From the NCBI RefSeq assembly GCF_040730185.1, contig NZ_CP160402.1:6944001-7008000 (forward strand): a stretch of 64,000 nucleotides of DNA, given 5' to 3'. Made by a program: the position numbers and the translations under genes. Below, piece after piece: positions 1 to 64,000 of the stretch; the first letter of the stretch is position 1; every line of letters begins with the position of its first letter. This DNA comes from Streptomyces sp. Je 1-332. Lineage in GTDB: Bacteria; Actinomycetota; Actinomycetes; Streptomycetales; Streptomycetaceae. The notes below the pieces were generated by a model that saw only the letters and a list, made by a program, of their open reading frames with translations, ran no database searches and had not been told where the DNA came from.

Positions 1-62
1 CTGCGGGAGTCGGCGGCGGCGTACTGCCCGGTGGGGCGGTGTCGGGGGGTGTGCTGCTCCAT
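1..62 (-). CDS. Possible N-terminus of a gene running off the left edge
   Basis: An ATG on the minus strand at 62 opens a frame that reads MEQHTPRHRPTGQYAAADSR and stays open to the window edge. Codon use is G+C-rich in third positions, as in real Streptomyces genes. No convincing ribosome binding site is seen: the only purine-rich stretch lies about 15 bases upstream. The function cannot be told from 20 residues, and this could be chance. Confidence 0.25.
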   Translation of the reverse strand, partial: MEQHTPRHRPTGQYAAADSR

Positions 63-97
63 GGGGGCAGATTACGTTCCCCCCACCCCCCGACCTT

Positions 98-200
98 CAC
101 CTCACGCCCCAGCCCGCACCTCAGACCCCAGCCCGCGCCTCACACCTCAACCCGCACCTCACACCCCAACCTCACCTCACACGCCAACCCTCACCTCAGC
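98..200. repeat. Five to six tandem copies of a ~19-bp repeat
   Basis: Copies begin near 98, 117, 136, 155 and 173, with a partial copy at 192. The unit is close to CACCTCACACCCCAACCCG. The array covers the stop codon of the serine hydrolase gene (191-193) and extends downstream of it. It has no hairpin potential, so it does not look like a terminator. It looks like a slippage-generated minisatellite. Confidence 0.75.
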
Positions 201-1375
201 CCTCGATACAACGCCCCCACCAGATGCACGCTCCGCAGGTCCTCCCCCGAGGTCCCGCCGCCCATCCGGTTCATCACGTACGCGTACGAAACACGGTTCT
301 CGGGATCAGCGAACGCGTACGACCCGCCCGCGCCCCCGTGCCCGAAGGCCCGCGGATTGGGTCCGGCCTGCCCGTACAGGTTCAGCATGTAGCCGAGGCC
401 CCACTCCCACTTCTCACCCCACGCCGTGCCCGCCGCGAGCACCAGGTCCGGCTCGTCGCGCTCGCCCTGCCGCGTCCGGAGCCGCTCCAGGGCCGCGGGG
501 CTCACCAACTCCCCACCTCCCAGCGCCGCGTACACCGTCGCGAGACCCCGGGCTGACGCATGGCCGTTTGCGGCGGGGATCTCGGCGGACCGGTAGGCCG
601 CGCGGTTCACGTTGCCGACGGGCAGGTACCGCAGGGCGAGCGTGACGACGGCCATCGGGTGGTCGTCGATCGACGTGACCGGCGGCGCGGGCGGCGGAGC
701 GGAGCCGAGCGCGCTGCGCGGACCGTCCGAGGCGAGCGGCTTCGCCATGTCCGCGCACCGGCCGTGCTCGCTCTCCGGAGTGCCCACGTACACATCAGCG
801 CCCAGCGGCCCCGTGACCTCGCTGCGCAGGAACGTGCCGAGCGAGACCCCCGTGATCCGCCGCACGACCTCACCGACCAGATAGCCGTACGTCAGCGCGT
901 GGTAACCCTGCGCCGAACCCGGCTTCCACCACGGCGGCGTCGCGGCAAGGGCCCCGCACACCTTCTCCCAGTCGAGGAGATCCTCCGCCGCCATGGGCTC
1001 GCGCGGCGCGATCACCCCGGAGCGGTGACTCAGCAGCCAGCGCACCGGGATGTCCGCCTTGCCCTCCTGGGCGAACTCCGGCCAGTAGCGGGCGACCGGC
1101 GCGTCCAGGTCGAGCTCGCCCCGGTCGGCGAGGAGATGCGCGCACAGCGCCGTCATGCCCTTGGTCGTGGAGTACACGTTCACCAGCGTGTCGCGCTCCC
1201 ACGCGCGCGTGCCCGCCTTGTCCGCGTCGCCTCCCCACAGGTCGACGACGAACTCGCCGTCCACGGTGGCCGCGACGGCCGCCCCGAGTTCGCCGCGTTC
1301 GGCGAAGTTGCGCTCGAACTCCTCGCGTACGCTCTCGAACCCCGGGGCGCAGGTGCCGTGGATACGTGCGGTCAT
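191..1375 (-). CDS. Serine hydrolase, beta-lactamase/EstB-like family
   Basis: This is a 394-residue protein of the class C beta-lactamase/penicillin-binding-protein-like serine hydrolase family (PF00144), most like esterase EstB. The catalytic SxxK motif is in VYSTTKGMTALC, the Tyr motif is YHALTYGYLVGEVVRR, and the late motif is FGHGGAGGSYAFADPE in place of KTG. No signal peptide is visible with the start at 1375 (MTARIHGTCAPGF), so it is probably a cytoplasmic esterase or peptidase; the substrate cannot be predicted. An upstream in-frame start would add about 33 residues without family similarity and would run through a terminator-like hairpin, so I chose 1375. It is transcribed away from helR. 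The 212 bases between them hold direct repeats, a hairpin and the rifamycin-associated element. Confidence 0.85.
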   Translation of the reverse strand: MTARIHGTCAPGFESVREEFERNFAERGELGAAVAATVDGEFVVDLWGGDADKAGTRAWERDTLVNVYSTTKGMTALCAHLLADRGELDLDAPVARYWPEFAQEGKADIPVRWLLSHRSGVIAPREPMAAEDLLDWEKVCGALAATPPWWKPGSAQGYHALTYGYLVGEVVRRITGVSLGTFLRSEVTGPLGADVYVGTPESEHGRCADMAKPLASDGPRSALGSAPPPAPPVTSIDDHPMAVVTLALRYLPVGNVNRAAYRSAEIPAANGHASARGLATVYAALGGGELVSPAALERLRTRQGERDEPDLVLAAGTAWGEKWEWGLGYMLNLYGQAGPNPRAFGHGGAGGSYAFADPENRVSYAYVMNRMGGGTSGEDLRSVHLVGALYRGLR

Positions 1376-1408
1376 GACTCTCCTCGATCGCTCGAAGCGC
1401 CGGCCCGG

Positions 1409-1448
1409 CATGAGACAGCAGGAGACAACATGAGACACGAGGAGACAA
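1409..1448. repeat. Two adjacent 20-bp direct repeats in the serine hydrolase leader
   Basis: CATGAGACAGCAGGAGACAA (1409-1428) is followed at once by CATGAGACACGAGGAGACAA (1429-1448), which differs at two positions. The pair lies 34-73 bases upstream of the serine hydrolase start. Adjacent direct repeats can be a protein-binding site or a simple duplication; the sequence does not decide. Confidence 0.6.
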
Positions 1449-1482
1449 AAAGAAAGGCAAGGAGGTGTTCCCACTCCTTGCC
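1446..1482 (-). terminator. Intrinsic terminator-like hairpin upstream of the serine hydrolase
   Basis: On the minus strand a perfect 9-bp stem, GGCAAGGAG paired with CTCCTTGCC around a 9-base loop, is followed directly by TTTCTTTTTG. This is a textbook Rho-independent terminator, rare in Streptomyces because of the T-run. It lies between the regulatory element at 1506-1525 and the serine hydrolase start at 1375. It could block antisense read-through from the helR side or act as a leader attenuator. Confidence 0.7.
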
Positions 1483-1505
1483 ACTCTTAATTTATAGCGT
1501 AGTGG

Positions 1506-1525
1506 GGGGCTTGCGGCAAGGCCCC
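1506..1525. promoter_or_regulatory. Rifamycin-associated element (RAE)
   Basis: The 20-bp imperfect palindrome GGGGCTTGCGGCAAGGCCCC lies 60 bases upstream of the helR start. As I recall it, this is the sequence described as the rifamycin-associated element, found upstream of rifamycin-inactivating enzymes and helR genes in actinomycetes and needed for their induction by rifamycins. Its position before a HelR-type gene supports the identification. A plausible -35 (TTGCGG, 1511-1516) lies inside it. Confidence 0.85.
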
Positions 1526-1541
1526 GGTGATGCCGCACAAT
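1511..1541 (+). promoter_or_regulatory. Candidate helR promoter overlapping the RAE
   Basis: TTGCGG (1511-1516) and CACAAT (1536-1541) are separated by 19 bp and lie 45 bases upstream of the helR GTG. The -35 box is inside the RAE. The match to the housekeeping consensus is moderate, so this is a candidate only. Confidence 0.4.
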
Positions 1542-1585
1542 CGCAGGCCTACCCCCAGGACCTGCGAAAACGGGAGATTCATTAA

Positions 1586-3751
1586 GTGCCTGCGTTGCTG
1601 TCTGCGTTCGACCTTCCCGCCCACCTCGCCCCCAAGGCCGACCCGGCGCTGATCGCCAGGGACGAGCAGCACTTCGCGTCCGTCGCACAGACCCTCGAGC
1701 AGACCGTCGCCGAGGTGTCCGAGCGCCTCGACGCACAGCGCAGGGCGCCCGGCGGCATCGGCCGTGAGGCCATGGACCGGGACCTGGAGATCCACCGTCT
1801 GTCCGGTCGTCTGCGCACCCTGAGCCGCTTCGGCCTCGACCTGTGCCTCGGGCACATCGTGACCGCGGACGACCCCGAGCCCGTGTACATCGGCAGGCTC
1901 GGCCTCACCGACAGCGAGGGCCGTCGGCTGCTCCTCGACTGGCGCGCGCCCGCGGCCGAGCCGTTCTTCGCGGCCACCCACGCCGACCCGATGGGTCTGG
2001 CGAGCCGCCGCAGATACCGCTGGACAGACGGCCGGATCAGCGACTACTGGGACGAGGTGTTCACCGCCGACGGGCTCGAAGGGCACGCGGCGCTCGACGA
2101 CCAGTCCGCCTTCATCGCCAGCCTGGGCGGCAACCGCTCGTCCCGGATGCGCGACGTGCTCGCCACCATCCAGTCCGACCAGGACGCCATCATCCGGGCG
2201 AGCTCCCGCGGCGCGCTCGTCGTCGACGGCGGTCCTGGCACGGGCAAGACAGTCGTCGCCCTGCACCGCTCCGCCTACCTCCTCTACTCCGACCCCCGTC
2301 TCGGGCACAGCCGGGGCGGCGTCCTGTTCGTCGGCCCGCACCGGCCCTACCTGAACTACGTCGCCGACGTCCTGCCCAGCCTCGGCGAGGAGGGTGTGCA
2401 GACCTGCGTCCTGGAGGACCTCGTCACCGAGGGAGCCAAGGCGGAGCCCGAGGCCGACCCGGAGGTCGCCCGCCTGAAGTCGTCCGCGGACATGGTGAAG
2501 GCGATCGAGAAGGCCGTCAGGTTCTACGAGGAGCCGCCCACCAAGAGCATGACGGTCTCGACCGACTGGGCCGACGTCCGGCTGACCGCCGACGACTGGG
2601 CCGAGGCGTTCGACGCGGCGGGCCGCGGCACCCCGCACAACGAGGCGCGCGAGCAGATCTGGGAGGAGCTCGTCGCGATCCTCATCGACAAGCTCGACGG
2701 CGACGTCCCCGGCGAGCTCTTCGAGAGGTCGCTGCGGCACGACGAGGAGCTGGTCACCACCCTGCACCAGGCGTGGCCGCTGCTCGAAGCGGCGGACCTC
2801 GTCGGGGACCTCTGGTCGAACTCCGCCTACCTGCGGATGTGCGCGCCCTGGCTCGACCGGGACGAGGTGCGCACCCTGATGCGCAAGGAGGCACCCCAGG
2901 CCTGGACGCTCTCCGATCTGCCGCTCCTGGACGCGGCGCGACAGCGGCTCGGCGACCCGGAGGCGGCCCGGCAGAAGCGCCGGCACGAGGCGATCCTCGC
3001 CGCCCAGCGTGAACAGATGGCACAGGTCGTCGACAACCTCATCGACGCCGCGTCGGCGTCCGGCGCCGACGGTGACGACGGTGAGGGTCTGGTGACGATG
3101 TTGCGTGGTCAGGACGCCCAGGTCAGCCTGGTCGACGAGTCCGAGCTGCCGCCCGCCGACCCGGACCGCCTGGCGGGACCGTTCGCGCACGTCGTCGTGG
3201 ACGAGGCCCAGGAGCTGACCGACGCGCAGTGGCAGATGCTGCTGCTGCGCTGCCCGTCCCGGAGCTTCACCATCGTCGGCGATCGCGCACAGGCCCGGCA
3301 CGGGTTCACGGAGTCGTGGCAGGAACGCCTCGAGCGGATCGGCCTCGACCGTACCGAAGTGGCGTCCCTGAGCGTCAACTACCGGACACCGGAGGAGGTC
3401 ATGACGGAGGCCGAGCCGGTCATCCGGGCCGCGCTCCCGGACGCCAACGTGCCGACCTCCATCCGCAGCAGCGGCATCCCCGTCGTGCACGGGTCGGTGA
3501 CGGAACTCGACGCGGTCCTCGACGGCTGGCTCGCCGCCAACGCCGACGGGATCGCCTGTGTCATCGGCGATCCCGCCTTCGAGGCGACGTCCCGTGTCCG
3601 GTCGCTGACCCCTGAGCTCTCGAAGGGACTCGAGTTCGACCTGGTCGTCCTCGTCGACCCGGAGAACTTCGGCGAGGGCATCGAGGGAGCGGTCGACCGC
3701 TATGTGGCGATGACCCGGGCGACCCAGCAGCTCGTCGTCCTCACGAGCTGA
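1586..3751 (+). CDS. helR: HelR/HelD-type RNA polymerase-associated helicase-like protein
   Basis: This is a 721-residue UvrD/Rep-like superfamily 1 ATPase of the HelD class. The first ~180 residues form the N-terminal coiled-coil and linker region of HelD proteins. Walker A GGPGTGKT is at residues 215-222. The Walker B region reads HVVVDEAQELTDAQW and is followed by FTIVGDRAQARHGF. The late motif is GLEFDLVVLVDPENF, and MTRATQQLVVL lies at the C-terminus. HelD proteins insert into RNA polymerase and recycle it. The actinobacterial HelR subgroup displaces rifamycins from the enzyme and gives rifamycin tolerance. The start is GTG at 1586 with GGGAG nine bases upstream. The RAE 60 bp upstream favours HelR over a housekeeping HelD. 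It is a single-gene unit, convergent with the P-type ATPase gene 23 bp downstream. Confidence 0.9.
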   Translation: MPALLSAFDLPAHLAPKADPALIARDEQHFASVAQTLEQTVAEVSERLDAQRRAPGGIGREAMDRDLEIHRLSGRLRTLSRFGLDLCLGHIVTADDPEPVYIGRLGLTDSEGRRLLLDWRAPAAEPFFAATHADPMGLASRRRYRWTDGRISDYWDEVFTADGLEGHAALDDQSAFIASLGGNRSSRMRDVLATIQSDQDAIIRASSRGALVVDGGPGTGKTVVALHRSAYLLYSDPRLGHSRGGVLFVGPHRPYLNYVADVLPSLGEEGVQTCVLEDLVTEGAKAEPEADPEVARLKSSADMVKAIEKAVRFYEEPPTKSMTVSTDWADVRLTADDWAEAFDAAGRGTPHNEAREQIWEELVAILIDKLDGDVPGELFERSLRHDEELVTTLHQAWPLLEAADLVGDLWSNSAYLRMCAPWLDRDEVRTLMRKEAPQAWTLSDLPLLDAARQRLGDPEAARQKRRHEAILAAQREQMAQVVDNLIDAASASGADGDDGEGLVTMLRGQDAQVSLVDESELPPADPDRLAGPFAHVVVDEAQELTDAQWQMLLLRCPSRSFTIVGDRAQARHGFTESWQERLERIGLDRTEVASLSVNYRTPEEVMTEAEPVIRAALPDANVPTSIRSSGIPVVHGSVTELDAVLDGWLAANADGIACVIGDPAFEATSRVRSLTPELSKGLEFDLVVLVDPENFGEGIEGAVDRYVAMTRATQQLVVLTS

Positions 3752-3774
3752 CGGGCCGCCCCGGGGCGTCGGCG

Positions 3775-6492
3775 TCAGAGCCAGCTGCCGTAGCGCCGGA
3801 TGTACCGGCCCTTCACCACCTGCGTGAGCGTGCAGTACGCGAGCAGCGTCCCGATCAGCCACGGGAAGTAGCTCATCGGCAGCGGCTGCATCGACAGGGC
3901 CGAAGCCAGCGGCGAGAACGGCAGCCAGAGGCCGAAGGCCATCACCGCGCCCGTCATGAGCAGCACCGGCAGTGACGCGCGGGACTGGACGAACGGGATC
4001 CTGCGCGTGCGGATCATGTGCACGATCAGCGTCTGCGACAGCAGACCCTCCACGAACCAGCCCGTCTGGAAGAGGGTCTGCTGCGCGGGCGAGTTCGCCT
4101 GGAAGACGTACCACATCACCAGGAACGTGGTGATGTCGAAGACCGAGCTGATCGGACCGACCCGGATCATGAACCGGCCGATGCCCTTCGCGTCCCAGGT
4201 GCGGGGCTTGCGCAGGTACTCCTTGTCCATCCGGTCCCAGGGGATCGACAGCTGGCTGATGTCGTAGCAGAGGTTCTGCACCAGGAGGTGGATGGCGAGC
4301 ATCGGCTGGAAGGGGAGGAACGCCGACGCGACCAGGACGGAGAAGACGTTCCCGAAGTTCGACGACGCCGTCATCTTGATGTACTTGATGGTGTTGCCGA
4401 AGGTCTGACGGCCCATCAACACGCCCTGTTCCAGGACCATCAGGTCCTTCTCCAGGAGGATGATGTCCGCGGACTCCTTGGCGATGTCGACGGCCGTGTC
4501 GACCGAGACACCCACATCCGCCTCGCGCAGCGCCGCCGCGTCGTTGATGCCGTCGCCGAGGAATCCGACCGTGTGTCCGTCGGCCTTCAGGGCCCGTACG
4601 ATCCGCGCTTTCTGGACCGGGTTGACCCTCGCGAACACCGTGGTCGTACGGGCGAGACGGCGCAGCTCCGCGTCGTCGACCAGGTCGACCGTGGCGCCCG
4701 TGATGAGCTCGCTGACGTCGAGGCCGACGTCCGCGCAGACCCGTGCCGCGACCAGTTCGTTGTCGCCGGTGACGACCTTGACGGCGACGCCGTTCCCGGC
4801 GAGCGCGCGCAGGGCGTCGGCGGCATCCTGCTTCGGCGGGTCGAGGAACGCGAGGAACCCGACGAGGGTCAGGTCCGACTCGTCAGCCGTCGTGTAGGTG
4901 TCGCGGTCGGCGGGCACGGCGCGCGTCGCGACCGCGAGGACACGCAGCCCCTCACGGTTGTGGCGCTCGCTGACCTGCGTGACGTGGGCGCGCAGAGCAG
5001 CGGTGAGCTCGACGCGCTCCCCGCCGTCCATGACGTGCCGGCACCGTTCGACGACCTCTTCCACCGCGCCTTTGGTGACGATGACGTGCTCGTCGGCGGG
5101 GCCCGACAGCTCCTCGCGGCGCAGCACGACGGACATCCGCCGCCGGGCGAAGTCGAAGGGGATCTCGTCGACCATGGTGAAGAGCCGGTCGACGACAACC
5201 TCCTCGGCCTCGTCGATGCGGTCGACGACCGCCTGGTCCATGAGATTGCGCAGACCCGTCTGGAAGTGCGCGTTGAGGTAGGCGTACTCGAGCACCTCGC
5301 GGTCCTCGTGACCGCGGGCGTCGAGATAGCGGTCGAGGACGATGCGGTCCTCGGTGAGCGTGCCCGTCTTGTCGGTGCACAGCACGTCCATCGCGCCCAG
5401 GTTCTGGATCGCGTTGAGCTGCTTGACGACGACCTTGTGCCTCGACATGGCGACCGCGCCACGTGCCAGGTTCGCCGAGACCACCATCGGCAGCATCTCG
5501 GGGGTCAGCCCGACCGCCACGGAGACCGAGAACAGCAGCGCCTGGTCCCAGTCGCCCTTGGTGAAGCCGTTGACCGCGAAGACGACCGGGACCATCACCA
5601 GCATGAAGCGGATGAGCAGGAAGCTGACCCGCCGTACGCCGAGGTCGAAGGCGGTCTGCGGGCGGTCGCCCGCCAGGGCTCCCGCCATCGAGCCGAAGTA
5701 GGTGTCGGCGCCCGTGGCGACGGCCACGCCGGTCGCCGTGCCCGAGGTCACCGACGTACCCATCAGGCAGAGGTTGTCGGCCTCGACGGGGTCGACGGTG
5801 GTGCGCTGCCCGAGATCCGGGGCGCGCGTGTCCGCCTTGGCCGCCGGGAGCGACTCGCCCGACAGGGCGGCCTGGCTGACCATCAGGTCCTTGGCGGTGA
5901 GCAGCCGAAGGTCGGCAGGGACCATGTCGCCCGCGGCGAGCTTCACGAGGTCGCCGGGTACGACCTGCTCCATCGGGATCTCTTCGGTGCCGGGGCGCTC
6001 GCTCCACCGGCGCTGGACCGCGCAGGAGGTGGTGACCAGGGCCTTCAGTGCCTGGGCGGAGCGGGTCGAGCGGAACTCCTGCCAGAACCGCAGCAGGCCG
6101 CTGACCAGCACCATCGAGGTGAGGATCCAGACGCCGGGGTCGGCCGGGTCCTGCCAGTACATGACCGCGGCGAGCACGACCAGTACGCCGATGAAGGGGT
6201 TACGGAAGGACTTGGCGAGCTGCGCCGTCCAGTGCGGCGCACGCTCCTGGGCGACCACGTTCTCGCCGTGCCGCTCCAGGCGCTCAAGGACCTGGTCCTG
6301 GCGCAGGCCACGGGTGCCGGTGCCGAGGCCGCGCAGGACATCTCGGGCGGGGCTCGCGCTCAACTCGGCGAGGCGGACGCCGACTTCACGGGTCCGGGCG
6401 TCGAGCTCAGCGGCCTTGCGCTCGCGGGGGGTGGTGCGGGTGGGGTTCTCGCCCGGGGGTGCCGGGCGTACCTGGGGAATCAGCTTGTTCAT
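3775..6492 (-). CDS. mgtA: Magnesium-translocating P-type ATPase (MgtA type)
   Basis: This is a 905-residue P-type ATPase of the P3B magnesium importer class, in the cytoplasmic membrane. An N-terminal cation-ATPase domain starts near residue 40. Other features are SGES at 211-214, the phosphorylated Asp in DKTGTLT (Asp374) and the hinge GDGIND in TVGFLGDGINDAAAL. The C-terminus has the hydrophobic helices and the VQNLCYDISQLSIPWD segment typical of MgtA/MgtB. Length matches MgtA of enterobacteria (~900). The start at 6492 (MNKLIPQ) is chosen over an upstream ATG at 6519 because GGAGGGAGGTCTGCC precedes it. The gene is divergent from the phospholipase C gene across 499 bp. I found no recognisable Mg2+ riboswitch (M-box) in the leader. 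Confidence 0.9.
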   Translation of the reverse strand: MNKLIPQVRPAPPGENPTRTTPRERKAAELDARTREVGVRLAELSASPARDVLRGLGTGTRGLRQDQVLERLERHGENVVAQERAPHWTAQLAKSFRNPFIGVLVVLAAVMYWQDPADPGVWILTSMVLVSGLLRFWQEFRSTRSAQALKALVTTSCAVQRRWSERPGTEEIPMEQVVPGDLVKLAAGDMVPADLRLLTAKDLMVSQAALSGESLPAAKADTRAPDLGQRTTVDPVEADNLCLMGTSVTSGTATGVAVATGADTYFGSMAGALAGDRPQTAFDLGVRRVSFLLIRFMLVMVPVVFAVNGFTKGDWDQALLFSVSVAVGLTPEMLPMVVSANLARGAVAMSRHKVVVKQLNAIQNLGAMDVLCTDKTGTLTEDRIVLDRYLDARGHEDREVLEYAYLNAHFQTGLRNLMDQAVVDRIDEAEEVVVDRLFTMVDEIPFDFARRRMSVVLRREELSGPADEHVIVTKGAVEEVVERCRHVMDGGERVELTAALRAHVTQVSERHNREGLRVLAVATRAVPADRDTYTTADESDLTLVGFLAFLDPPKQDAADALRALAGNGVAVKVVTGDNELVAARVCADVGLDVSELITGATVDLVDDAELRRLARTTTVFARVNPVQKARIVRALKADGHTVGFLGDGINDAAALREADVGVSVDTAVDIAKESADIILLEKDLMVLEQGVLMGRQTFGNTIKYIKMTASSNFGNVFSVLVASAFLPFQPMLAIHLLVQNLCYDISQLSIPWDRMDKEYLRKPRTWDAKGIGRFMIRVGPISSVFDITTFLVMWYVFQANSPAQQTLFQTGWFVEGLLSQTLIVHMIRTRRIPFVQSRASLPVLLMTGAVMAFGLWLPFSPLASALSMQPLPMSYFPWLIGTLLAYCTLTQVVKGRYIRRYGSWL

Positions 6493-6991
6493 GGCAGACC
6501 TCCCTCCGTGCGGGGGCATGGCGAAGCACGCCCGTGCACAGGGACATAGGTGTGATGGGTGACATGGGTGACCGCCCGCGGGTATGGCGAACTACCGCGC
6601 AGGCGTTACTGCGCGTGCATGGCCGCGTGGCGGAGAAGGGGCTGGGCGATATGACACCTCAGCCGGGGGAGCGGGGCTCGGCCGCGCTTCAGAGAGACGT
6701 GGCGCCGACGCAAGGACTTCCTTCGGGACTCATCCCGAACACCTCCTTGCGATCGCGGAACACGGAAGAACGCACCATCCAGCGGTACATGGGCCAAGTC
6801 AGGCACGCCATTTCACCTATGTCAAATATGGGACTTAGGTCCCCAAAAGGTCAGGCCTTGTGTCCTGCCCACCAAGGGTTGGACTTCTCTTCACATACAG
6901 GTCACGGGCTCTTCCCTGATCCTTGCTCCCCTTGAAACACTTCACCCGCTCACGTCCCCCCACACCCCACACCACGAGGTCGAATCAACTC
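6493..6991. other. Long divergent intergenic region between mgtA and phospholipase C
   Basis: These 499 bases carry the 5' leaders of two divergent genes and no credible open frame. The notable element is a 43-nt nested hairpin at 6709-6751. The part nearest the phospholipase gene (6810-6950) is less G+C-rich than its surroundings, as promoter regions are. I looked for an M-box and for tandem PHO boxes and could not match either convincingly. Confidence 0.6.
6709..6751. other. Nested inverted repeat/hairpin in the mgtA-phospholipase region
   Basis: An outer 8-bp stem CGCAAGGA/TCCTTGCG (6709-6716 and 6744-6751) encloses an inner 7-bp stem TTCGGGA/TCCCGAA (6722-6728 and 6733-6739) with a 4-base loop. 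There is no T-run on either side, so it is not a classical terminator. It lies about 217 bases upstream of mgtA on one strand and 240 bases upstream of the phospholipase gene on the other. It could be a leader RNA structure or an operator. Confidence 0.6.
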
Positions 6992-9049
6992 ATGCCAGAA
7001 CTCAATCGGCGCCGGTTCATGCAACTCGCCGGAGGCACCGCGGCCTACGCGACGCTCTCGCAGAGCATCGCCCGCGCAGCCGCTCTGCCCGCCCAGCGCC
7101 GCTCCGGTTCCATCGAGGACGTCGAGCACGTCATCGTCCTGATGCAGGAGAACCGTTCCTTCGACCACTACTTCGGCACGATGAAGGGCGTACGCGGCTT
7201 CGGCGACCCGCGCCCCGTGACCCTGCCCAGCGGTAAACCCGTGTGGAACCAGTCGGGCGGCGGCAAAGAGGTGCTGCCCTTCCACCCCGACGCCGAGGAC
7301 CTCGGCATGCAGTTCATCGCGGGCCTCGACCACGACTGGGCGGGTGGCCACAGCGCCTTCAGCAACGGCAAGTACGACAACTGGATCGCCGCCAAGTCCG
7401 AGCGGACGATGGCGTACCTGACGCGCGACGACATTCCGTTCCACTACGCACTCGCCGACGCGTTCACCGTCTGCGACGACTACCACTGTTCGTTCATCGG
7501 GGCCACCGACCCCAACCGCTACTACATGCTGACGGGCCACGTCGGGAACGACGGCAAGGGCGGCGGCCCCATCCTCGGCAACCAGGAGGCGGGCTACGAC
7601 TGGACGACGTACGCCGAGCGCCTGGAGCAGGCCGGGGTCTCCTGGAAGGTCTACCAGGACATCGGCGACGGCCTCGACGCGGCGGGCCACTGGGGCTGGA
7701 TAGACGACGCCTACCGTGGCAACTACGGCGACAACTCGCTGCTCTACTTCAACAAATACCGCAACGCCAAGCCCGGCGACCCCCTCTACGACAAGGCGCG
7801 CACCGGCACGAACGTGAAGGCGGGCGACGGCTACTTCGATCGCCTGAAGGCCGACGTCAAGGCCGACAAGCTGCCGCAGGTCTCCTACATCGCCGCGCCC
7901 GAGGCGTTCTGCGAGCACCCCAACTGGCCGGTGAACTTCGGCGCCTGGTACATCGCGCAGGTCCTGGACGCGCTCACCTCCAACCCCGCCGTGTGGGCGA
8001 AGACGGCGCTGTTCATCACCTACGACGAGAACGACGGTTACTTCGACCACGTCGTCCCGCCGTACGTCCCCAGGGACGCCGATCAGGGCAAGTCCACCGT
8101 CGACACCGCGCTCGACTACTTCCCGGGCAACGCGCAGTACGCCGCCGGACACTACGGCCTCGGCCAGCGCGTCCCGATGCTCGTCGTCTCCCCGTGGAGC
8201 ACCGGCGGCTTCGTGAACTCCGAGGTCTTCGACCACACGTCGATCATCCGGTTCATGGAGAAGCGCTTCGGAGTCCGTGAGCCGAACATCTCGCCGTGGC
8301 GGCGCGCCATCTGCGGCGACCTCACCTCCGCCTTCGACTTCGCGGGCAAGGACACCGACCCGGCGCAGCTGCCGGACACGGACGCCTACGAGCCGCCGGA
8401 CAAGGAGCGCCACCCCGACTACGTGCCCAAGGCCCCCGCGCAGGGGAACCTGCCCAAGCAGGAGTCGGGCTCCCGGCCCGCGCGCCCGCTGCCGTACGCG
8501 CCGCTGGTGGACGGAGCGGCGGTCCCCGCCGACGGCAAGTTCACGCTCACCTTCAGCGGCGGCGACGCGGCCGGCGTCTGCTTCCACGTCCGCTCCAACA
8601 ACCGTACGGACGGGCCCTGGACGTACACCACGGAAGCCGGCAAGACGATCGCCGACACCTGGAACACGGCGTACTCGAAGGGGGCGTACGACCTGTCGGT
8701 GTTCGGGCCGAACGGTTTCCTGCGCGTCTTCAAGGGGCCCGGCAAGTCCGCGGGTCCGGAGGTGTCGGCCCGCCACGACAAGGCCACCGGCAACCTCAAG
8801 CTGACCCTGAAGAACGCGGGAAGCGCCGACGTGAACCTCAGCGTCTCCAACGCCTACGGCGGCGCGGCGCAGACGTTCAAGGTGAAGGCGGCCAGCACCG
8901 TCGAGCACACCGTCGACCTGCGGGCGAGCAAGCGCTGGTACGACGTCACGGTGAAGTCCGACGCGGACACCACCTACCTGCGCCGCTTCGCCGGCCACGT
9001 GGAGAACGGCCAGGCGGGCGTCAGCGACCCGGCGATCGTCTCCGCCTGA
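6992..9049 (+). CDS. Tat-secreted phosphocholine-type phospholipase C
   Basis: This is a 685-residue secreted phospholipase C of the bacterial nonspecific/phosphocholine-specific family (phosphoesterase domain plus C-terminal DUF756 repeats). The N-terminus NRRRFMQLAGG followed by a hydrophobic stretch and AARAA is a twin-arginine signal. The phosphoesterase domain (about residues 45-430) has the family motifs EHVIVLMQENRSFDHYFG and TYDENDGYFDHVVPP. Two beta-rich DUF756-like modules follow (about 500-585 and 590-680). The enzyme should hydrolyse phosphatidylcholine-type lipids outside the cell to release phosphorylated head groups. The start at 6992 places the Tat motif at residue 5; a longer frame upstream would add 23 residues before it. 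GAGG lies 12 bases upstream. A strong terminator follows. Confidence 0.9.
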   Translation: MPELNRRRFMQLAGGTAAYATLSQSIARAAALPAQRRSGSIEDVEHVIVLMQENRSFDHYFGTMKGVRGFGDPRPVTLPSGKPVWNQSGGGKEVLPFHPDAEDLGMQFIAGLDHDWAGGHSAFSNGKYDNWIAAKSERTMAYLTRDDIPFHYALADAFTVCDDYHCSFIGATDPNRYYMLTGHVGNDGKGGGPILGNQEAGYDWTTYAERLEQAGVSWKVYQDIGDGLDAAGHWGWIDDAYRGNYGDNSLLYFNKYRNAKPGDPLYDKARTGTNVKAGDGYFDRLKADVKADKLPQVSYIAAPEAFCEHPNWPVNFGAWYIAQVLDALTSNPAVWAKTALFITYDENDGYFDHVVPPYVPRDADQGKSTVDTALDYFPGNAQYAAGHYGLGQRVPMLVVSPWSTGGFVNSEVFDHTSIIRFMEKRFGVREPNISPWRRAICGDLTSAFDFAGKDTDPAQLPDTDAYEPPDKERHPDYVPKAPAQGNLPKQESGSRPARPLPYAPLVDGAAVPADGKFTLTFSGGDAAGVCFHVRSNNRTDGPWTYTTEAGKTIADTWNTAYSKGAYDLSVFGPNGFLRVFKGPGKSAGPEVSARHDKATGNLKLTLKNAGSADVNLSVSNAYGGAAQTFKVKAASTVEHTVDLRASKRWYDVTVKSDADTTYLRRFAGHVENGQAGVSDPAIVSA

Positions 9050-9051
9050 GG

Positions 9052-9106
9052 CCCTGCCTGAAGAACCCTGCTTGAGAGCCCTGCTTGAAGAGCCCTGGTT
9101 GAAGAC
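9052..9106. repeat. Four short degenerate direct repeats after the phospholipase gene
   Basis: The unit CCCTGCTTGAAGAG occurs about four times head to tail (9052, 9066, 9079 and 9093). It lies between the phospholipase stop and the terminator, and fills the 3' untranslated region. No function is evident. Confidence 0.6.
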
Positions 9107-9109
9107 CTG

Positions 9110-9150
9110 AAGGGGCCGCCGCCGGATCACAGCTCCGGCGGCGGCCCCTT
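9110..9150. terminator. Strong terminator hairpin
   Basis: AAGGGGCCGCCGCCGGA (9110-9126) pairs perfectly with TCCGGCGGCGGCCCCTT (9134-9150) around a 7-base loop. It is symmetrical, so it can serve both the phospholipase gene and the convergent small gene at 9211-9438. Confidence 0.9.
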
Positions 9151-9176
9151 CGCGCCTTGGGCGGCTCTTCCCCGAT

Positions 9177-9234
9177 TGTTCCTATGACCTCGGGAACATC
9201 ACGTCTGTTCCTATGACCTCGGGAACATCACGTC
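9177..9234. repeat. Perfect 29-bp tandem duplication at a gene 3' end
   Basis: The 29 bases at 9177-9205 are repeated without a mismatch at 9206-9234. The inner copy encodes the last residues DVMFPRS and the stop of the small secreted protein. The outer copy repeats that coding end beyond the stop. A perfect tandem repeat implies a recent event. Confidence 0.95.
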
Positions 9235-9438
9235 GCTGGCCGCGTTGACGAAGGGCGCGGCCATGCTGGCGAACGCCGAAGCTCCTTGTGCGAGCGGCTT
9301 GAGGGGGTCGATCGAGGCCGACTTGCCGCTGGGCTTGCCGTGCGGCTTGTGGCCGTCGGCGACGGCGGACGTGCCGCTCGAGAGGGCGGCCACGGCTACG
9401 AGGAGGACAACGGAACGCTGAAAGGTACGAGATCGCAT
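9211..9438 (-). CDS. Small secreted protein of unknown function
   Basis: This 75-residue protein has a Sec signal peptide: MRSRTFQRS, then the hydrophobic VVLLVAVAALS, with likely cleavage after AVA in SGTSAVADG. The mature part is about 47 residues (from DGHKPHGKPSGKS). It has a His/Lys-rich start and a small-residue-rich stretch AQGASAFASMAAPFVNAAS. GAGG lies five bases before the ATG. I do not recognise a family. It resembles other short exported Streptomyces proteins in size only and lacks chaplin motifs. Its last seven codons and stop lie in a perfect 29-bp tandem duplication. Confidence 0.7.
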   Translation of the reverse strand: MRSRTFQRSVVLLVAVAALSSGTSAVADGHKPHGKPSGKSASIDPLKPLAQGASAFASMAAPFVNAASDVMFPRS

Positions 9439-9657
9439 GCTTGCCTCAACGACGGGCGTTGCCCCTGGTCACAGGCCTGCCGAAAGTGTGATCTAAGGGG
9501 CAGCCACAGGGCGTGAGGTCAACGGCGTACCTGTCGCCATTCCTTCGGTGGACGCGCTCGGCCCTCGGGCACGTTGCGCCGTGTCGCCGCACGAGGTCGC
9601 GGATGATCGTGACTCATCCCTCATTCCTCATCCTTGCGCCGGAAGGTGTGTGCCGCC

Positions 9658-10731
9658 ATGGAATTGCGACTGACCGAAGTGGAACTGCCGCCGCTCTACT
9701 GCCCGTTGGAAAGCGCCGTTCACCCCCATGTCCGGGACATCGAAAAGCAGGCCGTGGAATGGATCGAAAGCAGCGGCATGTGCGCGTCGGAAAGAGAGAA
9801 GGCGGGGACGGTGGCGACGCACAGCGCCGATTTCTTCGCCCGTTTCGCTCCCGTGGCGGACGACGACCGGTTGCTGGCGGCTGTTCTCTGGGTGTACTGG
9901 GGATTCGCGTTCGACGACGCGCGGTGCGACAGCGGACCGCTGAGCGGACGTCCCGCTCAGTTCAACGCCCTCGCGGGGTTGGTGCAACGGGCGTGCGAGA
10001 CCGACTCGGCTGCGGCCGACGACCGGTTCATCGGCGCCTTGCAGGACATCATGCGCCGCTTCCGCTCCTTCGCCCCGCCCACGCAGGTGCACCGGTTCGT
10101 GCAGGCGCACCGGGCCTGGCTGTCGGGGGTGGCCTGGCAGATCGGCAACCAGGCGGCGGGCCGCATGCCGGGTCTTGACGAATTTCTCGCGATGCGGCTG
10201 CTGGCGGCGGGCGGATTCCCCACGATGGCGCTGCTGGAACTGGCCACCGGGGCCGAGGTGCCCGACCGGGAGCTCCACCACCCGGCGGTGCGCGCGTTGA
10301 CCGAGATGGCGGCCATGGTGGCCTCCCTCGACAACGACCGGCACTCGCTGAACAAGGAGATGAGCCACAGCCAGGCCGACCAGAACATCTACACCGTGCT
10401 CATCGCCGAGCGGGACGTACCGCTGCAGGAAGCGGTCCACCAGGCCAACGCGCTGCGCGACCGTATCCTGCGGCGATTCCTCCAACTGCACGACCGCGTC
10501 AGGCCGGCCGCAGGCGCGGATCTCGCCACGTATCTGCAGGGTCTGCGCTACGGGGTGCGCGGCAACAACGAGTGGGGGTTGCGCGTCCCCCGGTATCTCA
10601 GCCTCGGCCACTGGCCGACGGCGGCGGAGGACGTGACCATCACGTGGGCCGACGAGCCGTCCGACCTCCGGCCGGGTCCGGTGGAGAACGCGCCCTGCGT
10701 CGCCTGGTGGTGGGACCGGGACCTCGGCTGA
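9658..10731 (+). CDS. Class I terpene synthase (terpene cyclase)
   Basis: This is a 357-residue cytosolic terpene cyclase that should cyclise a prenyl diphosphate, most likely farnesyl diphosphate by size. The aspartate-rich metal motif is FDDARCD (residues 86-91). The NSE triad is NDRHSLNKE (Asn226, Ser230, Glu234). The conserved Arg-Tyr pair appears in RVPRYLS near the C-terminus. All the metal ligands are intact. The start at 9658 (MELRLTEVELPP) follows GGAAGG at a spacing of about 10; a TTG 24 bases upstream is less likely. The product cannot be assigned by eye: it is not an obvious geosmin synthase (too short) and the metal motif differs from that of epi-isozizaene synthase. A polyprenyl diphosphate synthase lies 3 kb downstream. 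Confidence 0.9.
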   Translation: MELRLTEVELPPLYCPLESAVHPHVRDIEKQAVEWIESSGMCASEREKAGTVATHSADFFARFAPVADDDRLLAAVLWVYWGFAFDDARCDSGPLSGRPAQFNALAGLVQRACETDSAAADDRFIGALQDIMRRFRSFAPPTQVHRFVQAHRAWLSGVAWQIGNQAAGRMPGLDEFLAMRLLAAGGFPTMALLELATGAEVPDRELHHPAVRALTEMAAMVASLDNDRHSLNKEMSHSQADQNIYTVLIAERDVPLQEAVHQANALRDRILRRFLQLHDRVRPAAGADLATYLQGLRYGVRGNNEWGLRVPRYLSLGHWPTAAEDVTITWADEPSDLRPGPVENAPCVAWWWDRDLG

Positions 10732-10732
10732 C

Positions 10733-11230
10733 TCATCGGGGCGCGGCCAGATCCACCGCCCACCAGAGGCCGTCCTCGCCCGCCGCCACACCGACGCCCG
10801 CGTCCGCGTACTGGCAGGCGAGGATGATGTCCCGGTGCGGTGGGCTTTCCATCCATCTCTGCACGGCGGCAGCAGCGGTGGAGGGTCCGACGACGAGGAC
10901 CTCGCCACTGGAGGCGGGCCGGTAGCCGGCGGCGCGCATCCGGTCGGCCGGGCGGCTCCCGTCGTGCCCCCTGTGGGTGAGCCGTTCATGGTGGGCCATG
11001 TCGGCGCTGTGCCCTTGCGCGGCCCGGTTGAGTGAGTGCTGCAGCCGGATCGCCGGGCATCCCGCCTCGGCACGGTGCCGGTTGATCTCGTGGGCCATCT
11101 CGTCCTGCGGGTCGCCCTCGGCGACGGGGTGGGGCGGCGGTCCGGGATCGCGGGATTCGGCCCGTGCCGACGGCGCGCAGAGCAGCAGCAGCAACAGCAA
11201 CGCGAGGAAATACATCACGCGGCGCACCAT
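10733..11230 (-). CDS. Secreted CAP/SCP-domain protein
   Basis: This 165-residue protein has a signal peptide (MVRRVMYFLALLLLLLLC, cleavage near AESRD) and a single CAP (SCP/antigen 5/PR1) domain. Family motifs are NRHRAEAGCPAIRLQHSL, HSADMAHHERLTHRGHDG with the conserved His residues, RMRAAGY, and WMESPPHRDIIL near the end. The usual GEN motif reads GEV here. CAP proteins are extracellular; bacterial examples are of mostly unknown function. The stop lies one base from the stop of the terpene synthase on the other strand. The promoter region (11231-11394) holds a long polypyrimidine tract (CCCTTTTCCCTT-like). Confidence 0.8.
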   Translation of the reverse strand: MVRRVMYFLALLLLLLLCAPSARAESRDPGPPPHPVAEGDPQDEMAHEINRHRAEAGCPAIRLQHSLNRAAQGHSADMAHHERLTHRGHDGSRPADRMRAAGYRPASSGEVLVVGPSTAAAAVQRWMESPPHRDIILACQYADAGVGVAAGEDGLWWAVDLAAPR

Positions 11231-11394
11231 CCCGCCTTTCCGGTCATCATTTTTCCCTTTTCCCTTCCCGCTTTCCCTTTTCCGGTGAGCTTTGAGAAAG
11301 TCGGCATCGTCTGGCCCGGCGTCAGTCGCGGAACTACTAGGCTGAAATCGTTCACTCTCCCCGCATTTCCCTTTCTTTCCGTAGGAGGACTCTC

Positions 11395-11646
11395 ATGACG
11401 CCCCGTCTTCGTCGTCTCGCTGTCGTGTCGCTCGCCGCTCTCGCCCTGACGGCGGGCGGCGCGGCCACGGCCGCCGCCTCGTCCCTGCCGTCCCAGGCCG
11501 TGACCTACCCGGGTCCGGGCGGCTACCCCGTGCCCGACCACGACCACGACTACGACCGCGACGAAGACCCGCTGCGCGTCGGGCCGTTCGACGTCCCGCG
11601 CGAGGGCTCCGTCTCGGGCGGTTTCCGGTGGGACCTCAACGACTAG
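11395..11646 (+). CDS. Small secreted acidic protein
   Basis: An 83-residue protein starting MTPRLRRLAVVSLAALALT has a Sec signal peptide with cleavage near AAASS. The mature part is about 53 residues, proline/glycine-rich, with a striking His-Asp tract PDHDHDYDRDEDP that could bind divalent metal. Ribosome binding site GGAGG lies six bases before the ATG. A strong terminator follows the stop within 20 bases, so it is a single-gene unit. No known family is recognised. Confidence 0.75.
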   Translation: MTPRLRRLAVVSLAALALTAGGAATAAASSLPSQAVTYPGPGGYPVPDHDHDYDRDEDPLRVGPFDVPREGSVSGGFRWDLND

Positions 11647-11663
11647 ACACATCCCGGCCACGG

Positions 11664-11695
11664 CGGCCTCCTCCCGGATTGCCGGGAGGAGGCCG
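11664..11695. terminator. Terminator hairpin
   Basis: CGGCCTCCTCCCGG (11664-11677) pairs perfectly with CCGGGAGGAGGCCG (11682-11695) around a 4-base loop. It sits between the convergent small secreted protein gene and the ABC permease gene and can serve both. Confidence 0.9.
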
Positions 11696-11716
11696 TTCGT
11701 CTGTGCCCGGCCGGTC

Positions 11717-12478
11717 TCATCGCTTCAGGGTGGCGGCGCTCGCGACGAGCACGAGGATCACGCAGGCCAGGATCAGCAGGGCGTCCCGGACGAACAGCCC
11801 GGTCACGCCGGAGTGTTTGGCGGCCTCGCCCGCGGCCTGGACGGCGTACGTCATGGGCATCACCTGGGCCGCGCCCGACAACGCCCCCTGCATCTGGTCG
11901 CGCGGCACGAAGAGGCCGCACACCAAAAACTGCGGCAGCACACCCGCCGGCAGGAACTGCACCGCCTGGAACTCGTTGCGGGCGAAGGCGCTCACCAGGA
12001 GCCCCAGAGCCAGACCGAGCAGGGCGCCGAGCATGGCGATGACCATCAACAGGTAGGCGGGGCCCTTGATGTCGAGGCCCAGCGGGCCGACGGACAGGAG
12101 GGTGGAGAGTACCGCCTGGGCCAGGGCCAGGAAGGTGAAGGCGAGGCTGTAGCCGAGCACGATGTCCAGCCGCCGTACCGGCATCGTGAGCAGACGCTCG
12201 GCGGTGCCGGTGGTGCGTTCGCGCAGCGTGGACACGGATGCCACCAGGTACATCACGATGACCGGGAAGATGCCGAACACCTGGGGTCCCACCCGCTCGA
12301 AGGTGGACTCCGAGTCGTGGAACATCAGCTTCAGCAGCACCATCAGCATGCAGGGGATGCCGAGCAGCAGGGCCGTGCTGCCCTTGTCGCGCGAGATCTG
12401 CTGCAGGACGCGCAGGGCTGTCGCGCCGGTGATGGTGGGCGAGAAGGGCAGCCGGTCGGCCAGACGGGTGTGGTTCAC
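11717..12478 (-). CDS. ABC-2 type exporter permease
   Basis: This is a 253-residue integral membrane subunit of an ABC-2 exporter. About six hydrophobic segments are visible, including STALLLGIPCMLMVLLKL, VFGIFPVIVMYLVASV, LLMVIAMLGALLGLALGLL and ALLILACVILVLVAS. The RERTTGTAERLLTMPV motif after the second segment is typical of ABC-2 permeases. The GTG start at 12478 overlaps the stop of the ATPase gene (GTGA), so the two are translationally coupled. The open frame extends far upstream, but only this part encodes the permease. Substrate unknown; location next to terpenoid genes makes export of a lipid-like product or self-resistance possible. Confidence 0.85.
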   Translation of the reverse strand: MNHTRLADRLPFSPTITGATALRVLQQISRDKGSTALLLGIPCMLMVLLKLMFHDSESTFERVGPQVFGIFPVIVMYLVASVSTLRERTTGTAERLLTMPVRRLDIVLGYSLAFTFLALAQAVLSTLLSVGPLGLDIKGPAYLLMVIAMLGALLGLALGLLVSAFARNEFQAVQFLPAGVLPQFLVCGLFVPRDQMQGALSGAAQVMPMTYAVQAAGEAAKHSGVTGLFVRDALLILACVILVLVASAATLKR

Positions 12479-13359
12479 GAGCGGACGTCCGTGGCGAAGT
12501 AGGCCCGCTCCGCCTCGGGTGCCGACGCCTGGTCGAGCAGTCCGGGAACGTCGGTCAACAGGCTCTGTGCGGCGGCTCGTTGCCGCGCGTGCGCCTCGGC
12601 CGCGGCGGAAGCCTCCACCAGATGCATGAAGGCCTCTTCCACATCCGCGCATCTGGTGTGCCCGAGGAGCGTGGCCCGGTCCGCGCTGGCGAGCAGCCGG
12701 CCGGCCCGCATCAGCAGCAGCCGGTCGCAGCGGTCGGCCTCGTCCATGGCATGGCTGGAGATCAGGAGGGTGGTGCCCTCCGTGGCCAGCCGCTGGAAGA
12801 CCAGCCACAACTCCCGGCGCACCATGGGGTCGAGTCCGACGGTCGGTTCGTCCATCACCAGCAGGTCGGGCTTGTTCAGGAGCGCCACGGCGAGCGAGAC
12901 CCGGGAGTACTGCCCTCCCGAGAGGCGGGTGACGAGCTTGTCGGCGTAGTCGGCGAGGTCGACCTCCTTGACCACGCGGACCACCGCGTCCTCGCGGCGC
13001 CAGCCCCGCATTCCCAGGGCGGCGGCGAAGTACCGCAGGTTCTCCAGGACGGTCAGGTCCGCGTACACCGAGGGGGCCTGAGTGACATAGCCGACGCGGG
13101 TCTTCAGCTGTTGGGCGCCGGCCGCGTGGCCAAGTACCTGGACGTGGCCCGCCGTTGCCTGCTGCACACCCACAACGGAACGCAGCAGTGTCGTCTTCCC
13201 GCAGCCGCTGGGGCCCAGCAGGCCGACGACGCAGCCGCGGGGGACGGTGAAGGTGACGTTCGACAGAATCGTCTGGCTGCCACGGGCCACGTGCAGCCCG
13301 TAGGCGGAGACGGCCGGAAGATCGCCCGGGAGGTCTGGACTTGGCTCGGTCAGTTGCAC
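12475..13359 (-). CDS. ABC transporter ATP-binding subunit
   Basis: This is a 294-residue ABC ATPase partner of the permease immediately downstream. Walker A is GPSGCGKTT, the signature is RLSGGQYSRVSLA, Walker B is LLVMDEPTVGLDP, and the switch His is in LLISSHAMDE. About 60 C-terminal residues extend beyond the core, as in drug/antibiotic exporter subunits. The start is uncertain. GTG at 13359 (VQLTEPSPDL) has a GGGG five bases upstream and is preferred. Another GTG at 13383 and further upstream in-frame codons are possible. The Q-loop region reads GYVTQAPSVYADLTV. It probably forms a homodimer with two copies of the permease. Confidence 0.85.
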   Translation of the reverse strand: MQLTEPSPDLPGDLPAVSAYGLHVARGSQTILSNVTFTVPRGCVVGLLGPSGCGKTTLLRSVVGVQQATAGHVQVLGHAAGAQQLKTRVGYVTQAPSVYADLTVLENLRYFAAALGMRGWRREDAVVRVVKEVDLADYADKLVTRLSGGQYSRVSLAVALLNKPDLLVMDEPTVGLDPMVRRELWLVFQRLATEGTTLLISSHAMDEADRCDRLLLMRAGRLLASADRATLLGHTRCADVEEAFMHLVEASAAAEAHARQRAAAQSLLTDVPGLLDQASAPEAERAYFATDVRS

Positions 13360-13537
13360 AACTTCCCCGCGTTTCTTCACCACGTTCCGTTTCGCGCATC
13401 CACGCCACAGCGGGGCAGATGCCACAAAACGGCCACCGCACGGACAACGGCCCACCCGGGCCAAAGTCACGCCCGCGCGCTGCTCCTCTTCCGCGGACGC
13501 CGCCGGTCAGGAGTCACTTTCGGCGGACGGAGGCCGG

Positions 13538-14581
13538 TCAGGAGTCCCTGCGGATCATCGCCCAGGCGATCTCCTGCAGCTGTCGGTAGGCGTCCGCCGT
13601 CGGCCGGGCGCACGACAACGCCCGCAGCGCGGCGGCCATCTGGCGGTGTGCCTCCTGCTCGGCCGCCTGCCGCCCACCGGCCTTCTCCACCAGCTCACGC
13701 ATCAGGGCGATGTCCTGCTCCCCGAGCGGGTGCGGCGAGCCGTACAGGGCCCGCAACTGGTCGGCGGCCGAGTCGGTTCCGGCGAGGGCCGCCGCCACCG
13801 GGAGCGACTTCTTGCGCGCCGCCAGGTCCGCCCCCACCGGCTTTCCGCTCCGCGCGGTGCGGCCCCAGATGCCGAGCAGGTCGTCGGCGCACTGGAAGGC
13901 GACGCCCAGGCCGCGGCCGAACTCCCGCAGCCCGCGCACCCTTTCGGCGTCGGCGCCCGCGAGGACGCCGCCCAGTGCGCAGGCGCAGCCCATCAGCGAT
14001 CCGGTCTTGCCCTCGGCCATGGCCAGGTACTGCGCCACGGAAACCTCGGCAGCCTCCTCGAAAGCGACGTCCAGGCTCTGTCCCTCGACCAGTTCGAGCA
14101 GGGCCCGTACGAGTTCCTGCACCGCCCCGGCGGCGACAGGGGCGGGTGTCTCGGTGACGGCCCGCATCGCGGCGACAAGGAGGGCGTCACCGGTGAGGAC
14201 CGCCGAGGGAGTGCCGAACACCGACCACGCGGCCCGCCGGTGACGGCGCAGGGCGTCGCCGTCGATGACGTCGTCGTGGAGCAGGGTGAAGTCGTGCACC
14301 AGCTCCACGGCCACCGCGCCCGGCAGCGCGGACGGTGCGTCACCGCCGACCGCCACCGCGGAGAGCAGCGTCAGCGCGGGGCGGACCGACTTGCCCCGGC
14401 TCGTCACCGTCGGCAGGGGCGTCCCCTCGGCGTCGCACCACCCGCGGTGGTAGCCGGCCACTCTCCTCTCGGCTTCGGGGAGGGCGGCCACCGCCGCCGT
14501 GAGGGCCGGACGAAGCAGGTCGTCGACCCACCCGAGACGTGGGAACACGGCGCCGGGGGCGGGGTCGGTGAGCTGCGACAT
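13538..14581 (-). CDS. Polyprenyl diphosphate synthase (trans-isoprenyl type)
   Basis: This is a 347-residue head-to-tail prenyl elongase that condenses isopentenyl diphosphate with allylic diphosphates. The first aspartate-rich motif is LLHDDVIDGD (Asp103, Asp104, Asp107), and RGKSVRPALTLL precedes it. The second aspartate-rich motif is CADDLLGIWG (Asp233-234), the shortened form common in actinobacterial family members in place of DDxxD. The two residues before the first motif (Thr99, Leu100) do not by themselves fix chain length. GAGGAG lies seven bases before the ATG. It probably supplies the substrate for the terpene synthase at 9658-10731, although the genes are on opposite strands and separated by an ABC exporter. 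Confidence 0.88.
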   Translation of the reverse strand: MSQLTDPAPGAVFPRLGWVDDLLRPALTAAVAALPEAERRVAGYHRGWCDAEGTPLPTVTSRGKSVRPALTLLSAVAVGGDAPSALPGAVAVELVHDFTLLHDDVIDGDALRRHRRAAWSVFGTPSAVLTGDALLVAAMRAVTETPAPVAAGAVQELVRALLELVEGQSLDVAFEEAAEVSVAQYLAMAEGKTGSLMGCACALGGVLAGADAERVRGLREFGRGLGVAFQCADDLLGIWGRTARSGKPVGADLAARKKSLPVAAALAGTDSAADQLRALYGSPHPLGEQDIALMRELVEKAGGRQAAEQEAHRQMAAALRALSCARPTADAYRQLQEIAWAMIRRDS

Positions 14582-14824
14582 GCACTACTCCTCAAAGGCG
14601 TACGGGAGATGGCGCCGCCACCTGCGGACGCGCCACGTGCGCTCAGTCAATCGGCGGCCTCGGTCGCGAAGCAGCCGCGGCGCTCCGCCCGCCGAAATGA
14701 TCACTGGGGCGGACCAGCCTTCATACGGTGCACTCAGCCGACGATCGCAACACGCTTCTCCCCGCCGGTGAGTCCGACGTCACAGGGGCCGCGCAGGGCT
14801 GGCGGACCGCCCCTGCCCGCGGGG

Positions 14825-14830
14825 TAGTGT
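14825..14830 (+). promoter_or_regulatory. -10 box of a leaderless transcript
   Basis: TAGTGT ends six bases before the GTG at 14837 and there is no Shine-Dalgarno sequence. This spacing means transcription should start at or next to the start codon, as in the many leaderless Streptomyces genes. No clear -35 box was found. Confidence 0.5.
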
Positions 14831-14836
14831 GCCCGG

Positions 14837-15820
14837 GTGACAACGCATTCGAACACTCCTGCAGGTTGGTATCCGGACCCCCAGGGCGCGCCCCAGCTGC
14901 TGCGCTGGTGGGACGGTTCCCAGTGGACCCAGCACACCAACCCGGCCCAGCAGGCCGCCGGTCAGCCCGCGCAGGCCCAGCAGCAGGCTCAGTCGGTCCC
15001 GCAGCAGGCCCAGGCGGCTCAGCCGCAGCAGGCCCAGCAGGCGCAGGCCGCCTACGGTCAGCAGCAGGCTCAACACGGCCAGCAGCAAGGGCAGTTCGGC
15101 CAGCCGCAGCAGCAGGCCGCGTACGGTCACCCCCAGCAGGCGGCGCCGCAGGCGGACCCGGCCAAGGTGCAGCGTCAGGTCCAGCAGCAGGCGGGTGTCA
15201 CGCCGACGGCGCAGGGCGGCGGCTCGCTCTTCACCGAGCCGGTCCTGGTCGTGAACCAGAAGGCCAAGCTCATCGAGCTGACGAACGAGTACAGCGTCAT
15301 GGACCAGGCGGGCAACACGCTCGGCTCGGTCGTCCAGGTCGGTCAGACCACGCTGAAGAAGGTCGCGCGCTTCGTCTCCAGCGTCGACCAGTTCATGACG
15401 CACAAGCTGGAGATCCGTGACGCGTACGGCCAGCCGGTGCTCCAGCTGACCCGCCCCCGCAAGTTCATGAAGTCGCGGGTCATCGTCGAGCGCCCCGACG
15501 GCCAGCCGATCGGTGAGATCGTCCAGCAGAACATGATCGGGAAGATCAACTTCGCGATCATGGTCAACGGTCAGCAGGCCGGTGCGATCAAGGCCGAGAA
15601 CTGGCGCGCCTGGAACTTCTCGATCGTCGACCACGCGGACAACGAGGTCGCCCGGATCACGAAGACCTGGGAGGGCCTCGCCAAGACGATGTTCACGACG
15701 GCGGACAACTACGTCCTGCAGATCCACTACCAGCTGCCCGAGCCCCTCCTGAGCCTCGTCGTGGCGACGGCCCTGACGGTCGACACGGCACTGAAGCAGG
15801 ACTCACGCGGCTTCGGGTGA
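14837..15820 (+). CDS. DUF2510 / scramblase-like (LURP-one-related) protein
   Basis: This 327-residue protein has three parts. Residues 1-35 form a DUF2510 module (AGWYPDPQGAPQLLRWWDGSQW). Residues ~36-125 are a glutamine-rich linker of repeated QQAQ/QPQQQA units. Residues ~135-325 form a phospholipid scramblase/LURP-one-related domain (LVVNQKAKLIELTNEYSVMDQAG, VARFVSSVDQFMTHKLEIRD). The family forms a beta-barrel tubby-like fold; its role in bacteria is not established and membrane lipid binding is an inference. It starts with GTG at 14837 and is probably leaderless. A perfect 40-bp palindromic terminator follows. The same DUF2510 module occurs in the protein at 18577-19590. Confidence 0.85.
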   Translation: MTTHSNTPAGWYPDPQGAPQLLRWWDGSQWTQHTNPAQQAAGQPAQAQQQAQSVPQQAQAAQPQQAQQAQAAYGQQQAQHGQQQGQFGQPQQQAAYGHPQQAAPQADPAKVQRQVQQQAGVTPTAQGGGSLFTEPVLVVNQKAKLIELTNEYSVMDQAGNTLGSVVQVGQTTLKKVARFVSSVDQFMTHKLEIRDAYGQPVLQLTRPRKFMKSRVIVERPDGQPIGEIVQQNMIGKINFAIMVNGQQAGAIKAENWRAWNFSIVDHADNEVARITKTWEGLAKTMFTTADNYVLQIHYQLPEPLLSLVVATALTVDTALKQDSRGFG

Positions 15821-15843
15821 GGTTGTTCCTCGCGGAAACGGGA

Positions 15844-15883
15844 AATGGCCTCGGCGCCCTGGATCCAGGGCGCCGAGGCCATT
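15844..15883. terminator. Perfect 40-bp palindromic bidirectional terminator
   Basis: The 20 bases at 15844-15863 are the exact reverse complement of those at 15864-15883. The hairpin has no extra loop beyond the turn at GGATCC. It lies between the convergent scramblase-like and DMT permease genes and is expected to terminate both. Confidence 0.9.
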
Positions 15884-15905
15884 CACATGTCAGAGCCTCG
15901 CGCCC

Positions 15906-16799
15906 TCACGGGGCTACGGCAGGTGTGGTGTGGCCGGCTTCCGCCTGGCTCGGGATGGACGGGAGGAAGTCCTCGTCCCGCGGTGAACGGGTCAGGACCA
16001 CCACCCCGTACGCCGCGATCGCCGCGCCCCCGGCGGCCAGGAAGAGGCCGGCCACGCCTCCCTGCAGCCGCTCGCCGAGCAGGGTCAGACCGATGGCGGC
16101 CGCGGCCACCGGGTTGGCCAGGGTGACGACGGCGAGCGGCGCTCCGAGGCCCCCGCGGTAAGCGGTCTGGGACAGGAGCAGGCCGCCCGCGGCGAACGCG
16201 GCGACGAGCAGCGCCACGACGATCACCTGCGGGTTGAGCAGCGGGCCCGAGCGGTCCGTCGCGGCGACCGTCACGGTCTGGGTGAGCGCGGACGCGACGC
16301 CCGAGGCGAAGCCGGAAGCGGTCGCGTGACGCAGCCCCGGCCGCGTACCCGGACGGGACAGGACACCGATCACGGCCATCGTCGCGCCCGCGACGCCCAG
16401 CGCCTCCGTGAGGGTCAGCGTGTCGTCGGGCGCGGGCCCGGAAGCGGTGAGGAGCAGGGCGCCGAGCCCGATGAGCGTGAGCCCCGTGCCGCGCCACTCC
16501 AGCGGGGTCACCCGCCGGCCCGCGAGCCGTGCGCCCAGCGGCACCGCGGCGACCAGGGTGAGCGCGCCGAGCGGCTGGACCAGGGTGAGCGGACCGTACT
16601 TCAGCGCCGCCACGTGGAGCAGCGCCGCTGAGGCGTTGAGTCCGACGGAGGACCACCAGGGGCCGCTGCCGAGCAGCCGCAGGAAGCCGTTGCCGGTCCC
16701 CGTGATGCGGGCGGCGAGACGTTCCTGGGCCACGGCGGCACAGGCGTACGCGGCGGCGGAGACGAGCGAGAGCGCGACGGCGAGGAGTGTGGCGTTCAT
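15906..16799 (-). CDS. DMT-superfamily permease (EamA-like)
   Basis: This 297-residue membrane protein has about ten hydrophobic segments in two similar halves. The first half runs from LLAVALSLVSAAAYACAAVAQ to LGVAGATMAVIGVL, and the second from GFASGVASALTQTVTV to AAGGAAIAAYGVVVL. Each half ends with the small-residue-rich pattern of drug/metabolite transporters. Substrate unknown. The ATG overlaps the stop of the PAP2 gene by four bases (ATGA), so it is the second gene of a coupled pair. The pair is probably controlled by the TetR protein whose operator lies upstream of the PAP2 gene. Confidence 0.8.
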   Translation of the reverse strand: MNATLLAVALSLVSAAAYACAAVAQERLAARITGTGNGFLRLLGSGPWWSSVGLNASAALLHVAALKYGPLTLVQPLGALTLVAAVPLGARLAGRRVTPLEWRGTGLTLIGLGALLLTASGPAPDDTLTLTEALGVAGATMAVIGVLSRPGTRPGLRHATASGFASGVASALTQTVTVAATDRSGPLLNPQVIVVALLVAAFAAGGLLLSQTAYRGGLGAPLAVVTLANPVAAAAIGLTLLGERLQGGVAGLFLAAGGAAIAAYGVVVLTRSPRDEDFLPSIPSQAEAGHTTPAVAP

Positions 16800-17608
16800 C
16801 GCCGGACCCCCGGGGCGGCCAGTTCACGGGCGGGCGCGTGCCGCCGTACGACGAGTGAGCGCGCGGGGTCCGGCAGCTTGATCACGGCGAGGGCGATGCC
16901 GAGCAGCGTGGTCACCACGAGGGCGTCGAGCCAGTAGTGGTTGGCGGTGCCGACGACCACGAGCAGAGTGATCAGCGGATGCAGCAGCCACAGCCACCGC
17001 CACCGTGACGAGGTCGCGACGACGAGTCCGACGGCGAGCATCAGCGCCCAGCCGAAGTGCAGGGAGGGCATCGCGGCGAACTGGTTGGCCATCGAGTCGG
17101 TCTGCGGGGTGGAGCCGTAGACGGTCGGCCCGTACACCTGCCCGGTGTCCACGAGCCCCGTCGCCTCCAGCAGCCGGGGCGGCGCCAGGGGGAAGGTCAG
17201 GTGGAGCACGAGGGCCGCCGCGGTCAGCGCGGCGAGCACCCGGCGGCTCCATACGTAGTGCCGGGGACGGCGCAGGTAGAGCCAGATCAGGAACAGCGCG
17301 GTGGCCGGGAAGTGCACGGTCGCGTAGTAGGTGTTCGCGATGTGCACCAGGGTGTCGCTGCTGAGCAGCGCGTCCTGGATCGTGCCCTCGCCCGGCAGGC
17401 GCAGCGTGCGTTCGGCGTCCCACACGTGGTGGGCGTTGCGGAAGGCCTCCCCGGTGTGGCCGTTGGCCAGCTGCCTGCCGAATTTGTAGACGAGGAAGAG
17501 TCCTACGACGAGGAGGAGCTCGCGGACGAGGGGTGGTCGTGCAGATGTGTCCGGCTCCCGGACGGCTATGTCCGGTTCCCTTTCGGCAGGCTCGGTTCGG
17601 GAATCCAT
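16796..17608 (-). CDS. PAP2-family membrane phosphatase / phosphotransferase
   Basis: This 270-residue integral membrane protein is of the PAP2_3 type (inositol phosphorylceramide synthase-like). Residues 1-28 are hydrophilic and five to six membrane helices follow. The acid phosphatase signature is split as usual: PSLHFGWALMLA carries the first His and GTANHYWLDALVV carries the second His with the partnering Asp. The residues lie on the outer membrane face, so a lipid phosphate or polyprenyl phosphate is the likely substrate. It is the first gene of a two-gene unit with the DMT permease, and its start lies 84 bases from a large TetR-type operator. Confidence 0.8.
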   Translation of the reverse strand: MDSRTEPAEREPDIAVREPDTSARPPLVRELLLVVGLFLVYKFGRQLANGHTGEAFRNAHHVWDAERTLRLPGEGTIQDALLSSDTLVHIANTYYATVHFPATALFLIWLYLRRPRHYVWSRRVLAALTAAALVLHLTFPLAPPRLLEATGLVDTGQVYGPTVYGSTPQTDSMANQFAAMPSLHFGWALMLAVGLVVATSSRWRWLWLLHPLITLLVVVGTANHYWLDALVVTTLLGIALAVIKLPDPARSLVVRRHAPARELAAPGVRR

Positions 17609-17691
17609 CCCCCGGCCCCTTTACGTGACGACTGGGTGGTGCGGGTACTGAGTGGACAAGCGCCTCGCGCAGCCGGGGAACGTCCCACTCA

Positions 17692-17743
17692 TCGATACGC
17701 CAGTGTACCGATACGGACTCGTACCGGTACACTGGCGTACCGA
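17692..17743. promoter_or_regulatory. Large palindromic TetR-type operator
   Basis: Two 24-base arms (17692-17715 and 17720-17743) are inverted repeats matching at 22 of 24 positions around a 4-base centre. Each arm contains TACGCCAGTGTACCG. It lies between the divergent PAP2 gene and the TetR gene, 39 bases before the TetR start. Its length suggests two repressor dimers bound side by side. Confidence 0.85.
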
Positions 17744-17781
17744 TAGGGTCGGCACAGGCCACCGCACCGAGGAGAAGAGTC

Positions 17782-18417
17782 ATGACGTCGCCGGACCGGG
17801 CAGTAGACGCAAGCACGGCGGACCCTGTGGGCTCGTCGCGCCGTTCCAAGATCACGCCGGAGCGTGAGCAGGAGTTCTACGACGCGGTCCTCGACCAGCT
17901 CCGCGAGTGCGGGTACGACGCCGTGACCATGGAGGGCGTCGCGTCGACCACCCGGTGCAGCAAGTCCACGCTCTACCGCCAGTGGAAGACGAAGCCCCAG
18001 TTCGTGGCCGCCGCGCTGCGCGCCAACCGCTGTGTGCGGTTCGCGGGCATCGACACCGGCACGCTCGCCGGTGACCTGCGCGAGGCGGCGCGGGCCGCGG
18101 GGGAGTGGTCGACCCGGGACAGCATGCTGGTCCAGGCGCTGAGCCACGCGGTCCTGCAGGACGAGGATCTGCGCAGCGCGCTGCGCGAGGCGCTGGTCGA
18201 GCCGGAGACGAGGGCGCTCGACGAACTGGTCAAGCGCGGGGTGGCCCGGGGTGAGATCGCCGCGGACCATCCGGCCACGCGGTTCATCACGGCTCAGCTC
18301 ATGGGCGTGGTCAGGGCCCGGCCCGTCCTGGAGGGCAAGCAGGCGGACGAGGCGTATCTGGCCGACTTCGTGGAGGCGTGCGTGCTGCCCGCGCTGGGCC
18401 TGACCCGGCCCACCTGA
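17782..18417 (+). CDS. TetR-family transcriptional regulator
   Basis: This is a 211-residue regulator. The helix-turn-helix lies at about residues 47-68 (MEGVASTTRCSKSTLYRQWKTK). The remainder is the helical ligand and dimerisation domain, ending with a hydrophobic C-terminal segment typical of AcrR-like proteins. GAGGAG lies eight bases before the ATG. It is divergent from the PAP2-DMT permease pair across a 52-bp palindrome that overlaps the expected promoters, so it very probably represses that pair and itself. Ligand unknown. Confidence 0.88.
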   Translation: MTSPDRAVDASTADPVGSSRRSKITPEREQEFYDAVLDQLRECGYDAVTMEGVASTTRCSKSTLYRQWKTKPQFVAAALRANRCVRFAGIDTGTLAGDLREAARAAGEWSTRDSMLVQALSHAVLQDEDLRSALREALVEPETRALDELVKRGVARGEIAADHPATRFITAQLMGVVRARPVLEGKQADEAYLADFVEACVLPALGLTRPT

Positions 18418-18425
18418 TCGTGGAC

Positions 18426-18451
18426 CGGGGCCCGGTGGATGACGGGCCCCG
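18426..18451. terminator. Short terminator hairpin after the TetR gene
   Basis: CGGGGCCCG (18426-18434) pairs with CGGGCCCCG (18443-18451) around an 8-base loop, immediately after the TetR stop codon. A second, stronger hairpin follows 50 bases on. Confidence 0.75.
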
Positions 18452-18502
18452 ATCTGCCTGCCGCGCCGCACCGTGGGGACGGGGGTGGCGTGGCCGCTCC
18501 TG

Positions 18503-18541
18503 GCCGGGCGGGCGGAACCCCCGTGGTTCCGCCCGCCCGGC
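18503..18541. terminator. Strong bidirectional terminator hairpin
   Basis: A perfect 17-bp stem GCCGGGCGGGCGGAACC/GGTTCCGCCCGCCCGGC with a 5-base loop lies between the convergent TetR gene and DUF2510 protein gene. Confidence 0.9.
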
Positions 18542-18576
18542 TCCGACGTGCTCGGCCGGAGCCGGCCGACGCGCCG

Positions 18577-19590
18577 TCAGACTTCCTTGCCGTTGCCGCC
18601 TCCGCCGCCCGAAGCGGCCTTGATCCCCTTGGTGATCTCGTCCATGACGGACAGCTTCGGGGACTTGTCGTCGACGTCGATGCCGAAGCGGACGATGACG
18701 AGCTGGGACTTCAGGGTGGGGGAGGGAAAGGCCAGCGACTGGACGTACCCGTCGGCGCTCTTCTCGGTGACGGCCTTCCAGCGCACGAGGTAGCCCTTCT
18801 GGCCGGCCACGGTGACCGCCTTGGACTCCAGCTCCTTGTGTGAGGTGATCTTGCCGTAGGTCTTGCCGCCGTAGGACTCCTTGGCGTTGACGGAGATGTC
18901 GGCCTTGGCGGCCGCCTCCGCCGTCTTCGCGTCGATCTCGAAGCCTTCGGCCAGCCCGGCGTACGCGCCGCCGCGGGTACAGGTCTTGGCGGGCTCCCTG
19001 GGGCAGGGGTAGGGGCCCGTGGTCACCGAGGCGCCGCCCTGCTGGCCGGTGGCGCCGCTCCAGCCGTCCGGCACCGGCAGGCTGATGCCGCTGAGGGGGT
19101 CGGTGGCGTACCCCTCCTCGCTCGGCGGCGCGGCGGAGGGGCCGCCGCCGGGGGGCTGGGACTGCTCGGGGTCCTGCGGGCCCTGGGGCGCGCCGGGCTT
19201 CGAAGGGGCGGAGGACGAAGGGGGCTTGGCGGTGTCGTCGCTGTCCCCGTTGCCGTCGTCGGCGGTCAGGAAGTACACGCCGCCGCCTATCCCGGCCAGC
19301 ACGACGAGGGCAACGCCCACGGCTATGCCTGTGCGAAGACCGCGCCTCGGGCCGGTTGGCTGTCCCGGGTAGGACGGGTAGGCCGCCGGATAGGCGCCCG
19401 GGGCACCCGGCGGGGCGGAGGGCGGATAGGCCGGCGGAGTCGCAGGTCCGGGAGCACCCCACCCACCGGCGGAGCCCACCGCGCGGACCTGGTCCGTCCA
19501 TACGTTCCCGTCCCACCAGCGTTCGGTACGGGGGCCGTCAGTCGTCTGGCCGGGGTCGGGGTACCAGCCGGGAGGGGTTACCTGGGTCAT
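18577..19590 (-). CDS. DUF2510 membrane-anchored protein with extracellular domain
   Basis: This 337-residue protein begins with a DUF2510 module (PPGWYPDPGQTTDGPRTERWWDG). A Pro/Gly/Ala-rich cytoplasmic linker follows, then one transmembrane helix (TGIAVGVALVVLAGIGGGVYF), a disordered Ser/Pro linker and a folded C-terminal domain of about 180 residues. The only two cysteines (PYPCPREPAKTC) lie in the extracellular part and probably form a disulphide. The start at 19590 (MTQVTPPGWYPD) has a TACCCT box 8-9 bases upstream and no Shine-Dalgarno, so it is probably leaderless; an in-frame start 63 bases upstream is less likely. It ends in a glycine run GGGGGNGKEV. Function unknown. Confidence 0.8.
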   Translation of the reverse strand: MTQVTPPGWYPDPGQTTDGPRTERWWDGNVWTDQVRAVGSAGGWGAPGPATPPAYPPSAPPGAPGAYPAAYPSYPGQPTGPRRGLRTGIAVGVALVVLAGIGGGVYFLTADDGNGDSDDTAKPPSSSAPSKPGAPQGPQDPEQSQPPGGGPSAAPPSEEGYATDPLSGISLPVPDGWSGATGQQGGASVTTGPYPCPREPAKTCTRGGAYAGLAEGFEIDAKTAEAAAKADISVNAKESYGGKTYGKITSHKELESKAVTVAGQKGYLVRWKAVTEKSADGYVQSLAFPSPTLKSQLVIVRFGIDVDDKSPKLSVMDEITKGIKAASGGGGGNGKEV

Positions 19591-19732
19591 GGGCGCCAGG
19601 GTATGAGCATTCGGTGAAAGTGGGATGAGAGGGGGGGGCTGTACGGAGGTCATGGCTCGGGAGCGGTGCAGGGTCGACGGGGCGGATGCCCGGCCGAACG
19701 GGAGGCGGAATCCGCCCGGCAGAGGGGTGAGT

Positions 19733-20941
19733 TCACCTCCCGTGTCCGTCCACCACCAACCGCACCGGTCCGCCTCCCTCAGTAGCGGGCACCCGCACCC
19801 CGGCCCTTCCCGGGGTGATCGACCCCAGCACGCTCGCGTGTCGGGCCCCCGTGCTCTCCGGCACCGTCCCCGGCAGCCCGTGTGCCGTCAGGAAGCCGAG
19901 GACCGCGAAGGCGTACGCCTCCTTCGCCGCCGACGGCAGCCCGAGTTCGTCGGAGGTGCGCACCGGCACCTCGCTTCCCGATGCGCCCGCCGATGCGTCG
20001 GCCCTCAACTCGGCCCTCAACTCGTCCCGCAGGAAGGCCATCAGCGTCGGGTTGCGGGTGCCGCCACCGGAGGCGATGACCTCGGAGGCGTGCACCGACC
20101 TGACGGCGTCGGCGACCGTGCGGGCGGTGAGGCGGGTGAGGGTGGCGACGATGTCCTCCGGGGCGAGGGCCTCGTACCCGGTGAGCGCCGCCCGTAGATA
20201 GGGCAGATGGAAGAGCTCCTTGCCGGTGGTCTTCGGGGCCGGGCGCGCGTAGTACGGGTCGGCGAGCAGGACCGCGAGCAGTCCCTCGTCGACCGTGCCG
20301 CGTGCGGCCATCTCCCCGTCCACGTCGTACGTGAGCCGCTGCCGCGTCAGTTCGTACACGGCCGCGTCGATGAGCGCGTTCGCCGGGCCCGTGTCGAAGG
20401 CGGTGCCGTCCGCAGCGGTGATGTTCGCGATGCCGCCGAGGTTCAGCGCGGCGGGGGCACCGGGCCTGCCGCGCAGCCACATCCGGTCGACGATGCTGAC
20501 CAGGGGCGCGCCCTGGCCGCCCGCGGCGATGTCGCGGGGGCGGAAGTCGGCGACCACCGGAAGCCCCGTCGCCTCGGCGATCCACGCGGGCTGCCCGATC
20601 TGCAGGGCGCCGTGCACCTGGCCGTCCTCCACCCAGTGGTAGACCGTCTGCCCGTGCGATGCCACCAACTCGGCGCGTCCGTCGCACAGTTCACGGTCCG
20701 CCTCGGCCGCTGCCGTGGCGAAGGCCCGGCCGACCAGGGTGTCGAGGCGGCAGACCTCCGCCAGCGTCGTGGCGGAGGGCGGCAACGCGGCACCGAGCGC
20801 GGACCGCAGCTCCGCGTCGTACCCGCGGGTGATCAGGCCCAGCGGGGAGAGCAGCAGGCGGTCACCGTCGATCGTCAGGTCGGCCGCCGCGGCGTCGATG
20901 GCGTCGTACGAAGTCCCCGACATCAGCCCGATCACGCGCAC
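19733..20941 (-). CDS. anmK: Anhydro-N-acetylmuramic acid kinase
   Basis: This 402-residue cytosolic kinase converts 1,6-anhydro-MurNAc from peptidoglycan turnover to MurNAc-6-phosphate. The N-terminal phosphate-binding loop is GLMSGTSYDAIDAAA. The middle motifs ASHGQTVYHW, VADFRPRDIAAGGQGAPL with the catalytic Asp, and LNLGGIAN are those of AnmK. VIASGGGTRNPTLM closes the nucleotide site. The start is a GTG (VRVIGLMSG) with AAGGGG six bases before it. Length is slightly above the E. coli enzyme (369) because of an Ala/Ser-rich insertion near residue 320. It stands alone, with no murQ or nag genes nearby. Confidence 0.93.
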   Translation of the reverse strand: MRVIGLMSGTSYDAIDAAAADLTIDGDRLLLSPLGLITRGYDAELRSALGAALPPSATTLAEVCRLDTLVGRAFATAAAEADRELCDGRAELVASHGQTVYHWVEDGQVHGALQIGQPAWIAEATGLPVVADFRPRDIAAGGQGAPLVSIVDRMWLRGRPGAPAALNLGGIANITAADGTAFDTGPANALIDAAVYELTRQRLTYDVDGEMAARGTVDEGLLAVLLADPYYARPAPKTTGKELFHLPYLRAALTGYEALAPEDIVATLTRLTARTVADAVRSVHASEVIASGGGTRNPTLMAFLRDELRAELRADASAGASGSEVPVRTSDELGLPSAAKEAYAFAVLGFLTAHGLPGTVPESTGARHASVLGSITPGRAGVRVPATEGGGPVRLVVDGHGR

Positions 20942-21074
20942 GTGCTGCCCCTTTCGCTCTCCTCACCGATGCCTCCCACCAGTGCGTTTGATCATCGCAG
21001 CGACGAAGGGGCGCGCGCACTCGCACGTACGATCCAGTTCAGGCCATAGACGCCGAGGGAGGCGCGACTCGTCC

Positions 21075-22052
21075 ATGTCCGATACGGGATCGCCCGGTCA
21101 GCGCCGGGGCACACGACGCACGAACCTCACTCGAACCGACGGAACCTGGAACGGCCTGCTCCTGGAGGTGGCTGCACGGCCACGGCCGGGCCTGCGCCCA
21201 TGGACCGCCGAAAACCGCCTGCTCCTGACACAAGGGACCACCGGGAGTCCGCTGTTACTTGCCCGGGTGGCCCCTGACCGGCACGGAGTCGACTTCTACC
21301 GGACGGGCCGCTACCGCCCCTTCGTCCCACCCCCGCGCGCGCACCTGGCCCGCGCCTACGAGGGCTCCCCGCAACGCTGGTCCCACCACTTCGCGACCGG
21401 GCTCACCACAAGCCCCGACAGCCCTTTGCACGACGGACGTTGGGTGCTGTCCGCGGACCCGCGGCTGCTCCGGTGGAGGCGCGCCGGCGTCGCCGACGGG
21501 GAGTACTGGGGCTCGCTGGTCGTCGGTGGTGATCCCGCCGGTTACATCGACTGGTTCGTCCACAGCGGCTCGTGGGAGATCTTGCCGATGCGGGCCATGC
21601 CGGATACCGGCGACCCGCGGGTCAAGGCGTACCGCAAGCAGGCCAGGGACGGCACTCTGCCGCCCGTACTGCTCTGGTGGGTGAGCGGGCTCGACTGCCA
21701 TCTCGTCCTGGACGGTCACGCCCGGCTGGCCGCGGCGACCGCCGAATCCGTGGAACCGGCCGTCCTGGAACTGCGACGGACCGCGCCTCAGGACGAGGTG
21801 GACTCCGGCACGGAGCGGGCCGTGGCGGCGTACGAGGCCGAGCTGGCGCGGTTCGGCGAACTGCGCGCCACGCAGGGCGCGAAGGTCCCCGACGGCGCCG
21901 AGTTCGCGGGGCCCGCCCTCGCCCGCCGCCTCGCCGAACTGCGCACCGCGCCCCGCCCCACCTGGGCCTGGCCGCTCCCGGGCGGCGTCCGGGAGTGGCG
22001 CGAAATCGCCGAGGAGCAGGTGGGTGAGGGGGGTTGGGAGTGCGGGTGGTGA
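21075..22052 (+). CDS. Hypothetical protein with a possible ParB-like segment
   Basis: A 325-residue soluble protein is rich in Arg, Trp and Pro. The segment GDPRVKAYRKQARDGTLPPVLLWWVSG, followed within a few residues by LVLDGHARLAA, resembles the 'range of target values, then DGHxRL' pattern of ParB-like nuclease-fold domains. That is the only recognisable feature, and a role in DNA is not implied by it alone. The start at 21075 (MSDTGSPGQRRG) is chosen because similarity to an ordered protein begins soon after. GGGAGG lies about 12 bases upstream, which is long. It is divergent from anmK. I do not recognise a named family. Confidence 0.65.
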   Translation: MSDTGSPGQRRGTRRTNLTRTDGTWNGLLLEVAARPRPGLRPWTAENRLLLTQGTTGSPLLLARVAPDRHGVDFYRTGRYRPFVPPPRAHLARAYEGSPQRWSHHFATGLTTSPDSPLHDGRWVLSADPRLLRWRRAGVADGEYWGSLVVGGDPAGYIDWFVHSGSWEILPMRAMPDTGDPRVKAYRKQARDGTLPPVLLWWVSGLDCHLVLDGHARLAAATAESVEPAVLELRRTAPQDEVDSGTERAVAAYEAELARFGELRATQGAKVPDGAEFAGPALARRLAELRTAPRPTWAWPLPGGVREWREIAEEQVGEGGWECGW

Positions 22053-22061
22053 TGGCCCGGG

Positions 22062-22190
22062 TCAGCGCAGGGAGAGGACGCAGAAGTCGTTGCCCTCCGG
22101 GTCGGCGAGGACCGTCCAGGGGGCGTCGCCCTGGCCCACGTCGGCTCCGGCCAGGTGCCGCCCACGGGCTCGATGTTGGTCACCCGGGGC
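22062..22190 (-). pseudogene. C-terminal remnant of a VOC/glyoxalase-like protein
   Basis: Reading toward the stop at 22062, the last ~28 codons give GADVGQGDAPWTVLADPEGN and then DFCVLSLR. This is the typical C-terminus of small VOC-superfamily (glyoxalase-like) proteins. Upstream in the same frame the sequence no longer resembles the family. A neighbouring frame reads VTNIEPVGG, suggesting a frameshift or fusion of fragments. There is no start codon with a ribosome binding site. The rest of the gene is gone, and the steroid-degradation genes begin right behind it. Confidence 0.6.
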
Positions 22191-22222
22191 CTCGCTGGAG
22201 AGTATGCACGCGTGGCTGCCGA

Positions 22223-23218
22223 TCAACTGTCGCGAACTCCGGACAGCACAAGCCGCCTGCACTCGCCTGGGCTGCCCCAAGCTCCGCGCAGCGCCCGCGC
22301 CTTGGTCAGCCACAGCGACAGGTCGTACTCAGCGGTGTAACCGATGGCCCCGTGCAGTTGCAGGGCTGCCCGCGCGGCGCCGTACGCTGCTTCGCTTGCC
22401 GCAACCTTCGCCGCCGCCACATCCGCCGTCCGCAGGGTCAACGCTGCCCCGAACAGCAGGGGCCGGGCGAACTCAAGGCTGATGAGGACGTCCGCGAGGC
22501 GGTGCTTGACCGCCTGGAAGCCGCCGATCGTCGTGCCGAACTGGGTCCGCTGCTTCACGTACGCGACTGTCTTGTCGAGCAGCGCGAGTCCCACCCCCAA
22601 GGCCTGCGCGGCCGTCGCGAGCGAGGCCCAGTCGGCTGCCGTCCGGGACGCCTCCGTCACCGCTCGGCCCGAAGCGAGGAGCTCGCCGCCCGGCCGTAGC
22701 CGAGCCAGGCGCCGGGCCGGGTCCAACGACCGCTCCACGCGCGCGTGCCCGGCGGCCAGACGCAATGCGCCCTCCGCGGCGGTCAGCCGCAGTGTCGCCG
22801 CGTCCGCGTCCAGGGCGAACGGCCCTCCTTCGGGGAGAGCGAGCGTCGTGACGGCCTCCCCGGAGGCCAACGGCGGAAGGAGCCGCTTGGCCGGGGCCGC
22901 CTCACCCAGCTCGGCGAGGCGTGCGAGCAGCGCACCCGCCGCGACCGTCTCGACCACCGGTCCCGGCACCGCATGCCGCCCCAACTCCACCAGGGCGACG
23001 GCCATGTCGACCGGCCGCAGCCCCACCCCCTCGTACTCCTCCGGGACGGCAAGAGCAAAGACACCCGCGTCGGCGAGGCGCCCCCACACGGCACGCCCCG
23101 GCATGTGGTCCCCGGCGGCCCACGCCCTCGCGGCGGCCGGGGTGTCCGCCGCCGCCGTCAGCATCGCGTCGAGGGAGCGCGCGAACTCGCGCTGCTCGTC
23201 GTCGAGGAGGAACCTCAT
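22223..23218 (-). CDS. fadE32: Acyl-CoA dehydrogenase, short subunit (FadE32/FadE33-like)
   Basis: This 331-residue acyl-CoA dehydrogenase starts MRFLLDDEQREFARSLDAML. It is clearly shorter than usual (~380-400), as are FadE32 and FadE33 of Mycobacterium tuberculosis. These pair with a longer subunit to make alpha2-beta2 enzymes in steroid ring degradation. The C-terminal domain has TQFGTTIGGFQAVKHRLAD and LHGAIGYTAEYDLSLWLTKA, where the Glu after YTA is the expected catalytic base. The ATG overlaps the stop of the longer dehydrogenase gene (TGATG). The pair should therefore make a heteromeric enzyme acting late in HIP catabolism. I prefer FadE32 over FadE33 from the FadE31-FadE32 gene order, but this is not certain. 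Confidence 0.75.
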   Translation of the reverse strand: MRFLLDDEQREFARSLDAMLTAAADTPAAARAWAAGDHMPGRAVWGRLADAGVFALAVPEEYEGVGLRPVDMAVALVELGRHAVPGPVVETVAAGALLARLAELGEAAPAKRLLPPLASGEAVTTLALPEGGPFALDADAATLRLTAAEGALRLAAGHARVERSLDPARRLARLRPGGELLASGRAVTEASRTAADWASLATAAQALGVGLALLDKTVAYVKQRTQFGTTIGGFQAVKHRLADVLISLEFARPLLFGAALTLRTADVAAAKVAASEAAYGAARAALQLHGAIGYTAEYDLSLWLTKARALRGAWGSPGECRRLVLSGVRDS

Positions 23219-24402
23219 CAGCGGCGTCCCTTCGGAAGTCCGAGCAGCCGCTCGGCGATGATGTCGCGCTGGATCTCGTTCGTGCCCGCGTAGATCGGCC
23301 CGGCGAGCGAGAAGACGTACCCCTCGGCCCACTCGCCCCGGTCGTCGCCGCCGCCCTCGCCGCCCTGATCCGCCAACTCGCCCTCAGGGCCCAAGAGATC
23401 AAGTGCGGTCTCGTGCAGCGCGATGTCGTACTCGGACCAGAAGACCTTGTTCAGGCTCGATTCCGCGCCGATCGTCTCGCCCGCCGCGAAGCGCGAGGCG
23501 TTGGCCCAGGTGAACAGCTGATAGGCGCGGGCGCCGACCACGGCGTCGGCGACCCGGTCGCGCAGCGCGGTGTCCGTGGGGTCGCCGTGCGCGCGCCACC
23601 GCCGCACCAGGCGGTCCGCCGTGGCGACGAAGCGGCCGGGGGAGCGCAGTGTCAGGCCGCGTTCGTTGCCCGTCGTCGACATGGCGATCCGCCAGCCCTG
23701 GCCCGGCTCACCGATCACGTCCACGTCCGGCACGAAGACGTCGTCGAGGAAGAGCTCGGCGAACGCGGGCTTTCCGTCGAGGCGCCCGATGGGGCGGACG
23801 CTCACGCCGTCCGCGTCGAGCGGGAACATCAGGTAGGTCAGGCCCCGGTGCGGCTTGCCTTCGTCGTTTCCGCGCGGATCGCTGCGGAACAGGCCGAACG
23901 CGCGGTCGGCGAACGTGGCTCGCGACGACCAGGTCTTCTGACCGCTGATCAGCCAACCGCCGTCCGTGCGGCGTGCGGTGGAGCGCAGAGACGCGAGGTC
24001 CGAGCCGGACTCGGGCTCGGACCAGGCCTGCGCCCAGATCACCTCGCCGCGCGCCATCGGCGGCAGCACGCGGGCGCGCTGCTCGTCGGTGCCGAAGTCG
24101 AAGAGGGTCGGCGCGAGGAGGTTGATGCCGTTCTGCGAGACCCGCCCCGGGCCGCCCGCGGCGAAGTACTCCTCCTCGAACATCAGCCACCTGACGATGT
24201 CGACGCCCTGCCCGCCGAACTCCTCGGGCCACGAGACCACCGACCAGCGGTCGGCCGCGAGCTCGCGCTCCCAGGCGCGGTGCGCCGCGAAACCCTCCCG
24301 AGTCTCCAGGGACGGCAGCGGCGCGGCGGGCACGTGCCCGGCGAGCCAGTCGCGCGCCCGCTGCCTGAACTCCTCTTCCTCGGCGGTGAAGTCGAGGTCC
24401 AT
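23218..24402 (-). CDS. fadE31: Acyl-CoA dehydrogenase, long subunit (FadE31-like)
   Basis: This 394-residue acyl-CoA dehydrogenase has the N-terminal helical domain (FTAEEEEFRQRARDWL), the flavin and substrate motif AQAWSEPESGSDLASLRSTA, and the C-terminus AGPIYAGTNEIQRDIIAERLLGL. The segment GAESSLNKVFWSEYDIALHETA is, as I recall, characteristic of FadE31 of the Mycobacterium KstR2 regulon. The usual catalytic Glu position in the C-terminal half is occupied by Ala-Gly-Thr, which suggests that the partner subunit supplies the base. It is the first gene of a two-gene operon. The start at 24402 (MDLDFTAEEEEF) has GAGG ten bases upstream. A KstR2-type site lies 44 bases upstream, shared with the divergent ipdF. 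Confidence 0.82.
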   Translation of the reverse strand: MDLDFTAEEEEFRQRARDWLAGHVPAAPLPSLETREGFAAHRAWERELAADRWSVVSWPEEFGGQGVDIVRWLMFEEEYFAAGGPGRVSQNGINLLAPTLFDFGTDEQRARVLPPMARGEVIWAQAWSEPESGSDLASLRSTARRTDGGWLISGQKTWSSRATFADRAFGLFRSDPRGNDEGKPHRGLTYLMFPLDADGVSVRPIGRLDGKPAFAELFLDDVFVPDVDVIGEPGQGWRIAMSTTGNERGLTLRSPGRFVATADRLVRRWRAHGDPTDTALRDRVADAVVGARAYQLFTWANASRFAAGETIGAESSLNKVFWSEYDIALHETALDLLGPEGELADQGGEGGGDDRGEWAEGYVFSLAGPIYAGTNEIQRDIIAERLLGLPKGRR

Positions 24403-24445
24403 CAGTGGCCCACCTCTTCGTCCGGATTCTTCGCCAGGCTTCCCT

Positions 24446-24459
24446 AACAAGTGTTTGGT
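24446..24459. promoter_or_regulatory. KstR2-type operator, fadE31/ipdF promoter region
   Basis: AACAAGTGTTTGGT matches the KstR2 consensus AnCAAGnnCTTGnT, as I recall it from mycobacteria, at 9 of 10 defined positions, the only change being C to T in the right half. It lies in the 131-bp gap between divergent fadE31 and ipdF. The same pattern occurs at 33876-33889. Confidence 0.82.
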
Positions 24460-24533
24460 AGATTACTCTGGGTCGGGTCAGGCGTCGAGAGTGAGTCGAG
24501 AGCCGTGAGCCACGAGAGTGGAGGGGGCCGAGC

Positions 24534-25316
24534 ATGGACGCGCCCACGTACGTGCCGGGGCACGGTCTGCTCGCGGGCCGCACCGCCGTCATCACCGCCG
24601 CGGCCGGAGCGGGCATCGGCGGCGCCACCGCCCGCCGCTTCCTGGAGGAGGGCGCGCGGATCGTCATCGGTGACGCCCACCCGCGCCGCACCAAGGAGGC
24701 GGTGGAGGCGCTGGCCGGGGAGTTCGGCGCCGACCGGGTCGCGGGGGTGCCGTGCGACGTGACGGACGAAGCGCAGGTGCAGGCTCTGTACGACCTGGCG
24801 GAGCAGTGCCACGGCGCCCTGGACATCGTCGTGAACAACGCGGGACTCGGCGGCACCGCCGAGCTCACCGAGATGACCGACGAGCAGTGGGACAGAGTCA
24901 TCGACGTGACGCTGAACGGCACGTTCCGTTCCACCAGGGCCGCCCTGCGCCGCATGCGGGCCGCCGACCGGGGCGGCGTGATCGTGAACAACGCCTCGGT
25001 GCTCGGCTGGCGCGCCCAGGCCGGACAGGCGCACTACGCGGCGGCGAAGGCGGGCGTCATGGCCCTCACCCGCTGCGCAGCCGTCGAGGCCGCGCCCCAT
25101 GGCATACGGATCAACGCGGTGTCGCCCAGCCTCGCCATGCATCCGCACCTCGCGAAGGTCACGTCGCCGGAGCTGCTCGAAGAGCTCACCGCGCGCGAGG
25201 CGTTCGGGCGCCATGCCGAGCCGTGGGAGATAGCCAACGTCATCGTCTTCCTGGCCAGTGAGTACTCCTCGTACATGACGGGGGAGACGGTGTCGGTCAG
25301 CAACCAGCACGCCTAG
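24534..25316 (+). CDS. ipdF: SDR 5-hydroxy-HIP-CoA dehydrogenase/reductase (IpdF-like)
   Basis: This 260-residue short-chain dehydrogenase has a Rossmann start GRTAVITAAAGAGIGGATARR (an unusual AAGAGIG in place of TGxxxGIG), VNNAG, and the catalytic Ser-Tyr-Lys in NNASVLGW and HYAAAKAG. The AAAGAGIG form, the sequence GVIVNNASVLGWRAQ and the C-terminus YSSYMTGETVSVSNQ are, from memory, shared with IpdF (Rv3559c). IpdF interconverts 5-hydroxy-HIP-CoA and HIP-CoA in steroid C/D-ring catabolism. It is the first gene of ipdF-kstR2-fadA6. The next start lies 16 bases after its stop. Confidence 0.82.
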   Translation: MDAPTYVPGHGLLAGRTAVITAAAGAGIGGATARRFLEEGARIVIGDAHPRRTKEAVEALAGEFGADRVAGVPCDVTDEAQVQALYDLAEQCHGALDIVVNNAGLGGTAELTEMTDEQWDRVIDVTLNGTFRSTRAALRRMRAADRGGVIVNNASVLGWRAQAGQAHYAAAKAGVMALTRCAAVEAAPHGIRINAVSPSLAMHPHLAKVTSPELLEELTAREAFGRHAEPWEIANVIVFLASEYSSYMTGETVSVSNQHA

Positions 25317-25331
25317 GCGGAGAATGACCGT

Positions 25332-26006
25332 GTGTCGAATCAGAAGCAGAGCAGCACCACGAACCAGCAGAGCAGCACCACGAACCAGCAGAGCAGCACC
25401 ACCAAGAAGAAGGCCCCCGTGAGCTCGCCCGAGCGCCGCGGTGAACTCCTCGCCATCGCCGCCGACGTCTTCGCCGAGCAGGGGTACAACGCGACCACGG
25501 TCCGTAAGATCGCGGACGCCGCCGGCATGCTCGCCGGCAGCCTCTACTACCACTTCGACTCCAAGGAGTCGATGCTCGAAGAGATCCTTTCGACCTTCCT
25601 CACCGAGCTGTGGGAGGGGTACGACACCGTGCTCCAGTCGCGGCTCGGCCCCCGCGAGACCCTCGAAGCACTCGTCACCGAGTCCTTCCGGGAGATCGAC
25701 CGGCACCGCTCCGCCGTCGCCATCTACCAGAAGGAGTCCAGGCACCTGGTCGCGCAGGCACGCTTCCAGTACCTGACCGACTCGCAGCAGCGCTTCGAGA
25801 AGGCATGGCTGACGACACTGGAGCGCGGAGTCGCGGAGCGCGTCTTCCGCGACGACCTGGACATCCGGCTCGCCTACCGCTTCGTACGCGACACCGTCTG
25901 GGTCGCCGCGTCCTGGTATCGCCCCGGCGGCGGCCACAGCCCCGAGGAGATCGCCCGCCAGTACCTCTCGATGGTCCTGGACGGCATCGCCGTACGCACC
26001 ACGTAG
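25332..26006 (+). CDS. kstR2: TetR-family repressor KstR2
   Basis: This 224-residue TetR regulator has its helix-turn-helix at about residues 57-78 (TTVRKIADAAGMLAGSLYYHF) and an effector domain that includes QKESRHLVAQARFQYL and RDTVWVAASWYRPGGG. These last segments resemble KstR2 of Mycobacterium tuberculosis (Rv3557c), which responds to HIP-CoA and represses the C/D-ring genes. It lies between ipdF and fadA6, its place in mycobacteria. The start is GTG at 25332 with GGAG eight bases upstream. The first ~30 residues are an extra low-complexity tail of three QQSSTTN repeats, which may be disordered. Targets are predicted at 24446-24459 and 33876-33889. Confidence 0.85.
   Translation: MSNQKQSSTTNQQSSTTNQQSSTTKKKAPVSSPERRGELLAIAADVFAEQGYNATTVRKIADAAGMLAGSLYYHFDSKESMLEEILSTFLTELWEGYDTVLQSRLGPRETLEALVTESFREIDRHRSAVAIYQKESRHLVAQARFQYLTDSQQRFEKAWLTTLERGVAERVFRDDLDIRLAYRFVRDTVWVAASWYRPGGGHSPEEIARQYLSMVLDGIAVRTT
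25344..25406. repeat. Three 21-bp tandem repeats in the kstR2 5' end
   Basis: Units at 25344, 25365 and 25386 encode KQSSTTN, QQSSTTN and QQSSTTK. The length is a multiple of three, so copy-number changes would keep the frame. The repeat codes for a Gln/Ser/Thr-rich tail before the DNA-binding domain. Confidence 0.9.
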
Positions 26007-26063
26007 AGCGCGCGTCGTCGCCCGGCGACCGCACCGACCGAGGAGCACGAGGAGTACGCAGTC

Positions 26064-27221
26064 ATGGCCGAGGCCTACATCGTCGAAGCGGTCCGCACCC
26101 CCGTCGGCAGGCGCAAGGGCGGTCTCTCGGCCGTCCACCCCGCCGACCTGGGAGCCCATGTCCTCAAGACACTCGTCGAGCGCACCGGAATCGACCCCGC
26201 CGCCGTCGAGGACGTCGTCTTCGGCTGTCTGGACACGGTCGGGCCGCAGGCCGGTGACATCGCCCGCACCTCCTGGCTGGCGGCAGGTCTGCCCGAAGAG
26301 GTACCCGGCGTGACGATCGACCGGCAGTGCGGATCCTCGCAGCAGGCCGTGCACTTCGCGGCGCAGGGCGTCCTGTCCGGCACACAGGATCTCGTCGTCG
26401 CGGGCGGCACACAGAACATGTCGATGATCCCCATCGCCTTCGCCTCCCGGCAGGCCGCCGAACCCCTCGGCCTCACCGAAGGCCCGTATGCGGGCAGCGA
26501 GGGCTGGCGCGCCCGATACGGCGAGCGGCCCGTCAACCAGTTCCACGGCGCCCAGCTGATCGCGGAGAAGTGGGGCATCACCCGCCGCGACATGGAGGAG
26601 TTCGCCCTCCGCTCGCACCAGCGAGCCGTCCGGGCCATCGACGAGGGCCGCTTCGACCGCGAACTCACCGCCTATGGGGACGTGACCACCGACGAGGGCC
26701 CACGCCGTGACACGACCCTGGAGAAGATGGCAGGCCTCAAGCCCGTCCTGGACGACGGCACCATCACCGCCGCCTGCTCCTCACAGGTCTCCGACGGCGC
26801 CGCCGCCATGCTGATTGCCGGCGAACAGGCCGTGCGGGAAAACGGGTTGACGCCGCGCGCCCGCATCCACCACCTCTCCGTGCGCGGTGAGGACCCCATC
26901 CGGATGCTGTCCGCGCCGATCCCCGCGACCGCGTACGCCCTCAAGAAGACCGGCATGAACATCGGCGACATCGACCTCGTCGAGATCAACGAAGCCTTCG
27001 CGCCGGTCGTCATCGCCTGGCTGAAGGAGACCGGCGCCGACCCGGAGAAGGTCAACGTCAACGGCGGTGCGATAGCCCTCGGCCACCCTCTCGGCGCGAC
27101 CGGTGTCAAACTGATGACGACGCTCCTGCACGAACTGGAGCGCACAGGCGGCCGGTTCGTCCTCCAGACCATGTGTGAAGGCGGTGGCCAGGCGAACGTG
27201 ACCATCATCGAGCGCCTCTGA
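26064..27221 (+). CDS. fadA6: Acetyl-CoA acyltransferase FadA6 (steroid C/D-ring thiolase)
   Basis: This is a 385-residue thiolase. The nucleophile is Cys89 in VTIDRQCGSSQQA. His and Cys of the second half appear in [20 protein letters not shown] and MCEGGGQANVTIIERL. It strongly resembles my memory of FadA6 (Rv3556c), including DRQCGSSQQA, LIAEKWGI, ARIHHLSVRGEDPIRML and FAPVVIAWLKE. In the HIP pathway FadA6 cleaves the open ring-C product made by IpdAB, releasing acetyl-CoA. The ATG is 57 bases after kstR2. No terminator is obvious in the 129 bases before the next gene. Confidence 0.88.
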   Translation: MAEAYIVEAVRTPVGRRKGGLSAVHPADLGAHVLKTLVERTGIDPAAVEDVVFGCLDTVGPQAGDIARTSWLAAGLPEEVPGVTIDRQCGSSQQAVHFAAQGVLSGTQDLVVAGGTQNMSMIPIAFASRQAAEPLGLTEGPYAGSEGWRARYGERPVNQFHGAQLIAEKWGITRRDMEEFALRSHQRAVRAIDEGRFDRELTAYGDVTTDEGPRRDTTLEKMAGLKPVLDDGTITAACSSQVSDGAAAMLIAGEQAVRENGLTPRARIHHLSVRGEDPIRMLSAPIPATAYALKKTGMNIGDIDLVEINEAFAPVVIAWLKETGADPEKVNVNGGAIALGHPLGATGVKLMTTLLHELERTGGRFVLQTMCEGGGQANVTIIERL

Positions 27222-27350
27222 CGGCGTCCAGCAGCGCACCCGAGCTTCACCCCTTGCGGGAGTTGCTGCCCGGACCCCGCACCGCGAGGCCCACTCCCCG
27301 GCTAGTCTCGATGTCTGTACGTCGATTGAGCGACCTCGGGAGGTAGCGCG

Positions 27351-29999
27351 ATGACGCAGGGACGGCCCGGAGGTGGCACCTGGGCCCCGCTGTGGGAGCG
27401 CGACGTGGAAGTCGCCGCGGCCGCACGGGCCGTTGACGAACTGTGCTCCGACGCGACGACCACGGGCGGGCTGCTCGTCTTCCAGGGCGAGGCGGGCATC
27501 GGCAAGACGGCGCTGCTCGCCGAGGTGCGCCGCATCGCGGAGGGGCGGGCCACGGTGTGGTCCGCACGGGGCGGCGAGACCGTCACGTCCGTCCCCTTCA
27601 ACGTCGTACGTCAGCTGTTGCAGCCGGCGCTCGTCGGACTCGCCCCGGAACTGGCGCGGGAGTATCTCGGCGACTGGTACGAGATCGCGGGCCCCGCACT
27701 CGGCATAGCCGAGCCGACCGGTGTCCAGGCCGACCCGTAAGGCGTGTGCGACGGCCTGGTCGAGGCGGTGGCACGCCTCGCGGGGCTGCACTGGCCGCTG
27801 GTCCTGCTCATCGACGACGCGCACTGGGCCGACCAGGAGACCCTGCACTGGCTGGCCGCCTTCGCCCAGCGCCTCGATGAACTGCCCGTCCTCGTCGTGG
27901 TCGCCCACCGGCCCGACGACGCCACCGGTGACAGCGCCCGCCACCTCGCGGCGGTCGGCGCCGCGGCCCGTCCCTCGCCCCCGCTGCGCGCGCTCACCCC
28001 GGACGCGGCCGCCGGTCTCACCCGGGCGACCCTCGGCGAGCACGCGGACGCCCCGTTCTGCCGCGAGGTGTGGGCGGTCACCGGCGGCAATCCGTACGAA
28101 TCCGTGGAACTGCTCGCCAAGGTGCAGGACAGCGAACTCGAACCGGTGGAGAGCTCCGCCGCCGAACTGCGCGCCCTGAACCGTTCGGCGCGCGGCCGCG
28201 GACTCGTCGCCCGGCTCGAGGGCCTCGGCACGGACGTCAACCGGTTCGCGTGGGCGGCCGCGATCCTGGGCACCGCCATCCCGCTCGACCTCGCCGCATC
28301 GCTCGCCGGGATGACCCGCGACACGGCCGAGCGGTGCGCGGAGCGGCTGCGCACCGCGCGCATCCTGCTCGGCGCAGACGACGCCCTGGAGTTCGTCCAT
28401 CCGCTGATCGCGAGCACCGTCTACCGCTCGATCCCGCCCGCCACCCGCACCGCGTTCCACGGCCAGGCAGCCTGGGCCGTCACCCTGTCGGGGCGTGGCG
28501 CGGCGGCCGCCTCCCGGCACCTCCTCGAGGTTCATCCGGACGACGACCCCGAACTGGTCAAGCAGTTGCGCGAAGCGGCGGCCGAGCATCTCGCGGTCGG
28601 CGCGCCGGACGCGGCCCGCCGCTGTCTCGAACGGGCTTTGCGGGAACCGCCGTTGCCCGAGACCCACGCGCGTGTGCTCTACGAACTGGGCTGTGCCACG
28701 CTCCTCACCTCGCCCGTCACGACCATCGGTCACCTGCGCGAGGCGCTCAACACGCCGGGTCTCGACCGCAAGCTGCACGTGGACGCGGTGTGCCGTCTCT
28801 CCCAGGCCCTGGTGCACAACGACCAGTTGGAAGAGGCCCTGCGCGTCGTGGACGCCGAGGCCGAGCGGCTCGACCCCGGCCCCGACCGGATGCGTCTGCA
28901 GGGCGTCCACTACATGTGGGAGGGCATCTATTCGCGCGAGGAGGACGCGACGGGCCGTTCGCGCCGCCTGGCCGCGCTGGCGGGACCGCTGCCGGGACGC
29001 GACAACTCCGAGCGCGCCCTGCTGATCCTGCGCGCCTTCGACGCCATGACCCGCGGGGAGAACGCGGAGGAGATCGTCGACCTCTGCGACCGCGCCCTCG
29101 TCAACGGCCGCCTAGCCCCGGGGCTCGGCTGGACCGACACGGAGTGGGGCTTCGAGCTCCTGACGATGCTGGGCGGTGCGTACATCTTCACCGACCGCCT
29201 CGACCGCGCCGAGAGCGTCTTCGCCGAGGGTGTCCGTGCCTACGAGGCCGCCGGTTGGAGCGGCGGCCATCTGGCGGTCGCCAAGGCCTGGTTGGGTCTG
29301 GTGTACCGCAGGCGCGGACGTCTCGTCGAGGCGGAGGCCTCGCTGCGGGAGAGCCTTCGTCTCACCGACCGTGTGGGCAGTGGTCTGCCGATGCACTGGG
29401 ACGCCGCGTGCAAGCTCATCGACACGCTGCTCGCCCGGGGCAGGGCCGACGAAGCCCAGGAGGTCGCCGACCGCTACGGCATCGCGCCGCCCTATCCGTC
29501 CACGATCCTCCTGCCCGACATCCACTCGGTGCGGGCCCGCCTGCTGATCGCCACGGGCCAACGGCCCGAATGCATAAGCGAGTTGGAGGTGGCGTCGAAA
29601 GCGGCGAACGAGCGAGGCCGCTACAACACGGTCGTCAACCCCTGGGCGTACGACCTCGCCCGCGTGCTCGCCGAGGAGGACCCCCGCCGGGCCGCGGACC
29701 TGGTCGCGGACGCACGGGTCCAGGCGGAGCTCTTCGGCACGGACACCGCGATCGGCGAGGCGCTGCGATGCGCGGCTTACCTGGAGACCGGTCAACGGGC
29801 GATCGAACTGTACGCCCGAGCAGCCGCCTGCCTGGAGGCGTCCCCGTGCGCCTACGAACATGCGGTCGCACGGGTCGAGTACGGAATCGCGGCAGGCTCC
29901 GAATCCGAACTGGCCCGGGGCCTCTCCCTGGCAAAATCCTGCGGAGCCGACGGCTTGGCCGCTCGGGCACGGGCTTCTATGGAGGTGGCGGGGGTTTGA
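27351..29999 (+). pseudogene. ATP-binding LAL-type regulator, interrupted by a stop and lacking the HTH
   Basis: Two consecutive open frames in the same reading frame (27351-27740 and 27744-29999) form one protein of about 880 residues interrupted by a single TAA at 27738-27740. The first part has Walker A GEAGIGKTALL. The second has Walker B VLLIDDAHWADQ and continues as a long helical TPR-like region, as in LuxR-family ATP-binding (LAL) regulators. The context DP-stop-GVCDGL suggests a former Gln codon (CAA to TAA). The LuxR-type HTH expected at the C-terminus is missing: the frame ends at GLAARARASMEVAGV. GGAGG precedes the ATG at 27351. It is probably inactive, unless the stop is suppressed or a downstream start yields a partial product. 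It splits the steroid gene cluster. Confidence 0.75.
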
Positions 30000-30158
30000 G
30001 TGGGCCTCACCGGTAGTGGAACCGGGGCACGCCCGCGCAGCCCCGGGGGCTCTGCTGCGGGCCGCATTGCTCGTTCGCCGGGCACGCGGGCTCCCTCAGC
30101 CGGGGGCGACAGCTGGTGTCCCGGGCGTGGTGCGTCTGTGGAGGCGGCGGGGGTTTGA
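29967..30158 (+). repeat. Duplicated 33-bp gene end, copies 159 bp apart
   Basis: The last 11 codons of the LAL-like gene (29967-29999) encode ARASMEVAGV-stop. At 30126-30158, in the same frame phase, the sequence encodes RGASVEAAGV-stop. The final 22 bases differ at one position. The second copy looks like the end of a lost paralogue. Confidence 0.7.
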
Positions 30159-30337
30159 GTGCGGGGCTCTGCCCCGGGCGGCGCTGGTGAGGGCTTCCCC
30201 GGCTCTTGATGCCGGGGCCAGCCTCCCGGGCCTCGGCGCTGCACTCCGCCTCCCGGGGTCCTGCCGCCGGGCCGTGCTCGGCGAAGCCGGGATCGGCGGC
30301 GCGCAAGGTCCGGGCAGAGGGGCTGGGCAGGGTCTGT
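30000..30337. other. Non-coding scar between the LAL-like pseudogene and ipdC
   Basis: These 338 bases hold no convincing gene on either strand. They contain the second copy of the gene-end repeat (30126-30158) and several short G+C palindromes of the type CGGGGCTCTGCCCCGGG (from 30162), which are common between Streptomyces genes. The composition and the remnant suggest a deletion scar. Confidence 0.6.
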
Positions 30338-31405
30338 TCAGGGCAGGGGTAGCCGCCGTGCCACCTCCGCTGCTTCGGTCATCACACGCGTGACCAGCTC
30401 CTCGCACGACGGCAGGTCCTCGATGATGCCCGCCACCTGGCCCGACGCCATGACACCCGCCTCCGGTAGCCCGTCCACCATCGCCGACTTCAGCATCATC
30501 GGTGTGTTCGCGGCCAGCAGGATCTGACTCCACGTCATCCCCTTTCCGTGCCGCATCGCGAGTCCGTCCCGGGCCATCTCCGCCCACCCCATGCCGGATA
30601 TCCTGCGGAACGCCGCCGCGTGCCGCACGGCCCGTGCCAGGGATGCCCCACGTCCCGACTTCTCCAGGGACGCGACCAACTCCGTCCGCAGCATCCGATG
30701 GGGAAGGCCGTCCACCCGCGTGGTCACCGTGACGTCCTTGACCGACGCAGCCAGATAGCGGGCCTTGACCGCGTCAGGCACCGTCGAGTCAGACGTGAGC
30801 AGGAAGCGCGTGCCCATCGCGACCCCAGCCGCGCCATAGGCGAGCGCGGCCACGAGCCCCCGGCCGTCGAAGAAGCCGCCCGCCGCGATCACCGGAATGT
30901 CCACCGCGTCCACGACCTGCGGCAGCAGCACGGTCGTCGCGACCTCGCCCGTGTGCCCGCCGCCCTCACCGCCCTGCACGACGACCGCGTCCGCACCCCA
31001 CGCCGCGACGTTCTCGGCATGCCGACGCGCGCCGATGGACGGGATGACGACCACGCCCGCGTCCTTCAGTTCCGCGATCAGCTCCTTGGAGGGGGCCAGC
31101 GCGAAGGACGCGACCCGCACCCCCTCGTCGACGATGACCCGCACCCGGTCCCGCGCGTCGCCCGCGTCGGCACGGAGATTGACCCCGAAGGGCTCGCCCG
31201 TACGGGACTTGACCTCGCGGACTGCCGCGCGCAGCTGGTCGAGGGTCATCGTCGCGGAGGCGAGGATGCCGAGCGCGCCCGCGTTCGCCGTCGCGGAGAC
31301 CAGGCGAGGGCCCGCCACCCAGCCCATGCCGGTCTGCACGATCGGGTACCGGACACCGACCAGCTTGGTCAGCGCCGTCTCCATGCCCGCCGGAGCCGCC
31401 GTCAC
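30338..31405 (-). CDS. ipdC: Flavin-dependent oxidoreductase IpdC
   Basis: This 355-residue TIM-barrel flavoprotein belongs to the nitronate monooxygenase/2-nitropropane dioxygenase family. The N-terminus is YPIVQTGMGWVAGPRLVSA, the FMN phosphate segment is AVVVQGGEGGGHTGEV, and VIAAGGFFDGRGLVAAL with GVAMGTRFL completes the site. In the KstR2 regulon the equivalent gene (Rv3553, ipdC) encodes a flavin-dependent enzyme needed in C/D-ring breakdown, near the IpdAB step. The GTG start overlaps the stop of ipdB (GTGA), so it is last in the coupled unit echA20-ipdA-ipdB-ipdC. An ATG seven codons in (31384) is an alternative start. Identification rests on the family plus gene order. Confidence 0.85.
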   Translation of the reverse strand: MTAAPAGMETALTKLVGVRYPIVQTGMGWVAGPRLVSATANAGALGILASATMTLDQLRAAVREVKSRTGEPFGVNLRADAGDARDRVRVIVDEGVRVASFALAPSKELIAELKDAGVVVIPSIGARRHAENVAAWGADAVVVQGGEGGGHTGEVATTVLLPQVVDAVDIPVIAAGGFFDGRGLVAALAYGAAGVAMGTRFLLTSDSTVPDAVKARYLAASVKDVTVTTRVDGLPHRMLRTELVASLEKSGRGASLARAVRHAAAFRRISGMGWAEMARDGLAMRHGKGMTWSQILLAANTPMMLKSAMVDGLPEAGVMASGQVAGIIEDLPSCEELVTRVMTEAAEVARRLPLP

Positions 31406-32199
31406 GAACGCACCTCGCGCTCGCGCAGAGCTCGCGGGTCCACCACGTCCCGGATCAGCCGCAGTTCCTCCGCGGTCGGCTCGCGGGTGCGGGGGACGTC
31501 ATCCGGCATCGCGAGCGCGAAGCCCGTCGACTCGCGCACCTGCTCGACCGTCACGCCCGGATGCAGGGACACCAGCCGCATCGCGTGGTCCGTGGCTCCG
31601 AAGTCGAGGACACCGAGGTTCGTCACCACCCGGCGCAGATCGTGGAACCGGGTCGCGGAAGGCCCTGCCGCCGCGGCACTGTCGTAGCCGACGCCGCTGA
31701 TCATGTCGACCTTCTCGACGAAGACGCGGGTCGAGTGACGCGGAATCCAGTAACTCACCGGGTTGTTGAGGGTGTTGACGGGCGCTCCCCGCACCCCGAG
31801 CAGCTGGCGCCTGGGCCGCTCCCAGTCGCCGATGCAGGAAATGTTCTGGTTTCCGAAGCGGTCGATCTGGCTCGCGCCCATCATCACGTGCCGTCTGCCG
31901 CCCATGACCATCGTCAGATGCCTGCGGTACGGCAGCCAGCCCTCCGTCACCGCCGACCGCGCCCCCACGGCGGGCACATCGCCGATCAGGAGCGCCTCCC
32001 CGTCCGTGAGCAGGAGGTCCGGCGAGAACGTCAGCTTGGCCAGGCGGGCGGCGATCGAAGGGATCGTGCCCATCGGGGACGCGAGGATCTCACCGGCGTC
32101 CCGCCAGGCCTCGGCGCAGGCGATCACGCAGTACTCGGCGCGGGTGGCGGAGGCCGGCGCGGAGGCACCGGCGGTGGCCGTCGGGTCGGTGCGCGTCAT
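31402..32199 (-). CDS. ipdB: CoA-transferase-like ring hydrolase subunit IpdB
   Basis: This 265-residue protein has a class I CoA-transferase beta-subunit fold. IpdB lacks transferase activity and with IpdA hydrolyses the last steroid carbocycle (COCHEA-CoA). Segments such as LTDGEALLIGDVPAVG, GGRRHVMMGASQIDRFGNQNIS and NHPVSYW-like LNNPVSYWIPRHS are, from memory, typical of IpdB. The usual transferase glutamate motif is replaced, consistent with a hydrolase. The true start is ATG at 32199, overlapping the ipdA stop (ATGA); the longer open frame upstream is not used. The N-terminal ~17 residues are a Ser/Ala/Thr-rich tail. Confidence 0.87.
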   Translation of the reverse strand: MTRTDPTATAGASAPASATRAEYCVIACAEAWRDAGEILASPMGTIPSIAARLAKLTFSPDLLLTDGEALLIGDVPAVGARSAVTEGWLPYRRHLTMVMGGRRHVMMGASQIDRFGNQNISCIGDWERPRRQLLGVRGAPVNTLNNPVSYWIPRHSTRVFVEKVDMISGVGYDSAAAAGPSATRFHDLRRVVTNLGVLDFGATDHAMRLVSLHPGVTVEQVRESTGFALAMPDDVPRTREPTAEELRLIRDVVDPRALREREVRS

Positions 32200-33059
32200 C
32201 GCTGCTCCTTGTGCCAGGCCCGGACGGCCGCTTGATAGTCCCGCTCGGTGCCGGTGAGGAAGCGCTCCTCGAATTGCTTCCAGGCGTCCGGGTCTCCCGC
32301 GGCTGTGGCGTAGGCCTTCTGGAAGGGCTCGTCGCGGCCGTAGTCCGGCACGCACGACGTGAAGTGCGCGCCGTCGGGTGTCTCGGTCACGCCCGTCACC
32401 GCGTGCCGGGAGATCAGTATCGTCTGCGGCGCCGCGTGCTCGGTGAGCTCGCTCGACTCGACGATCCGTTCGCACGACACGAACGCCGTGTCGGCCGCTT
32501 CGCAGAACAAGTCGTCGAAGTACGGGTCCGGACCCAGATACTGGGCGTTGCCCAGACGGTCGGCGCGGTTCAGGTGCACCAGCGCGGCGTCCATCCGCAG
32601 GGCGGGCACCGCGACCAGCTCCTCCCCGTCCTCGTACGGCGAAGTGACCGTACGCAACTGGGGGTTGACCCGCAGGACGTCCGAACCGAGGCCCGCCCGG
32701 ATCGGCAGGAACGGCAGCCGCTGGGCACCGGCCGTCAGGCCCTGCATGAACATCGCCTCGTCCAGCTCGACCAGTTCGAAGGCGCCACGCTCGCGTGCCG
32801 CGCGGAAATGCGGCTCCAGAGGGATCGAATCGAGGGTCGTGAACGCCGTGACCAGCTTGCGGATCTTCCCCGCAGCCGCGAGCAGGCCGACGTCCGGACC
32901 GCCGTACGAGACGACGGTGAGGTCCGTGATTCCGGACCGCAGAAGGGCCCGCACCAGCGCCATGGGCTTGCGGCGCGACCCCCAGCCGCCGATGCCGAGC
33001 GTCATCCCGCTCCGCAACCGCCCCACGATCGCGTCGGGCGTCATGGTCTTGTCCGTCAT
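32196..33059 (-). CDS. ipdA: CoA-transferase-like ring hydrolase subunit IpdA
   Basis: This 287-residue alpha subunit is the partner of IpdB. The N-terminus has the GIGGWGSRRKPMALVRALL loop, which in CoA transferases binds CoA and in IpdA carries this GWGSRRKPM form. An acidic stretch ELVELDEAMF (95-104) lies where the catalytic Glu of IpdA is expected. VRVNPQLRTV-like VLRVNPQLRTVTSPYE and YLGPDPYFDDLFCEAAD complete the match. Together with IpdB it should open the last ring in steroid catabolism. The ATG overlaps the stop of echA20 (ATGA), and its own stop overlaps the ipdB start. Confidence 0.87.
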   Translation of the reverse strand: MTDKTMTPDAIVGRLRSGMTLGIGGWGSRRKPMALVRALLRSGITDLTVVSYGGPDVGLLAAAGKIRKLVTAFTTLDSIPLEPHFRAARERGAFELVELDEAMFMQGLTAGAQRLPFLPIRAGLGSDVLRVNPQLRTVTSPYEDGEELVAVPALRMDAALVHLNRADRLGNAQYLGPDPYFDDLFCEAADTAFVSCERIVESSELTEHAAPQTILISRHAVTGVTETPDGAHFTSCVPDYGRDEPFQKAYATAAGDPDAWKQFEERFLTGTERDYQAAVRAWHKEQR

Positions 33060-33841
33060 GCCCTGTCCTCCCCCTTCCGGGCCTCCCCGGTGTCTGTCAC
33101 GGAGCCCGCACCGAAGTCCTCGCGGATCCGGCCCGCCAGGCCGCTCAAATTCGCCTCGAAGGTGAAGCCCTGCTCGAAGCGGTAGCTCCGGTGCACGTCC
33201 ACGGGGTCGATGCCGTTGATCGCGGCTTTGGCGAACCGCAGCAGCGTCCCGTCCTTCCGTGCGATCTCGCGAGCCAACTCCAGTGCCGCGTCACGCAGTT
33301 CCTCGGGCGGCACCACCCGCCACACGGAGCCGTGCGCGTGCAGTTCGGCCGCGGTGGCCGTGCGCGAGGTGTAGTACAGGGCGCGCATCAGGTGCTGCGG
33401 CACCAGGCGGGCGAGATGCGTCGCGGCACCGAGCGCACCCCGGTCCAGCTCGGGCAGGCCGAACGTCGCGTCCTCGCTCGCCACGATCGCGTCGGCGTTC
33501 CCGACGAGGCCGATGCCGCCGCCCAGGCAGAAGCCGTGCACCGCGGCCACGACCGGCACCTCGCATTCGTACACCGCCGAAAAGGCCTCGTAGCACCCGC
33601 GGTTGGCGCCTATCAGAGCGTCGTGGCCGCTGTCTCGCTGCATCTCCTTGATGTCCACGCCCGCGTTGAAACCGCGGCCCTCGGCGGCGAGGACGACGCA
33701 GCGCGTCTCGGGGTCGCGGCCCGCCGCGCGGACGATGGCGGCCAGGTCGAACCACCCCTGCACGGGCAGGGCGTTGACCGGTGGGAAGTCAACGGTGACG
33801 ACGGCCACGCCCTTGTCCGGGGCGGAGGTGGAGACAGACAT
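33056..33841 (-). CDS. echA20: Crotonase-fold ring D hydrolase EchA20
   Basis: This 261-residue enoyl-CoA hydratase/isomerase superfamily protein has oxyanion-hole segments GFNAGVDIKEM and HGFCLGGGIGLV, and FGLPELDRGALGAATHLARLV in the catalytic region. In the equivalent operon of mycobacteria EchA20 (Rv3550) hydrolyses steroid ring D of the HIEC-CoA intermediate. It is the first gene of the echA20-ipdA-ipdB-ipdC unit and lies 67 bp from a divergent SDR gene, with a KstR2-type site between them. A GAAAGGTAGC ribosome binding region precedes the start. Confidence 0.87.
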   Translation of the reverse strand: MSVSTSAPDKGVAVVTVDFPPVNALPVQGWFDLAAIVRAAGRDPETRCVVLAAEGRGFNAGVDIKEMQRDSGHDALIGANRGCYEAFSAVYECEVPVVAAVHGFCLGGGIGLVGNADAIVASEDATFGLPELDRGALGAATHLARLVPQHLMRALYYTSRTATAAELHAHGSVWRVVPPEELRDAALELAREIARKDGTLLRFAKAAINGIDPVDVHRSYRFEQGFTFEANLSGLAGRIREDFGAGSVTDTGEARKGEDRA

Positions 33842-33851
33842 CAGAGGATCC

Positions 33852-33904
33852 GCTACCTTTCAACCAGGCCCTTCAACCAAACATTTGTTAGTTGGAAAGG
33901 TAGC
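33852..33904. repeat. Mirrored leader sequences flanking a KstR2 site
   Basis: GCTACCTTTCAAC (33852-33864) and GTTGGAAAGGTAGC (33891-33904) are inverted repeats differing by one inserted base. Each contains the ribosome binding sequence GAAAGGTAGC of one of the two divergent genes, so the region is symmetrical around the KstR2-type site at 33876-33889. Confidence 0.8.
33876..33889. promoter_or_regulatory. KstR2-type operator, echA20/SDR promoter region
   Basis: ACCAAACATTTGTT fits AnCAARnnYTTGnT, the same pattern as the site at 24446-24459 (each half has one G/C to A/T change against the mycobacterial consensus as I recall it). It lies 35 bases from the echA20 start and 19 bases from the SDR start, a position expected for a repressor. 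Confidence 0.82.
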
Positions 33905-33908
33905 AGCG

Positions 33909-34685
33909 ATGACTGACACCCGACAGGTGGTCGTCGTCACCGGCGGCACCCGAGGCGTCGGCGCCGGTATCGCCCGCAGCTTCCTCGCCGCCGGCGCGCG
34001 GGTCGTCGTCTGCGCACGCAGACCGCCGGACCACCCGGTCGAAGTGGCGGGCGCAGCCGCCGAGTTCCGGCCCCTCGACCTGCGCGACGCGGAGGCGGCC
34101 CACGCGTTCTTCGCGGACGTCGCCGCCGATCACGGCCGATTGGACGCTTTGGTGAACAACGCGGGTGGCACGCCCTTCGGGCTGCTGGCCGATTCCGCAC
34201 CCGCCCGCCAGGCGAAGATCGTCGAACTCAACCTGCTGGCCCCGCTGTACGCGTCCTTGGCGGCGTACGAAGTGATGCGATGCCAGGAACGTGGCGAGGG
34301 CGGCGGGGGCAGCATCACCATGATCGGGAGCGTGAGCGGCTCCCGGCCCTCACCCGGCTCCGGCGCCTACGGCGCGGCCAAGGCGGGCCTGGAGAACCTC
34401 GCGCGCACGATGGCCGTCGAATGGGCCCCCGAGGTGCGCGTGAACACCGTGGTGCTCGGCCTCGCCCGCACCGAGAGCGCCCACTTGCACTACGGCGACG
34501 AGGACGGCATCGCGGCGGTCGCCCGCACCGTGCCGCTCGGCCGCCTCGCCGATCCGTCGGACGTGGGGGACGCGTGCGTGTTCCTCGCCTCCGACAGCGC
34601 GCGCTACATCAGCGGCGCCGCACTGCATCTGCACGGCGGCGGCGAACGCCCCGCGTTCCTGGACGCCGCATCCGTCAACCACTGA
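33909..34685 (+). CDS. SDR oxidoreductase of the KstR2 regulon (Rv3549c-like)
   Basis: This 258-residue short-chain dehydrogenase has TGGTRGVGAG (cofactor loop), VNNAGG, catalytic Ser in IGSVSGSRP and Tyr/Lys in AYGAAKAG. The ARR in VVVCARRPP after the second strand suggests NADP(H). From memory the sequence resembles Rv3549c (GVRGVGAG, NNAGGSPY, AYGAAKAGLENL, VEWAPKVRVN), which is divergent from echA20 in mycobacteria exactly as here. Its substrate is not firmly established. GGAAAGG lies about eight bases before the ATG. The following SDR gene starts 38 bases after its stop. Confidence 0.82.
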   Translation: MTDTRQVVVVTGGTRGVGAGIARSFLAAGARVVVCARRPPDHPVEVAGAAAEFRPLDLRDAEAAHAFFADVAADHGRLDALVNNAGGTPFGLLADSAPARQAKIVELNLLAPLYASLAAYEVMRCQERGEGGGGSITMIGSVSGSRPSPGSGAYGAAKAGLENLARTMAVEWAPEVRVNTVVLGLARTESAHLHYGDEDGIAAVARTVPLGRLADPSDVGDACVFLASDSARYISGAALHLHGGGERPAFLDAASVNH

Positions 34686-34723
34686 ACGCTTCAGACCAGT
34701 TCCGCACGAGCGAGGAGTTCCGC

Positions 34724-35656
34724 ATGACCTCAGCCAGCAAGCCGGACGCGGGTGTCTGCGCGGGCCGCGTCGTGATCGTCACGGGTGCGGGCCGTGGCCT
34801 AGGCAGGGCGCACGCGCGCGCGTACGCAGCCGAGGGCGCCAAGGTCGTCGTCAACGACCTCGGGGTGGGGCCCGACGGCTCCGGAGCTTCCGCCGGGCCC
34901 GCGCACGACGTCGTGGAGGAGATCCGCGCGGCGGGAGGCGAGGCCGTCGCGCACGGCGGTGACATCGCCACGTCCGAGGGCGCCGCATCCCTGGTGCGGG
35001 CCGCGCTCGACGCGTACGGGTGCCTCGACACCCTCGTCAACAACGCGGGATTCCTGCGGGACCGCATGCTGGTCAACCTCGGGGACGACGACTGGGACGC
35101 GGTGATGCGCGTCCATCTGAAGGGGCACTTCCTGCCGCTGAAGCACGCCGCCGCGTATTGGCGCGGCGAGGCGAAGGCGGGGCGCACGCGGCACGCGTGC
35201 GTGGTCAACACCAGCTCCGGTGCGGGCCTGTTGGGGAGCGTAGGGCAGGGGAACTACAGCGCGGCCAAAGCCGGGATTCTCGGGCTCACCCTGGTGGCCT
35301 CCGCGGAACTCGCCGCCTACGGAGTGCGCGTCAACGCCATCGCGCCCGCCGCGCGCACGCGGATGACGGAGCGCACCTTCGCGGACACCATGGCCGCGCC
35401 CGAGGGAGGCGGCTTCGACGCGATGGCTCCGGAGAACGTGTCGCCGGTCGTGGTGTGGCTCGGCTCCGAGCCGTCCGCGGGTGTCTCGGGACGTGTCTTC
35501 GAAGCCGAGGCGGGGCGCATCACCGTCATGGAGGGCTGGCGCCACGGACCGACGGCCGACAAGGGGGCCCGCTGGACCCCGGCCGAGGCGGGCGACGCGG
35601 CGCTCAAGCTCCTCGCCGCGGCTCAGGCGCCTCAGCCGGTGTACGGGGCGCGTTAG
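34724..35656 (+). CDS. SDR oxidoreductase of the KstR2 regulon (Rv3548c-like)
   Basis: This 310-residue short-chain dehydrogenase has VTGAGRGLGRAHA and VVVNDLG after the second strand (Asp suggests NAD(H)), LVNNAGFLRDRML, NTSSGAGLLGSVGQGNYSAAKAG and VNAIAPAARTRMTE. This form, with NDLG and GFLRDRM, is the longer SDR class related to multifunctional enzyme type 2 hydroxyacyl-CoA dehydrogenases. It occupies the position of Rv3548c. A role as a 3-hydroxyacyl-CoA dehydrogenase in side-chain or ring-product beta-oxidation is plausible but unproven. The start at 34724 has GAGGAG eight bases upstream. A terminator follows, marking the end of the steroid cluster. Confidence 0.82.
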   Translation: MTSASKPDAGVCAGRVVIVTGAGRGLGRAHARAYAAEGAKVVVNDLGVGPDGSGASAGPAHDVVEEIRAAGGEAVAHGGDIATSEGAASLVRAALDAYGCLDTLVNNAGFLRDRMLVNLGDDDWDAVMRVHLKGHFLPLKHAAAYWRGEAKAGRTRHACVVNTSSGAGLLGSVGQGNYSAAKAGILGLTLVASAELAAYGVRVNAIAPAARTRMTERTFADTMAAPEGGGFDAMAPENVSPVVVWLGSEPSAGVSGRVFEAEAGRITVMEGWRHGPTADKGARWTPAEAGDAALKLLAAAQAPQPVYGAR

Positions 35657-35669
35657 AAGCGTAGATCCA

Positions 35670-35700
35670 CCGGACGGGCCCAGCACCAGGGCCCGTCCGG
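35670..35700. terminator. Terminator closing the steroid gene cluster
   Basis: CCGGACGGGCCC (35670-35681) pairs perfectly with GGGCCCGTCCGG (35689-35700) around a 7-base loop. It lies between the convergent SDR and SulP genes. Confidence 0.9.
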
Positions 35701-35722
35701 CGCACGGAGACCGCGCGGGCCG

Positions 35723-37225
35723 TCAGCCCCTGGACGCCACCCGCACCGGATCCGTGCCTTCCGCGCTGTGCCGCGCCGCCCAGTTCTCCAGCGACGTACG
35801 GCACGCGTGGTCCAGATGCCACAGCCCCGCGATCTCGAGCTCGATCTGGCGGTCCTGAGGCAGCGCCTCGAGTGCGTCGAGGAGCTTGGGGAGGCACAGG
35901 AACGTGGCTTGCCCCGACAGGTGGACGTGGACCGGGCCGGCGCCCTTGTCGACGACGGCCACGTGCACGCGCGGTGTCTCCCAGGCGATCTTTATGACGG
36001 CGAGGGCCAGCCCGATCAGGACTCCCTCGAACATGTTCACCGAAACGATCGCCACGGCCGTCACGACCAGGACGACGGCTTCACCGCGGTGTTCGCGCCA
36101 CAGCTTCGCCAACTGCCGCACGGGGATCAGCTTGCAGCCCGCGTGCACGAGGACTCCGGCCAGCGCGGCGACCGGGATGAGGCCGAGCGCGGCGGGCAGC
36201 AGCGCCGCGAAGAGGAGCAGCCAGACGCCGTGCAGCACGCGGGACGCCTTCGTCCGCGCGCCTGCCTGGACGTTGGTCGCGCTGCGGACGATGACGGCGG
36301 TCATCGGCAGGGCACCGAGCAGGCCGCACACGGTGTTGCCCGCGCCCTGCGCGATCAGTTCCTTGTCGTACGACGTGCGCGGGCCCTCGTGCATGCGGTC
36401 CACCGCGGCCGCGCTGAACAGGCTCTCCGCCGACGCGATGAGGGCGAACGCCAGGACGGTGCCCAAGGCGCCGAGGCTCATCAGCCCCCCGAAGCCGGCG
36501 GCGTCCGGCATCCGCACCGCCTCGATGAGCCCCTGCACCTCCACCGTGGCCACCGGCAGGGAGAGGGCCAGCGAGGCACCCGTGGCGAGCACGACGGCGC
36601 CGAGCTGCGCGGGCACCACGCGGAGCTTCGCTGGAAGCCTGTTCCAGAGCACGAGTACGGTGATGGTGCCCATGCCGAGCCCGAAGGCGGTGAGAGCGCG
36701 CTCCGAGCCGAACACCCCGGTGAGCATCCCCGGCAGCCCGGCGATCTTGCCGAGACCGCTCGCAGGGGCTTCGCTGTCCGTCATGACGTACAACTGCCCG
36801 GCAACCAGGACGAGTCCGATCCCGGCGAGCATGCCTTCGACGACGGCGACGGAGATGGCACGGAAGAGGCGGCCGAGGCGAAGGAAGCCCATGACCAGCT
36901 GGAGGACCCCGGCGACGAGCACGAGGGCGCCGAGCGCGGCGAGGCCGTACTCCTGCACGGCTTCGTAGACGAGGACGGTGAGGCCCGCGGCGGGGCCGCT
37001 GACCTGGAGGCTGCTGCCGGGCAGCAGGCCGGTGACGAGGCCGCCGACGATGCCGGTGATCAGGCCGAGTTCGGCGGGCACGCCGGAGGCGACGGCCACG
37101 CCCAGGCACAGGGGCAGGGCGACGAGAAAGACGACTACGGAGGCCACGAAATCGTGCCGCGTGTCGTTGGAGGCCGTGAACAGTGAGCGGGCGCGGTCGA
37201 GCAGGGAGACAGGTGAATGCTGCAT
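35723..37225 (-). CDS. SulP-family anion transporter
   Basis: This 500-residue membrane protein of the SulP (SLC26) family has about 12-14 hydrophobic segments from residue 25 to 400. Conserved segments include ALPLCLGVAVASGVPAELGL, QVSGPAAGLTVLV and ASAESLFSAAAVDRM. A STAS-like domain is at the C-terminus (VHVHLSGQATFLCLPKLLDAL, IAGLWHLDHACR). Substrates of the family include sulphate, bicarbonate and dicarboxylates; none can be assigned. The DxR/carbonic anhydrase fusion seen in some relatives is absent. GGAG lies nine bases before the ATG. Confidence 0.88.
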   Translation of the reverse strand: MQHSPVSLLDRARSLFTASNDTRHDFVASVVVFLVALPLCLGVAVASGVPAELGLITGIVGGLVTGLLPGSSLQVSGPAAGLTVLVYEAVQEYGLAALGALVLVAGVLQLVMGFLRLGRLFRAISVAVVEGMLAGIGLVLVAGQLYVMTDSEAPASGLGKIAGLPGMLTGVFGSERALTAFGLGMGTITVLVLWNRLPAKLRVVPAQLGAVVLATGASLALSLPVATVEVQGLIEAVRMPDAAGFGGLMSLGALGTVLAFALIASAESLFSAAAVDRMHEGPRTSYDKELIAQGAGNTVCGLLGALPMTAVIVRSATNVQAGARTKASRVLHGVWLLLFAALLPAALGLIPVAALAGVLVHAGCKLIPVRQLAKLWREHRGEAVVLVVTAVAIVSVNMFEGVLIGLALAVIKIAWETPRVHVAVVDKGAGPVHVHLSGQATFLCLPKLLDALEALPQDRQIELEIAGLWHLDHACRTSLENWAARHSAEGTDPVRVASRG

Positions 37226-37342
37226 GTCGGTTGACTCCTGAGCACCGTGGGGGCGCGTCGGTGTGACATGGACCGGTGTTCGGTCCGGCCGACGGCGCGT
37301 CAGGCGTGGGGGCCCGACGGCATGGCCGTGCCGGGGGCCCGA

Positions 37343-37750
37343 TCAGCAGCGGAAGACCTGGAGGAGGGCCGGGGTTTCGCGGCCCGTGGGTCTCGTCTGG
37401 CGGAGTGCGACGGAAACCGGACGGCACGCGCGCGTGCCGTCGCCCGTGGACGCGTCCGTGCGGGCGTGGAGTTGCGGATCCGGGTCGGGAATGACGTCAC
37501 GGCAGTGCGGGCGGCCGCGGACCCGGAAGCGCTCGGATTCCTCCGGGTGCGCGTCACCGCCGCACTGGGCGTACGGCGCTGTGGCAGGTGACGTACGGGA
37601 TTCCACGGCGGACGCGGATTCGTTGACCCCGTGCGCGAAGAACTGGACGATCACCAGGAGCACAGCGATCAGCGCCGCGGACAGCACCCGCCCGCGCAAT
37701 CCGGCTCCCGTCACAGTGGCAAAGTCCTCACGTGGCTGCGCAACTCGCAT
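37343..37750 (-). CDS. Small single-pass membrane or secreted protein, unknown
   Basis: A 135-residue protein starts MRVAQPREDFATVTGAG. It has one hydrophobic helix (VLSAALIAVLLVIVQFF) and a hydrophilic, probably extracellular, remainder with two Cys (QCGGDAHPEESERF and PHC) that could form a disulphide. There is no strong ribosome binding site. TTG and GTG codons 6-9 bases upstream are alternative starts and TTAAGT could be the -10 of a leaderless transcript. The opposite strand is also open, so coding status rests mainly on the clean membrane-anchor pattern. Confidence 0.5.
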   Translation of the reverse strand: MRVAQPREDFATVTGAGLRGRVLSAALIAVLLVIVQFFAHGVNESASAVESRTSPATAPYAQCGGDAHPEESERFRVRGRPHCRDVIPDPDPQLHARTDASTGDGTRACRPVSVALRQTRPTGRETPALLQVFRC

Positions 37751-37848
37751 GGTCACCAAGTAACTTAACCGCCAGAAGTGTCACCACGGTGTTCAGGTGG
37801 CGCCATGGCGCGAGAGCCACCCTTCGATCAGGCGTACGTGAGGCGGGT

Positions 37849-37875
37849 GCGGGGGCTGCGCGGCGCGGCCCCCGC
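37849..37875. terminator. Terminator-like hairpin downstream of the MFS gene
   Basis: GCGGGGGC (37849-37856) pairs with GCCCCCGC (37868-37875) across a G+C-rich loop, 11 bases past the MFS stop codon on the minus strand. Confidence 0.6.
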
Positions 37876-37885
37876 CCGGCGCAGG

Positions 37886-39322
37886 TCAGTGCACGTGCGG
37901 CCCGCCGGTCAGCTGTGGCTTTCCGCGCGGGACGAGTACGAACGTGGCGGCCGCGCTGACCAAGGCGGCCACGGCGCACACGGTGAACCCGTCCGTGAAG
38001 CCGCCGACGGTGCCGCGTTCGATCCCCGTGGCGGCGACCGTCGAGACCACGGCGACACCGATGGAGCCGCCCACCTCGTGGAAGGTGTTGACCACGCCGG
38101 ACGCGACGCCCGCCTCCTCGTGCGCGATGAATCCCAACGCGGTGGTGGTGGCCGCCACGAACACCGAGCCGAGTCCCAGGGCGGCGACGGACATCCCCAG
38201 GGCGACACTCGTCCACGCGTTGCCGGCCGGCCCGGCGCCGGTGAGCAGAGCGGTACCGAGCCCCGCGAGCGTGAGCCCCGCGGCCGCCGTCGGCCGCGCC
38301 CCCCACTGGCCCACGAACCGCCCGCCGAGGTGTGCGCCAACTCCGGTGGCGACGGCCACCGGCAGGAACAGCACTCCGGTCCGCAGAGCTGTGTAGCCGC
38401 GTACCTCCTGGAGGAACACCGACCCCAGGAAGAACAGCGAGATCAGCAGCGCCGTGGCGACCAGCATCAGGTAGGAGCCCGCGACCACCGGACGGCGTCG
38501 CAGGACGGCGAGGTCGATCAGCGGCGCTCGCTGTGCGCGCTCGACGGCGGCGAAAGCCCCGTAGGCAACCGCGGCCGCGGCCACCGGCACCAGCGTCCGG
38601 AGGTCCGTCCAGCCCGTGTCGCCGGCCGCGACGAGGCCGTAGATGAGCGAGCCGGTGCCCGCCGTGACGAGCAGCGCGCCGGGGATGTCGAGGCGGGCGG
38701 GCCGGGGTGCGCGGGCGGGCACGACGGCGGGCAGGGCGAGCAGCAGGGCCACCCCGATGGGCACGTTGACGTAGAAGATCCACTCCCAGCCGGGGCCGTC
38801 GCTCAGGACGCCGCCGAGCAGGACCCCGATCGCGGCGCCCGCACCCCCGATCGCCGACCACACGCCGAGCGCGCGATGCCGGTCGCGGCCGTGGAAGGTC
38901 GTGGTGACGATCGCGAGGGCCGCGGGGGAGAGCAGCGCGGCCCCGACGCCCTGCGCGGTACGCCCCGCGAGGAGGGTCACCGGGCCCGTGGCGAGGCCGG
39001 TCAGGAGCGAGGCGACGGTGAACAGGGCGAGGCCGCAGAGAAGGGTGCGGCGCGCCCCGAGGACGTCGGCGAGCCGCCCGCCGAGCAGCATGAGCCCGCC
39101 GAAGCAGAGCGTGTACGTCGTGACGACCCAGGTCAGCGCGGTGCGGCCGAGGTCGAGATCGGCGGCCATGCTCGGCAGCGCGACGTTCACGACCGTCACA
39201 TCGAGCACCAGCATGAACTGGGCGGCGCACAACAGTGCGAGGGCCAGCCATGGGCGTGGGCCCGTGGGTGGCGGCGCGGAGGTGTGCGGCGCGGCGTCCG
39301 GGGTCGGGTGGGCATGGGTCAT
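37886..39322 (-). CDS. MFS drug exporter (DHA2, 14-TM type)
   Basis: This 478-residue proton antiporter of the major facilitator superfamily, EmrB/QacA-like, has about 14 hydrophobic segments. Motif A is GGRLADVLGARRTL and motif C-like sequence is GVWSAIGGAGAAIGVLLGG. The N-terminal motif D1 is LDVTVVNVALPSM. The start at 39322 (MTHAHPTPDAAP) has GAGG eight bases upstream; the longer open frame upstream runs into a GA-rich repeat. It is divergent from a TetR repressor across two tandem 21-bp palindromes, the usual arrangement for an inducible exporter. Substrate unknown. Confidence 0.88.
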   Translation of the reverse strand: MTHAHPTPDAAPHTSAPPPTGPRPWLALALLCAAQFMLVLDVTVVNVALPSMAADLDLGRTALTWVVTTYTLCFGGLMLLGGRLADVLGARRTLLCGLALFTVASLLTGLATGPVTLLAGRTAQGVGAALLSPAALAIVTTTFHGRDRHRALGVWSAIGGAGAAIGVLLGGVLSDGPGWEWIFYVNVPIGVALLLALPAVVPARAPRPARLDIPGALLVTAGTGSLIYGLVAAGDTGWTDLRTLVPVAAAAVAYGAFAAVERAQRAPLIDLAVLRRRPVVAGSYLMLVATALLISLFFLGSVFLQEVRGYTALRTGVLFLPVAVATGVGAHLGGRFVGQWGARPTAAAGLTLAGLGTALLTGAGPAGNAWTSVALGMSVAALGLGSVFVAATTTALGFIAHEEAGVASGVVNTFHEVGGSIGVAVVSTVAATGIERGTVGGFTDGFTVCAVAALVSAAATFVLVPRGKPQLTGGPHVH

Positions 39323-39337
39323 GGCGGATCCTCGGCA

Positions 39338-39413
39338 GGAGAGAGAAGGAGAGAGAAGGAGAGAGAAGGAGAGAACGAGAGAACGAGAGAGCACGAGAGC
39401 ACGAGGGAGGCGA
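39338..39413. repeat. GA-rich tandem repeat in the MFS leader
   Basis: GAGAGAAGGA is repeated exactly three times (39341-39370) and continues as degenerate GAGAACGA and GAGCACGA units. It lies in the 5' leader of the MFS gene, between its ribosome binding site and the operators. The transcript would carry a polypyrimidine tract here. Confidence 0.85.
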
Positions 39414-39453
39414 GGTGACGGGAAGCAGGCACGGCGCCTGCTCCTCGCCTTTC

Positions 39454-39497
39454 TGAACTGTACTGTCTAGTTCATGTGAACTCAACTGTTCAGTTCA
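39454..39497. promoter_or_regulatory. Two tandem TetR-type operators
   Basis: Two 21-bp palindromes of the form TGAACTnnACnGTnnAGTTCA occupy 39454-39474 and 39477-39497, two bases apart. The second matches itself at 18 of 21 positions and covers the region upstream of the TetR -10 box. Side-by-side dimers of the adjacent TetR protein are the simplest reading. Confidence 0.85.
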
Positions 39498-39519
39498 GTT
39501 CGCTGGTAAAGTGCGGCGC

Positions 39520-40182
39520 ATGCGACGTGAGGGAAGCGGCGAGCCGAAGGCGGAAGGCGCGGGCCCCACCGGGCCACGCGCGGAGCGCAAGCGCGAGGCG
39601 ATCGTCCGGGCGGCCCGCTCGCTGTTCCTGCGTGAGGGATTCGGCGTCGGCATGGACGCCATCGCGGCCGAGGCGGGCGTGTCCAAGGTGACCGTCTACA
39701 ACCACTTCGGGAACAAGGAAGCACTGTTCGTGGCGGTGATCGCGGGCGCGCTCGACGAACCCCTCGACGCCTCGTCGTCGGTCGCCGCGCTCGATGGCCT
39801 CACCGAGGCGGACGACCTGCGCGAGGCGTTCCTGAACGTGGCCCGAGCGTGGGTCGACGTCGTCCGCAGCGACCAGGAGATGACCGCGCTGCGCCATGTC
39901 GTCGCCCGGGAGATCCACCGTTTCCCGTCGCTCGGCGAGGCGTGGGGACAGCGCGGCCCGGAAGGTCATCACCCCGCGATCGCGGGCGCGTTGCGCGAAC
40001 TTGCCGAGCGGGGGCGGCTCACCGTCCCGGACATGGAGACGGCGGTCATCCAGCTCTACTCCCTGCTGGTCTTCCCGCACCTGGTCTTCGGCTCGTACGG
40101 AACCGACATCAGCGACGGCCTGACGGAGCGTCTGATCGTCGCCGGTGTCGACATGTTCCTGGGGTACTACGCGGCCACGTAG
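39520..40182 (+). CDS. TetR-family repressor of the divergent MFS exporter
   Basis: This 220-residue TetR regulator has its helix-turn-helix at about residues 48-68 (MDAIAAEAGVSKVTVYNHF) and a C-terminal AefR-like domain (HVVAREIHRFPSLGEAWG, VFPHLVFGSYG). TAAAGT (39507-39512) ends seven bases before the ATG at 39520 and there is no Shine-Dalgarno, so the transcript is probably leaderless. A GTG at 39511 would overlap that box. It is divergent from the MFS gene, with tandem operators in between, so autoregulation and control of the exporter are expected. Confidence 0.88.
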   Translation: MRREGSGEPKAEGAGPTGPRAERKREAIVRAARSLFLREGFGVGMDAIAAEAGVSKVTVYNHFGNKEALFVAVIAGALDEPLDASSSVAALDGLTEADDLREAFLNVARAWVDVVRSDQEMTALRHVVAREIHRFPSLGEAWGQRGPEGHHPAIAGALRELAERGRLTVPDMETAVIQLYSLLVFPHLVFGSYGTDISDGLTERLIVAGVDMFLGYYAAT

Positions 40183-40214
40183 CGGCACCGTGGCGACGCG
40201 CCCGCGCCCCCGGC

Positions 40215-40250
40215 GTCTGGCGGGCCCGGCGTCTACCGGGCCCGCCAGAC
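40215..40250. terminator. Bidirectional terminator overlapping the kinase stop codon
   Basis: GTCTGGCGGGCCCGG (40215-40229) pairs perfectly with CCGGGCCCGCCAGAC (40236-40250) around a 6-base loop. The right arm is coding sequence for the last residues VWRAR of the kinase and the loop contains its stop codon. It also ends the TetR transcript from the other side. Confidence 0.88.
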
Positions 40251-41927
40251 CGTCATGTCCGCGGTCAGGAAGCTGAATCCGTCGTCCGGCAGCGCGGTCG
40301 ACTTCACCTGGACCACGAGCAGGGCGATGTCCCCGGAGGGGTTCTTCACACAGATCTCACTGCCCGCCGCCACCGCGGCGAGCGGGAGGTCGCGGCTTTC
40401 GGCGCCCTTGAGGGCGAGACGGCATGAATCAAGGGTGGCACCCGGCTTGCTGTACAGCAGGGTGATCAGGCTCTTGTCGCTCTTCAGCGCGCACTGGCCC
40501 TGCCCGCAGACGAAGCGGATGTCGCCCTTGCGGTCCTTCCGGTCGACCGGCTCCCTGAGGCTCACGGAGTTCTTCTCGTCGAACCATTCCTGGGGATACG
40601 CGATGGGGCGGGGCGGGGTGGACGCGGTCGATGAGGACTTCGAGGAGGGACGCGAAGAGTCCGACGCCCCGTCGCTCTTCTCACCGGTCCCGGAGTCCGT
40701 ACCGGTGGCTGACCGCTCGCCGGCCCCGGATCCCGACGAGGATCCCGAACCGGACCCCGATGTGGTCCCCGACTCCGACCCCGAGGACCGTCCGGACGCA
40801 CCCGAACCGGCCTGCGAGGAAGTGTCCCGGAAGCGGAGGCCCGTCGCGTCCAGGACCGCCCACGTCAGGCCGAGCACCAGCAGCGCGCTCACCGTCATGA
40901 TGCCCACGATGAGCGCGTTGCGTCTTCGGCGGGCCCGCCGCCCGTCCGGACCCGCCGGCAGAGGCGGCCACTGCTGCGGCGGCGCGACCAAGGGCAGGGT
41001 GTGCACCGGGGTGGGGTGGGGCACCGGCGCGGGAACCGTGACCTCCGGACCCGCGACGTCCCGCCAGAGTGCCAACCCCGCGCCCGGGTCGGTCTCCCGG
41101 CCCAGATGCCGGCGGCACCACTCGATGATCTCCGCGGGGGTGGCGCGCTCCGCCGGATCGGCGGCCAGGCACCTGGCGAACAGCGGACGGAGCTGCGCGG
41201 GCAGCAGGGACAGGTCGGGCTCCGAGTGCACGATCCGGTACAGCACGCTCACCGAGGGGCCGTCCCCGTACAGCGGCTCACCCAGCACCGCGAACGCCGC
41301 TGTCTGGCCGAGCGCGAAGACGTCGGTGGCCGGGGTGACCTCGCCCGCGGACGCCTGCTCGGGAGCCATGAACTGAGGCGTGCCGACACTGGCGCCCGTG
41401 GCGGTGTACGCGGAAGTGGCGCCGGAGGTCAGGGAGATGCCGAAGTCGATCACGCGCGGCCCGTCGGCGGCCAGCAGCACGTTCGACGGCTTCAGGTCAC
41501 GGTGCACGATCCCGGCGGCGTGGATGGCCTGCAGTGCCTCGGCGACCCCCGCCATCAGCCACAGCACCGCGGGCACCGGCAGCGGTCCGCGGCGGGCGAC
41601 GGCCTCCGTGAGGGAGGGCCCCGGCACGTACACGGTGGCCAGCCAGGGCGGTACGCCGTCCGCGTCGGCGTCGATCAGCTCGGCCGTATAGGCGCCACGG
41701 ACGCGCCGGGCCGCCTTTATCTCCCGGCCGAACCGCCGCCGGAAAGCCGGGTCGTCGGCCAGCTCCGGCCGCACCACCTTGATCGCGACCGGCCTGCCGC
41801 CCTGGGTGTGCGACAGATAGACGCGGCCCATGCCTCCCGCGCCCAGCCGGGCCGCGAGACAGTAGCCCGCCACTACCGGCGGGTCCTGCGCCCGCAACGG
41901 CTGGAACACCTCAGACGCGTCGTTCAT
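40233..41927 (-). CDS. Transmembrane Ser/Thr protein kinase (PASTA-less, PknD-like layout)
   Basis: This is a 564-residue Hanks-type kinase. The kinase domain (about 20-275) has GAGGMGRVY (Gly loop), catalytic Lys50 in VAIKVV, HRD in IVHRDLKPSNVLL (142-144), DFG (161-163) and APE in FMAPE. A proline-rich juxtamembrane region precedes one transmembrane helix (about 337-359). A long Ser/Gly/Thr-rich linker follows, then a folded extracellular domain of about 120 residues with three Cys (VCGQGQC and LDSCRLAL). The HRD motif has the Arg of RD kinases, so activation-loop phosphorylation is expected. The start is ATG at 41927. The signal sensed outside the cell is unknown. Confidence 0.9.
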   Translation of the reverse strand: MNDASEVFQPLRAQDPPVVAGYCLAARLGAGGMGRVYLSHTQGGRPVAIKVVRPELADDPAFRRRFGREIKAARRVRGAYTAELIDADADGVPPWLATVYVPGPSLTEAVARRGPLPVPAVLWLMAGVAEALQAIHAAGIVHRDLKPSNVLLAADGPRVIDFGISLTSGATSAYTATGASVGTPQFMAPEQASAGEVTPATDVFALGQTAAFAVLGEPLYGDGPSVSVLYRIVHSEPDLSLLPAQLRPLFARCLAADPAERATPAEIIEWCRRHLGRETDPGAGLALWRDVAGPEVTVPAPVPHPTPVHTLPLVAPPQQWPPLPAGPDGRRARRRRNALIVGIMTVSALLVLGLTWAVLDATGLRFRDTSSQAGSGASGRSSGSESGTTSGSGSGSSSGSGAGERSATGTDSGTGEKSDGASDSSRPSSKSSSTASTPPRPIAYPQEWFDEKNSVSLREPVDRKDRKGDIRFVCGQGQCALKSDKSLITLLYSKPGATLDSCRLALKGAESRDLPLAAVAAGSEICVKNPSGDIALLVVQVKSTALPDDGFSFLTADMTVWRAR

Positions 41928-42016
41928 CGCCCCTCGCCCCCCTGCTTTCCCCTGAACCCCTGAACACCCCTGATCCCCCTGATCAGAGCAGCAGCCTAAA
42001 GGGTCCGGGGTGGCCC

Positions 42017-43129
42017 CTACTCCTCGGCGAGGACCCGCTGTGCCACCGCGAACGCCGAATTGGCGGCGGGCACACCGCAGTAGACGGCTGTCTGGAGCAG
42101 CACCGCGCCGATCTCCTCGGGCGTGAGCCCATTGCGGCGGGCCGCCCGCACATGCATGGCGAGCTCGTCGTAGTGCCCGTGCGCGACCAGAGCGGTCATG
42201 GTGATCATGCTGCGTTCGCGGTGCGCGAGGGTGGGGTCGGTCCAGATCTCGCCCCAGGTGTAGCGGGCGATGAAGTCCTGGAAGCGGGCCGTGAAGGGCG
42301 TGGTGTTCGCCTGCGCGCGGTCCACGTGCGCGTCCCCGAGGACGGCCCGGCGCACGGCCGCCCCGCTCGCCGGCGCCCCCGTCAAGTGCGTGCGCAACGC
42401 GGCGGTCACGGCCTCCGGGCGCTCGGCCGGCGCCAGATGCGACGCGCCCGCCAGCTCCGTCAGGGAGGCGCCCTGCACCGCGTCGGCGATCTCGCGGGCG
42501 TGGGCGGGCGGCGTCGCCGGATCCTCGCGGCCCGCGACGACGAGCGTGGGAGCGGTGATCGTCGCCAGCGACTCCCTGATGTCGTACGAGGCCAGCGCGT
42601 CGCAGCACGCGGCGTACGCGTCGGGGTCGGTGGTCCGGAGGTCGTCCACCAGGCGGGGGACCGTGAAGCCGGGGGTGAACCAGCGCTCCGGCGCGCTCTC
42701 CGCGAGGCCGGCGAGACCTTCGCGGCGAACGAGTGCAGCCCGCTCCTCCCAGCGCGCACTGCCGCCGAAGTGCGCCGAGGAGCAGATCACGGCGAGGCTC
42801 GCCACCCGCTCCGGGTGGTGCGCGGCCAGATGCAGGCCGACGGCGCCGCCGAGGGAGACGCCCGCGTACGCGAAGCGGTCGATGCCGAGGGAGTCGGCGA
42901 GCGCGATGACGAGGGCGGCCAGGTCGGCGACGGTCGCTCCCGGAGCGATCAGCTCGGCGGGGGATCTGCCGTGACCGGGCAGGTCCCAGCGTATGACCCG
43001 GTGGGTGGTGGCGAGTTCGGGCGCCACGGCGTCCCACAGGGCGGTGGAGGTGCCGACGGAGGAGCCGAGGAGAAGCGGGGGAGCGGTCGGGGCGCCCTCG
43101 GTGGTGTGGTGCGGCAGCTTGCTGGTCAT
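42017..43129 (-). CDS. pcaL: PcaL: fused 3-oxoadipate enol-lactonase / 4-carboxymuconolactone decarboxylase
   Basis: This 370-residue fusion protein catalyses two successive steps of the protocatechuate pathway. Residues ~1-255 form an alpha/beta hydrolase (PcaD) with nucleophile motif YAGVSLGGAVG and the catalytic His in GASHLAP. Residues ~265-370 form carboxymuconolactone decarboxylase (PcaC) with MITMTALVAHGHYDELAMHV and Glu/Cys motifs GLTPEEIGAVLLQTAVYCGVPAAN. This fusion is known from Rhodococcus and Streptomyces. The ATG overlaps the pcaB stop (ATGA). It is the last gene of pcaIJFHGBL. Confidence 0.92.
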   Translation of the reverse strand: MTSKLPHHTTEGAPTAPPLLLGSSVGTSTALWDAVAPELATTHRVIRWDLPGHGRSPAELIAPGATVADLAALVIALADSLGIDRFAYAGVSLGGAVGLHLAAHHPERVASLAVICSSAHFGGSARWEERAALVRREGLAGLAESAPERWFTPGFTVPRLVDDLRTTDPDAYAACCDALASYDIRESLATITAPTLVVAGREDPATPPAHAREIADAVQGASLTELAGASHLAPAERPEAVTAALRTHLTGAPASGAAVRRAVLGDAHVDRAQANTTPFTARFQDFIARYTWGEIWTDPTLAHRERSMITMTALVAHGHYDELAMHVRAARRNGLTPEEIGAVLLQTAVYCGVPAANSAFAVAQRVLAEE

Positions 43130-44628
43130 CGTCGCTCCAGGGCTCGGTCCGTGAGGGCTCCGGCGGAGCCGGTGTAACGGGCGGGGTCGGTGAGTTCGGT
43201 GAGGTCCACGGTCTCCAGGCCGGGTTCTTCGGCGAGGACCTCCGCCAGGGTCCTGCCCTCGTCGCGGGTGCGGCGGGCCGCCGACGTGAGGAGCTCCTTC
43301 GCGCGGGCCCGGCCCAGGAGAGGCGTCAGCTCGGCGGTGAGGCGTTCGGAGATGATCAACCCGTGGGTGAGGCCGAGGTGTTCGCGCATCGCCTCCGGGT
43401 GCACCCGGAGGTTCTCGGTGAGCTCCGCCGCGTGGTGGCTCGCGCCGCCGACCGTGCGCAGGAGGTCCCGCAGGGGCTCCCACTCCGCGTGCCAGGCGCC
43501 TGCCGGGCGTTCGTCCTCGGCGGCCATCGACGCGTGGAGCGTCGCTGCCAGGGCGGGGGCACGGCGGGCGGCGGCTGCGACGAGCGTGGAGTGCACGGGA
43601 TTCGCCTTGTGGGGCATGGCGGATGAACCCCCGCCCGCACCCTCGGTGACTTCGGCGAGCTCCGTGCGGCTGAGGGTGAGGATGTCCACGGCCACCTTGC
43701 CCAGGGCTCCGGCGGTGAAGGCGAGGACTCCGGCGAGGTCGGCCACCGGGGTGCGGAGGGTGTGCCAGGGGAGGGTGGGTTCGGCCAGCCGCAGCTCCCG
43801 GGCGAAGACGGCGACGAGCGTCTCCGCGAGGCTGCTGCTGTTTGTCGGGGGAGTGGCGGCCGGGCACCCTTCGGCCGAGGGCGAGTTGGGCAGGGGAGTC
43901 TCGGACGGGGTGGCCGACGCGTGGTCGGGGGCCGCGCCCCCCGTAGAGGCCCCCGCAGAAGCTCCAGCCGAGCCCGCCCACGTCCCGCCCTCTCCGTCCG
44001 CGTACGCCTCGAAGGCCGCCAACGTGCCCGCCGCGCCGCCCAGTTGAGCCGGAAGCGTGTCGCGCACCGACCGCACCCTGTCGCGTGCGTCCAGGGTCAG
44101 TGACCGCCAGCCCGCGGCCTTGAGGCCGAACGTCGTGGGGACCGCGTGCTGCGTCAGAGTGCGGCCCGGCATCACCGTCTCCCGGTGTTCCGCCGCGAGA
44201 CGGGCCAGTGCCGCCTCCGTGCGGGTCAGGTCCGCCAGGATCAGGTCCAGCGTGCGCCGGGCGACCAGCATCATCGCCGTGTCCATGATGTCCTGGCTGG
44301 TCGCGCCGCGATGGACGTACGGCGCGGCCTCCGCGGGCACCGCCGCCGTCAGGTCCGCGACCAGCGGGATAACGGGGTTGCCGCCGGACCGCGCGCGAAG
44401 CGCGATGGCACGTGCGTCGAAGCGGTCGGCGCGAGCCGCCGCGCCGACGGCCGCCGCCGCGTCCGCTGGGGCCAGGCCCACCCGTGCCTGGGCCCGCGTC
44501 AGCGCCGCCTCCGCAGCCAGCAGCGCCTGCAGAAACGCCGTGTCGCCCGTCGCGGCCTCGGCCGGTGAGCCCGCTCGCCCGGGGGCGAGCAGGCCGATGT
44601 CGGGACAGCCGGAATCGTCAACACTCAC
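43126..44628 (-). CDS. pcaB: PcaB: 3-carboxy-cis,cis-muconate cycloisomerase
   Basis: This 500-residue enzyme of the fumarase/aspartase superfamily lactonises beta-carboxymuconate to gamma-carboxymuconolactone. The superfamily signature is GGGSSAMPHKANPVHSTL, and VHRGATSQDIMDTAMM and AQLGGAAGTLAAF are present. Length exceeds the usual ~450 because of a disordered-looking insert of about 50 residues (TWAGSAGASAGASTGGAAPD through TNSSS) between the second and third conserved regions. The insert is rich in Ala, Ser, Thr, Pro and Gly. The GTG start overlaps the pcaG stop (GTGA). The catalytic signature is intact, so it is probably active. Confidence 0.9.
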   Translation of the reverse strand: MSVDDSGCPDIGLLAPGRAGSPAEAATGDTAFLQALLAAEAALTRAQARVGLAPADAAAAVGAAARADRFDARAIALRARSGGNPVIPLVADLTAAVPAEAAPYVHRGATSQDIMDTAMMLVARRTLDLILADLTRTEAALARLAAEHRETVMPGRTLTQHAVPTTFGLKAAGWRSLTLDARDRVRSVRDTLPAQLGGAAGTLAAFEAYADGEGGTWAGSAGASAGASTGGAAPDHASATPSETPLPNSPSAEGCPAATPPTNSSSLAETLVAVFARELRLAEPTLPWHTLRTPVADLAGVLAFTAGALGKVAVDILTLSRTELAEVTEGAGGGSSAMPHKANPVHSTLVAAAARRAPALAATLHASMAAEDERPAGAWHAEWEPLRDLLRTVGGASHHAAELTENLRVHPEAMREHLGLTHGLIISERLTAELTPLLGRARAKELLTSAARRTRDEGRTLAEVLAEEPGLETVDLTELTDPARYTGSAGALTDRALERR

Positions 44629-45179
44629 TGGAACTCCAGGAACACCGTTTCGCCCTCGCCCTGAAGGCGGATGTCGAAACGGTACGTGTGGCTCGCCTCC
44701 GGGCGGGCGACCAGCGTCGTACGCCGCGCCGGGTCGAGGGAGCCGAGGAGCGGGTCGCCCGGTTCGTCGACCAGGTAGGCCCGCGTGTACAGGTGGTGGA
44801 GCAGACCGCGCGCGAAGACCGCGACCGCGACGTACGAGACGCCGCCCGGCGGGAGCGTCCGGACGCTCCAGTGTCCGTCCGCGTCGGTCGGGACGCGGCC
44901 GAACCCGGTGAACGCGACGCCGTCGCGGCCGATGACCCCGCCCGTGACGGGGTCGTGCCGCAGCGACCCCGGCGCACCCGTGCGGGAGCCGTCGGGCGCG
45001 GGCTGCCAGGTCTCGATGAGCGCGTCGGGTACGGGGTTTCCCGCGCCGTCGTACACATACCCGTGCAGGGTGATCGTCTCCGGGTGGCCGGTCGGTGCGA
45101 CCTCGCCGCCCCGTGGGAAGGGCAACGCGTAGCCGTAGAAGGGGCCGACGGTCTGGGAGGGAGTCGGAGCGTACGACAT
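44625..45179 (-). CDS. pcaG: PcaG: protocatechuate 3,4-dioxygenase alpha subunit
   Basis: This 184-residue alpha subunit of the intradiol ring-cleaving dioxygenase starts MSYAPTPSQTVGPFYGYALP. It has the beta-sandwich motifs LHGYVYDGAGNPVPDALIETWQ and FTGFGRVPTD. Like other PcaG proteins it lacks the full iron-ligand set, which is in PcaH. Its stop overlaps the pcaB GTG, and its ATG overlaps the pcaH stop (TGATG), consistent with stoichiometric expression of the two subunits. Confidence 0.92.
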   Translation of the reverse strand: MSYAPTPSQTVGPFYGYALPFPRGGEVAPTGHPETITLHGYVYDGAGNPVPDALIETWQPAPDGSRTGAPGSLRHDPVTGGVIGRDGVAFTGFGRVPTDADGHWSVRTLPPGGVSYVAVAVFARGLLHHLYTRAYLVDEPGDPLLGSLDPARRTTLVARPEASHTYRFDIRLQGEGETVFLEFQ

Positions 45180-45949
45180 CAGTGGTGGTCGCCTTCCTCG
45201 AAGAGCGTCGCGGCGGGGCCGTCGAGCACGATGTCCCAGCGGTAGCCGAGCGACCACTCGGGGGCGGAGAGATCGTGGTCGTAGGCGCAGACCAGGCGCT
45301 TTCGCGCCGACTCGTCGGTGACCGAGCGCAGGACCGGGTCGTACGCGAACAGCGGGTCGCCCGGGAAGTACATCTGCGTCACCAGGCGTTGCGTGAAGGC
45401 CGTACCGAAGACCGAGAAGTGGATGTGCGCGGGGCGCCACGCGTTGACGTGGTTGCGCCACGGGTAGGCGCCCGGCTTGATGGTCGTGAAGGAGTACGTT
45501 CCTTCGCCGTCGGTCAGGCAGCGGCCGAAGCCCGTGAAGTTCGGGTCGAGGGGCGCCGGGTGCTGGTCCAGCTGGTGGGCGTACCTGCCGGAGGCGTTGG
45601 CCTGCCACAGCTCGACCAACTGGCCGCGCACGGGTCGCCCTTCGCGGTCCAGGACGCGGCCGGACACGGTGATCCGCTCGCCGAGCGGCTCGCCCAGGTG
45701 CTGGCGCGTCAGGTCACGGTCGAGCGCCGTGATGTCGGTGACGCCGAACGCGGGGCCGCTCAGTTCCACCGCCTCCGGGTCGCGCAGCGGGATCAGCGGC
45801 TGCTTGGGATGGCGGAAGTGGCTGCTGCGGTACGGGGGATAGTCGCGCGGCGGGTGATCGGCGGGCGCCGCCGCGGCCTGCGCCTTGGCGACCTCCGTGT
45901 CCATCTCCTGCTGGCTCAGCCCGTCGGGCAGAGGTTGGGTGAGGGGCAT
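45179..45949 (-). CDS. pcaH: PcaH: protocatechuate 3,4-dioxygenase beta subunit
   Basis: This 256-residue iron-binding beta subunit cleaves protocatechuate between the two hydroxyl-bearing carbons. Signature segments are GQLVELWQANASGRYAHQ, with the first Tyr ligand, and GAYPWRNHVNAWRPAHIHFS, with Tyr and two His ligands. The start at 45949 (MPLTQPLPDGLSQ) is the first sensible ATG; the open frame extends further upstream but without family similarity. It follows pcaF by 44 bp and overlaps pcaG. Confidence 0.92.
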   Translation of the reverse strand: MPLTQPLPDGLSQQEMDTEVAKAQAAAAPADHPPRDYPPYRSSHFRHPKQPLIPLRDPEAVELSGPAFGVTDITALDRDLTRQHLGEPLGERITVSGRVLDREGRPVRGQLVELWQANASGRYAHQLDQHPAPLDPNFTGFGRCLTDGEGTYSFTTIKPGAYPWRNHVNAWRPAHIHFSVFGTAFTQRLVTQMYFPGDPLFAYDPVLRSVTDESARKRLVCAYDHDLSAPEWSLGYRWDIVLDGPAATLFEEGDHH

Positions 45950-45993
45950 GTCTCTCGGCTCCGTGAGGACGGCGTGCTCGGAAAGGGGGAGGG

Positions 45994-47202
45994 TCAGCGT
46001 TCGAGGACCAGGGCCAGGCCCTGACCGACGCCGATGCAGAGGGTGGCGACGCCCGTACCCGAGCCGCGTCGGGCGAGCTGGTGGGCGACGGTCCCGGCGA
46101 GCCGCGCTCCGGACGCGCCGAGTGGATGGCCGAGCGCGATGGCGCCGCCCTGCGGGTTGAGGACGTCGGGGTCGAGGTCGGGCCATTCGGCCGCGCACCC
46201 CAACACCTGTGCCGCGAAGGCCTCGTTCAGCTCAAGCGTGCTCAGGTCACCGAAGGACCGGCCCGCCTTGGCGAGGGCGCGGTTGACGGCCTCGACCGGC
46301 GCGAGGCCGAAGTAGTGCGGCTCGGTCGCGGAGACGGCGGAGGCCGAGACGCGGGCCAGCGGCTCGCGGCCCGTCGCCGCCAGGCCCTCCTCGTCGACCA
46401 GGAGCAGCGCGGCCGCGCCGTCATTGAGCGGCGACGCGTTGCCGGGCGTGACCGTGCCTCCCGTGGTGCGGAAGGACGGCTTGAGCTTGGCCATCGCCTC
46501 CAGGGACGCGTCGGCGCGTACGCACTCGTCGCGCTCGAAGAGGACGGGCTCACCCTTGCGCCGGGGGACGGCGACCGGCGCGATCTCCGCGTCGAAGAGA
46601 CCGTTCCGCTGTGCGGCGTAGGCCTTCTGATGGCTGGTCAGGGCGTACGCGTCCTGCTGTTCGCGTGTGATCCCGTGCTTGTCCGCGACGAGTTCGGCGC
46701 TCTCGCCCAGCGGGACCGTCCACTGCGGCTCCATCCTCGGGTTGACCATGCGCCAGCCCAGAGTGGTGGAGTACAGCTCGGTGTGTCCGGCGGGGAACGG
46801 GCTCTCGCTCTTCGGCAGCACGTAGGGGGCGCGGGTCATCGACTCGACTCCGCCGGCCAGGGCGATGGAGACGTCGCCGAGCGCGATGGCCCGCGCGGCC
46901 TGGATGACGGCTTCGAGCCCGGAGGCGCAGAGCCGGTTGACGGTCACGCCCGGCACCGTCACGGGCAGACCCGCGAGCAGGGCGGCCATGCGGCCGACGT
47001 TGCGGTTCTCCTCGCCCGCGCCGTTCGCGTTGCCGAAGTAGACGTCGCCGATCCGGGCCGGGTCCAAGTCCGGGGTACGGGACAGGAGTTCGCGGATGGC
47101 GTGGGCGCCGAGGTCGTCCGGGCGGACGCCCGACAGCGCGCCGTTGTACTTGCCGACGGGGGTGCGTACGGCGTCGACGATGTAGACGTCACGCAGGGTC
47201 AT
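45994..47202 (-). CDS. pcaF: PcaF: beta-ketoadipyl-CoA thiolase
   Basis: This 402-residue thiolase cleaves 3-oxoadipyl-CoA to acetyl-CoA and succinyl-CoA. The nucleophile is Cys92 in [36 protein letters not shown] and the final Cys in [15 protein letters not shown] are intact. Features of the PcaF subgroup include [23 protein letters not shown]. The ATG overlaps the pcaJ stop (ATGA). It is distinct from the steroid thiolase at 26064-27221, whose nucleophile motif is RQCGSSQQA. Confidence 0.93.
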
Positions 47203-47870
47203 GACGGGGTTCCTTCGGAGATCTCGGCGGAGAAGGCTTCGGGCACGCGGACCCTGGCCGCTGTCTTGGCGGTGATCTCCCCGGGAGTGACGCCTGGCGC
47301 CAACTCGACGAGTTCCAGGCCGGTTTCGGTGACGTCCAGGACGCCGAGATCCGTGATGATCCGGTTCACGCAGCCCTTGCCGGTCAGCGGCAGCGCGCAC
47401 TCGTCGAGGATCTTGGGTGAGCCGTCCTTGGCGGTGTGCGTCATCGCCACGATCACCGTGCGCGCACCGTGCACCAGGTCCATCGCCCCGCCGATCCCGG
47501 TGATCATCTTGCCGGGGATCGCCCAGTTGGCCAGGTCGCCGCGCTCGGACACCTGCATGGCGCCGAGGACCGCGACATCGATGTGACCGCCGCGGATCAT
47601 CCCGAAGGAGAGCGCGGAGTCGAAGTACGAGGCGCCGGGGCGGACGGTGACCGTCTCCTTGCCCGCGTTGATCAGATCCGGGTCCACCTCGGCGTCCGTG
47701 GGGTAACGGCCCACGCCGAGGATGCCGTTCTCGGACTCCAGGACCACCTCGACGCCCTCGGGGAGGTAGTTGGGGATGAGGGTGGGCAGGCCGATGCCCA
47801 GGTTCACGTACTGGCCGTCGCGCAGTTCGCGTGCGGCGCGTGCGGCCATCTGCTCGCGGGTCCAGGCCAT
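47199..47870 (-). CDS. pcaJ: PcaJ: 3-oxoadipate CoA-transferase subunit B
   Basis: This 223-residue beta subunit of succinyl-CoA:3-oxoadipate CoA-transferase carries the catalytic glutamate in the motif SENGILGVG (context [16 protein letters not shown]). The N-terminus is [20 protein letters not shown], and [14 protein letters not shown] follows. The ATG overlaps the pcaI stop (TGATG). With PcaI it activates 3-oxoadipate for thiolysis by PcaF. Confidence 0.93.
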
Positions 47871-48664
47871 CAGTCGCTCACCGTTCCTTGCACGTCGGGC
47901 TGATCCTCGGGCGCGGAGACCGTGCGCCTCTCGATCTGCTTGTCGGTGGCCTGCTCGGCTGTGAGCTCGACGACCCGCTGGACGTAGATCCCCGGCAGAT
48001 GCACCGCGTCGGGGTCGATCTCGCCCGGCTCGACCAGCTGCTCGACCTCGGCGATCGTGACCTGTCCGGCCATCGCGGCCAGGGGGTTGAAGTTGCGGGT
48101 GGACTTGTTGAACACGAGGTTCCCGTGCCGGTCGCCCTTGGCGGCCCGTACCAGCGCGAAGTCGGTCCTGATGCCGCGCTCCAGGACGTACTCCTGCCCG
48201 TCGAACTCCCGCACCTCCTTGGCCGGCGAGGCGAGCGCCACCCCGCCCGAGCCGTCGTAGCGCCAGGGCAGCCCGCCGTCGGCGACCTGCGTGCCCACTC
48301 CGGCAGGTGTGTAGAACGCGGGTATCCCGCACCCTCCCGCACGCAGCCGCTCCGCGAGCGTCCCCTGCGGGATCATCTCCACCTCCAGCTCGCCGCCCAG
48401 GTACTGGCGCGCGAACTCCTTGTTGGCGCCGATGTACGAACCGGTCACCCGCGCGATCCGGCCCGCCGAGAGCAGTACGGCAAGGCCCGACTCCATCGCC
48501 CCGCAGTTGTTGGACACCACCCGCAGGCCCGACACCCCGGCCTCGTACAGTGCCCCGATCAGCACGCCGGGCACACCGCTCAGCCCGAACCCGCCCACCG
48601 CCAGGGACGAACCGTCCCCCACGTCGGCCACCGCGTCGGCGGCCGAGGCCACCACCTTGTCCAT
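47870..48664 (-). CDS. pcaI: PcaI: 3-oxoadipate CoA-transferase subunit A
   Basis: This 264-residue alpha subunit of the CoA-transferase has the class I signature [31 protein letters not shown] and [15 protein letters not shown]. It is the first gene of pcaIJFHGBL, divergent from pcaV across 178 bp that contain two PcaV-like operator palindromes. This gene order is the one known for Streptomyces coelicolor. Confidence 0.93.
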
Positions 48665-48707
48665 CCGTCGAGCCCCATCTCTTCCAGGCCTTCGATGCCC
48701 TGCTCAT

Positions 48708-48725
48708 TAATCAGGGCACTGACTA
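48708..48725. promoter_or_regulatory. Candidate PcaV operator 1
   Basis: TAATCAGGGCACTGACTA is an 18-bp palindrome matching its reverse complement at 14 of 18 positions, with the core TCAGnGCnCTGA. It lies 44 bases from the pcaI start, in the expected promoter region. Confidence 0.7.
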
Positions 48726-48786
48726 TTTCTACGAGGTGGAACGTACGCTGCCACTCGTTACCTGGGCCGTCAAGAGCGAGTAGTGT

Positions 48787-48798
48787 TCAGTGCACCTA
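48787..48798. promoter_or_regulatory. Candidate PcaV operator 2
   Basis: TCAGTGCACCTA shares the TCAGTGCAC core of operator 1 and lies just downstream of TAGTGT (48781-48786), a possible -10 box for pcaV. Its right half is degenerate. Confidence 0.5.
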
Positions 48799-48842
48799 CA
48801 GAAATCGCAGGCCCGAACAGGCTCAAGGCAGTGGAGGAACTC

Positions 48843-49310
48843 ATGGCCGCGGTGGACCTGACCACCCACCCCGGGCACCTGGCCCGGCGGCTGCAGCAGG
48901 CGCACTACCTGCTGTGGAACACGATGGTCTCCGAGGAGATCACCTCGCCGCAGTTCGCCGTCCTGAACGCGCTCGTCGCCGAGCCCGGACTCGACCAGCG
49001 CACCGTCGGCGAGCGGGTCGGCCTCGACCGGTCGACCATCGCGGAGGTCATCAGCCGCCTGATGCGCCGCGAACTCCTCGACAAGGTCCGTGACCCGCAG
49101 GACGGCCGCCGGTATCTGCTGCACCTCACCGACGAGGGCCGGCGCACGCACCGCAAGCTGACCGTGCGTACGGCCCGGATGAACCAGGTCTTCCTCGGCC
49201 CGCTCTCCCCGGCCGAGCAGACCGTGTTCTTCGACCTCATCCAGCGGGTCTCGGACGCGGCAGAGGGCCTGCGCCATCCCGCTGAGGCCGTCGCCGCCCC
49301 CCGGGCCTGA
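48843..49310 (+). CDS. pcaV: PcaV: MarR-family regulator of the pca operon
   Basis: This 155-residue MarR-type winged-helix repressor has its wing region around DQRTVGERVGLDRSTIAEVISRLMRRELLDKVRDPQDGRRYLL. PcaV of Streptomyces coelicolor binds protocatechuate through Arg15. With the start at 48843 (MAAVDLTTHPGHLARR) an Arg falls exactly at position 15, and GGAGG lies six bases upstream. An upstream GTG at 48783 is therefore unlikely to be the start. It is divergent from pcaI and is expected to repress the operon until protocatechuate is present. Confidence 0.93.
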   Translation: MAAVDLTTHPGHLARRLQQAHYLLWNTMVSEEITSPQFAVLNALVAEPGLDQRTVGERVGLDRSTIAEVISRLMRRELLDKVRDPQDGRRYLLHLTDEGRRTHRKLTVRTARMNQVFLGPLSPAEQTVFFDLIQRVSDAAEGLRHPAEAVAAPRA

Positions 49311-49311
49311 G

Positions 49312-50268
49312 TCACGCCTTCGCGTACACCACCCACACCTGGCCCTTGGCGAACGGCAGTCGCTCGCCGCCGTCCGCCGTCGTGAACTCCGTGCCGTCCT
49401 GCGGCAACGGCCGCTCCCAGCGCGCCTCGTAGGCACGGCCGTCCCGCAGGACCCGCGCCTTCCCCGAGCCGACGGTCTCGGTGAGCGGCGTGTTGTTGCC
49501 CGAGCGGTCGTGGAAGCGGGACTCGCGCACCTTCACGTACTGCACGACGACGGTCGACGCGGCCAGCGGCCCGCCGTCGGTGGTGCGGGCCCGCTCGCCG
49601 TCCATGGAGACCAGCCAGCGCTCCTGCTGCGCGGACCAGGTGAAGGTGAACCGCGCCGCCGGGAAGCGGACGGTCGCCTCACGTTCCGGGGTGCCGCCCT
49701 TCGGGCGCGGGCCGAAGCGGAAGCCCGTGCTCTCCAGGCCGCCACCGCCCGGATCGGCGTCCAGCGCCTTCGGGCGTACGAAGAGGTTGTGCGGGGCGGC
49801 CTTGTCACCGCCCCGGAAGTAGGCCTCGCCCGGCGCCTTGCCGGGGGACAGCTGCCGTAAGGGAGCCGCCGAGATCAGCGGGAGGAGCTTCGACTGCGCC
49901 CCGGAGAACACGAGAGCCGGATCGTCGAACTGCCGCAGCAGCTCCAGATCCGTCTCCCGCGCGCTGCGCACCGGCCCCACGACCGGCGGCACCCTGCCCG
50001 CGTACACCGCCATCAGGCGGCTCAGCCCCGCCTCGACCTGTTCCGCGTACACGACGTCGGCCGCCTCCAGGCCCGTCTGGGGGCGCGCCGGGCGTACGTT
50101 GTCGATCTTCACGGCGAGTACGCGGCCGCCGTCCGACGGCGGGTTCCCGTCCGTGCCGCCGGTCTTGCTCAGGGTGCAGCCGGGCGCCAGGGCAAGGGCG
50201 GCGACGGCCGCCACCGCCGCCACCGTGGTGCGTCGCTTCCGTGTCCCCGACCCAGTCCGCGTTCCCAT
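49312..50268 (-). CDS. DUF3048 lipoprotein
   Basis: This 318-residue exported lipoprotein has a signal peptide with a lipobox (ALALAPGC, Cys about residue 31). The DUF3048 domain follows (AVKIDNVRPARPQTGLEAADVVYAEQVEAGLSRLMAVY, VGPVRSARETDLELL). The second half has VRFPAARFTFTWSAQQERW and GKARVLRDGRAYEARWERP, the DUF3048 C-terminal module. The function of the YerB/DUF3048 family is unknown. Its stop lies one base from the stop of pcaV on the other strand. Confidence 0.85.
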   Translation of the reverse strand: MGTRTGSGTRKRRTTVAAVAAVAALALAPGCTLSKTGGTDGNPPSDGGRVLAVKIDNVRPARPQTGLEAADVVYAEQVEAGLSRLMAVYAGRVPPVVGPVRSARETDLELLRQFDDPALVFSGAQSKLLPLISAAPLRQLSPGKAPGEAYFRGGDKAAPHNLFVRPKALDADPGGGGLESTGFRFGPRPKGGTPEREATVRFPAARFTFTWSAQQERWLVSMDGERARTTDGGPLAASTVVVQYVKVRESRFHDRSGNNTPLTETVGSGKARVLRDGRAYEARWERPLPQDGTEFTTADGGERLPFAKGQVWVVYAKA

Positions 50269-50309
50269 GCAGGCTTCCTACCCCGTACGCCCCTGCTCTC
50301 CCCCCCCGC

Positions 50310-52103
50310 TCAGCCCAGATCCAGGGCGTTGCGCAGGCCGAGCCGGTAGCGGGTGCGGTCGTGGCGCTTGAGGATCTCGATCGCGGGGGCGCGGAACAGG
50401 GAGGCCACTGTGCAGGGCTCGGAATCCGAACCGACCCTCTCCAGAAGGGCGTTCACTGCCTGGCGTGCGGACGTGTTGGCGCCCTCCATCGTCGCGAGGT
50501 CGATCGGTACGGCCACGTAGTCGCCCGCCAGATAGAGGTTGGGGATCTTCGTAACGGCGGACGGGCGGTTGTGCAGGGTGCCGACCGGGTGGATGAGCAG
50601 CTCGTCCTCGTTGGTCGGGTTCGGCGTCCCGAGGCCGTCGACCCCGGGGTCCAGGAACCACGAGTGCAGCTTGCTGTCGCTCAGGACCACCTTGCCGGTG
50701 TCGTTGAGCGCGGCCTTGAGCTGCGCCCACACCTCCTTGGCGACCTCGTCGCGCGTGCACTGCTTGGCCGTCCTGCCGTAGAGAATCCCCGGCTTGTCCC
50801 ACTCGGAGATGTCCACGGAGAGGCAGTCGACCGCGACGCCGTCCCCGTAGTCGGCGGGGAAGTCACGGTCCGGCCAGTGGCCCGCCTGGGCGATGCCGGT
50901 GAGGGACCAGGGCGAGTCGATGAGGTTGAAGTGGCCCTTCACCACCGGCGGACGCTCCGTCAGATAGAACTGGATGCCTGTCATCCAGTCCGTCTCCAGT
51001 TTGTCGCAGCGTGCCAACTGCGGGTCGGCCGCCTTCAGTTCCGCGCTCCACGTCCTGCGCGCGTGCTCCACCGGCATGGCCTGGACGTACTGATCGGCGG
51101 TGATGTCACGGCGTACGCCGTCGGGGTCCTCGATGACGGCCTTGGTGATGCGGCCGCCCGCGAAGCCCAACTGGCGCACGCTCCAGCCGACCTTGAACTC
51201 CACTCCCAGAGACGTCAGATGGGTCACCCAGGGGTCGATCCACGCCTCGTTCGTCGGCGCGTCGAGCAGCCGGTCCGGTGGGCCGTCCGCGCCCTGGCCG
51301 AGCGCGTTGAAGACGAAGGCCTCGCCGAGTGTGCCGACGGTGCGGGTGCTCGCCTCCTCGGCCTTGGTGGCGACGATGTTGCGGGTGACGCCGATCGCGA
51401 GGATGCGCTGGTAGTCCTTGGACATCTTCGCGGCGCGCACGAACTCCCACCACGGCGTCGACTCCCAGGTGTCGTCCCGGCGTTCGTCGCAGCTGGTGAG
51501 GAAGACCAGGGCCCGGTTCACGAAATACGCGACCTCGTGCGCGGGCAGGTTGAAGGCGGTGTCGAGGAGCGCGGTCAGCGCCCGCGCGATGTCGTCCAGG
51601 CTGAGCCTCTCCGGCTCGCTGCCCGGCCACGGGATCGGCATCCGGATGTCCTCGCGCCCGGTGCGCGCGAACGACATCTCGCGGGGCGCCGCGAGGTTGT
51701 CCCAGACGCCGTTGGCGTTCCCCGGGAAGGGGATGCGGCGCATCGTGTCCGGGAGGTTGTGGTAGATCCCCGGGATGAAGCGGAACCCGTGCTCGCTGGG
51801 CAGCGGCCTGCGGTTGCCCTTCGCGCTGTTCGGTACGTCCATGCTGCGGGCCTTGCCGCCCAGCGCCCTGCGTTCGTAGACGGTGACGGCGAAGCCGCGC
51901 TCGGCCAGCTCGTGCGCGGCGGTCAGGCCCGCGACGCCGCCCCCGAGCACGGCCACAGATGTCTTCGCCGGGTCCGCCCGCGGGGCGCGGTCGTCGGCTG
52001 CCGCCGGCAGCGCCCCCGCTCCCAGCGCCGCCACGCCGCCCGCCGCGGCCGCCCCCGCGACGAACGTCCGTCTCGTGCTGCCCGTAGCGCCCGAAATCCC
52101 CAT
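50310..52103 (-). CDS. Tat-exported FAD-dependent amine-oxidase-fold oxidoreductase
   Basis: This 597-residue flavoprotein starts with a twin-arginine signal (GSTRRTFVAGAAAAGGVAALG). The FAD dinucleotide motif VAVLGGGVAGLTAAHELAERG (about 48-68), VYERRALGGKARS and a C-terminal FAD motif in NLYLAGDYVAVPIDLATMEGANTSARQAVNAL are typical of the phytoene desaturase/hydroxysqualene dehydroxylase group. SEHGFRFIPGIYHNLPDTM is characteristic of a subfamily often annotated as hydroxysqualene dehydroxylase or isorenieratene-type desaturases. The substrate is uncertain; location outside the cytoplasm argues against a simple carotenoid role. It is 41 bp from the DUF3048 gene. Confidence 0.8.
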   Translation of the reverse strand: MGISGATGSTRRTFVAGAAAAGGVAALGAGALPAAADDRAPRADPAKTSVAVLGGGVAGLTAAHELAERGFAVTVYERRALGGKARSMDVPNSAKGNRRPLPSEHGFRFIPGIYHNLPDTMRRIPFPGNANGVWDNLAAPREMSFARTGREDIRMPIPWPGSEPERLSLDDIARALTALLDTAFNLPAHEVAYFVNRALVFLTSCDERRDDTWESTPWWEFVRAAKMSKDYQRILAIGVTRNIVATKAEEASTRTVGTLGEAFVFNALGQGADGPPDRLLDAPTNEAWIDPWVTHLTSLGVEFKVGWSVRQLGFAGGRITKAVIEDPDGVRRDITADQYVQAMPVEHARRTWSAELKAADPQLARCDKLETDWMTGIQFYLTERPPVVKGHFNLIDSPWSLTGIAQAGHWPDRDFPADYGDGVAVDCLSVDISEWDKPGILYGRTAKQCTRDEVAKEVWAQLKAALNDTGKVVLSDSKLHSWFLDPGVDGLGTPNPTNEDELLIHPVGTLHNRPSAVTKIPNLYLAGDYVAVPIDLATMEGANTSARQAVNALLERVGSDSEPCTVASLFRAPAIEILKRHDRTRYRLGLRNALDLG

Positions 52104-52272
52104 GCCCCGGCCCCCTTACCGTAGGTAACTCCCGCATCAGGCGCAGGAGCTTACGGTCGGTGTCCGTGACGGGGAAGCGGCGCGAGGGCGCGGGCGTGAA
52201 CAATGGCGCGATTGTGTTCCCGGCGGGGGTGGAGGCCGGGCGGGCCGGGGCGGAGGGCCGGACGGGGCCGGG

Positions 52273-53334
52273 TCAGCGCAGTACGTCCGCCAGGTCGTAG
52301 CGGACCGGCTCCTCCAGCTGGGCGAACGTGCAGCTGTCCGGGGTGCGGTCCGGCCGCCAGGTGCGGAAGCGCGCGGTGTGCCGGAAGCGCTGCCCGTTCT
52401 CCATGTGGTCGTAGGCCACCTCGCAGACGCTCTCGGGGCGCAGCGGCACCCAGGAGAGGTCCTTCTTGCCCGACCAGCGGCTCGGCGCCCCCGGCATCCG
52501 GGACGTCTCGTGCGCGGCCTCGTCCGCCCAGGCGGCCCAGGGATGGCCGTCGGGCGACTCCATCCGCAGCGGTTCGAGCTCGTCCACCAGCGCCGCGCGG
52601 CGCGCCATGGAGAACGCGGCGCAGACCCCGACGTGCTGCAGGGTGCCCGACTCGTCGTGCAGGCCAAGCAGGAGCGAGCCGACGATGGGGCCGCTCTTGT
52701 GGAAGCGGTAGCCCGCGACCACGCAGTCCGCCGTGCGCTCGTGCTTGATCTTGAACATGAGGCGTTCGTTCTGCCGATAGCGCAGGTCGAGCGGTTTGGC
52801 GATGACGCCGTCCAGGCCCGCGCCCTCGTACTGCTCGAACCACTCCTGGGCCAGCTCCGGGTCCGTGGTGGCGGGCGCGAGGTGGACGGGGGCGCTCACC
52901 CCGTCCAGGGCCTCCGTCAGCCGTGCGCGGCGGTCGGTGAGGGGCGTGTCGAGGAGGGCCTCGTCGTCCAGGGCGAGCAGGTCGAAGGCCACGAAGGAGG
53001 ACGGGGTCCGCTCGGCGAGCGTGCGCACCCGGGACGCGGCGGGGTGGATGCGCTCCGTGAGGGCGTCGAAGTCGAGCCGCCCGTCCCGTGCGATCACGAT
53101 CTCGCCGTCCAGGACGCAGCGCGCGGGCAGGCGCTCCAGCAGGGCCGCGGCCAGCTCCGGGAAATACCGGGTCAGCGGCTTGCCCGTACGGCTGCCGATC
53201 TCCAGATCAGCCCCGTCCCGGAAAACGATCGCACGGAAGCCGTCCCACTTGGCCTCGTACTGCATGCCAGCCGGGATCCTCGCCACGGGTTTGGCGAGCA
53301 TGGGCTTGACGGGGGGCATCACCGGCAGATCCAT
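52273..53334 (-). CDS. ligC: ATP-dependent DNA ligase (LigC type)
   Basis: This 353-residue ligase has the nucleotidyltransferase motif I KWDGFR with the adenylated Lys29, motif III FVAFDLLALD, motif IV LDGVIAKPLD and motif V FKIKHERTADCVVAG. An OB-fold domain (about 215-345) carries the rest of the active site. It is the length of stand-alone actinobacterial LigC, without polymerase or nuclease domains. It is divergent from a LigD-type polymerase gene 73 bp away. In actinobacteria such pairs act with Ku in end joining or gap repair; no Ku gene is in the window. Confidence 0.9.
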   Translation of the reverse strand: MDLPVMPPVKPMLAKPVARIPAGMQYEAKWDGFRAIVFRDGADLEIGSRTGKPLTRYFPELAAALLERLPARCVLDGEIVIARDGRLDFDALTERIHPAASRVRTLAERTPSSFVAFDLLALDDEALLDTPLTDRRARLTEALDGVSAPVHLAPATTDPELAQEWFEQYEGAGLDGVIAKPLDLRYRQNERLMFKIKHERTADCVVAGYRFHKSGPIVGSLLLGLHDESGTLQHVGVCAAFSMARRAALVDELEPLRMESPDGHPWAAWADEAAHETSRMPGAPSRWSGKKDLSWVPLRPESVCEVAYDHMENGQRFRHTARFRTWRPDRTPDSCTFAQLEEPVRYDLADVLR

Positions 53335-53395
53335 GGCTCGATTCTCTGCCCATGTGCCACTTTGTGCCCGGTATGCGCCACTCGTCCGTTGCGCC

Positions 53396-53401
53396 TAGCG
53401 T
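53396..53401 (+). promoter_or_regulatory. -10 box for a leaderless ligD-polymerase transcript
   Basis: TAGCGT ends six bases before the ATG at 53408, and no Shine-Dalgarno sequence is present. This fits a leaderless start. Confidence 0.45.
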
Positions 53402-53407
53402 GGCCGC

Positions 53408-54421
53408 ATGGGTGGTAAAGCGGTCGAGCTCGACGCGGGCGGGCGGACGGTGCGGTTGTCCAGCGCGGACAAGGTCGTCTTTCCGGAGCGGGGCTTCACC
53501 AAGCTGGACGTGGCCCGGTACTTCCTCTCGGTCGGCGACGGGATCGTCCGCGCCCTGCGGGAGCGCCCCACCACGCTCCAGCGCTTCCCGGACGGCGTCA
53601 CCGGCGAGTTCTTCTACCAGAAGCGCGTCCCCAAGAACCACCCCGACTGGATCCCCACGGCCACCATCGCCTTCCCCAGCGGCCGCACGGCCGACGAGAT
53701 GTGCCCGATGGAAGTCGCCGCGGTCATCTGGGCCGCCCAGTTCAACACGCTGACCTTCCACCCCTGGCCGGTACGGCGCGACGACCTCGACCATCCCGAC
53801 GAACTCCGCATCGACCTGGACCCGCAGCCCGGCACGGACTACGCGGACGCGGTGCGCGCGGCGCATGAACTGCGCGCACTGCTGGACGAGTTCGGAGTGA
53901 AGGGCTGGCCCAAGACGTCCGGCGGGCGCGGCCTGCACGTCTTCGTGCCGATCGAACCGCGGTGGGACTTCACCGGGGTGCGCCGGGCCGCGATCGCGGT
54001 CGGGCGCGAGCTGGAGCGCCGGATGCCGGACGCCGTCACGACCGCGTGGTGGAAGGAGGAGCGGGGAGCGAAGATCTTCGTCGACTACAACCAGACCGCC
54101 CGCGACCGCACCATCGCCTCCGCCTACTCCGTGCGCCCCCGGCCGCACGCCCCCGTGTCGGCCCCGCTGCGCTGGGACGAGGTCGACGACGCGGTGCCGG
54201 AGGACTTCGACATCGGCACGATGCCGGGGCGGTTCGCCGAGGTCGGCGACGTGCACGCGGACATGGAGAAGCACGCCTTCTCCCTGGAGTCACTCCTCGA
54301 ACTCGCCGCCCAGGACGAACGGGACCACGGCCTCGGCGACCTGCCCTATCCGCCCGAGTACCCCAAGATGCCGGGCGAACCGAAGCGGGTGCAGCCGAGC
54401 CGGGCCAGGCACGACGACTGA
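53408..54421 (+). CDS. LigD-type polymerase/primase
   Basis: This 337-residue archaeo-eukaryotic primase-fold polymerase corresponds to the Pol domain of LigD. Catalytic acids are in LRIDLDPQPG (Asp136, Asp138), the conserved His is in GGRGLHVFVPI, and the third acid is in KIFVDYNQTARDRTIASAYSVR. It stands alone without ligase or phosphoesterase domains. Such enzymes add nucleotides or ribonucleotides at breaks and short gaps. Divergent from ligC, so the two may act together. Confidence 0.9.
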   Translation: MGGKAVELDAGGRTVRLSSADKVVFPERGFTKLDVARYFLSVGDGIVRALRERPTTLQRFPDGVTGEFFYQKRVPKNHPDWIPTATIAFPSGRTADEMCPMEVAAVIWAAQFNTLTFHPWPVRRDDLDHPDELRIDLDPQPGTDYADAVRAAHELRALLDEFGVKGWPKTSGGRGLHVFVPIEPRWDFTGVRRAAIAVGRELERRMPDAVTTAWWKEERGAKIFVDYNQTARDRTIASAYSVRPRPHAPVSAPLRWDEVDDAVPEDFDIGTMPGRFAEVGDVHADMEKHAFSLESLLELAAQDERDHGLGDLPYPPEYPKMPGEPKRVQPSRARHDD

Positions 54422-54438
54422 CACCACCAGAACGCCGA

Positions 54439-54473
54439 CGGCCCCCGCTCCCCAAGGCGGGGTGCGGGGGCCG
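54439..54473. terminator. Bidirectional terminator hairpin
   Basis: CGGCCCCCGCTCCCC (54439-54453) pairs with GGGGTGCGGGGGCCG (54459-54473) with one mismatch around a 5-base loop. It lies between the convergent ligD-type polymerase gene and the exported cupredoxin-DUF1080 gene. Confidence 0.88.
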
Positions 54474-54496
54474 AAGCGTGATCGGTCAGGCGCTGA

Positions 54497-56704
54497 CTAC
54501 AGCTCCTTGATCCTGATGTCCCGGTAGGAGATCACATCGGTGACCCCGTGCACCTGGAGCCCGACGTAGCCGGACGAGTAACGCCGCCCGTCCGTGCCGG
54601 GGTCGTCGCCACGCGGCGGTGTGAAGACCTGGCCGCCCGTGTTGTCGAACTCGTTGATCAGGACGCCGTTGCGGTAGATCGAGTAGTGCTGGTCCACCAC
54701 CTTGATCTCGTAGTCGTTCCACGTGCCCTTCGGGGTGACCCCGGCGCCGCCGAGCCCCACCCGGTCGAAGCCGTAGATCGACCCCGTCTTGTACATGTCG
54801 CCGTCAGGCCGGTCGAGCATCTGCACCTCGTGCCCGTATTTGATGGCGACCCACTCCGGACGCGACTCCTCCGGGTGGTCGTGGACCTGCGGGAAGCGCA
54901 CGAAGGCGCCGCCGTTGGCGTTGCCGTTGCCCGGCGCGTCGTCACGCCACTGGAGCTTCAGCGAGAAGTCGCCGTACTTGCGCTCCGGGAACCACAGCAT
55001 GCCCATGCCCTCGACGGTGGTGCTGCTGGTGATCGAACCGTCGGGGTTCAGGCCGAACTTGCCGCCGCCGACCTGCTCCCACTTGTTCAAGGACTCCTGG
55101 GTGCCGTCGAAGATCTTGCGGTAGCCCTCGGTCTGGCCCGGCTTGCCGATGCCGGACTGCTTGGCGGCCTTGTTGATCTTGTTGTACTCGCGCTGGTCGA
55201 TCTCACCGGCCTTGAGGAGCTTGTCCGTGACGCTCTTGACGTGCTTCAGGAAGAGCGCGTGGGACGTCCACTCCTTCTCGTCCTCGATCATCTCGTTGAT
55301 GCGGCACCGGTTGTTGGTGACCCGGTTCGGGATGCCGGTGTCGACGGTCCCGACGATGACCGTCAACCGCTCGTCGTACTCGGCGCAGTTGGGGGACGGC
55401 ACGCCGCCGCCCTCGGCGACGGTGAAGGACACGTCCTTCGCCTCCGCCGTGTTGCCCGCCTTGTCGCTCGCGCGATACGCCACCGTGTGCCGGCCCACGC
55501 GGTCGACGACGACCGGGTCGGCGTAGGCGAGGTACGGGCCGCCGTCGAGGGAGTACTCGACCTTGTCGACACCGGAGTCGGCGTCGGTCGCGGCGACCGT
55601 CACCTTCGCCTTGCCGACGTACGCGCCGTCCGAGTTCTTGTCGCCCTCGACCTTCGCGGAGGTCTCCGGCGGCGTCTTGTCCTCGACCGGCGGCGTGACC
55701 ACGGTGAACTCGACGGACTTCTCCGCCGCCTGGTTCCCCGCCTTGTCGGACGCGCGGTAGCGGATCTTGTGCGCGCCCGCCGCGTGGACCATGACCGGCG
55801 CGGTGTACGCCGTCCACTCGCCGCCGTCACCGACCGCGTACTCGATCTTGTTGACGCCGGAGCCGGTGTCGGACGCCGTCACGGTGACGGTCGCCATCCC
55901 GAGGTACTCGCCCTTGTCGTTCTTCTCACCGGTCACCGTCGCCGAGGTCTCCGGTGGCGTCTTGTCGTCGGACGAGGGCGGGACCACCGTGAAGTCGACG
56001 GCCTTCTCCGCCGCCACGTTGCCCGCCTTGTCGCTCGCGCGATAGCGGATCTTGTGGGTGCCGACCTGGTCGACGACCACGGGGGCCGTGTACGGCTGCC
56101 AGGCGCCGTCCGCCCCGACTGCGAACTCGGTCTTGTCGACGCCCGAACCTTCATCGGTCGCCGTCACCGAGACGGTGGCGGAACCGACGTACGCACCATC
56201 GGAGTTGGTCTGCCCCTCGACCTTGGCCGCCGTCTCGGGAGCGGTGGTGTCCTCGCCGCCGCCCTCGGTCACCACGAGGATGCCCTGCATGGACCCGTGA
56301 CCGGGAATCGTGCAGTGGTAGCGGTACCGGCCCGGCGTGAGGGTGACCTCCGCCGTGTGCTTGCCGCCCTGGTCGTCGTTCGGGTTGGCCAGGATGTTCA
56401 GCGGTACGTCGTTGTTGTACTCGGGGTCCGAGACGTCGAACGTCAGCGTGTGCGGCATGCCGGTGTTGTTGCCGGTCGCCTCACTGTTCTCGAAGACGAT
56501 CGTCGTCGGGCCCGCGACCGCCGTGGTGGGCGCGGAGGCGTACTTGTCGATCGCGTTGTCCGCGGTCCAGGTCAGTGTCTGGGCCGCGGCGCGGCCCGGG
56601 TTGTCGGGCTGGCTCGCCGCCGTGGAGGTCAGGCCGAGCACCATCAGGAGCGACGCGAGAAGCGCCGTCCAGAGTCTTCGCTTGTGTACCGCGGGCAACG
56701 TCAT
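54497..56704 (-). CDS. Exported cupredoxin / Ig-like repeat / DUF1080 protein
   Basis: This 735-residue exported protein has a signal peptide (LWTALLASLLMVLGLTSTAAS). Residues ~42-148 form a blue-copper (plastocyanin-like) domain with ligands His85, Cys131, His136 and Met139 in MPHTL and YHCTIPGHGSM. Three OmpL47-like Ig repeats follow (about 153-240, 247-335 and 345-430), each with KTPPETSA and IRYRASDKAGN. A Cys-containing helical region (~440-520) precedes a DUF1080 jelly-roll domain (~525-735; GYRKIFDGTQESLNKWEQ, YGDFSLKLQWRD). DUF1080 members include 3-keto-disaccharide hydrolases. The ATG overlaps the stop of the gene upstream (ATGA). Confidence 0.85.
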   Translation of the reverse strand: MTLPAVHKRRLWTALLASLLMVLGLTSTAASQPDNPGRAAAQTLTWTADNAIDKYASAPTTAVAGPTTIVFENSEATGNNTGMPHTLTFDVSDPEYNNDVPLNILANPNDDQGGKHTAEVTLTPGRYRYHCTIPGHGSMQGILVVTEGGGEDTTAPETAAKVEGQTNSDGAYVGSATVSVTATDEGSGVDKTEFAVGADGAWQPYTAPVVVDQVGTHKIRYRASDKAGNVAAEKAVDFTVVPPSSDDKTPPETSATVTGEKNDKGEYLGMATVTVTASDTGSGVNKIEYAVGDGGEWTAYTAPVMVHAAGAHKIRYRASDKAGNQAAEKSVEFTVVTPPVEDKTPPETSAKVEGDKNSDGAYVGKAKVTVAATDADSGVDKVEYSLDGGPYLAYADPVVVDRVGRHTVAYRASDKAGNTAEAKDVSFTVAEGGGVPSPNCAEYDERLTVIVGTVDTGIPNRVTNNRCRINEMIEDEKEWTSHALFLKHVKSVTDKLLKAGEIDQREYNKINKAAKQSGIGKPGQTEGYRKIFDGTQESLNKWEQVGGGKFGLNPDGSITSSTTVEGMGMLWFPERKYGDFSLKLQWRDDAPGNGNANGGAFVRFPQVHDHPEESRPEWVAIKYGHEVQMLDRPDGDMYKTGSIYGFDRVGLGGAGVTPKGTWNDYEIKVVDQHYSIYRNGVLINEFDNTGGQVFTPPRGDDPGTDGRRYSSGYVGLQVHGVTDVISYRDIRIKEL

Positions 56705-59301
56705 CCCGCCCTCCTTGCCAGGTCCTTGGCGGCCGGTGTGGCCTCGCCGCCGGAGTAAGTGACGCGCCAGAGCGCCGACTTGGAGTCCGAGGTGAAGAAC
56801 CCGCGGCCGTAGTCGAGCACATAGAGCGAACCGTCGGGGGCGAACTTCCAGTCCATGAGGTTCTTGATGCCGTCGTTGCCGATCGGGATGATCTTCTTGA
56901 GGGACTCGGCGTGTGTGGGCAGGCCGCCGCTGCCGACCGTCTTGGGGTCGGTCACGACCGCGTGCCGGGGCTGGTCGGCGTCGTAGAAGTCACCGACGAA
57001 CCACTTGCCGTCCCAGTACGAAGGCCACTTGTCCGCGCTGGAGTTGGCGGCGTCGAAGCGGTACACCGGGCCGTTCATCGTGGCCTGGCCGCCGCCCTTG
57101 AGCCACGGCAGGAGCGTCTTCTGCTCCTCCGTCTTGTAGCTCGGGACGCCGTTCGCGTCGCGCGGATAGTCCACGCCACCGCCCTGCGGCGAGTACCAGA
57201 TGTTGTTGGGCTCGGCCGGCGGGATGTTCACCAGGCCGTCGTTGTTGGGCGACTCGTTCCTGAGGTTCTTGCAGTCGTACCAGCCCAGCGGCTTCGTCGG
57301 GTCCGGCAGATTGCGGTCGCGGTAGGGCTGGTTGTTGCCCATGCAGTACGGCCAGCCGCGGTTGGAGGCGTGAGTGATCGCGGCGAACGTGTCGTACTTC
57401 GCCGGGCCCCACGTCGTCGACGGCGCGCCGGCGTCCGGACCGACCCAGCCCGCGTAGAGCGTGTCGGTCTTCTTGTCGATGGAGATGCGCGCCGGGTTCC
57501 TGACGCCCATCACATAGATCTCACCGCGCGTCTTGCCGCCGCCCTCGTCCGGCTCCTTGCCGGTGAAGAGGTTGCCCGAGGGGAGCGTGTAGGTCCCGTC
57601 GTCCTCCGGGTGGATGCGCAGGATCTTGCCGTTGAGGTTGTTCGTGTTGCCCGCCGTGCGGCGCGCGTCGGCGAAGGAGACGCCCTTGAAGTTGGGCTGC
57701 GGGTTGTTGCCCGAGTAACCATCGCTGAACTGCGAGGAGTTGTTGTCACCGGTCGCGATGTAGAGGTTGTTCTTGGAGTCCCAGGCCATGCCACCACCCG
57801 CGTGGCAGCAGCTGTGGATCTGCACCGGCCACTTGAGCAGGACCTTCTCGCTCGCGAGGTCCAGTTTGTTGGTGCTCTGGTCGAGCGTGAAGCGGGAGAC
57901 GTAGCGCTCGGCCATGTGCGTCTCACGGTTGATCTTCGAGTGGGGTGTGTAGTGCAGATACACCCAGCCGTTCTGCTCGAACTTCGGGTCCAACTCGATG
58001 CCGAGCAGGCCCTCTTCGACCTTGATCAGCTCATCGCCGCCGCCCTTGTTGCCGAAGATCGTCAGCGCTCCGGCGAGGGTCGTCTTCTTGGTCTCGGGGT
58101 CGTAGACGTGGATCTCGCCCTTGCCCTTGCCGATGTCCGGGTTGTTCCAGTCGGTGATGACCGGCTGCGAGGAGTCGGCGCCGCCGCGGCCGATGTAGAA
58201 GACACGGCCGTCGGGCGCCGTGACCAGGCCGTGCGGTTCGCCGATCTGGTCGTTCTGGCCCGGCTGGTTGGGCTGGGTCAGGCGCGACGCCTTGTAGTTG
58301 GCGGTGATGGTCGACTTGCAGTCGGCGCGCGCGATGCGGCTCGTCCAGAGCAGGGCGCCGCGCAGATGCTGACGGAAGTCCGTCTCGTCGTACGAGGCAG
58401 CCGTGCCGCCCATCCCGGTGTAGAAGGAGCGCCCGCCGTCGTAGTCACGGCACCAGGAGACCGGGTGGTCGGCGCCGTTCTTGCTCTCGCCCGGCTGGTA
58501 CGTCGACTCGCGTACGCGGGCCACGGTGTGGACCTCGCCGGTCGGGTTCTTCGTCCAGTTGAGCCACTGGTCGGGGCGCTTCCACTCCAGGGGCAGGTCC
58601 TTGGTGGCCGGATTCTGCCGGTCGCCGACCTCGACGGTGGCGCGCTGCACGTTCGTCGGGCTGGAGTCGGCGGGGCGGGCGCCGATCAGGCCGGTGAACC
58701 AGGTCGAGTACGGCTCGGCGCGGGCCGCGTCGTGGATGCCGACGAAGCCGCCGCCGGCCTCCATGTAGGCCTCGAGGCCCGCTTCCTGCTCGGCGTCCAG
58801 GACGTCGCCGCCGCCGGTCAGGAAGGCGACCGCGTTGAACTTGCCGAGCTTGGCCTCGTTCGTGAAGACCGCTGGGTCGTCCGTCGCCTCGATCCTGAAC
58901 CGCTGGGCGGCAGGCCCGGATTGGCCGATCTTCTCGATGGCTTCGATACCGGCGTTCACGACCGGTGACTCGTCGCCACCGGCGGCCGATCCGTGGAAGA
59001 CGAGCACGCGCACGTTCGCCTGGCCGGGCGGCGAGGGAAGGGACATCGTTGTCAACGGCGGTTCGGGATAGGGCCGCGCGGTGGCGGCCTGTGTGGAGAG
59101 CGCGCCGGTGACCATGACCCCGGAGATCAGGGCGGCGGCCCAGACACGGCGCGAGCCGATCCTGTTCCGTGAGCCGGTCCGGTCCCGTGAGCCGATCAGG
59201 TTCCGGTTCAGGTCCTGCTTGCGCACCCGGCGGTTCGATCTGCGTCTGACTCTGCTCAACCCTCGTACAGCCAAGGGCTCTTGATGCGGTGTGAGCCGCA
59301 T
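56701..59301 (-). CDS. Exported ThuA / PQQ-type sugar dehydrogenase fusion
   Basis: This 866-residue exported protein has an N-terminal basic region with a GSR repeat (NLIGSRDRTGSRNRIGSRRV) before a signal helix (VWAAALISGVMVTGALS). A ThuA-like domain (about 95-330) has VRVLVFHGSAAGGDESPVVN and GGGFVGIHDAARAEPYSTWF. A six-bladed glucose/sorbosone dehydrogenase (GDSH) domain (about 345-850) has LLGIELDPKFEQNGWVYLHYTP, SCCHAGGGMAWDSKNNLYIATGDN and YVMGVRNPARIS. GDSH enzymes use PQQ to oxidise sugars outside the cytoplasm. ThuA relatives act in 3-keto-sugar metabolism. Start ATG at 59301; an upstream in-frame start is possible. It is coupled to the cupredoxin-DUF1080 gene and divergent from the laccase. 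Confidence 0.85.
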   Translation of the reverse strand: MRLTPHQEPLAVRGLSRVRRRSNRRVRKQDLNRNLIGSRDRTGSRNRIGSRRVWAAALISGVMVTGALSTQAATARPYPEPPLTTMSLPSPPGQANVRVLVFHGSAAGGDESPVVNAGIEAIEKIGQSGPAAQRFRIEATDDPAVFTNEAKLGKFNAVAFLTGGGDVLDAEQEAGLEAYMEAGGGFVGIHDAARAEPYSTWFTGLIGARPADSSPTNVQRATVEVGDRQNPATKDLPLEWKRPDQWLNWTKNPTGEVHTVARVRESTYQPGESKNGADHPVSWCRDYDGGRSFYTGMGGTAASYDETDFRQHLRGALLWTSRIARADCKSTITANYKASRLTQPNQPGQNDQIGEPHGLVTAPDGRVFYIGRGGADSSQPVITDWNNPDIGKGKGEIHVYDPETKKTTLAGALTIFGNKGGGDELIKVEEGLLGIELDPKFEQNGWVYLHYTPHSKINRETHMAERYVSRFTLDQSTNKLDLASEKVLLKWPVQIHSCCHAGGGMAWDSKNNLYIATGDNNSSQFSDGYSGNNPQPNFKGVSFADARRTAGNTNNLNGKILRIHPEDDGTYTLPSGNLFTGKEPDEGGGKTRGEIYVMGVRNPARISIDKKTDTLYAGWVGPDAGAPSTTWGPAKYDTFAAITHASNRGWPYCMGNNQPYRDRNLPDPTKPLGWYDCKNLRNESPNNDGLVNIPPAEPNNIWYSPQGGGVDYPRDANGVPSYKTEEQKTLLPWLKGGGQATMNGPVYRFDAANSSADKWPSYWDGKWFVGDFYDADQPRHAVVTDPKTVGSGGLPTHAESLKKIIPIGNDGIKNLMDWKFAPDGSLYVLDYGRGFFTSDSKSALWRVTYSGGEATPAAKDLARRAG

Positions 59302-59501
59302 GAGTACACCCACCCCTCTTCGGTCACAGCAACAGGCGCGGATGAAGCTAGACCTCTTTTTGCCACTCGCCAAGAGTTAGCACCGGAATTGCGCGAACTT
59401 TGTCCTGCGTGTGGATAAACAAAGATCCCCCCGATACCGTGTGGCCGTCTCGGGGGCCACCTGCGCCCCGTCAGTCTCCGTACCGCAGTGGGGAGTTCGG
59501 C

Positions 59502-60548
59502 ATGGACCGACGGAGCTTCAACCGACGGAGCTTCAACCGGCGGATGCTCGTGGGCGGTGTGGCCGCGACGGCCGGGGTGACATCGTTGTCGCTCGCCACC
59601 GCGCCCGAGGCGAGCACGGCCGAAGGACCGAAGACCGCGCCCGCGGGCGGAGAGGTCCGCCGCATCAAGATGTACGCCGAGAAGCTGGCGGACGGGCAGA
59701 TGGGCTACGGCCTGGAGAAGGGCAAGGCGTCGATCCCCGGACCGCTCATCGAGCTGAACGAGGGCGACACCCTGCACATCGAGTTCGAGAACCTGATGGA
59801 CGTCGACGCCAGCCTGCACGTCCACGGCATGGACTACGAGATCTCCAGCGACGGCACCAGACACACCAAGAGCCACGTCGAGCCGGGCGGCAAGCGGACC
59901 TACACCTGGCGCACGCACGCGCCGGGCCGCCGCAAGGACGGTACTTGGCGCCCTGGCACGGCGGGCTACTGGCACTACCACGACCACGTCGTCGGCACCG
60001 ATCACGGAACGGGCGGCGTACGCAAGGGGCTCTACGGCGCGCTGGTCGTGCGCCGCAAGGGTGACCTGCTGCCGGACAAGACGTTCACGATCGTCTTCAA
60101 CGACATGACGATCAACAACAAGGCAGGGCACGACAGCCCCAACTTCGAGGCCACGGTGGGTGATCGGGTCGAGTTCATCTCGATCACGCACGGCGAGTAC
60201 TACCACACGTTCCACGTCCACGGTCACCGCTGGGCGGACAACCGCACGGGCCTCCTGACCGGCCCCGACGACCCGAGCCAGGTCCTCGACGACAAGATCA
60301 CCGGGCCAGGTGACTCGTTCGGCTTCCAGGTCATCGCGGGGGAGGGGGTGGGGGCGGGCGCCTGGATGTACCACTGCCATGTGCAGAGCCACTCCGACAT
60401 GGGGATGGCTGGTTACTTCCTGGTCAAGAAGGCGGACGGCACGATCCCGGACTACGAGCCGCACCATCCGCCGGCCGCGAAGAAGTCCGGCGGTTCCAGT
60501 GACGCTTCCGGTTCCAAGTCCGGCGCCTCCGGGCACGATCACGGCTAG
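59502..60548 (+). CDS. Tat-secreted two-domain small laccase (SLAC)
   Basis: This 348-residue multicopper oxidase, exported by the Tat pathway, is very close to the small laccase of Streptomyces coelicolor in my memory ([10 protein letters not shown], [37 protein letters not shown]). Copper ligands are in [29 protein letters not shown] and [11 protein letters not shown], all intact. Such two-domain laccases form trimers and oxidise phenols with O2. The signal has a duplicated twin-arginine block ([13 protein letters not shown]). The start has GGGGAG seven bases upstream. The C-terminal tail is Ser/Gly/His-rich. It is divergent from the ThuA/GDSH gene. Confidence 0.93.
59508..59537 (+). repeat. 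15-bp tandem duplication in the laccase Tat signal
   Basis: CGACGGAGCTTCAAC occurs twice in a row (59508-59522 and 59523-59537), coding for RRSFN twice. The result is a signal peptide with overlapping twin-arginine motifs. Confidence 0.92.
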
Positions 60549-60956
60549 GGCGTTTCCCTTCCGTTTCCCTTCCGGGTCGTGGCCCGGTCACGGCGCCGAC
60601 AGGCGAGAGAACGCCCTACCCCACCGTCAGGTTCGTGAACTGCGGCGGCGCGAGCCGCTGGTGGAACGGGTCATCGGAAGACTCCCTGAGCTGTCGGCGC
60701 TTGAGCCGTGGAGGTGGGCCAGGAACATCTCCCTGGCCCCCGGTCAACGGCGGTGTCTGTCGGACGGCTTGAGTCTGCGGGCCGACCGGTCCCGGCCACC
60801 ACGAAGAGCGGGAAGATCGGGACGCTGGAACGCACACCCCGGCGCTGACCAGGGGAAACAAAGCAGGGGTGGAACGCTGGAATGGGACGCGCACAGCGGG
60901 AGCGGAGGCGGGAAGCGCGGGAACGCTTCAGGCACCCTTGATGCGTCGGACCCTGC
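60549..60956. other. Intergenic region, possible gene remnant
   Basis: This 408-base gap holds no gene I can support. CGTTTCCCTTC is repeated twice at 60551-60572. On the minus strand, reading toward a stop near 60616, the sequence ends SDDPFHQRLAPPQFTNLTVG, which looks like a natural protein C-terminus but is not preceded by family-like sequence. GGAACGCTGGAA-like repeats occur around 60825-60885. Confidence 0.45.
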
Positions 60957-62504
60957 CTAGAGGTCGCGCAGGGCCTCGATGAGGTCGGAGAGCAGCTCGG
61001 CCCGGTCGGCGATGCTCAGGACCTCCACGTTCGGGCGGGCCGCGGCGGGCTCGGGCACCTGCCGGTCCGCCCAGCCCGTGTCGCGCAGGGTTTCCAGGCG
61101 TTCGATGAGCGCTTTGCGCACCGCGCGCGAGGGAAGAACGAAGCCCGTGTCGGTGGGCACGTGCAACAGCCCCCTCAACAACTCGCTGTGCACATACGGG
61201 GCTTCGAGCCCGTCCAGCAGCCGGTCGTACGCGTCCGGGGCGCCGCGCCGCAGAGCGTCGGCAACGCTGTGCGCGCGAAGCTCGGGGTCGGCCGCGTCCG
61301 CCTGACGCTTCAGCGCCTCGGCTCCGGCGCGGGAGTGGCGCTCCTCGCTGTACTCCATCCACCGCAGGGAACTCGCGGCGTGCCGCCGTACCGTGACGTC
61401 GGGGTCATGCTCCAGAAGCCCGATGAGCCCCTCCACGGCCTGCCCTTCCGCGGCCGTACCCACGGCGATCGGGTCGAGACCTTCGGCGGCGGAGGAGCGA
61501 ACACCGGGAGCGGGGTGCCGAAGACCGTCCAGGAAGAGGTCGAGGGGTGGGGCGTCCAGGGGCAGCAGGGTGTGGAGGTTGCTGTAGCAGTCCAGGACCC
61601 GGCTCAGGACGAAGGGAGCCGGGAGGGTGGATGGGTCGGAGTCCGGCGGGGTGTGGGACGGGGCGCTGGCGGCTGCGCGGGCGAGGAGGCGGGGCAGTGT
61701 GTCCAGTACCTCGTCGCGCCTGACCGCCTCGGCGAAGAGGAGCTTGGCCAGGGCTTCGGTGCCCAGTGTCACCAAGTCCGGGTCCTCGCTCGCGCAGAGG
61801 GACAGTGCCTCGTCGACGCGCGCGCCCGCTCGCGCGCGGTCGGTCCACGAGCCCAGCTGTGTGTTCCGGAGGAACGGGCCGAGGACGGCCGCCCGTTCGG
61901 CGCTCCCCGGCGCGTGGGGCAGCGCCTTCTTGAGCGTGGCGCGCTCGTCGGCGCGGACCTGCTCCGCCTCCTCGGCTGGCAGCGGCGTGTTCCGGCGCAT
62001 CACCACGCAGGCCAGCAGGACCGCGAGGTCGAACGCAAGCTCGCTCACGAAGTGATCAGGCCGGCCGAGGCCGGCAAGGCCCTCCGCCGTCCAGCCCCTC
62101 TCCCTCAGGGAGGCGAGGCGGGCCCGCATGTCGTCGCGCAGGTCGGCGGGGACCTCGCGCACGGCGGGGGCTCCGCCGAGCTCCGCCGTCAGCTCGGTCC
62201 AGGCCCGCACGAAGCCCTCGGGGTCGTCGAGATGCCCCGCGAAGATCCGCTCCGTACGCTCGCGGACCGGCCGCTCGCGGCGCAGCGCGGTGGCGAAGCC
62301 GTCCACCACCGTCTCGGAGAACTCCTCCGCCCACGGCTCACGCTCGACGGCCTGCGCCAGCTCACGCAGTGCCCACCGCGGCTCGGCACTCACGGCCGCG
62401 GTGTCGGCGGCCTTGCGCCGGACCCCCGCGTCCGGGTCCCGCAGCGCGGCGGCAAGCTCCTCGTGCAGCTCCGACTGCTTGCGGGCTCTTCGCTTCTCGA
62501 ACAT
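60957..62504 (-). CDS. HEAT-repeat protein
   Basis: This 515-residue soluble protein of alpha-helical repeats starts MFEKRRARKQSELHEELAAAL. Recognisable HEAT units include LRDPDAGVRRKAADTAA near the N-terminus, LRHPAPGVRSSAAEGLD and LLEHDPDVTVRRHAASSLRWM near residues 335-390. The repeats suggest a scaffold or protein-interaction role. No catalytic motif is visible, and no named family recognised. The ATG at 62504 is followed by basic residues. It stands alone. Confidence 0.8.
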   Translation of the reverse strand: MFEKRRARKQSELHEELAAALRDPDAGVRRKAADTAAVSAEPRWALRELAQAVEREPWAEEFSETVVDGFATALRRERPVRERTERIFAGHLDDPEGFVRAWTELTAELGGAPAVREVPADLRDDMRARLASLRERGWTAEGLAGLGRPDHFVSELAFDLAVLLACVVMRRNTPLPAEEAEQVRADERATLKKALPHAPGSAERAAVLGPFLRNTQLGSWTDRARAGARVDEALSLCASEDPDLVTLGTEALAKLLFAEAVRRDEVLDTLPRLLARAAASAPSHTPPDSDPSTLPAPFVLSRVLDCYSNLHTLLPLDAPPLDLFLDGLRHPAPGVRSSAAEGLDPIAVGTAAEGQAVEGLIGLLEHDPDVTVRRHAASSLRWMEYSEERHSRAGAEALKRQADAADPELRAHSVADALRRGAPDAYDRLLDGLEAPYVHSELLRGLLHVPTDTGFVLPSRAVRKALIERLETLRDTGWADRQVPEPAAARPNVEVLSIADRAELLSDLIEALRDL

Positions 62505-62527
62505 CCGGACAGCCTAAGCGCCCCGCG

Positions 62528-62677
62528 TCACACGCCGAGCGTGCCGATGTCGAGGACGGACCACGCGGCGTACGGCTCCTTCTGTGTGCTGTGCTCGGCC
62601 TCGCCCTTTCTGGTCGTCATGTGGAGATCGTGTGGGACAGGCCGATCCTCGCGCCATCCCTTTACCCGGAGGTCCAC
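62528..62677 (-). CDS. Possible 49-residue peptide gene
   Basis: A GTG at 62677 follows AAGGAG at a spacing of 10 and opens a 49-codon frame. It begins VDLRVKGWREDRPVPHDLHM and ends EPYAAWSVLDIGTLGV. Third positions are strongly G/C, as in neighbouring genes. An internal ATG (30 codons) has no ribosome binding site. The C-terminal YAAWSVLDIGTLGV is hydrophobic and unlike random high-GC translation (no Arg). A longer overlapping frame on the same strand is Arg-rich and looks like a shadow. Function unknown; a modified-peptide precursor is one possibility, but no modification enzyme is adjacent. Confidence 0.4.
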   Translation of the reverse strand: MDLRVKGWREDRPVPHDLHMTTRKGEAEHSTQKEPYAAWSVLDIGTLGV

Positions 62678-62761
62678 GATGGGTGTACTCCTTGTACGCC
62701 TCATCCATGCACCTCATCCACGCGCCACACCTGCCATGAACTGCCATTCAAGGGAGTCGAG

Positions 62762-64000
62762 TTGAGCAAGGACAGCGTGTACGACTACGTCATCGTCGGC
62801 GCCGGCTCCGCGGGATGCGTTCTCGCCGCGCGGCTCTCCGAGGACCCCGCGGTGCGGGTGGCGCTCGTCGAGTCGGGGCCGCGCGACCGGAAGCCCGAGA
62901 TCCGTATCCCGGCGGCCTTTCCGAAGCTGTTCAAGACGCCCTGCGACTGGGACTACTCCACCGTGAAGCAGTCCGCGCTCGACGGCCGCGAGCTGTACTG
63001 GCCGCGCGGCCACATGCTGGGCGGCTCGTCCTCGATGAACGCCATGATGTGGGTGCGCGGGCACCGCGCCGACTACGACGCCTGGGGCGAGGCCGCGGGG
63101 CCCGAGTGGTCCTACGACGCGATCGAACCGTACTTCCGGCGGGCGGAGCGGTGGACGGGCGGGCCCGGTGGACGGGGACGCTCGGCCGCGGGCAGCGTGT
63201 ACGGGAGTGAGGGGCCGCTCTGGATCTCTCCGCCACGTGCCCTCAACCCGACCACCGGCGCGTTCCTTGACGCCTGCCGTGACGCGGGCCTGCGCGAGCT
63301 GACGGAGCTGAACGAACCCGACCACACCGGCTTCGCCCTCACCCCGGTCAACCAGCGCCGCGGGCGTCGGTGGAGCGCCGCCGACGGCTATCTGAGACCG
63401 GCCAGGCGCCGCCGCAACCTCGACGTGCTGACCGCCGCGCGCGTCCGCAGGCTGGAGTTCGACGGCACGCGCGTGGCCGGAGTCATCGCCGACGGCGTCC
63501 CGGGCAAGCTGATAGCCCGCCGAGAAGTGCTGCTGTGCGCGGGCTCCATAGGCTCGCCCCAGCTCCTCCAGGCCTCCGGCGTCGGCGACCCGGAGACCCT
63601 CGCGAAGGCCGGCATCGAGCCGCGCGTGGAGTCCCCGGGCGTGGGACGCCACCTTCAGGACCACCTCGCCTACGCGGTGACCATGCGCTGCCCGGAGCCC
63701 GTCACGCTGACCGGCGCGGACTCCCTCGCCAACGTCGGCCGCTTCCTGCTCGCCGGGCGCGGCCCGCTCACATCGAACGTCGGCGAGGCCGTCGCCTTCA
63801 TCAAGACCAGGCCCGAACTGGCGGCCCCCGACATCGAGTTGATCTTCGCCCCCGTCCCCTTCGTCCAGCACGGCCTGACCCCGCCCACCGAACACGGCAT
63901 CACCGTCGGTGTCGTGCTCCTCCAGCCCGAGAGCGAGGGCCGGATCACGCCGAGGGGGCCTGGAGTCGGCTCCGCGCCCCTCATCGACCCCGGCTATCTG
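62762..64000 (+). CDS. GMC-family oxidoreductase, cut by the right edge
   Basis: The first 413 residues of a glucose-methanol-choline flavoprotein (choline/alcohol dehydrogenase type) are present, from the FAD motif YVIVGAGSAGCVLAARLSE through WPRGHMLGGSSSMNAMMWVRG (GMC signature 1) and AGSIGSPQLLQASGVG (signature 2). The catalytic His lies beyond the edge. The start is TTG at 62762 with GGGAG five bases upstream. The substrate cannot be told without the C-terminal half; choline and aliphatic alcohols are usual for the group. Confidence 0.9.
   Translation, partial: MSKDSVYDYVIVGAGSAGCVLAARLSEDPAVRVALVESGPRDRKPEIRIPAAFPKLFKTPCDWDYSTVKQSALDGRELYWPRGHMLGGSSSMNAMMWVRGHRADYDAWGEAAGPEWSYDAIEPYFRRAERWTGGPGGRGRSAAGSVYGSEGPLWISPPRALNPTTGAFLDACRDAGLRELTELNEPDHTGFALTPVNQRRGRRWSAADGYLRPARRRRNLDVLTAARVRRLEFDGTRVAGVIADGVPGKLIARREVLLCAGSIGSPQLLQASGVGDPETLAKAGIEPRVESPGVGRHLQDHLAYAVTMRCPEPVTLTGADSLANVGRFLLAGRGPLTSNVGEAVAFIKTRPELAAPDIELIFAPVPFVQHGLTPPTEHGITVGVVLLQPESEGRITPRGPGVGSAPLIDPGYL

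Follow-up and report, generated by a model that had tools for sequence, protein, structure and literature searches.

The DNA analyzed here, a 64,000-bp window of Streptomyces sp. Je 1-332, raised the question of what a Streptomyces does with genes for degrading steroid rings C and D. An earlier note had read positions 22223 to 35656 as a HIP (steroid ring C/D) cluster with KstR2-type regulation. It had also pointed out that FadD3, FadE30 and the ring A/B genes were absent from the window, and had suggested that the strain either held them elsewhere or used the cluster on HIP-like compounds from outside. The cluster contained eleven genes and two predicted operators, listed here with identities to the reciprocal best hits in Mycobacterium triplex and with scores against family models or solved chains.

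22223 to 23218, minus strand: fadE32, acyl-CoA dehydrogenase, small partner, start uncertain; M. triplex FadE32, 50%
23218 to 24402, minus strand: fadE31, acyl-CoA dehydrogenase; M. triplex, 58%; three ACAD Pfam domains
24446 to 24459, plus strand: predicted KstR2-type operator 1, AACAAGTGTTTGGT, between fadE31 and ipdF
24534 to 25316, plus strand: ipdF, SDR; NF005880, 444 bits (cut-off, 336); M. triplex, 62%
25332 to 26006, plus strand: kstR2, TetR-type repressor; M. triplex, 50%; 196 bits to solved KstR2 chains
26064 to 27221, plus strand: fadA6, thiolase; NF005865, 694 bits (cut-off, 591); M. triplex, 63%
30338 to 31384, minus strand: ipdC, FMN enzyme of the NMO/FabK type, start uncertain; M. 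triplex, 68%; NMO domain
31402 to 32199, minus strand: ipdB, hydrolase beta subunit, start uncertain; 330 bits to 6co6 chain B; M. triplex, 56%
32196 to 33059, minus strand: ipdA, hydrolase alpha subunit; 347 bits to 6co6 chain A; M. triplex, 56%
33056 to 33841, minus strand: echA20, crotonase-type ring D hydrolase; NF005925, 416 bits (cut-off, 260); M. triplex, 63%
33876 to 33889, minus strand: predicted KstR2-type operator 2, AACAAATGTTTGGT, between echA20 and the Rv3549c-type gene
33909 to 34685, plus strand: Rv3549c-type SDR, with an ATG start at 33909 taken from the sequence; NF005893, 367 bits (cut-off, 255); M. triplex, 55%
34772 to 35656, plus strand: Rv3548c-type SDR; NF005861, 473 bits (cut-off, 373); M. 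triplex, 64%

Each of the eleven genes had a reciprocal best hit in 100 kb of M. triplex sequence that includes the HIP cluster of that species, and identities across the cluster enzymes ranged from 50 to 68%. Orthologs of IpdA, IpdB, IpdC, IpdF, EchA20 and FadA6 were found together, and FadE31 and FadE32 were present by comparison with M. triplex; the fadE32 product scored only 147 bits against the IpdE2 model (cut-off, 450). The chains matched by IpdA and IpdB belong to entry 6co6, which is named a CoA-transferase there and which we take to be IpdAB. In the alignment, IpdA retained the Glu residue replaced by Ala in chain 6coj. The M. triplex gene names were assigned by gene order (PMC5380842, Table 1); M. 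triplex HsaC, KstD, FadD3 and IpdE2 passed curated models, and no curated model exists for FadE30. When stretches of Rhodococcus koreensis were compared, ten of the eleven genes had a reciprocal partner, and nine of these partners were credible. The partner of FadE31 (39% identity) was the FadE30 gene and hence was not counted as credible, and FadE32 had no reciprocal partner in these stretches, which left out the R. koreensis fadE31 and fadE32 genes. The sequence comparisons confirmed that the cluster is real, with the genes, places and strands that the earlier note had given. The gene at 27405 to 29999, which lies inside the cluster and carries an in-frame stop, was rejected as a pathway gene because it is of the AAA/TPR type and several other genomes have no such gene between fadA6 and ipdC.

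The KstR2 protein matched the solved chains 4w97 (named KstR2; 196 bits) and 2ibd (224 bits), and its WYRPGG stretch was unchanged. The mycobacterial KstR2 box given in part of PMC3068626, AnCAAGnnCTTGnT, was too loose as a raw motif: at 2 mismatches it produced 79 matches in the window versus a mean of 44 by chance. We therefore dropped it and used a motif derived from Streptomyces HIP clusters, AACAARYGTTTGGT, which has the same 14-bp layout. This motif was present in all 40 of the Streptomyces clusters sampled (two sites in 34 loci and one in 6), and all 74 sites at ≤1 mismatch were intergenic. Because the motif was drawn from the same clusters, its presence there is not an independent test, and only its rarity elsewhere is. 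No site at ≤1 mismatch was found in 24 control stretches (480 kb). In the genome of the strain itself, the two cluster sites matched exactly, the other 14 matches listed were all at 2 mismatches, and no further site was closer than that. The pca cluster (42017 to 48664) was rejected as a member of the regulon because it had no operator within 2 mismatches; as a speculation, the last beta-keto acid could be a substrate of its thiolase. Thus, both divergent promoters of the cluster carried a predicted operator, a conserved variant of the KstR2 palindrome, and together with the KstR2 ortholog this supported the KstR2-type regulation that had been proposed.

The arrangement was close to that of known systems. 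As described in parts of PMC5380842 and PMC3068626, the KstR2 regulon of M. tuberculosis and Rhodococcus jostii RHA1 shares eleven homologous genes and a TetR-type KstR2 with the Streptomyces cluster, and in both a 14-bp palindromic operator sits at the two corresponding divergent promoters (M. triplex served for the comparison). In contrast to that regulon, fadD3, fadE30 and fadE33 lay outside the cluster, the operator core was CAARYGTTTG rather than CAAGnnCTTG, and the genome had no credible match to KshA, HsaC or KstD. A third operator, seen at the fadE30/fadD3 promoter in M. triplex and M. moriokaense, was also missing. The cholesterol pathway of Saccharopolyspora hirsuta, as presented in part of PMC8708139, likewise has fadD3 outside its clusters, but fadE30 and fadE33 are inside the HIP cluster and whole cholesterol is degraded. 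Similarly, Streptomyces clusters with KshA (those of G294, G349, G321 and others) had the same HIP core and operators, but FadE30 was in the cluster and kshA was nearby.

The earlier note was right that the window cluster lacked FadD3 and FadE30, and FadE33 was absent from it as well. Simple loss of these genes was rejected, since a search of the genome found candidates for FadD3, FadE30/IpdE1 and FadE33/IpdE2 together at 3562420 to 3586244, a 24-kb stretch 3.4 Mb from the cluster. The FadD3 candidate scored 803 bits against the FadD3 family model (cut-off, 657). The FadE30-type gene grouped within FadE30 (support, 97/89), and its group was 55% identical to M. triplex FadE30 and distinct from the in-cluster type (65 to 69%). 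The IpdE2 candidate was 43% identical to the in-cluster FadE33 of other Streptomyces, scored 211 bits, below the curated cut-off of 450, and matched M. triplex FadE32 and FadE33 alike (114 versus 110 bits). Another substrate is possible for both the FadE30-type enzyme and the IpdE2 candidate. Neither the FadD3 gene nor the FadE30-type gene had an operator within 1 mismatch, so both would not be under KstR2 control. The suggestion that ring A/B genes might also lie elsewhere did not hold for the three markers searched. In the one-contig genome, KshA_C had no match, and the best HsaC (37.7 bits) and KstD (23.3 bits) matches were not credible. Judged by these markers, a complete aerobic 9,10-seco steroid pathway was not found in the genome, and the proposed use on HIP-like compounds from outside survived.

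We also surveyed 392 Streptomyces genomes, with thresholds chosen by us on score gaps and with genome lists entered by hand into the co-occurrence tables. IpdB (1e-90 or better; 277 of 297 listed matches, with 19 weak matches and one middle match left out) was present in 277 genomes. FadD3 (threshold, 1e-110, with a few of the counted matches only near 1e-125) and a FadE30-type enzyme (threshold, 1e-100, in-cluster and unlinked types pooled) each occurred in 271 of the 277, with phi values, which ignore kinship, of 0.93 and 0.94, respectively. The six genomes with IpdB and no FadE30 were all assemblies of 310 to 1350 contigs, and the six with IpdB and no FadD3 had 50 to 1010 contigs; conversely, FadE30 and FadD3 occurred without IpdB in four and six genomes, respectively. 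Among KshA-negative genomes with a FadE30-type match, 42 scored weakly and 17 had two. KshA was counted in just 40 genomes (1e-75 or better; 40 of 109 listed), all IpdB-positive, which left 237 genomes with IpdB and without KshA. The scores split cleanly, at 8.5e-78 or better versus 4.3e-28 or worse, and the 69 lower matches were assigned to other Rieske enzymes. HsaC reached 1e-75 or better in 38 of the 99 listed matches, all from KshA genomes. The partial HsaC match of a 39th KshA genome, G227 (6.8e-60; 7 kb from its KshA), was also counted, even though higher scores occurred in KshA-negative genomes such as G257 (2.7e-69); the 60 matches left were tentatively attributed to other dioxygenases. 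KshA lay beside the HIP cluster in 12 of 20 Streptomyces stretches. FadE30 was in the cluster in 16 of 20 stretches picked for a weak best match to the unlinked FadE30 type, so 16 of 20 is not a rate for the genus. The view that steroid ring degradation is little described in Streptomyces was fair for the genes, but the marker IpdB itself proved common.

The finding that the lower-ring gene set was present and that three key first-ring enzymes had no credible match suggested that the strain likely feeds on ring fragments made by others, and we consider it probable that the KstR2-type cluster lets it use HIP-type acids from other steroid degraders. It is improbable that whole steroids are degraded by upper-pathway enzymes too divergent for our searches. 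Parts of two reviews name Streptomyces among the steroid degraders (PMC6678751, PMC9782250), and some Streptomyces do have KshA beside the cluster, but the clean KshA split, the HsaC matches that accompany nearly all KshA genomes and the marker scores in the genome itself argued against this idea. The idea that the cluster is a disused relic of a lost steroid pathway is very doubtful. It would fit the missing upper-pathway markers and the stop codon in the gene at 27405 to 29999. However, all eleven cluster genes were open, dN/dS for the pathway genes was 0.08 to 0.32 (the IpdF value for L156, which came from a paralog, was left out), both operators matched the motif exactly, and IpdB was kept in the 237 genomes without KshA.

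A tentative alternative, which we regard as unlikely, is that the regulon's substrate is another hydrindane, for example a terpenoid or some other polycyclic compound. Most Streptomyces would then run an orphan lower pathway, and a co-inherited island at 3.56 to 3.60 Mb would turn a soil compound outside the classical steroid substrates into HIP-CoA-like acids for the KstR2 regulon without 9,10-seco chemistry. The island core around the FadE30-type gene was conserved in all 10 Streptomyces sampled, and its FadD3 and FadE30-type genes tracked IpdB across the genus. In addition, the island encoded Ltp2-type and ChsH2-type proteins, an FMO-type oxygenase, a second ligase, a second dehydrogenase pair and an HsaB-like reductase (193 bits; cut-off, 230). 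On the other hand, some of the island genes may belong to an unrelated pathway, and the 50 to 68% identity to mycobacterial HIP enzymes and the unchanged WYRPGG of KstR2 argued for the same intermediates as in the mycobacterial pathway.

In the best reading, the strain maintains a KstR2-controlled HIP pathway and likely supplies it with HIP-type acids from its surroundings; PMC8399759 discusses cross-feeding with steroid intermediates. We infer the substrate, the inducer, the uptake and each catalytic step as follows. HIP would enter the cell from outside, and FadD3 from the unlinked locus would make HIP-CoA, which would free KstR2 from the two operators and so activate all four transcription units in the cluster. 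Side-chain removal would involve an IpdE1-IpdE2-type dehydrogenase, also encoded at the unlinked locus, and the resulting compound would be processed by IpdF and IpdC. Ring D would then be hydrolyzed by EchA20 and ring C by IpdAB, after which FadA6 and FadE31-FadE32 would carry the products on to acetyl-, propionyl- and succinyl-CoA.

Streptomyces were once counted as almost free of steroid pathways, with 55 of 57 genomes lacking them according to part of a 2016 survey (PMC4810484), versus the 277 of 392 genomes that carry IpdB here. The cluster may supply a genetic basis for the HIP metabolites reported in Streptomyces rubescens, as named in the title of a 1977 paper in the reference list of PMC5380842. 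The results suggest a split of labor in soil, in which Streptomyces complete the breakdown of steroids whose rings A and B other bacteria have opened.

The HIP cluster (steroid ring C/D catabolic genes) comprised 11 pathway genes in four runs at window positions 22223-35656. All 11 found reciprocal best hits in a 100-kb M. triplex stretch (50-68% identity), and the HIP gene set that an earlier note had proposed, from fadE32 to the Rv3548c-type SDR gene, was thereby borne out. The features of the cluster were as follows.

Run 1, minus strand: fadE32-fadE31
Run 2, plus strand: ipdF-kstR2-fadA6
Run 3, minus strand: ipdC-ipdB-ipdA-echA20
Run 4, plus strand: two SDR genes
24446-24459: KstR2-type operator AACAAGTGTTTGGT, at a divergent promoter
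33876-33889, opposite strand to AACAAGTGTTTGGT: KstR2-type operator AACAAATGTTTGGT, at the second divergent promoter
27405-29999: interrupted AAA/TPR-type gene, between fadA6 and ipdC

Nine cluster genes had a credible reciprocal match in the R. koreensis stretches that were fetched; there, the partner of FadE31 was the FadE30 gene, and FadE32 had no partner. The best structural matches of IpdA and IpdB were chains of 6co6 and 6con, and IpdA retained the Glu that is replaced by Ala in chain 6coj. The WYRPGG stretch was retained in KstR2. The dN/dS values of the pathway genes, calculated against four relatives, were 0.08-0.32, a range that omits one value derived from a paralog match. Judged from sequence, the core genes, regulator, and operator place the cluster in the HIP/KstR2 family; fadD3 and ipdE1-ipdE2, whose presence within the cluster also marks the family, were absent from it.

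The AAA/TPR-type gene carried one in-frame stop here, and its counterparts in three relatives (loci L156-L158) were intact at 855-883 amino acids. A pca (protocatechuate/beta-ketoadipate) cluster was located 6 kb away from the HIP cluster, at 42017-48664. By analogy with the available text of PMC5380842, the pca thiolase would act on a substrate that closely resembles the final intermediate proposed for the HIP pathway.

The KstR2-type regulation suggested previously held up at the sequence level, as KstR2 matched the solved chains 2ibd and 4w97 and an operator was present at two divergent promoters. When the mycobacterial KstR2 box, given as AnCAAGnnCTTGnT in the available text of PMC3068626, was scanned in seven loci of mycobacteria and relatives, exact sites were found at three cluster promoters, including that of fadE30/fadD3, in M. 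triplex (L073) and M. moriokaense (L057). Another M. triplex stretch (L093) had the box at two of these promoters plus one site elsewhere; L101 and L005 had two sites each, L019 had one, and L003 had none. Allowing at most one mismatch, the Streptomyces motif occurred at 74 sites in 40 sampled Streptomyces clusters (two sites in 34 and one in 6), all of them intergenic and none inside a gene, and at no site in 24 control stretches (480 kb) taken from locus 2, an unlinked region, of eleven genomes. Across the 8.27-Mb genome, the only exact sites were the two in the cluster; none had one mismatch, and 14 had two, compared to 5 for a reversed control pattern. Because no other genomic site fell within one mismatch, the regulon predicted from the operator is the HIP cluster alone.

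FadD3 and FadE30 had been noted as absent from the window and possibly present elsewhere in the genome. Both were indeed outside the cluster, FadE33 was likewise outside, and querying the genome with proteins of M. triplex located FadD3 and FadE30-type candidates at locus 2, where an IpdE2 candidate lay between them (genome coordinates).

3562420-3564024: FadD3 (52% identity, 522 bits; runner-up, 302)
3570730-3572034: IpdE2 candidate, between FadD3 and the FadE30-type gene
3585018-3586244: FadE30-type enzyme (59% identity, 412 bits; runner-up, 241)

Thus, a single 24-kb stretch contained candidates for all three genes absent from the cluster. FadD3 scored 803 bits on its family model (cut-off, 657). 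In a midpoint-rooted tree of 45 sequences, the locus 2 FadE30-type enzymes formed a group of 11 rows (support, 100/99) adjoining 20 rows of in-cluster and mycobacterial FadE30 (90/85), and the joint group had support of 97/89. IpdE1 (FadE30) and IpdE2 (FadE33) together form one enzyme (PMC8708139, available text). Compared with the in-cluster FadE33 proteins of other Streptomyces, the IpdE2 candidate showed 43% identity and at best 224 bits, as opposed to 74 bits for their FadE32; M. triplex FadE33 (110 bits) and FadE32 (114 bits) gave no discrimination, and the candidate scored 211 bits on the IpdE2 model, below the cut-off of 450.

Eleven genes of this region (3575938-3593357), including the FadE30-type gene, had reciprocal matches in every one of the 40-kb stretches taken from 10 other Streptomyces. 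The IpdE2 candidate was matched in 8 of the stretches and FadD3 in a single one; FadD3 falls outside most of them. In all 8 sampled genomes with both coordinates listed, FadD3 and the FadE30-type gene were 24-52 kb apart. The predicted catabolic island as a whole (3562420-3598090) encoded Ltp2-type, ChsH2-type, FMO-type, and HsaB-like proteins and two ligases.

Three of the ring A/B genes noted as missing from the window (kshA, hsaC, and kstD) also lacked a credible match in the genome, a single contig (100% complete by the tool's figure). Specifically, the KshA C-terminal domain had no match there in a search that was positive for three reference genomes, and the best matches to HsaC and KstD, with queries that exceeded the curated cut-offs, reached only 37.7 and 23.3 bits.

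Genus-wide, 392 genomes, including this one, were searched (thresholds: IpdB, 1e-90; FadE30-type, 1e-100; FadD3, 1e-110; KshA and HsaC, 1e-75). In raw counts uncorrected for relatedness, with IpdB alone representing the cluster, IpdB was present in 277 genomes, the FadE30-type enzyme in 275, and FadD3 in 277. IpdB and the FadE30-type enzyme co-occurred in 271 (6 and 4 alone, respectively; neither in 111; phi, 0.94), IpdB and FadD3 in 271 (6 and 6 alone; neither in 109; phi, 0.93), and all three in 265. The ipdC-ipdB-ipdA-echA20 set was co-located in 30 of 30 best-hit loci. KshA was found in 40 genomes (about 10%; e.g., G294, G349, and G321), all IpdB positive, which left 237 genomes with IpdB and no KshA. 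HsaC passed its threshold in 38 KshA genomes and in no KshA-negative genome; a 39th, G227, had a partial match. Genome G184 had two KshA matches and no clear HsaC (best, 7e-52, 40%). Among 20 cluster stretches (20 kb) selected for weak locus 2 FadE30 scores, 16 contained canonical FadE30 and 12 contained kshA; FadE30 was in 2 (G310 and G197) of an earlier sample of 20. Streptomyces HIP clusters were of two kinds, with or without FadE30 inside.

The KshA frequency observed here was 40 of 392, against a 2016 survey (available text) in which 55 of 57 Streptomyces genomes lacked steroid pathways and two had any (PMC4810484). Accessible portions of other papers name Streptomyces among steroid-degrading or -transforming genera (PMC6678751, PMC9782250), describe the HIP pathway and list a 1977 paper whose title reports HIP metabolites formed by Streptomyces rubescens (PMC5380842), and treat steroid intermediate release and cross-feeding (PMC8399759). 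Among the papers listed, no title or abstract opening described such an orphan lower pathway in Streptomyces, which is weak evidence of novelty because most subscription papers were outside coverage. As predicted from its genes, the system in this strain is a lower pathway that stands apart from the upper pathway, as marked by KshA, HsaC, and KstD, and that is spread over two loci.
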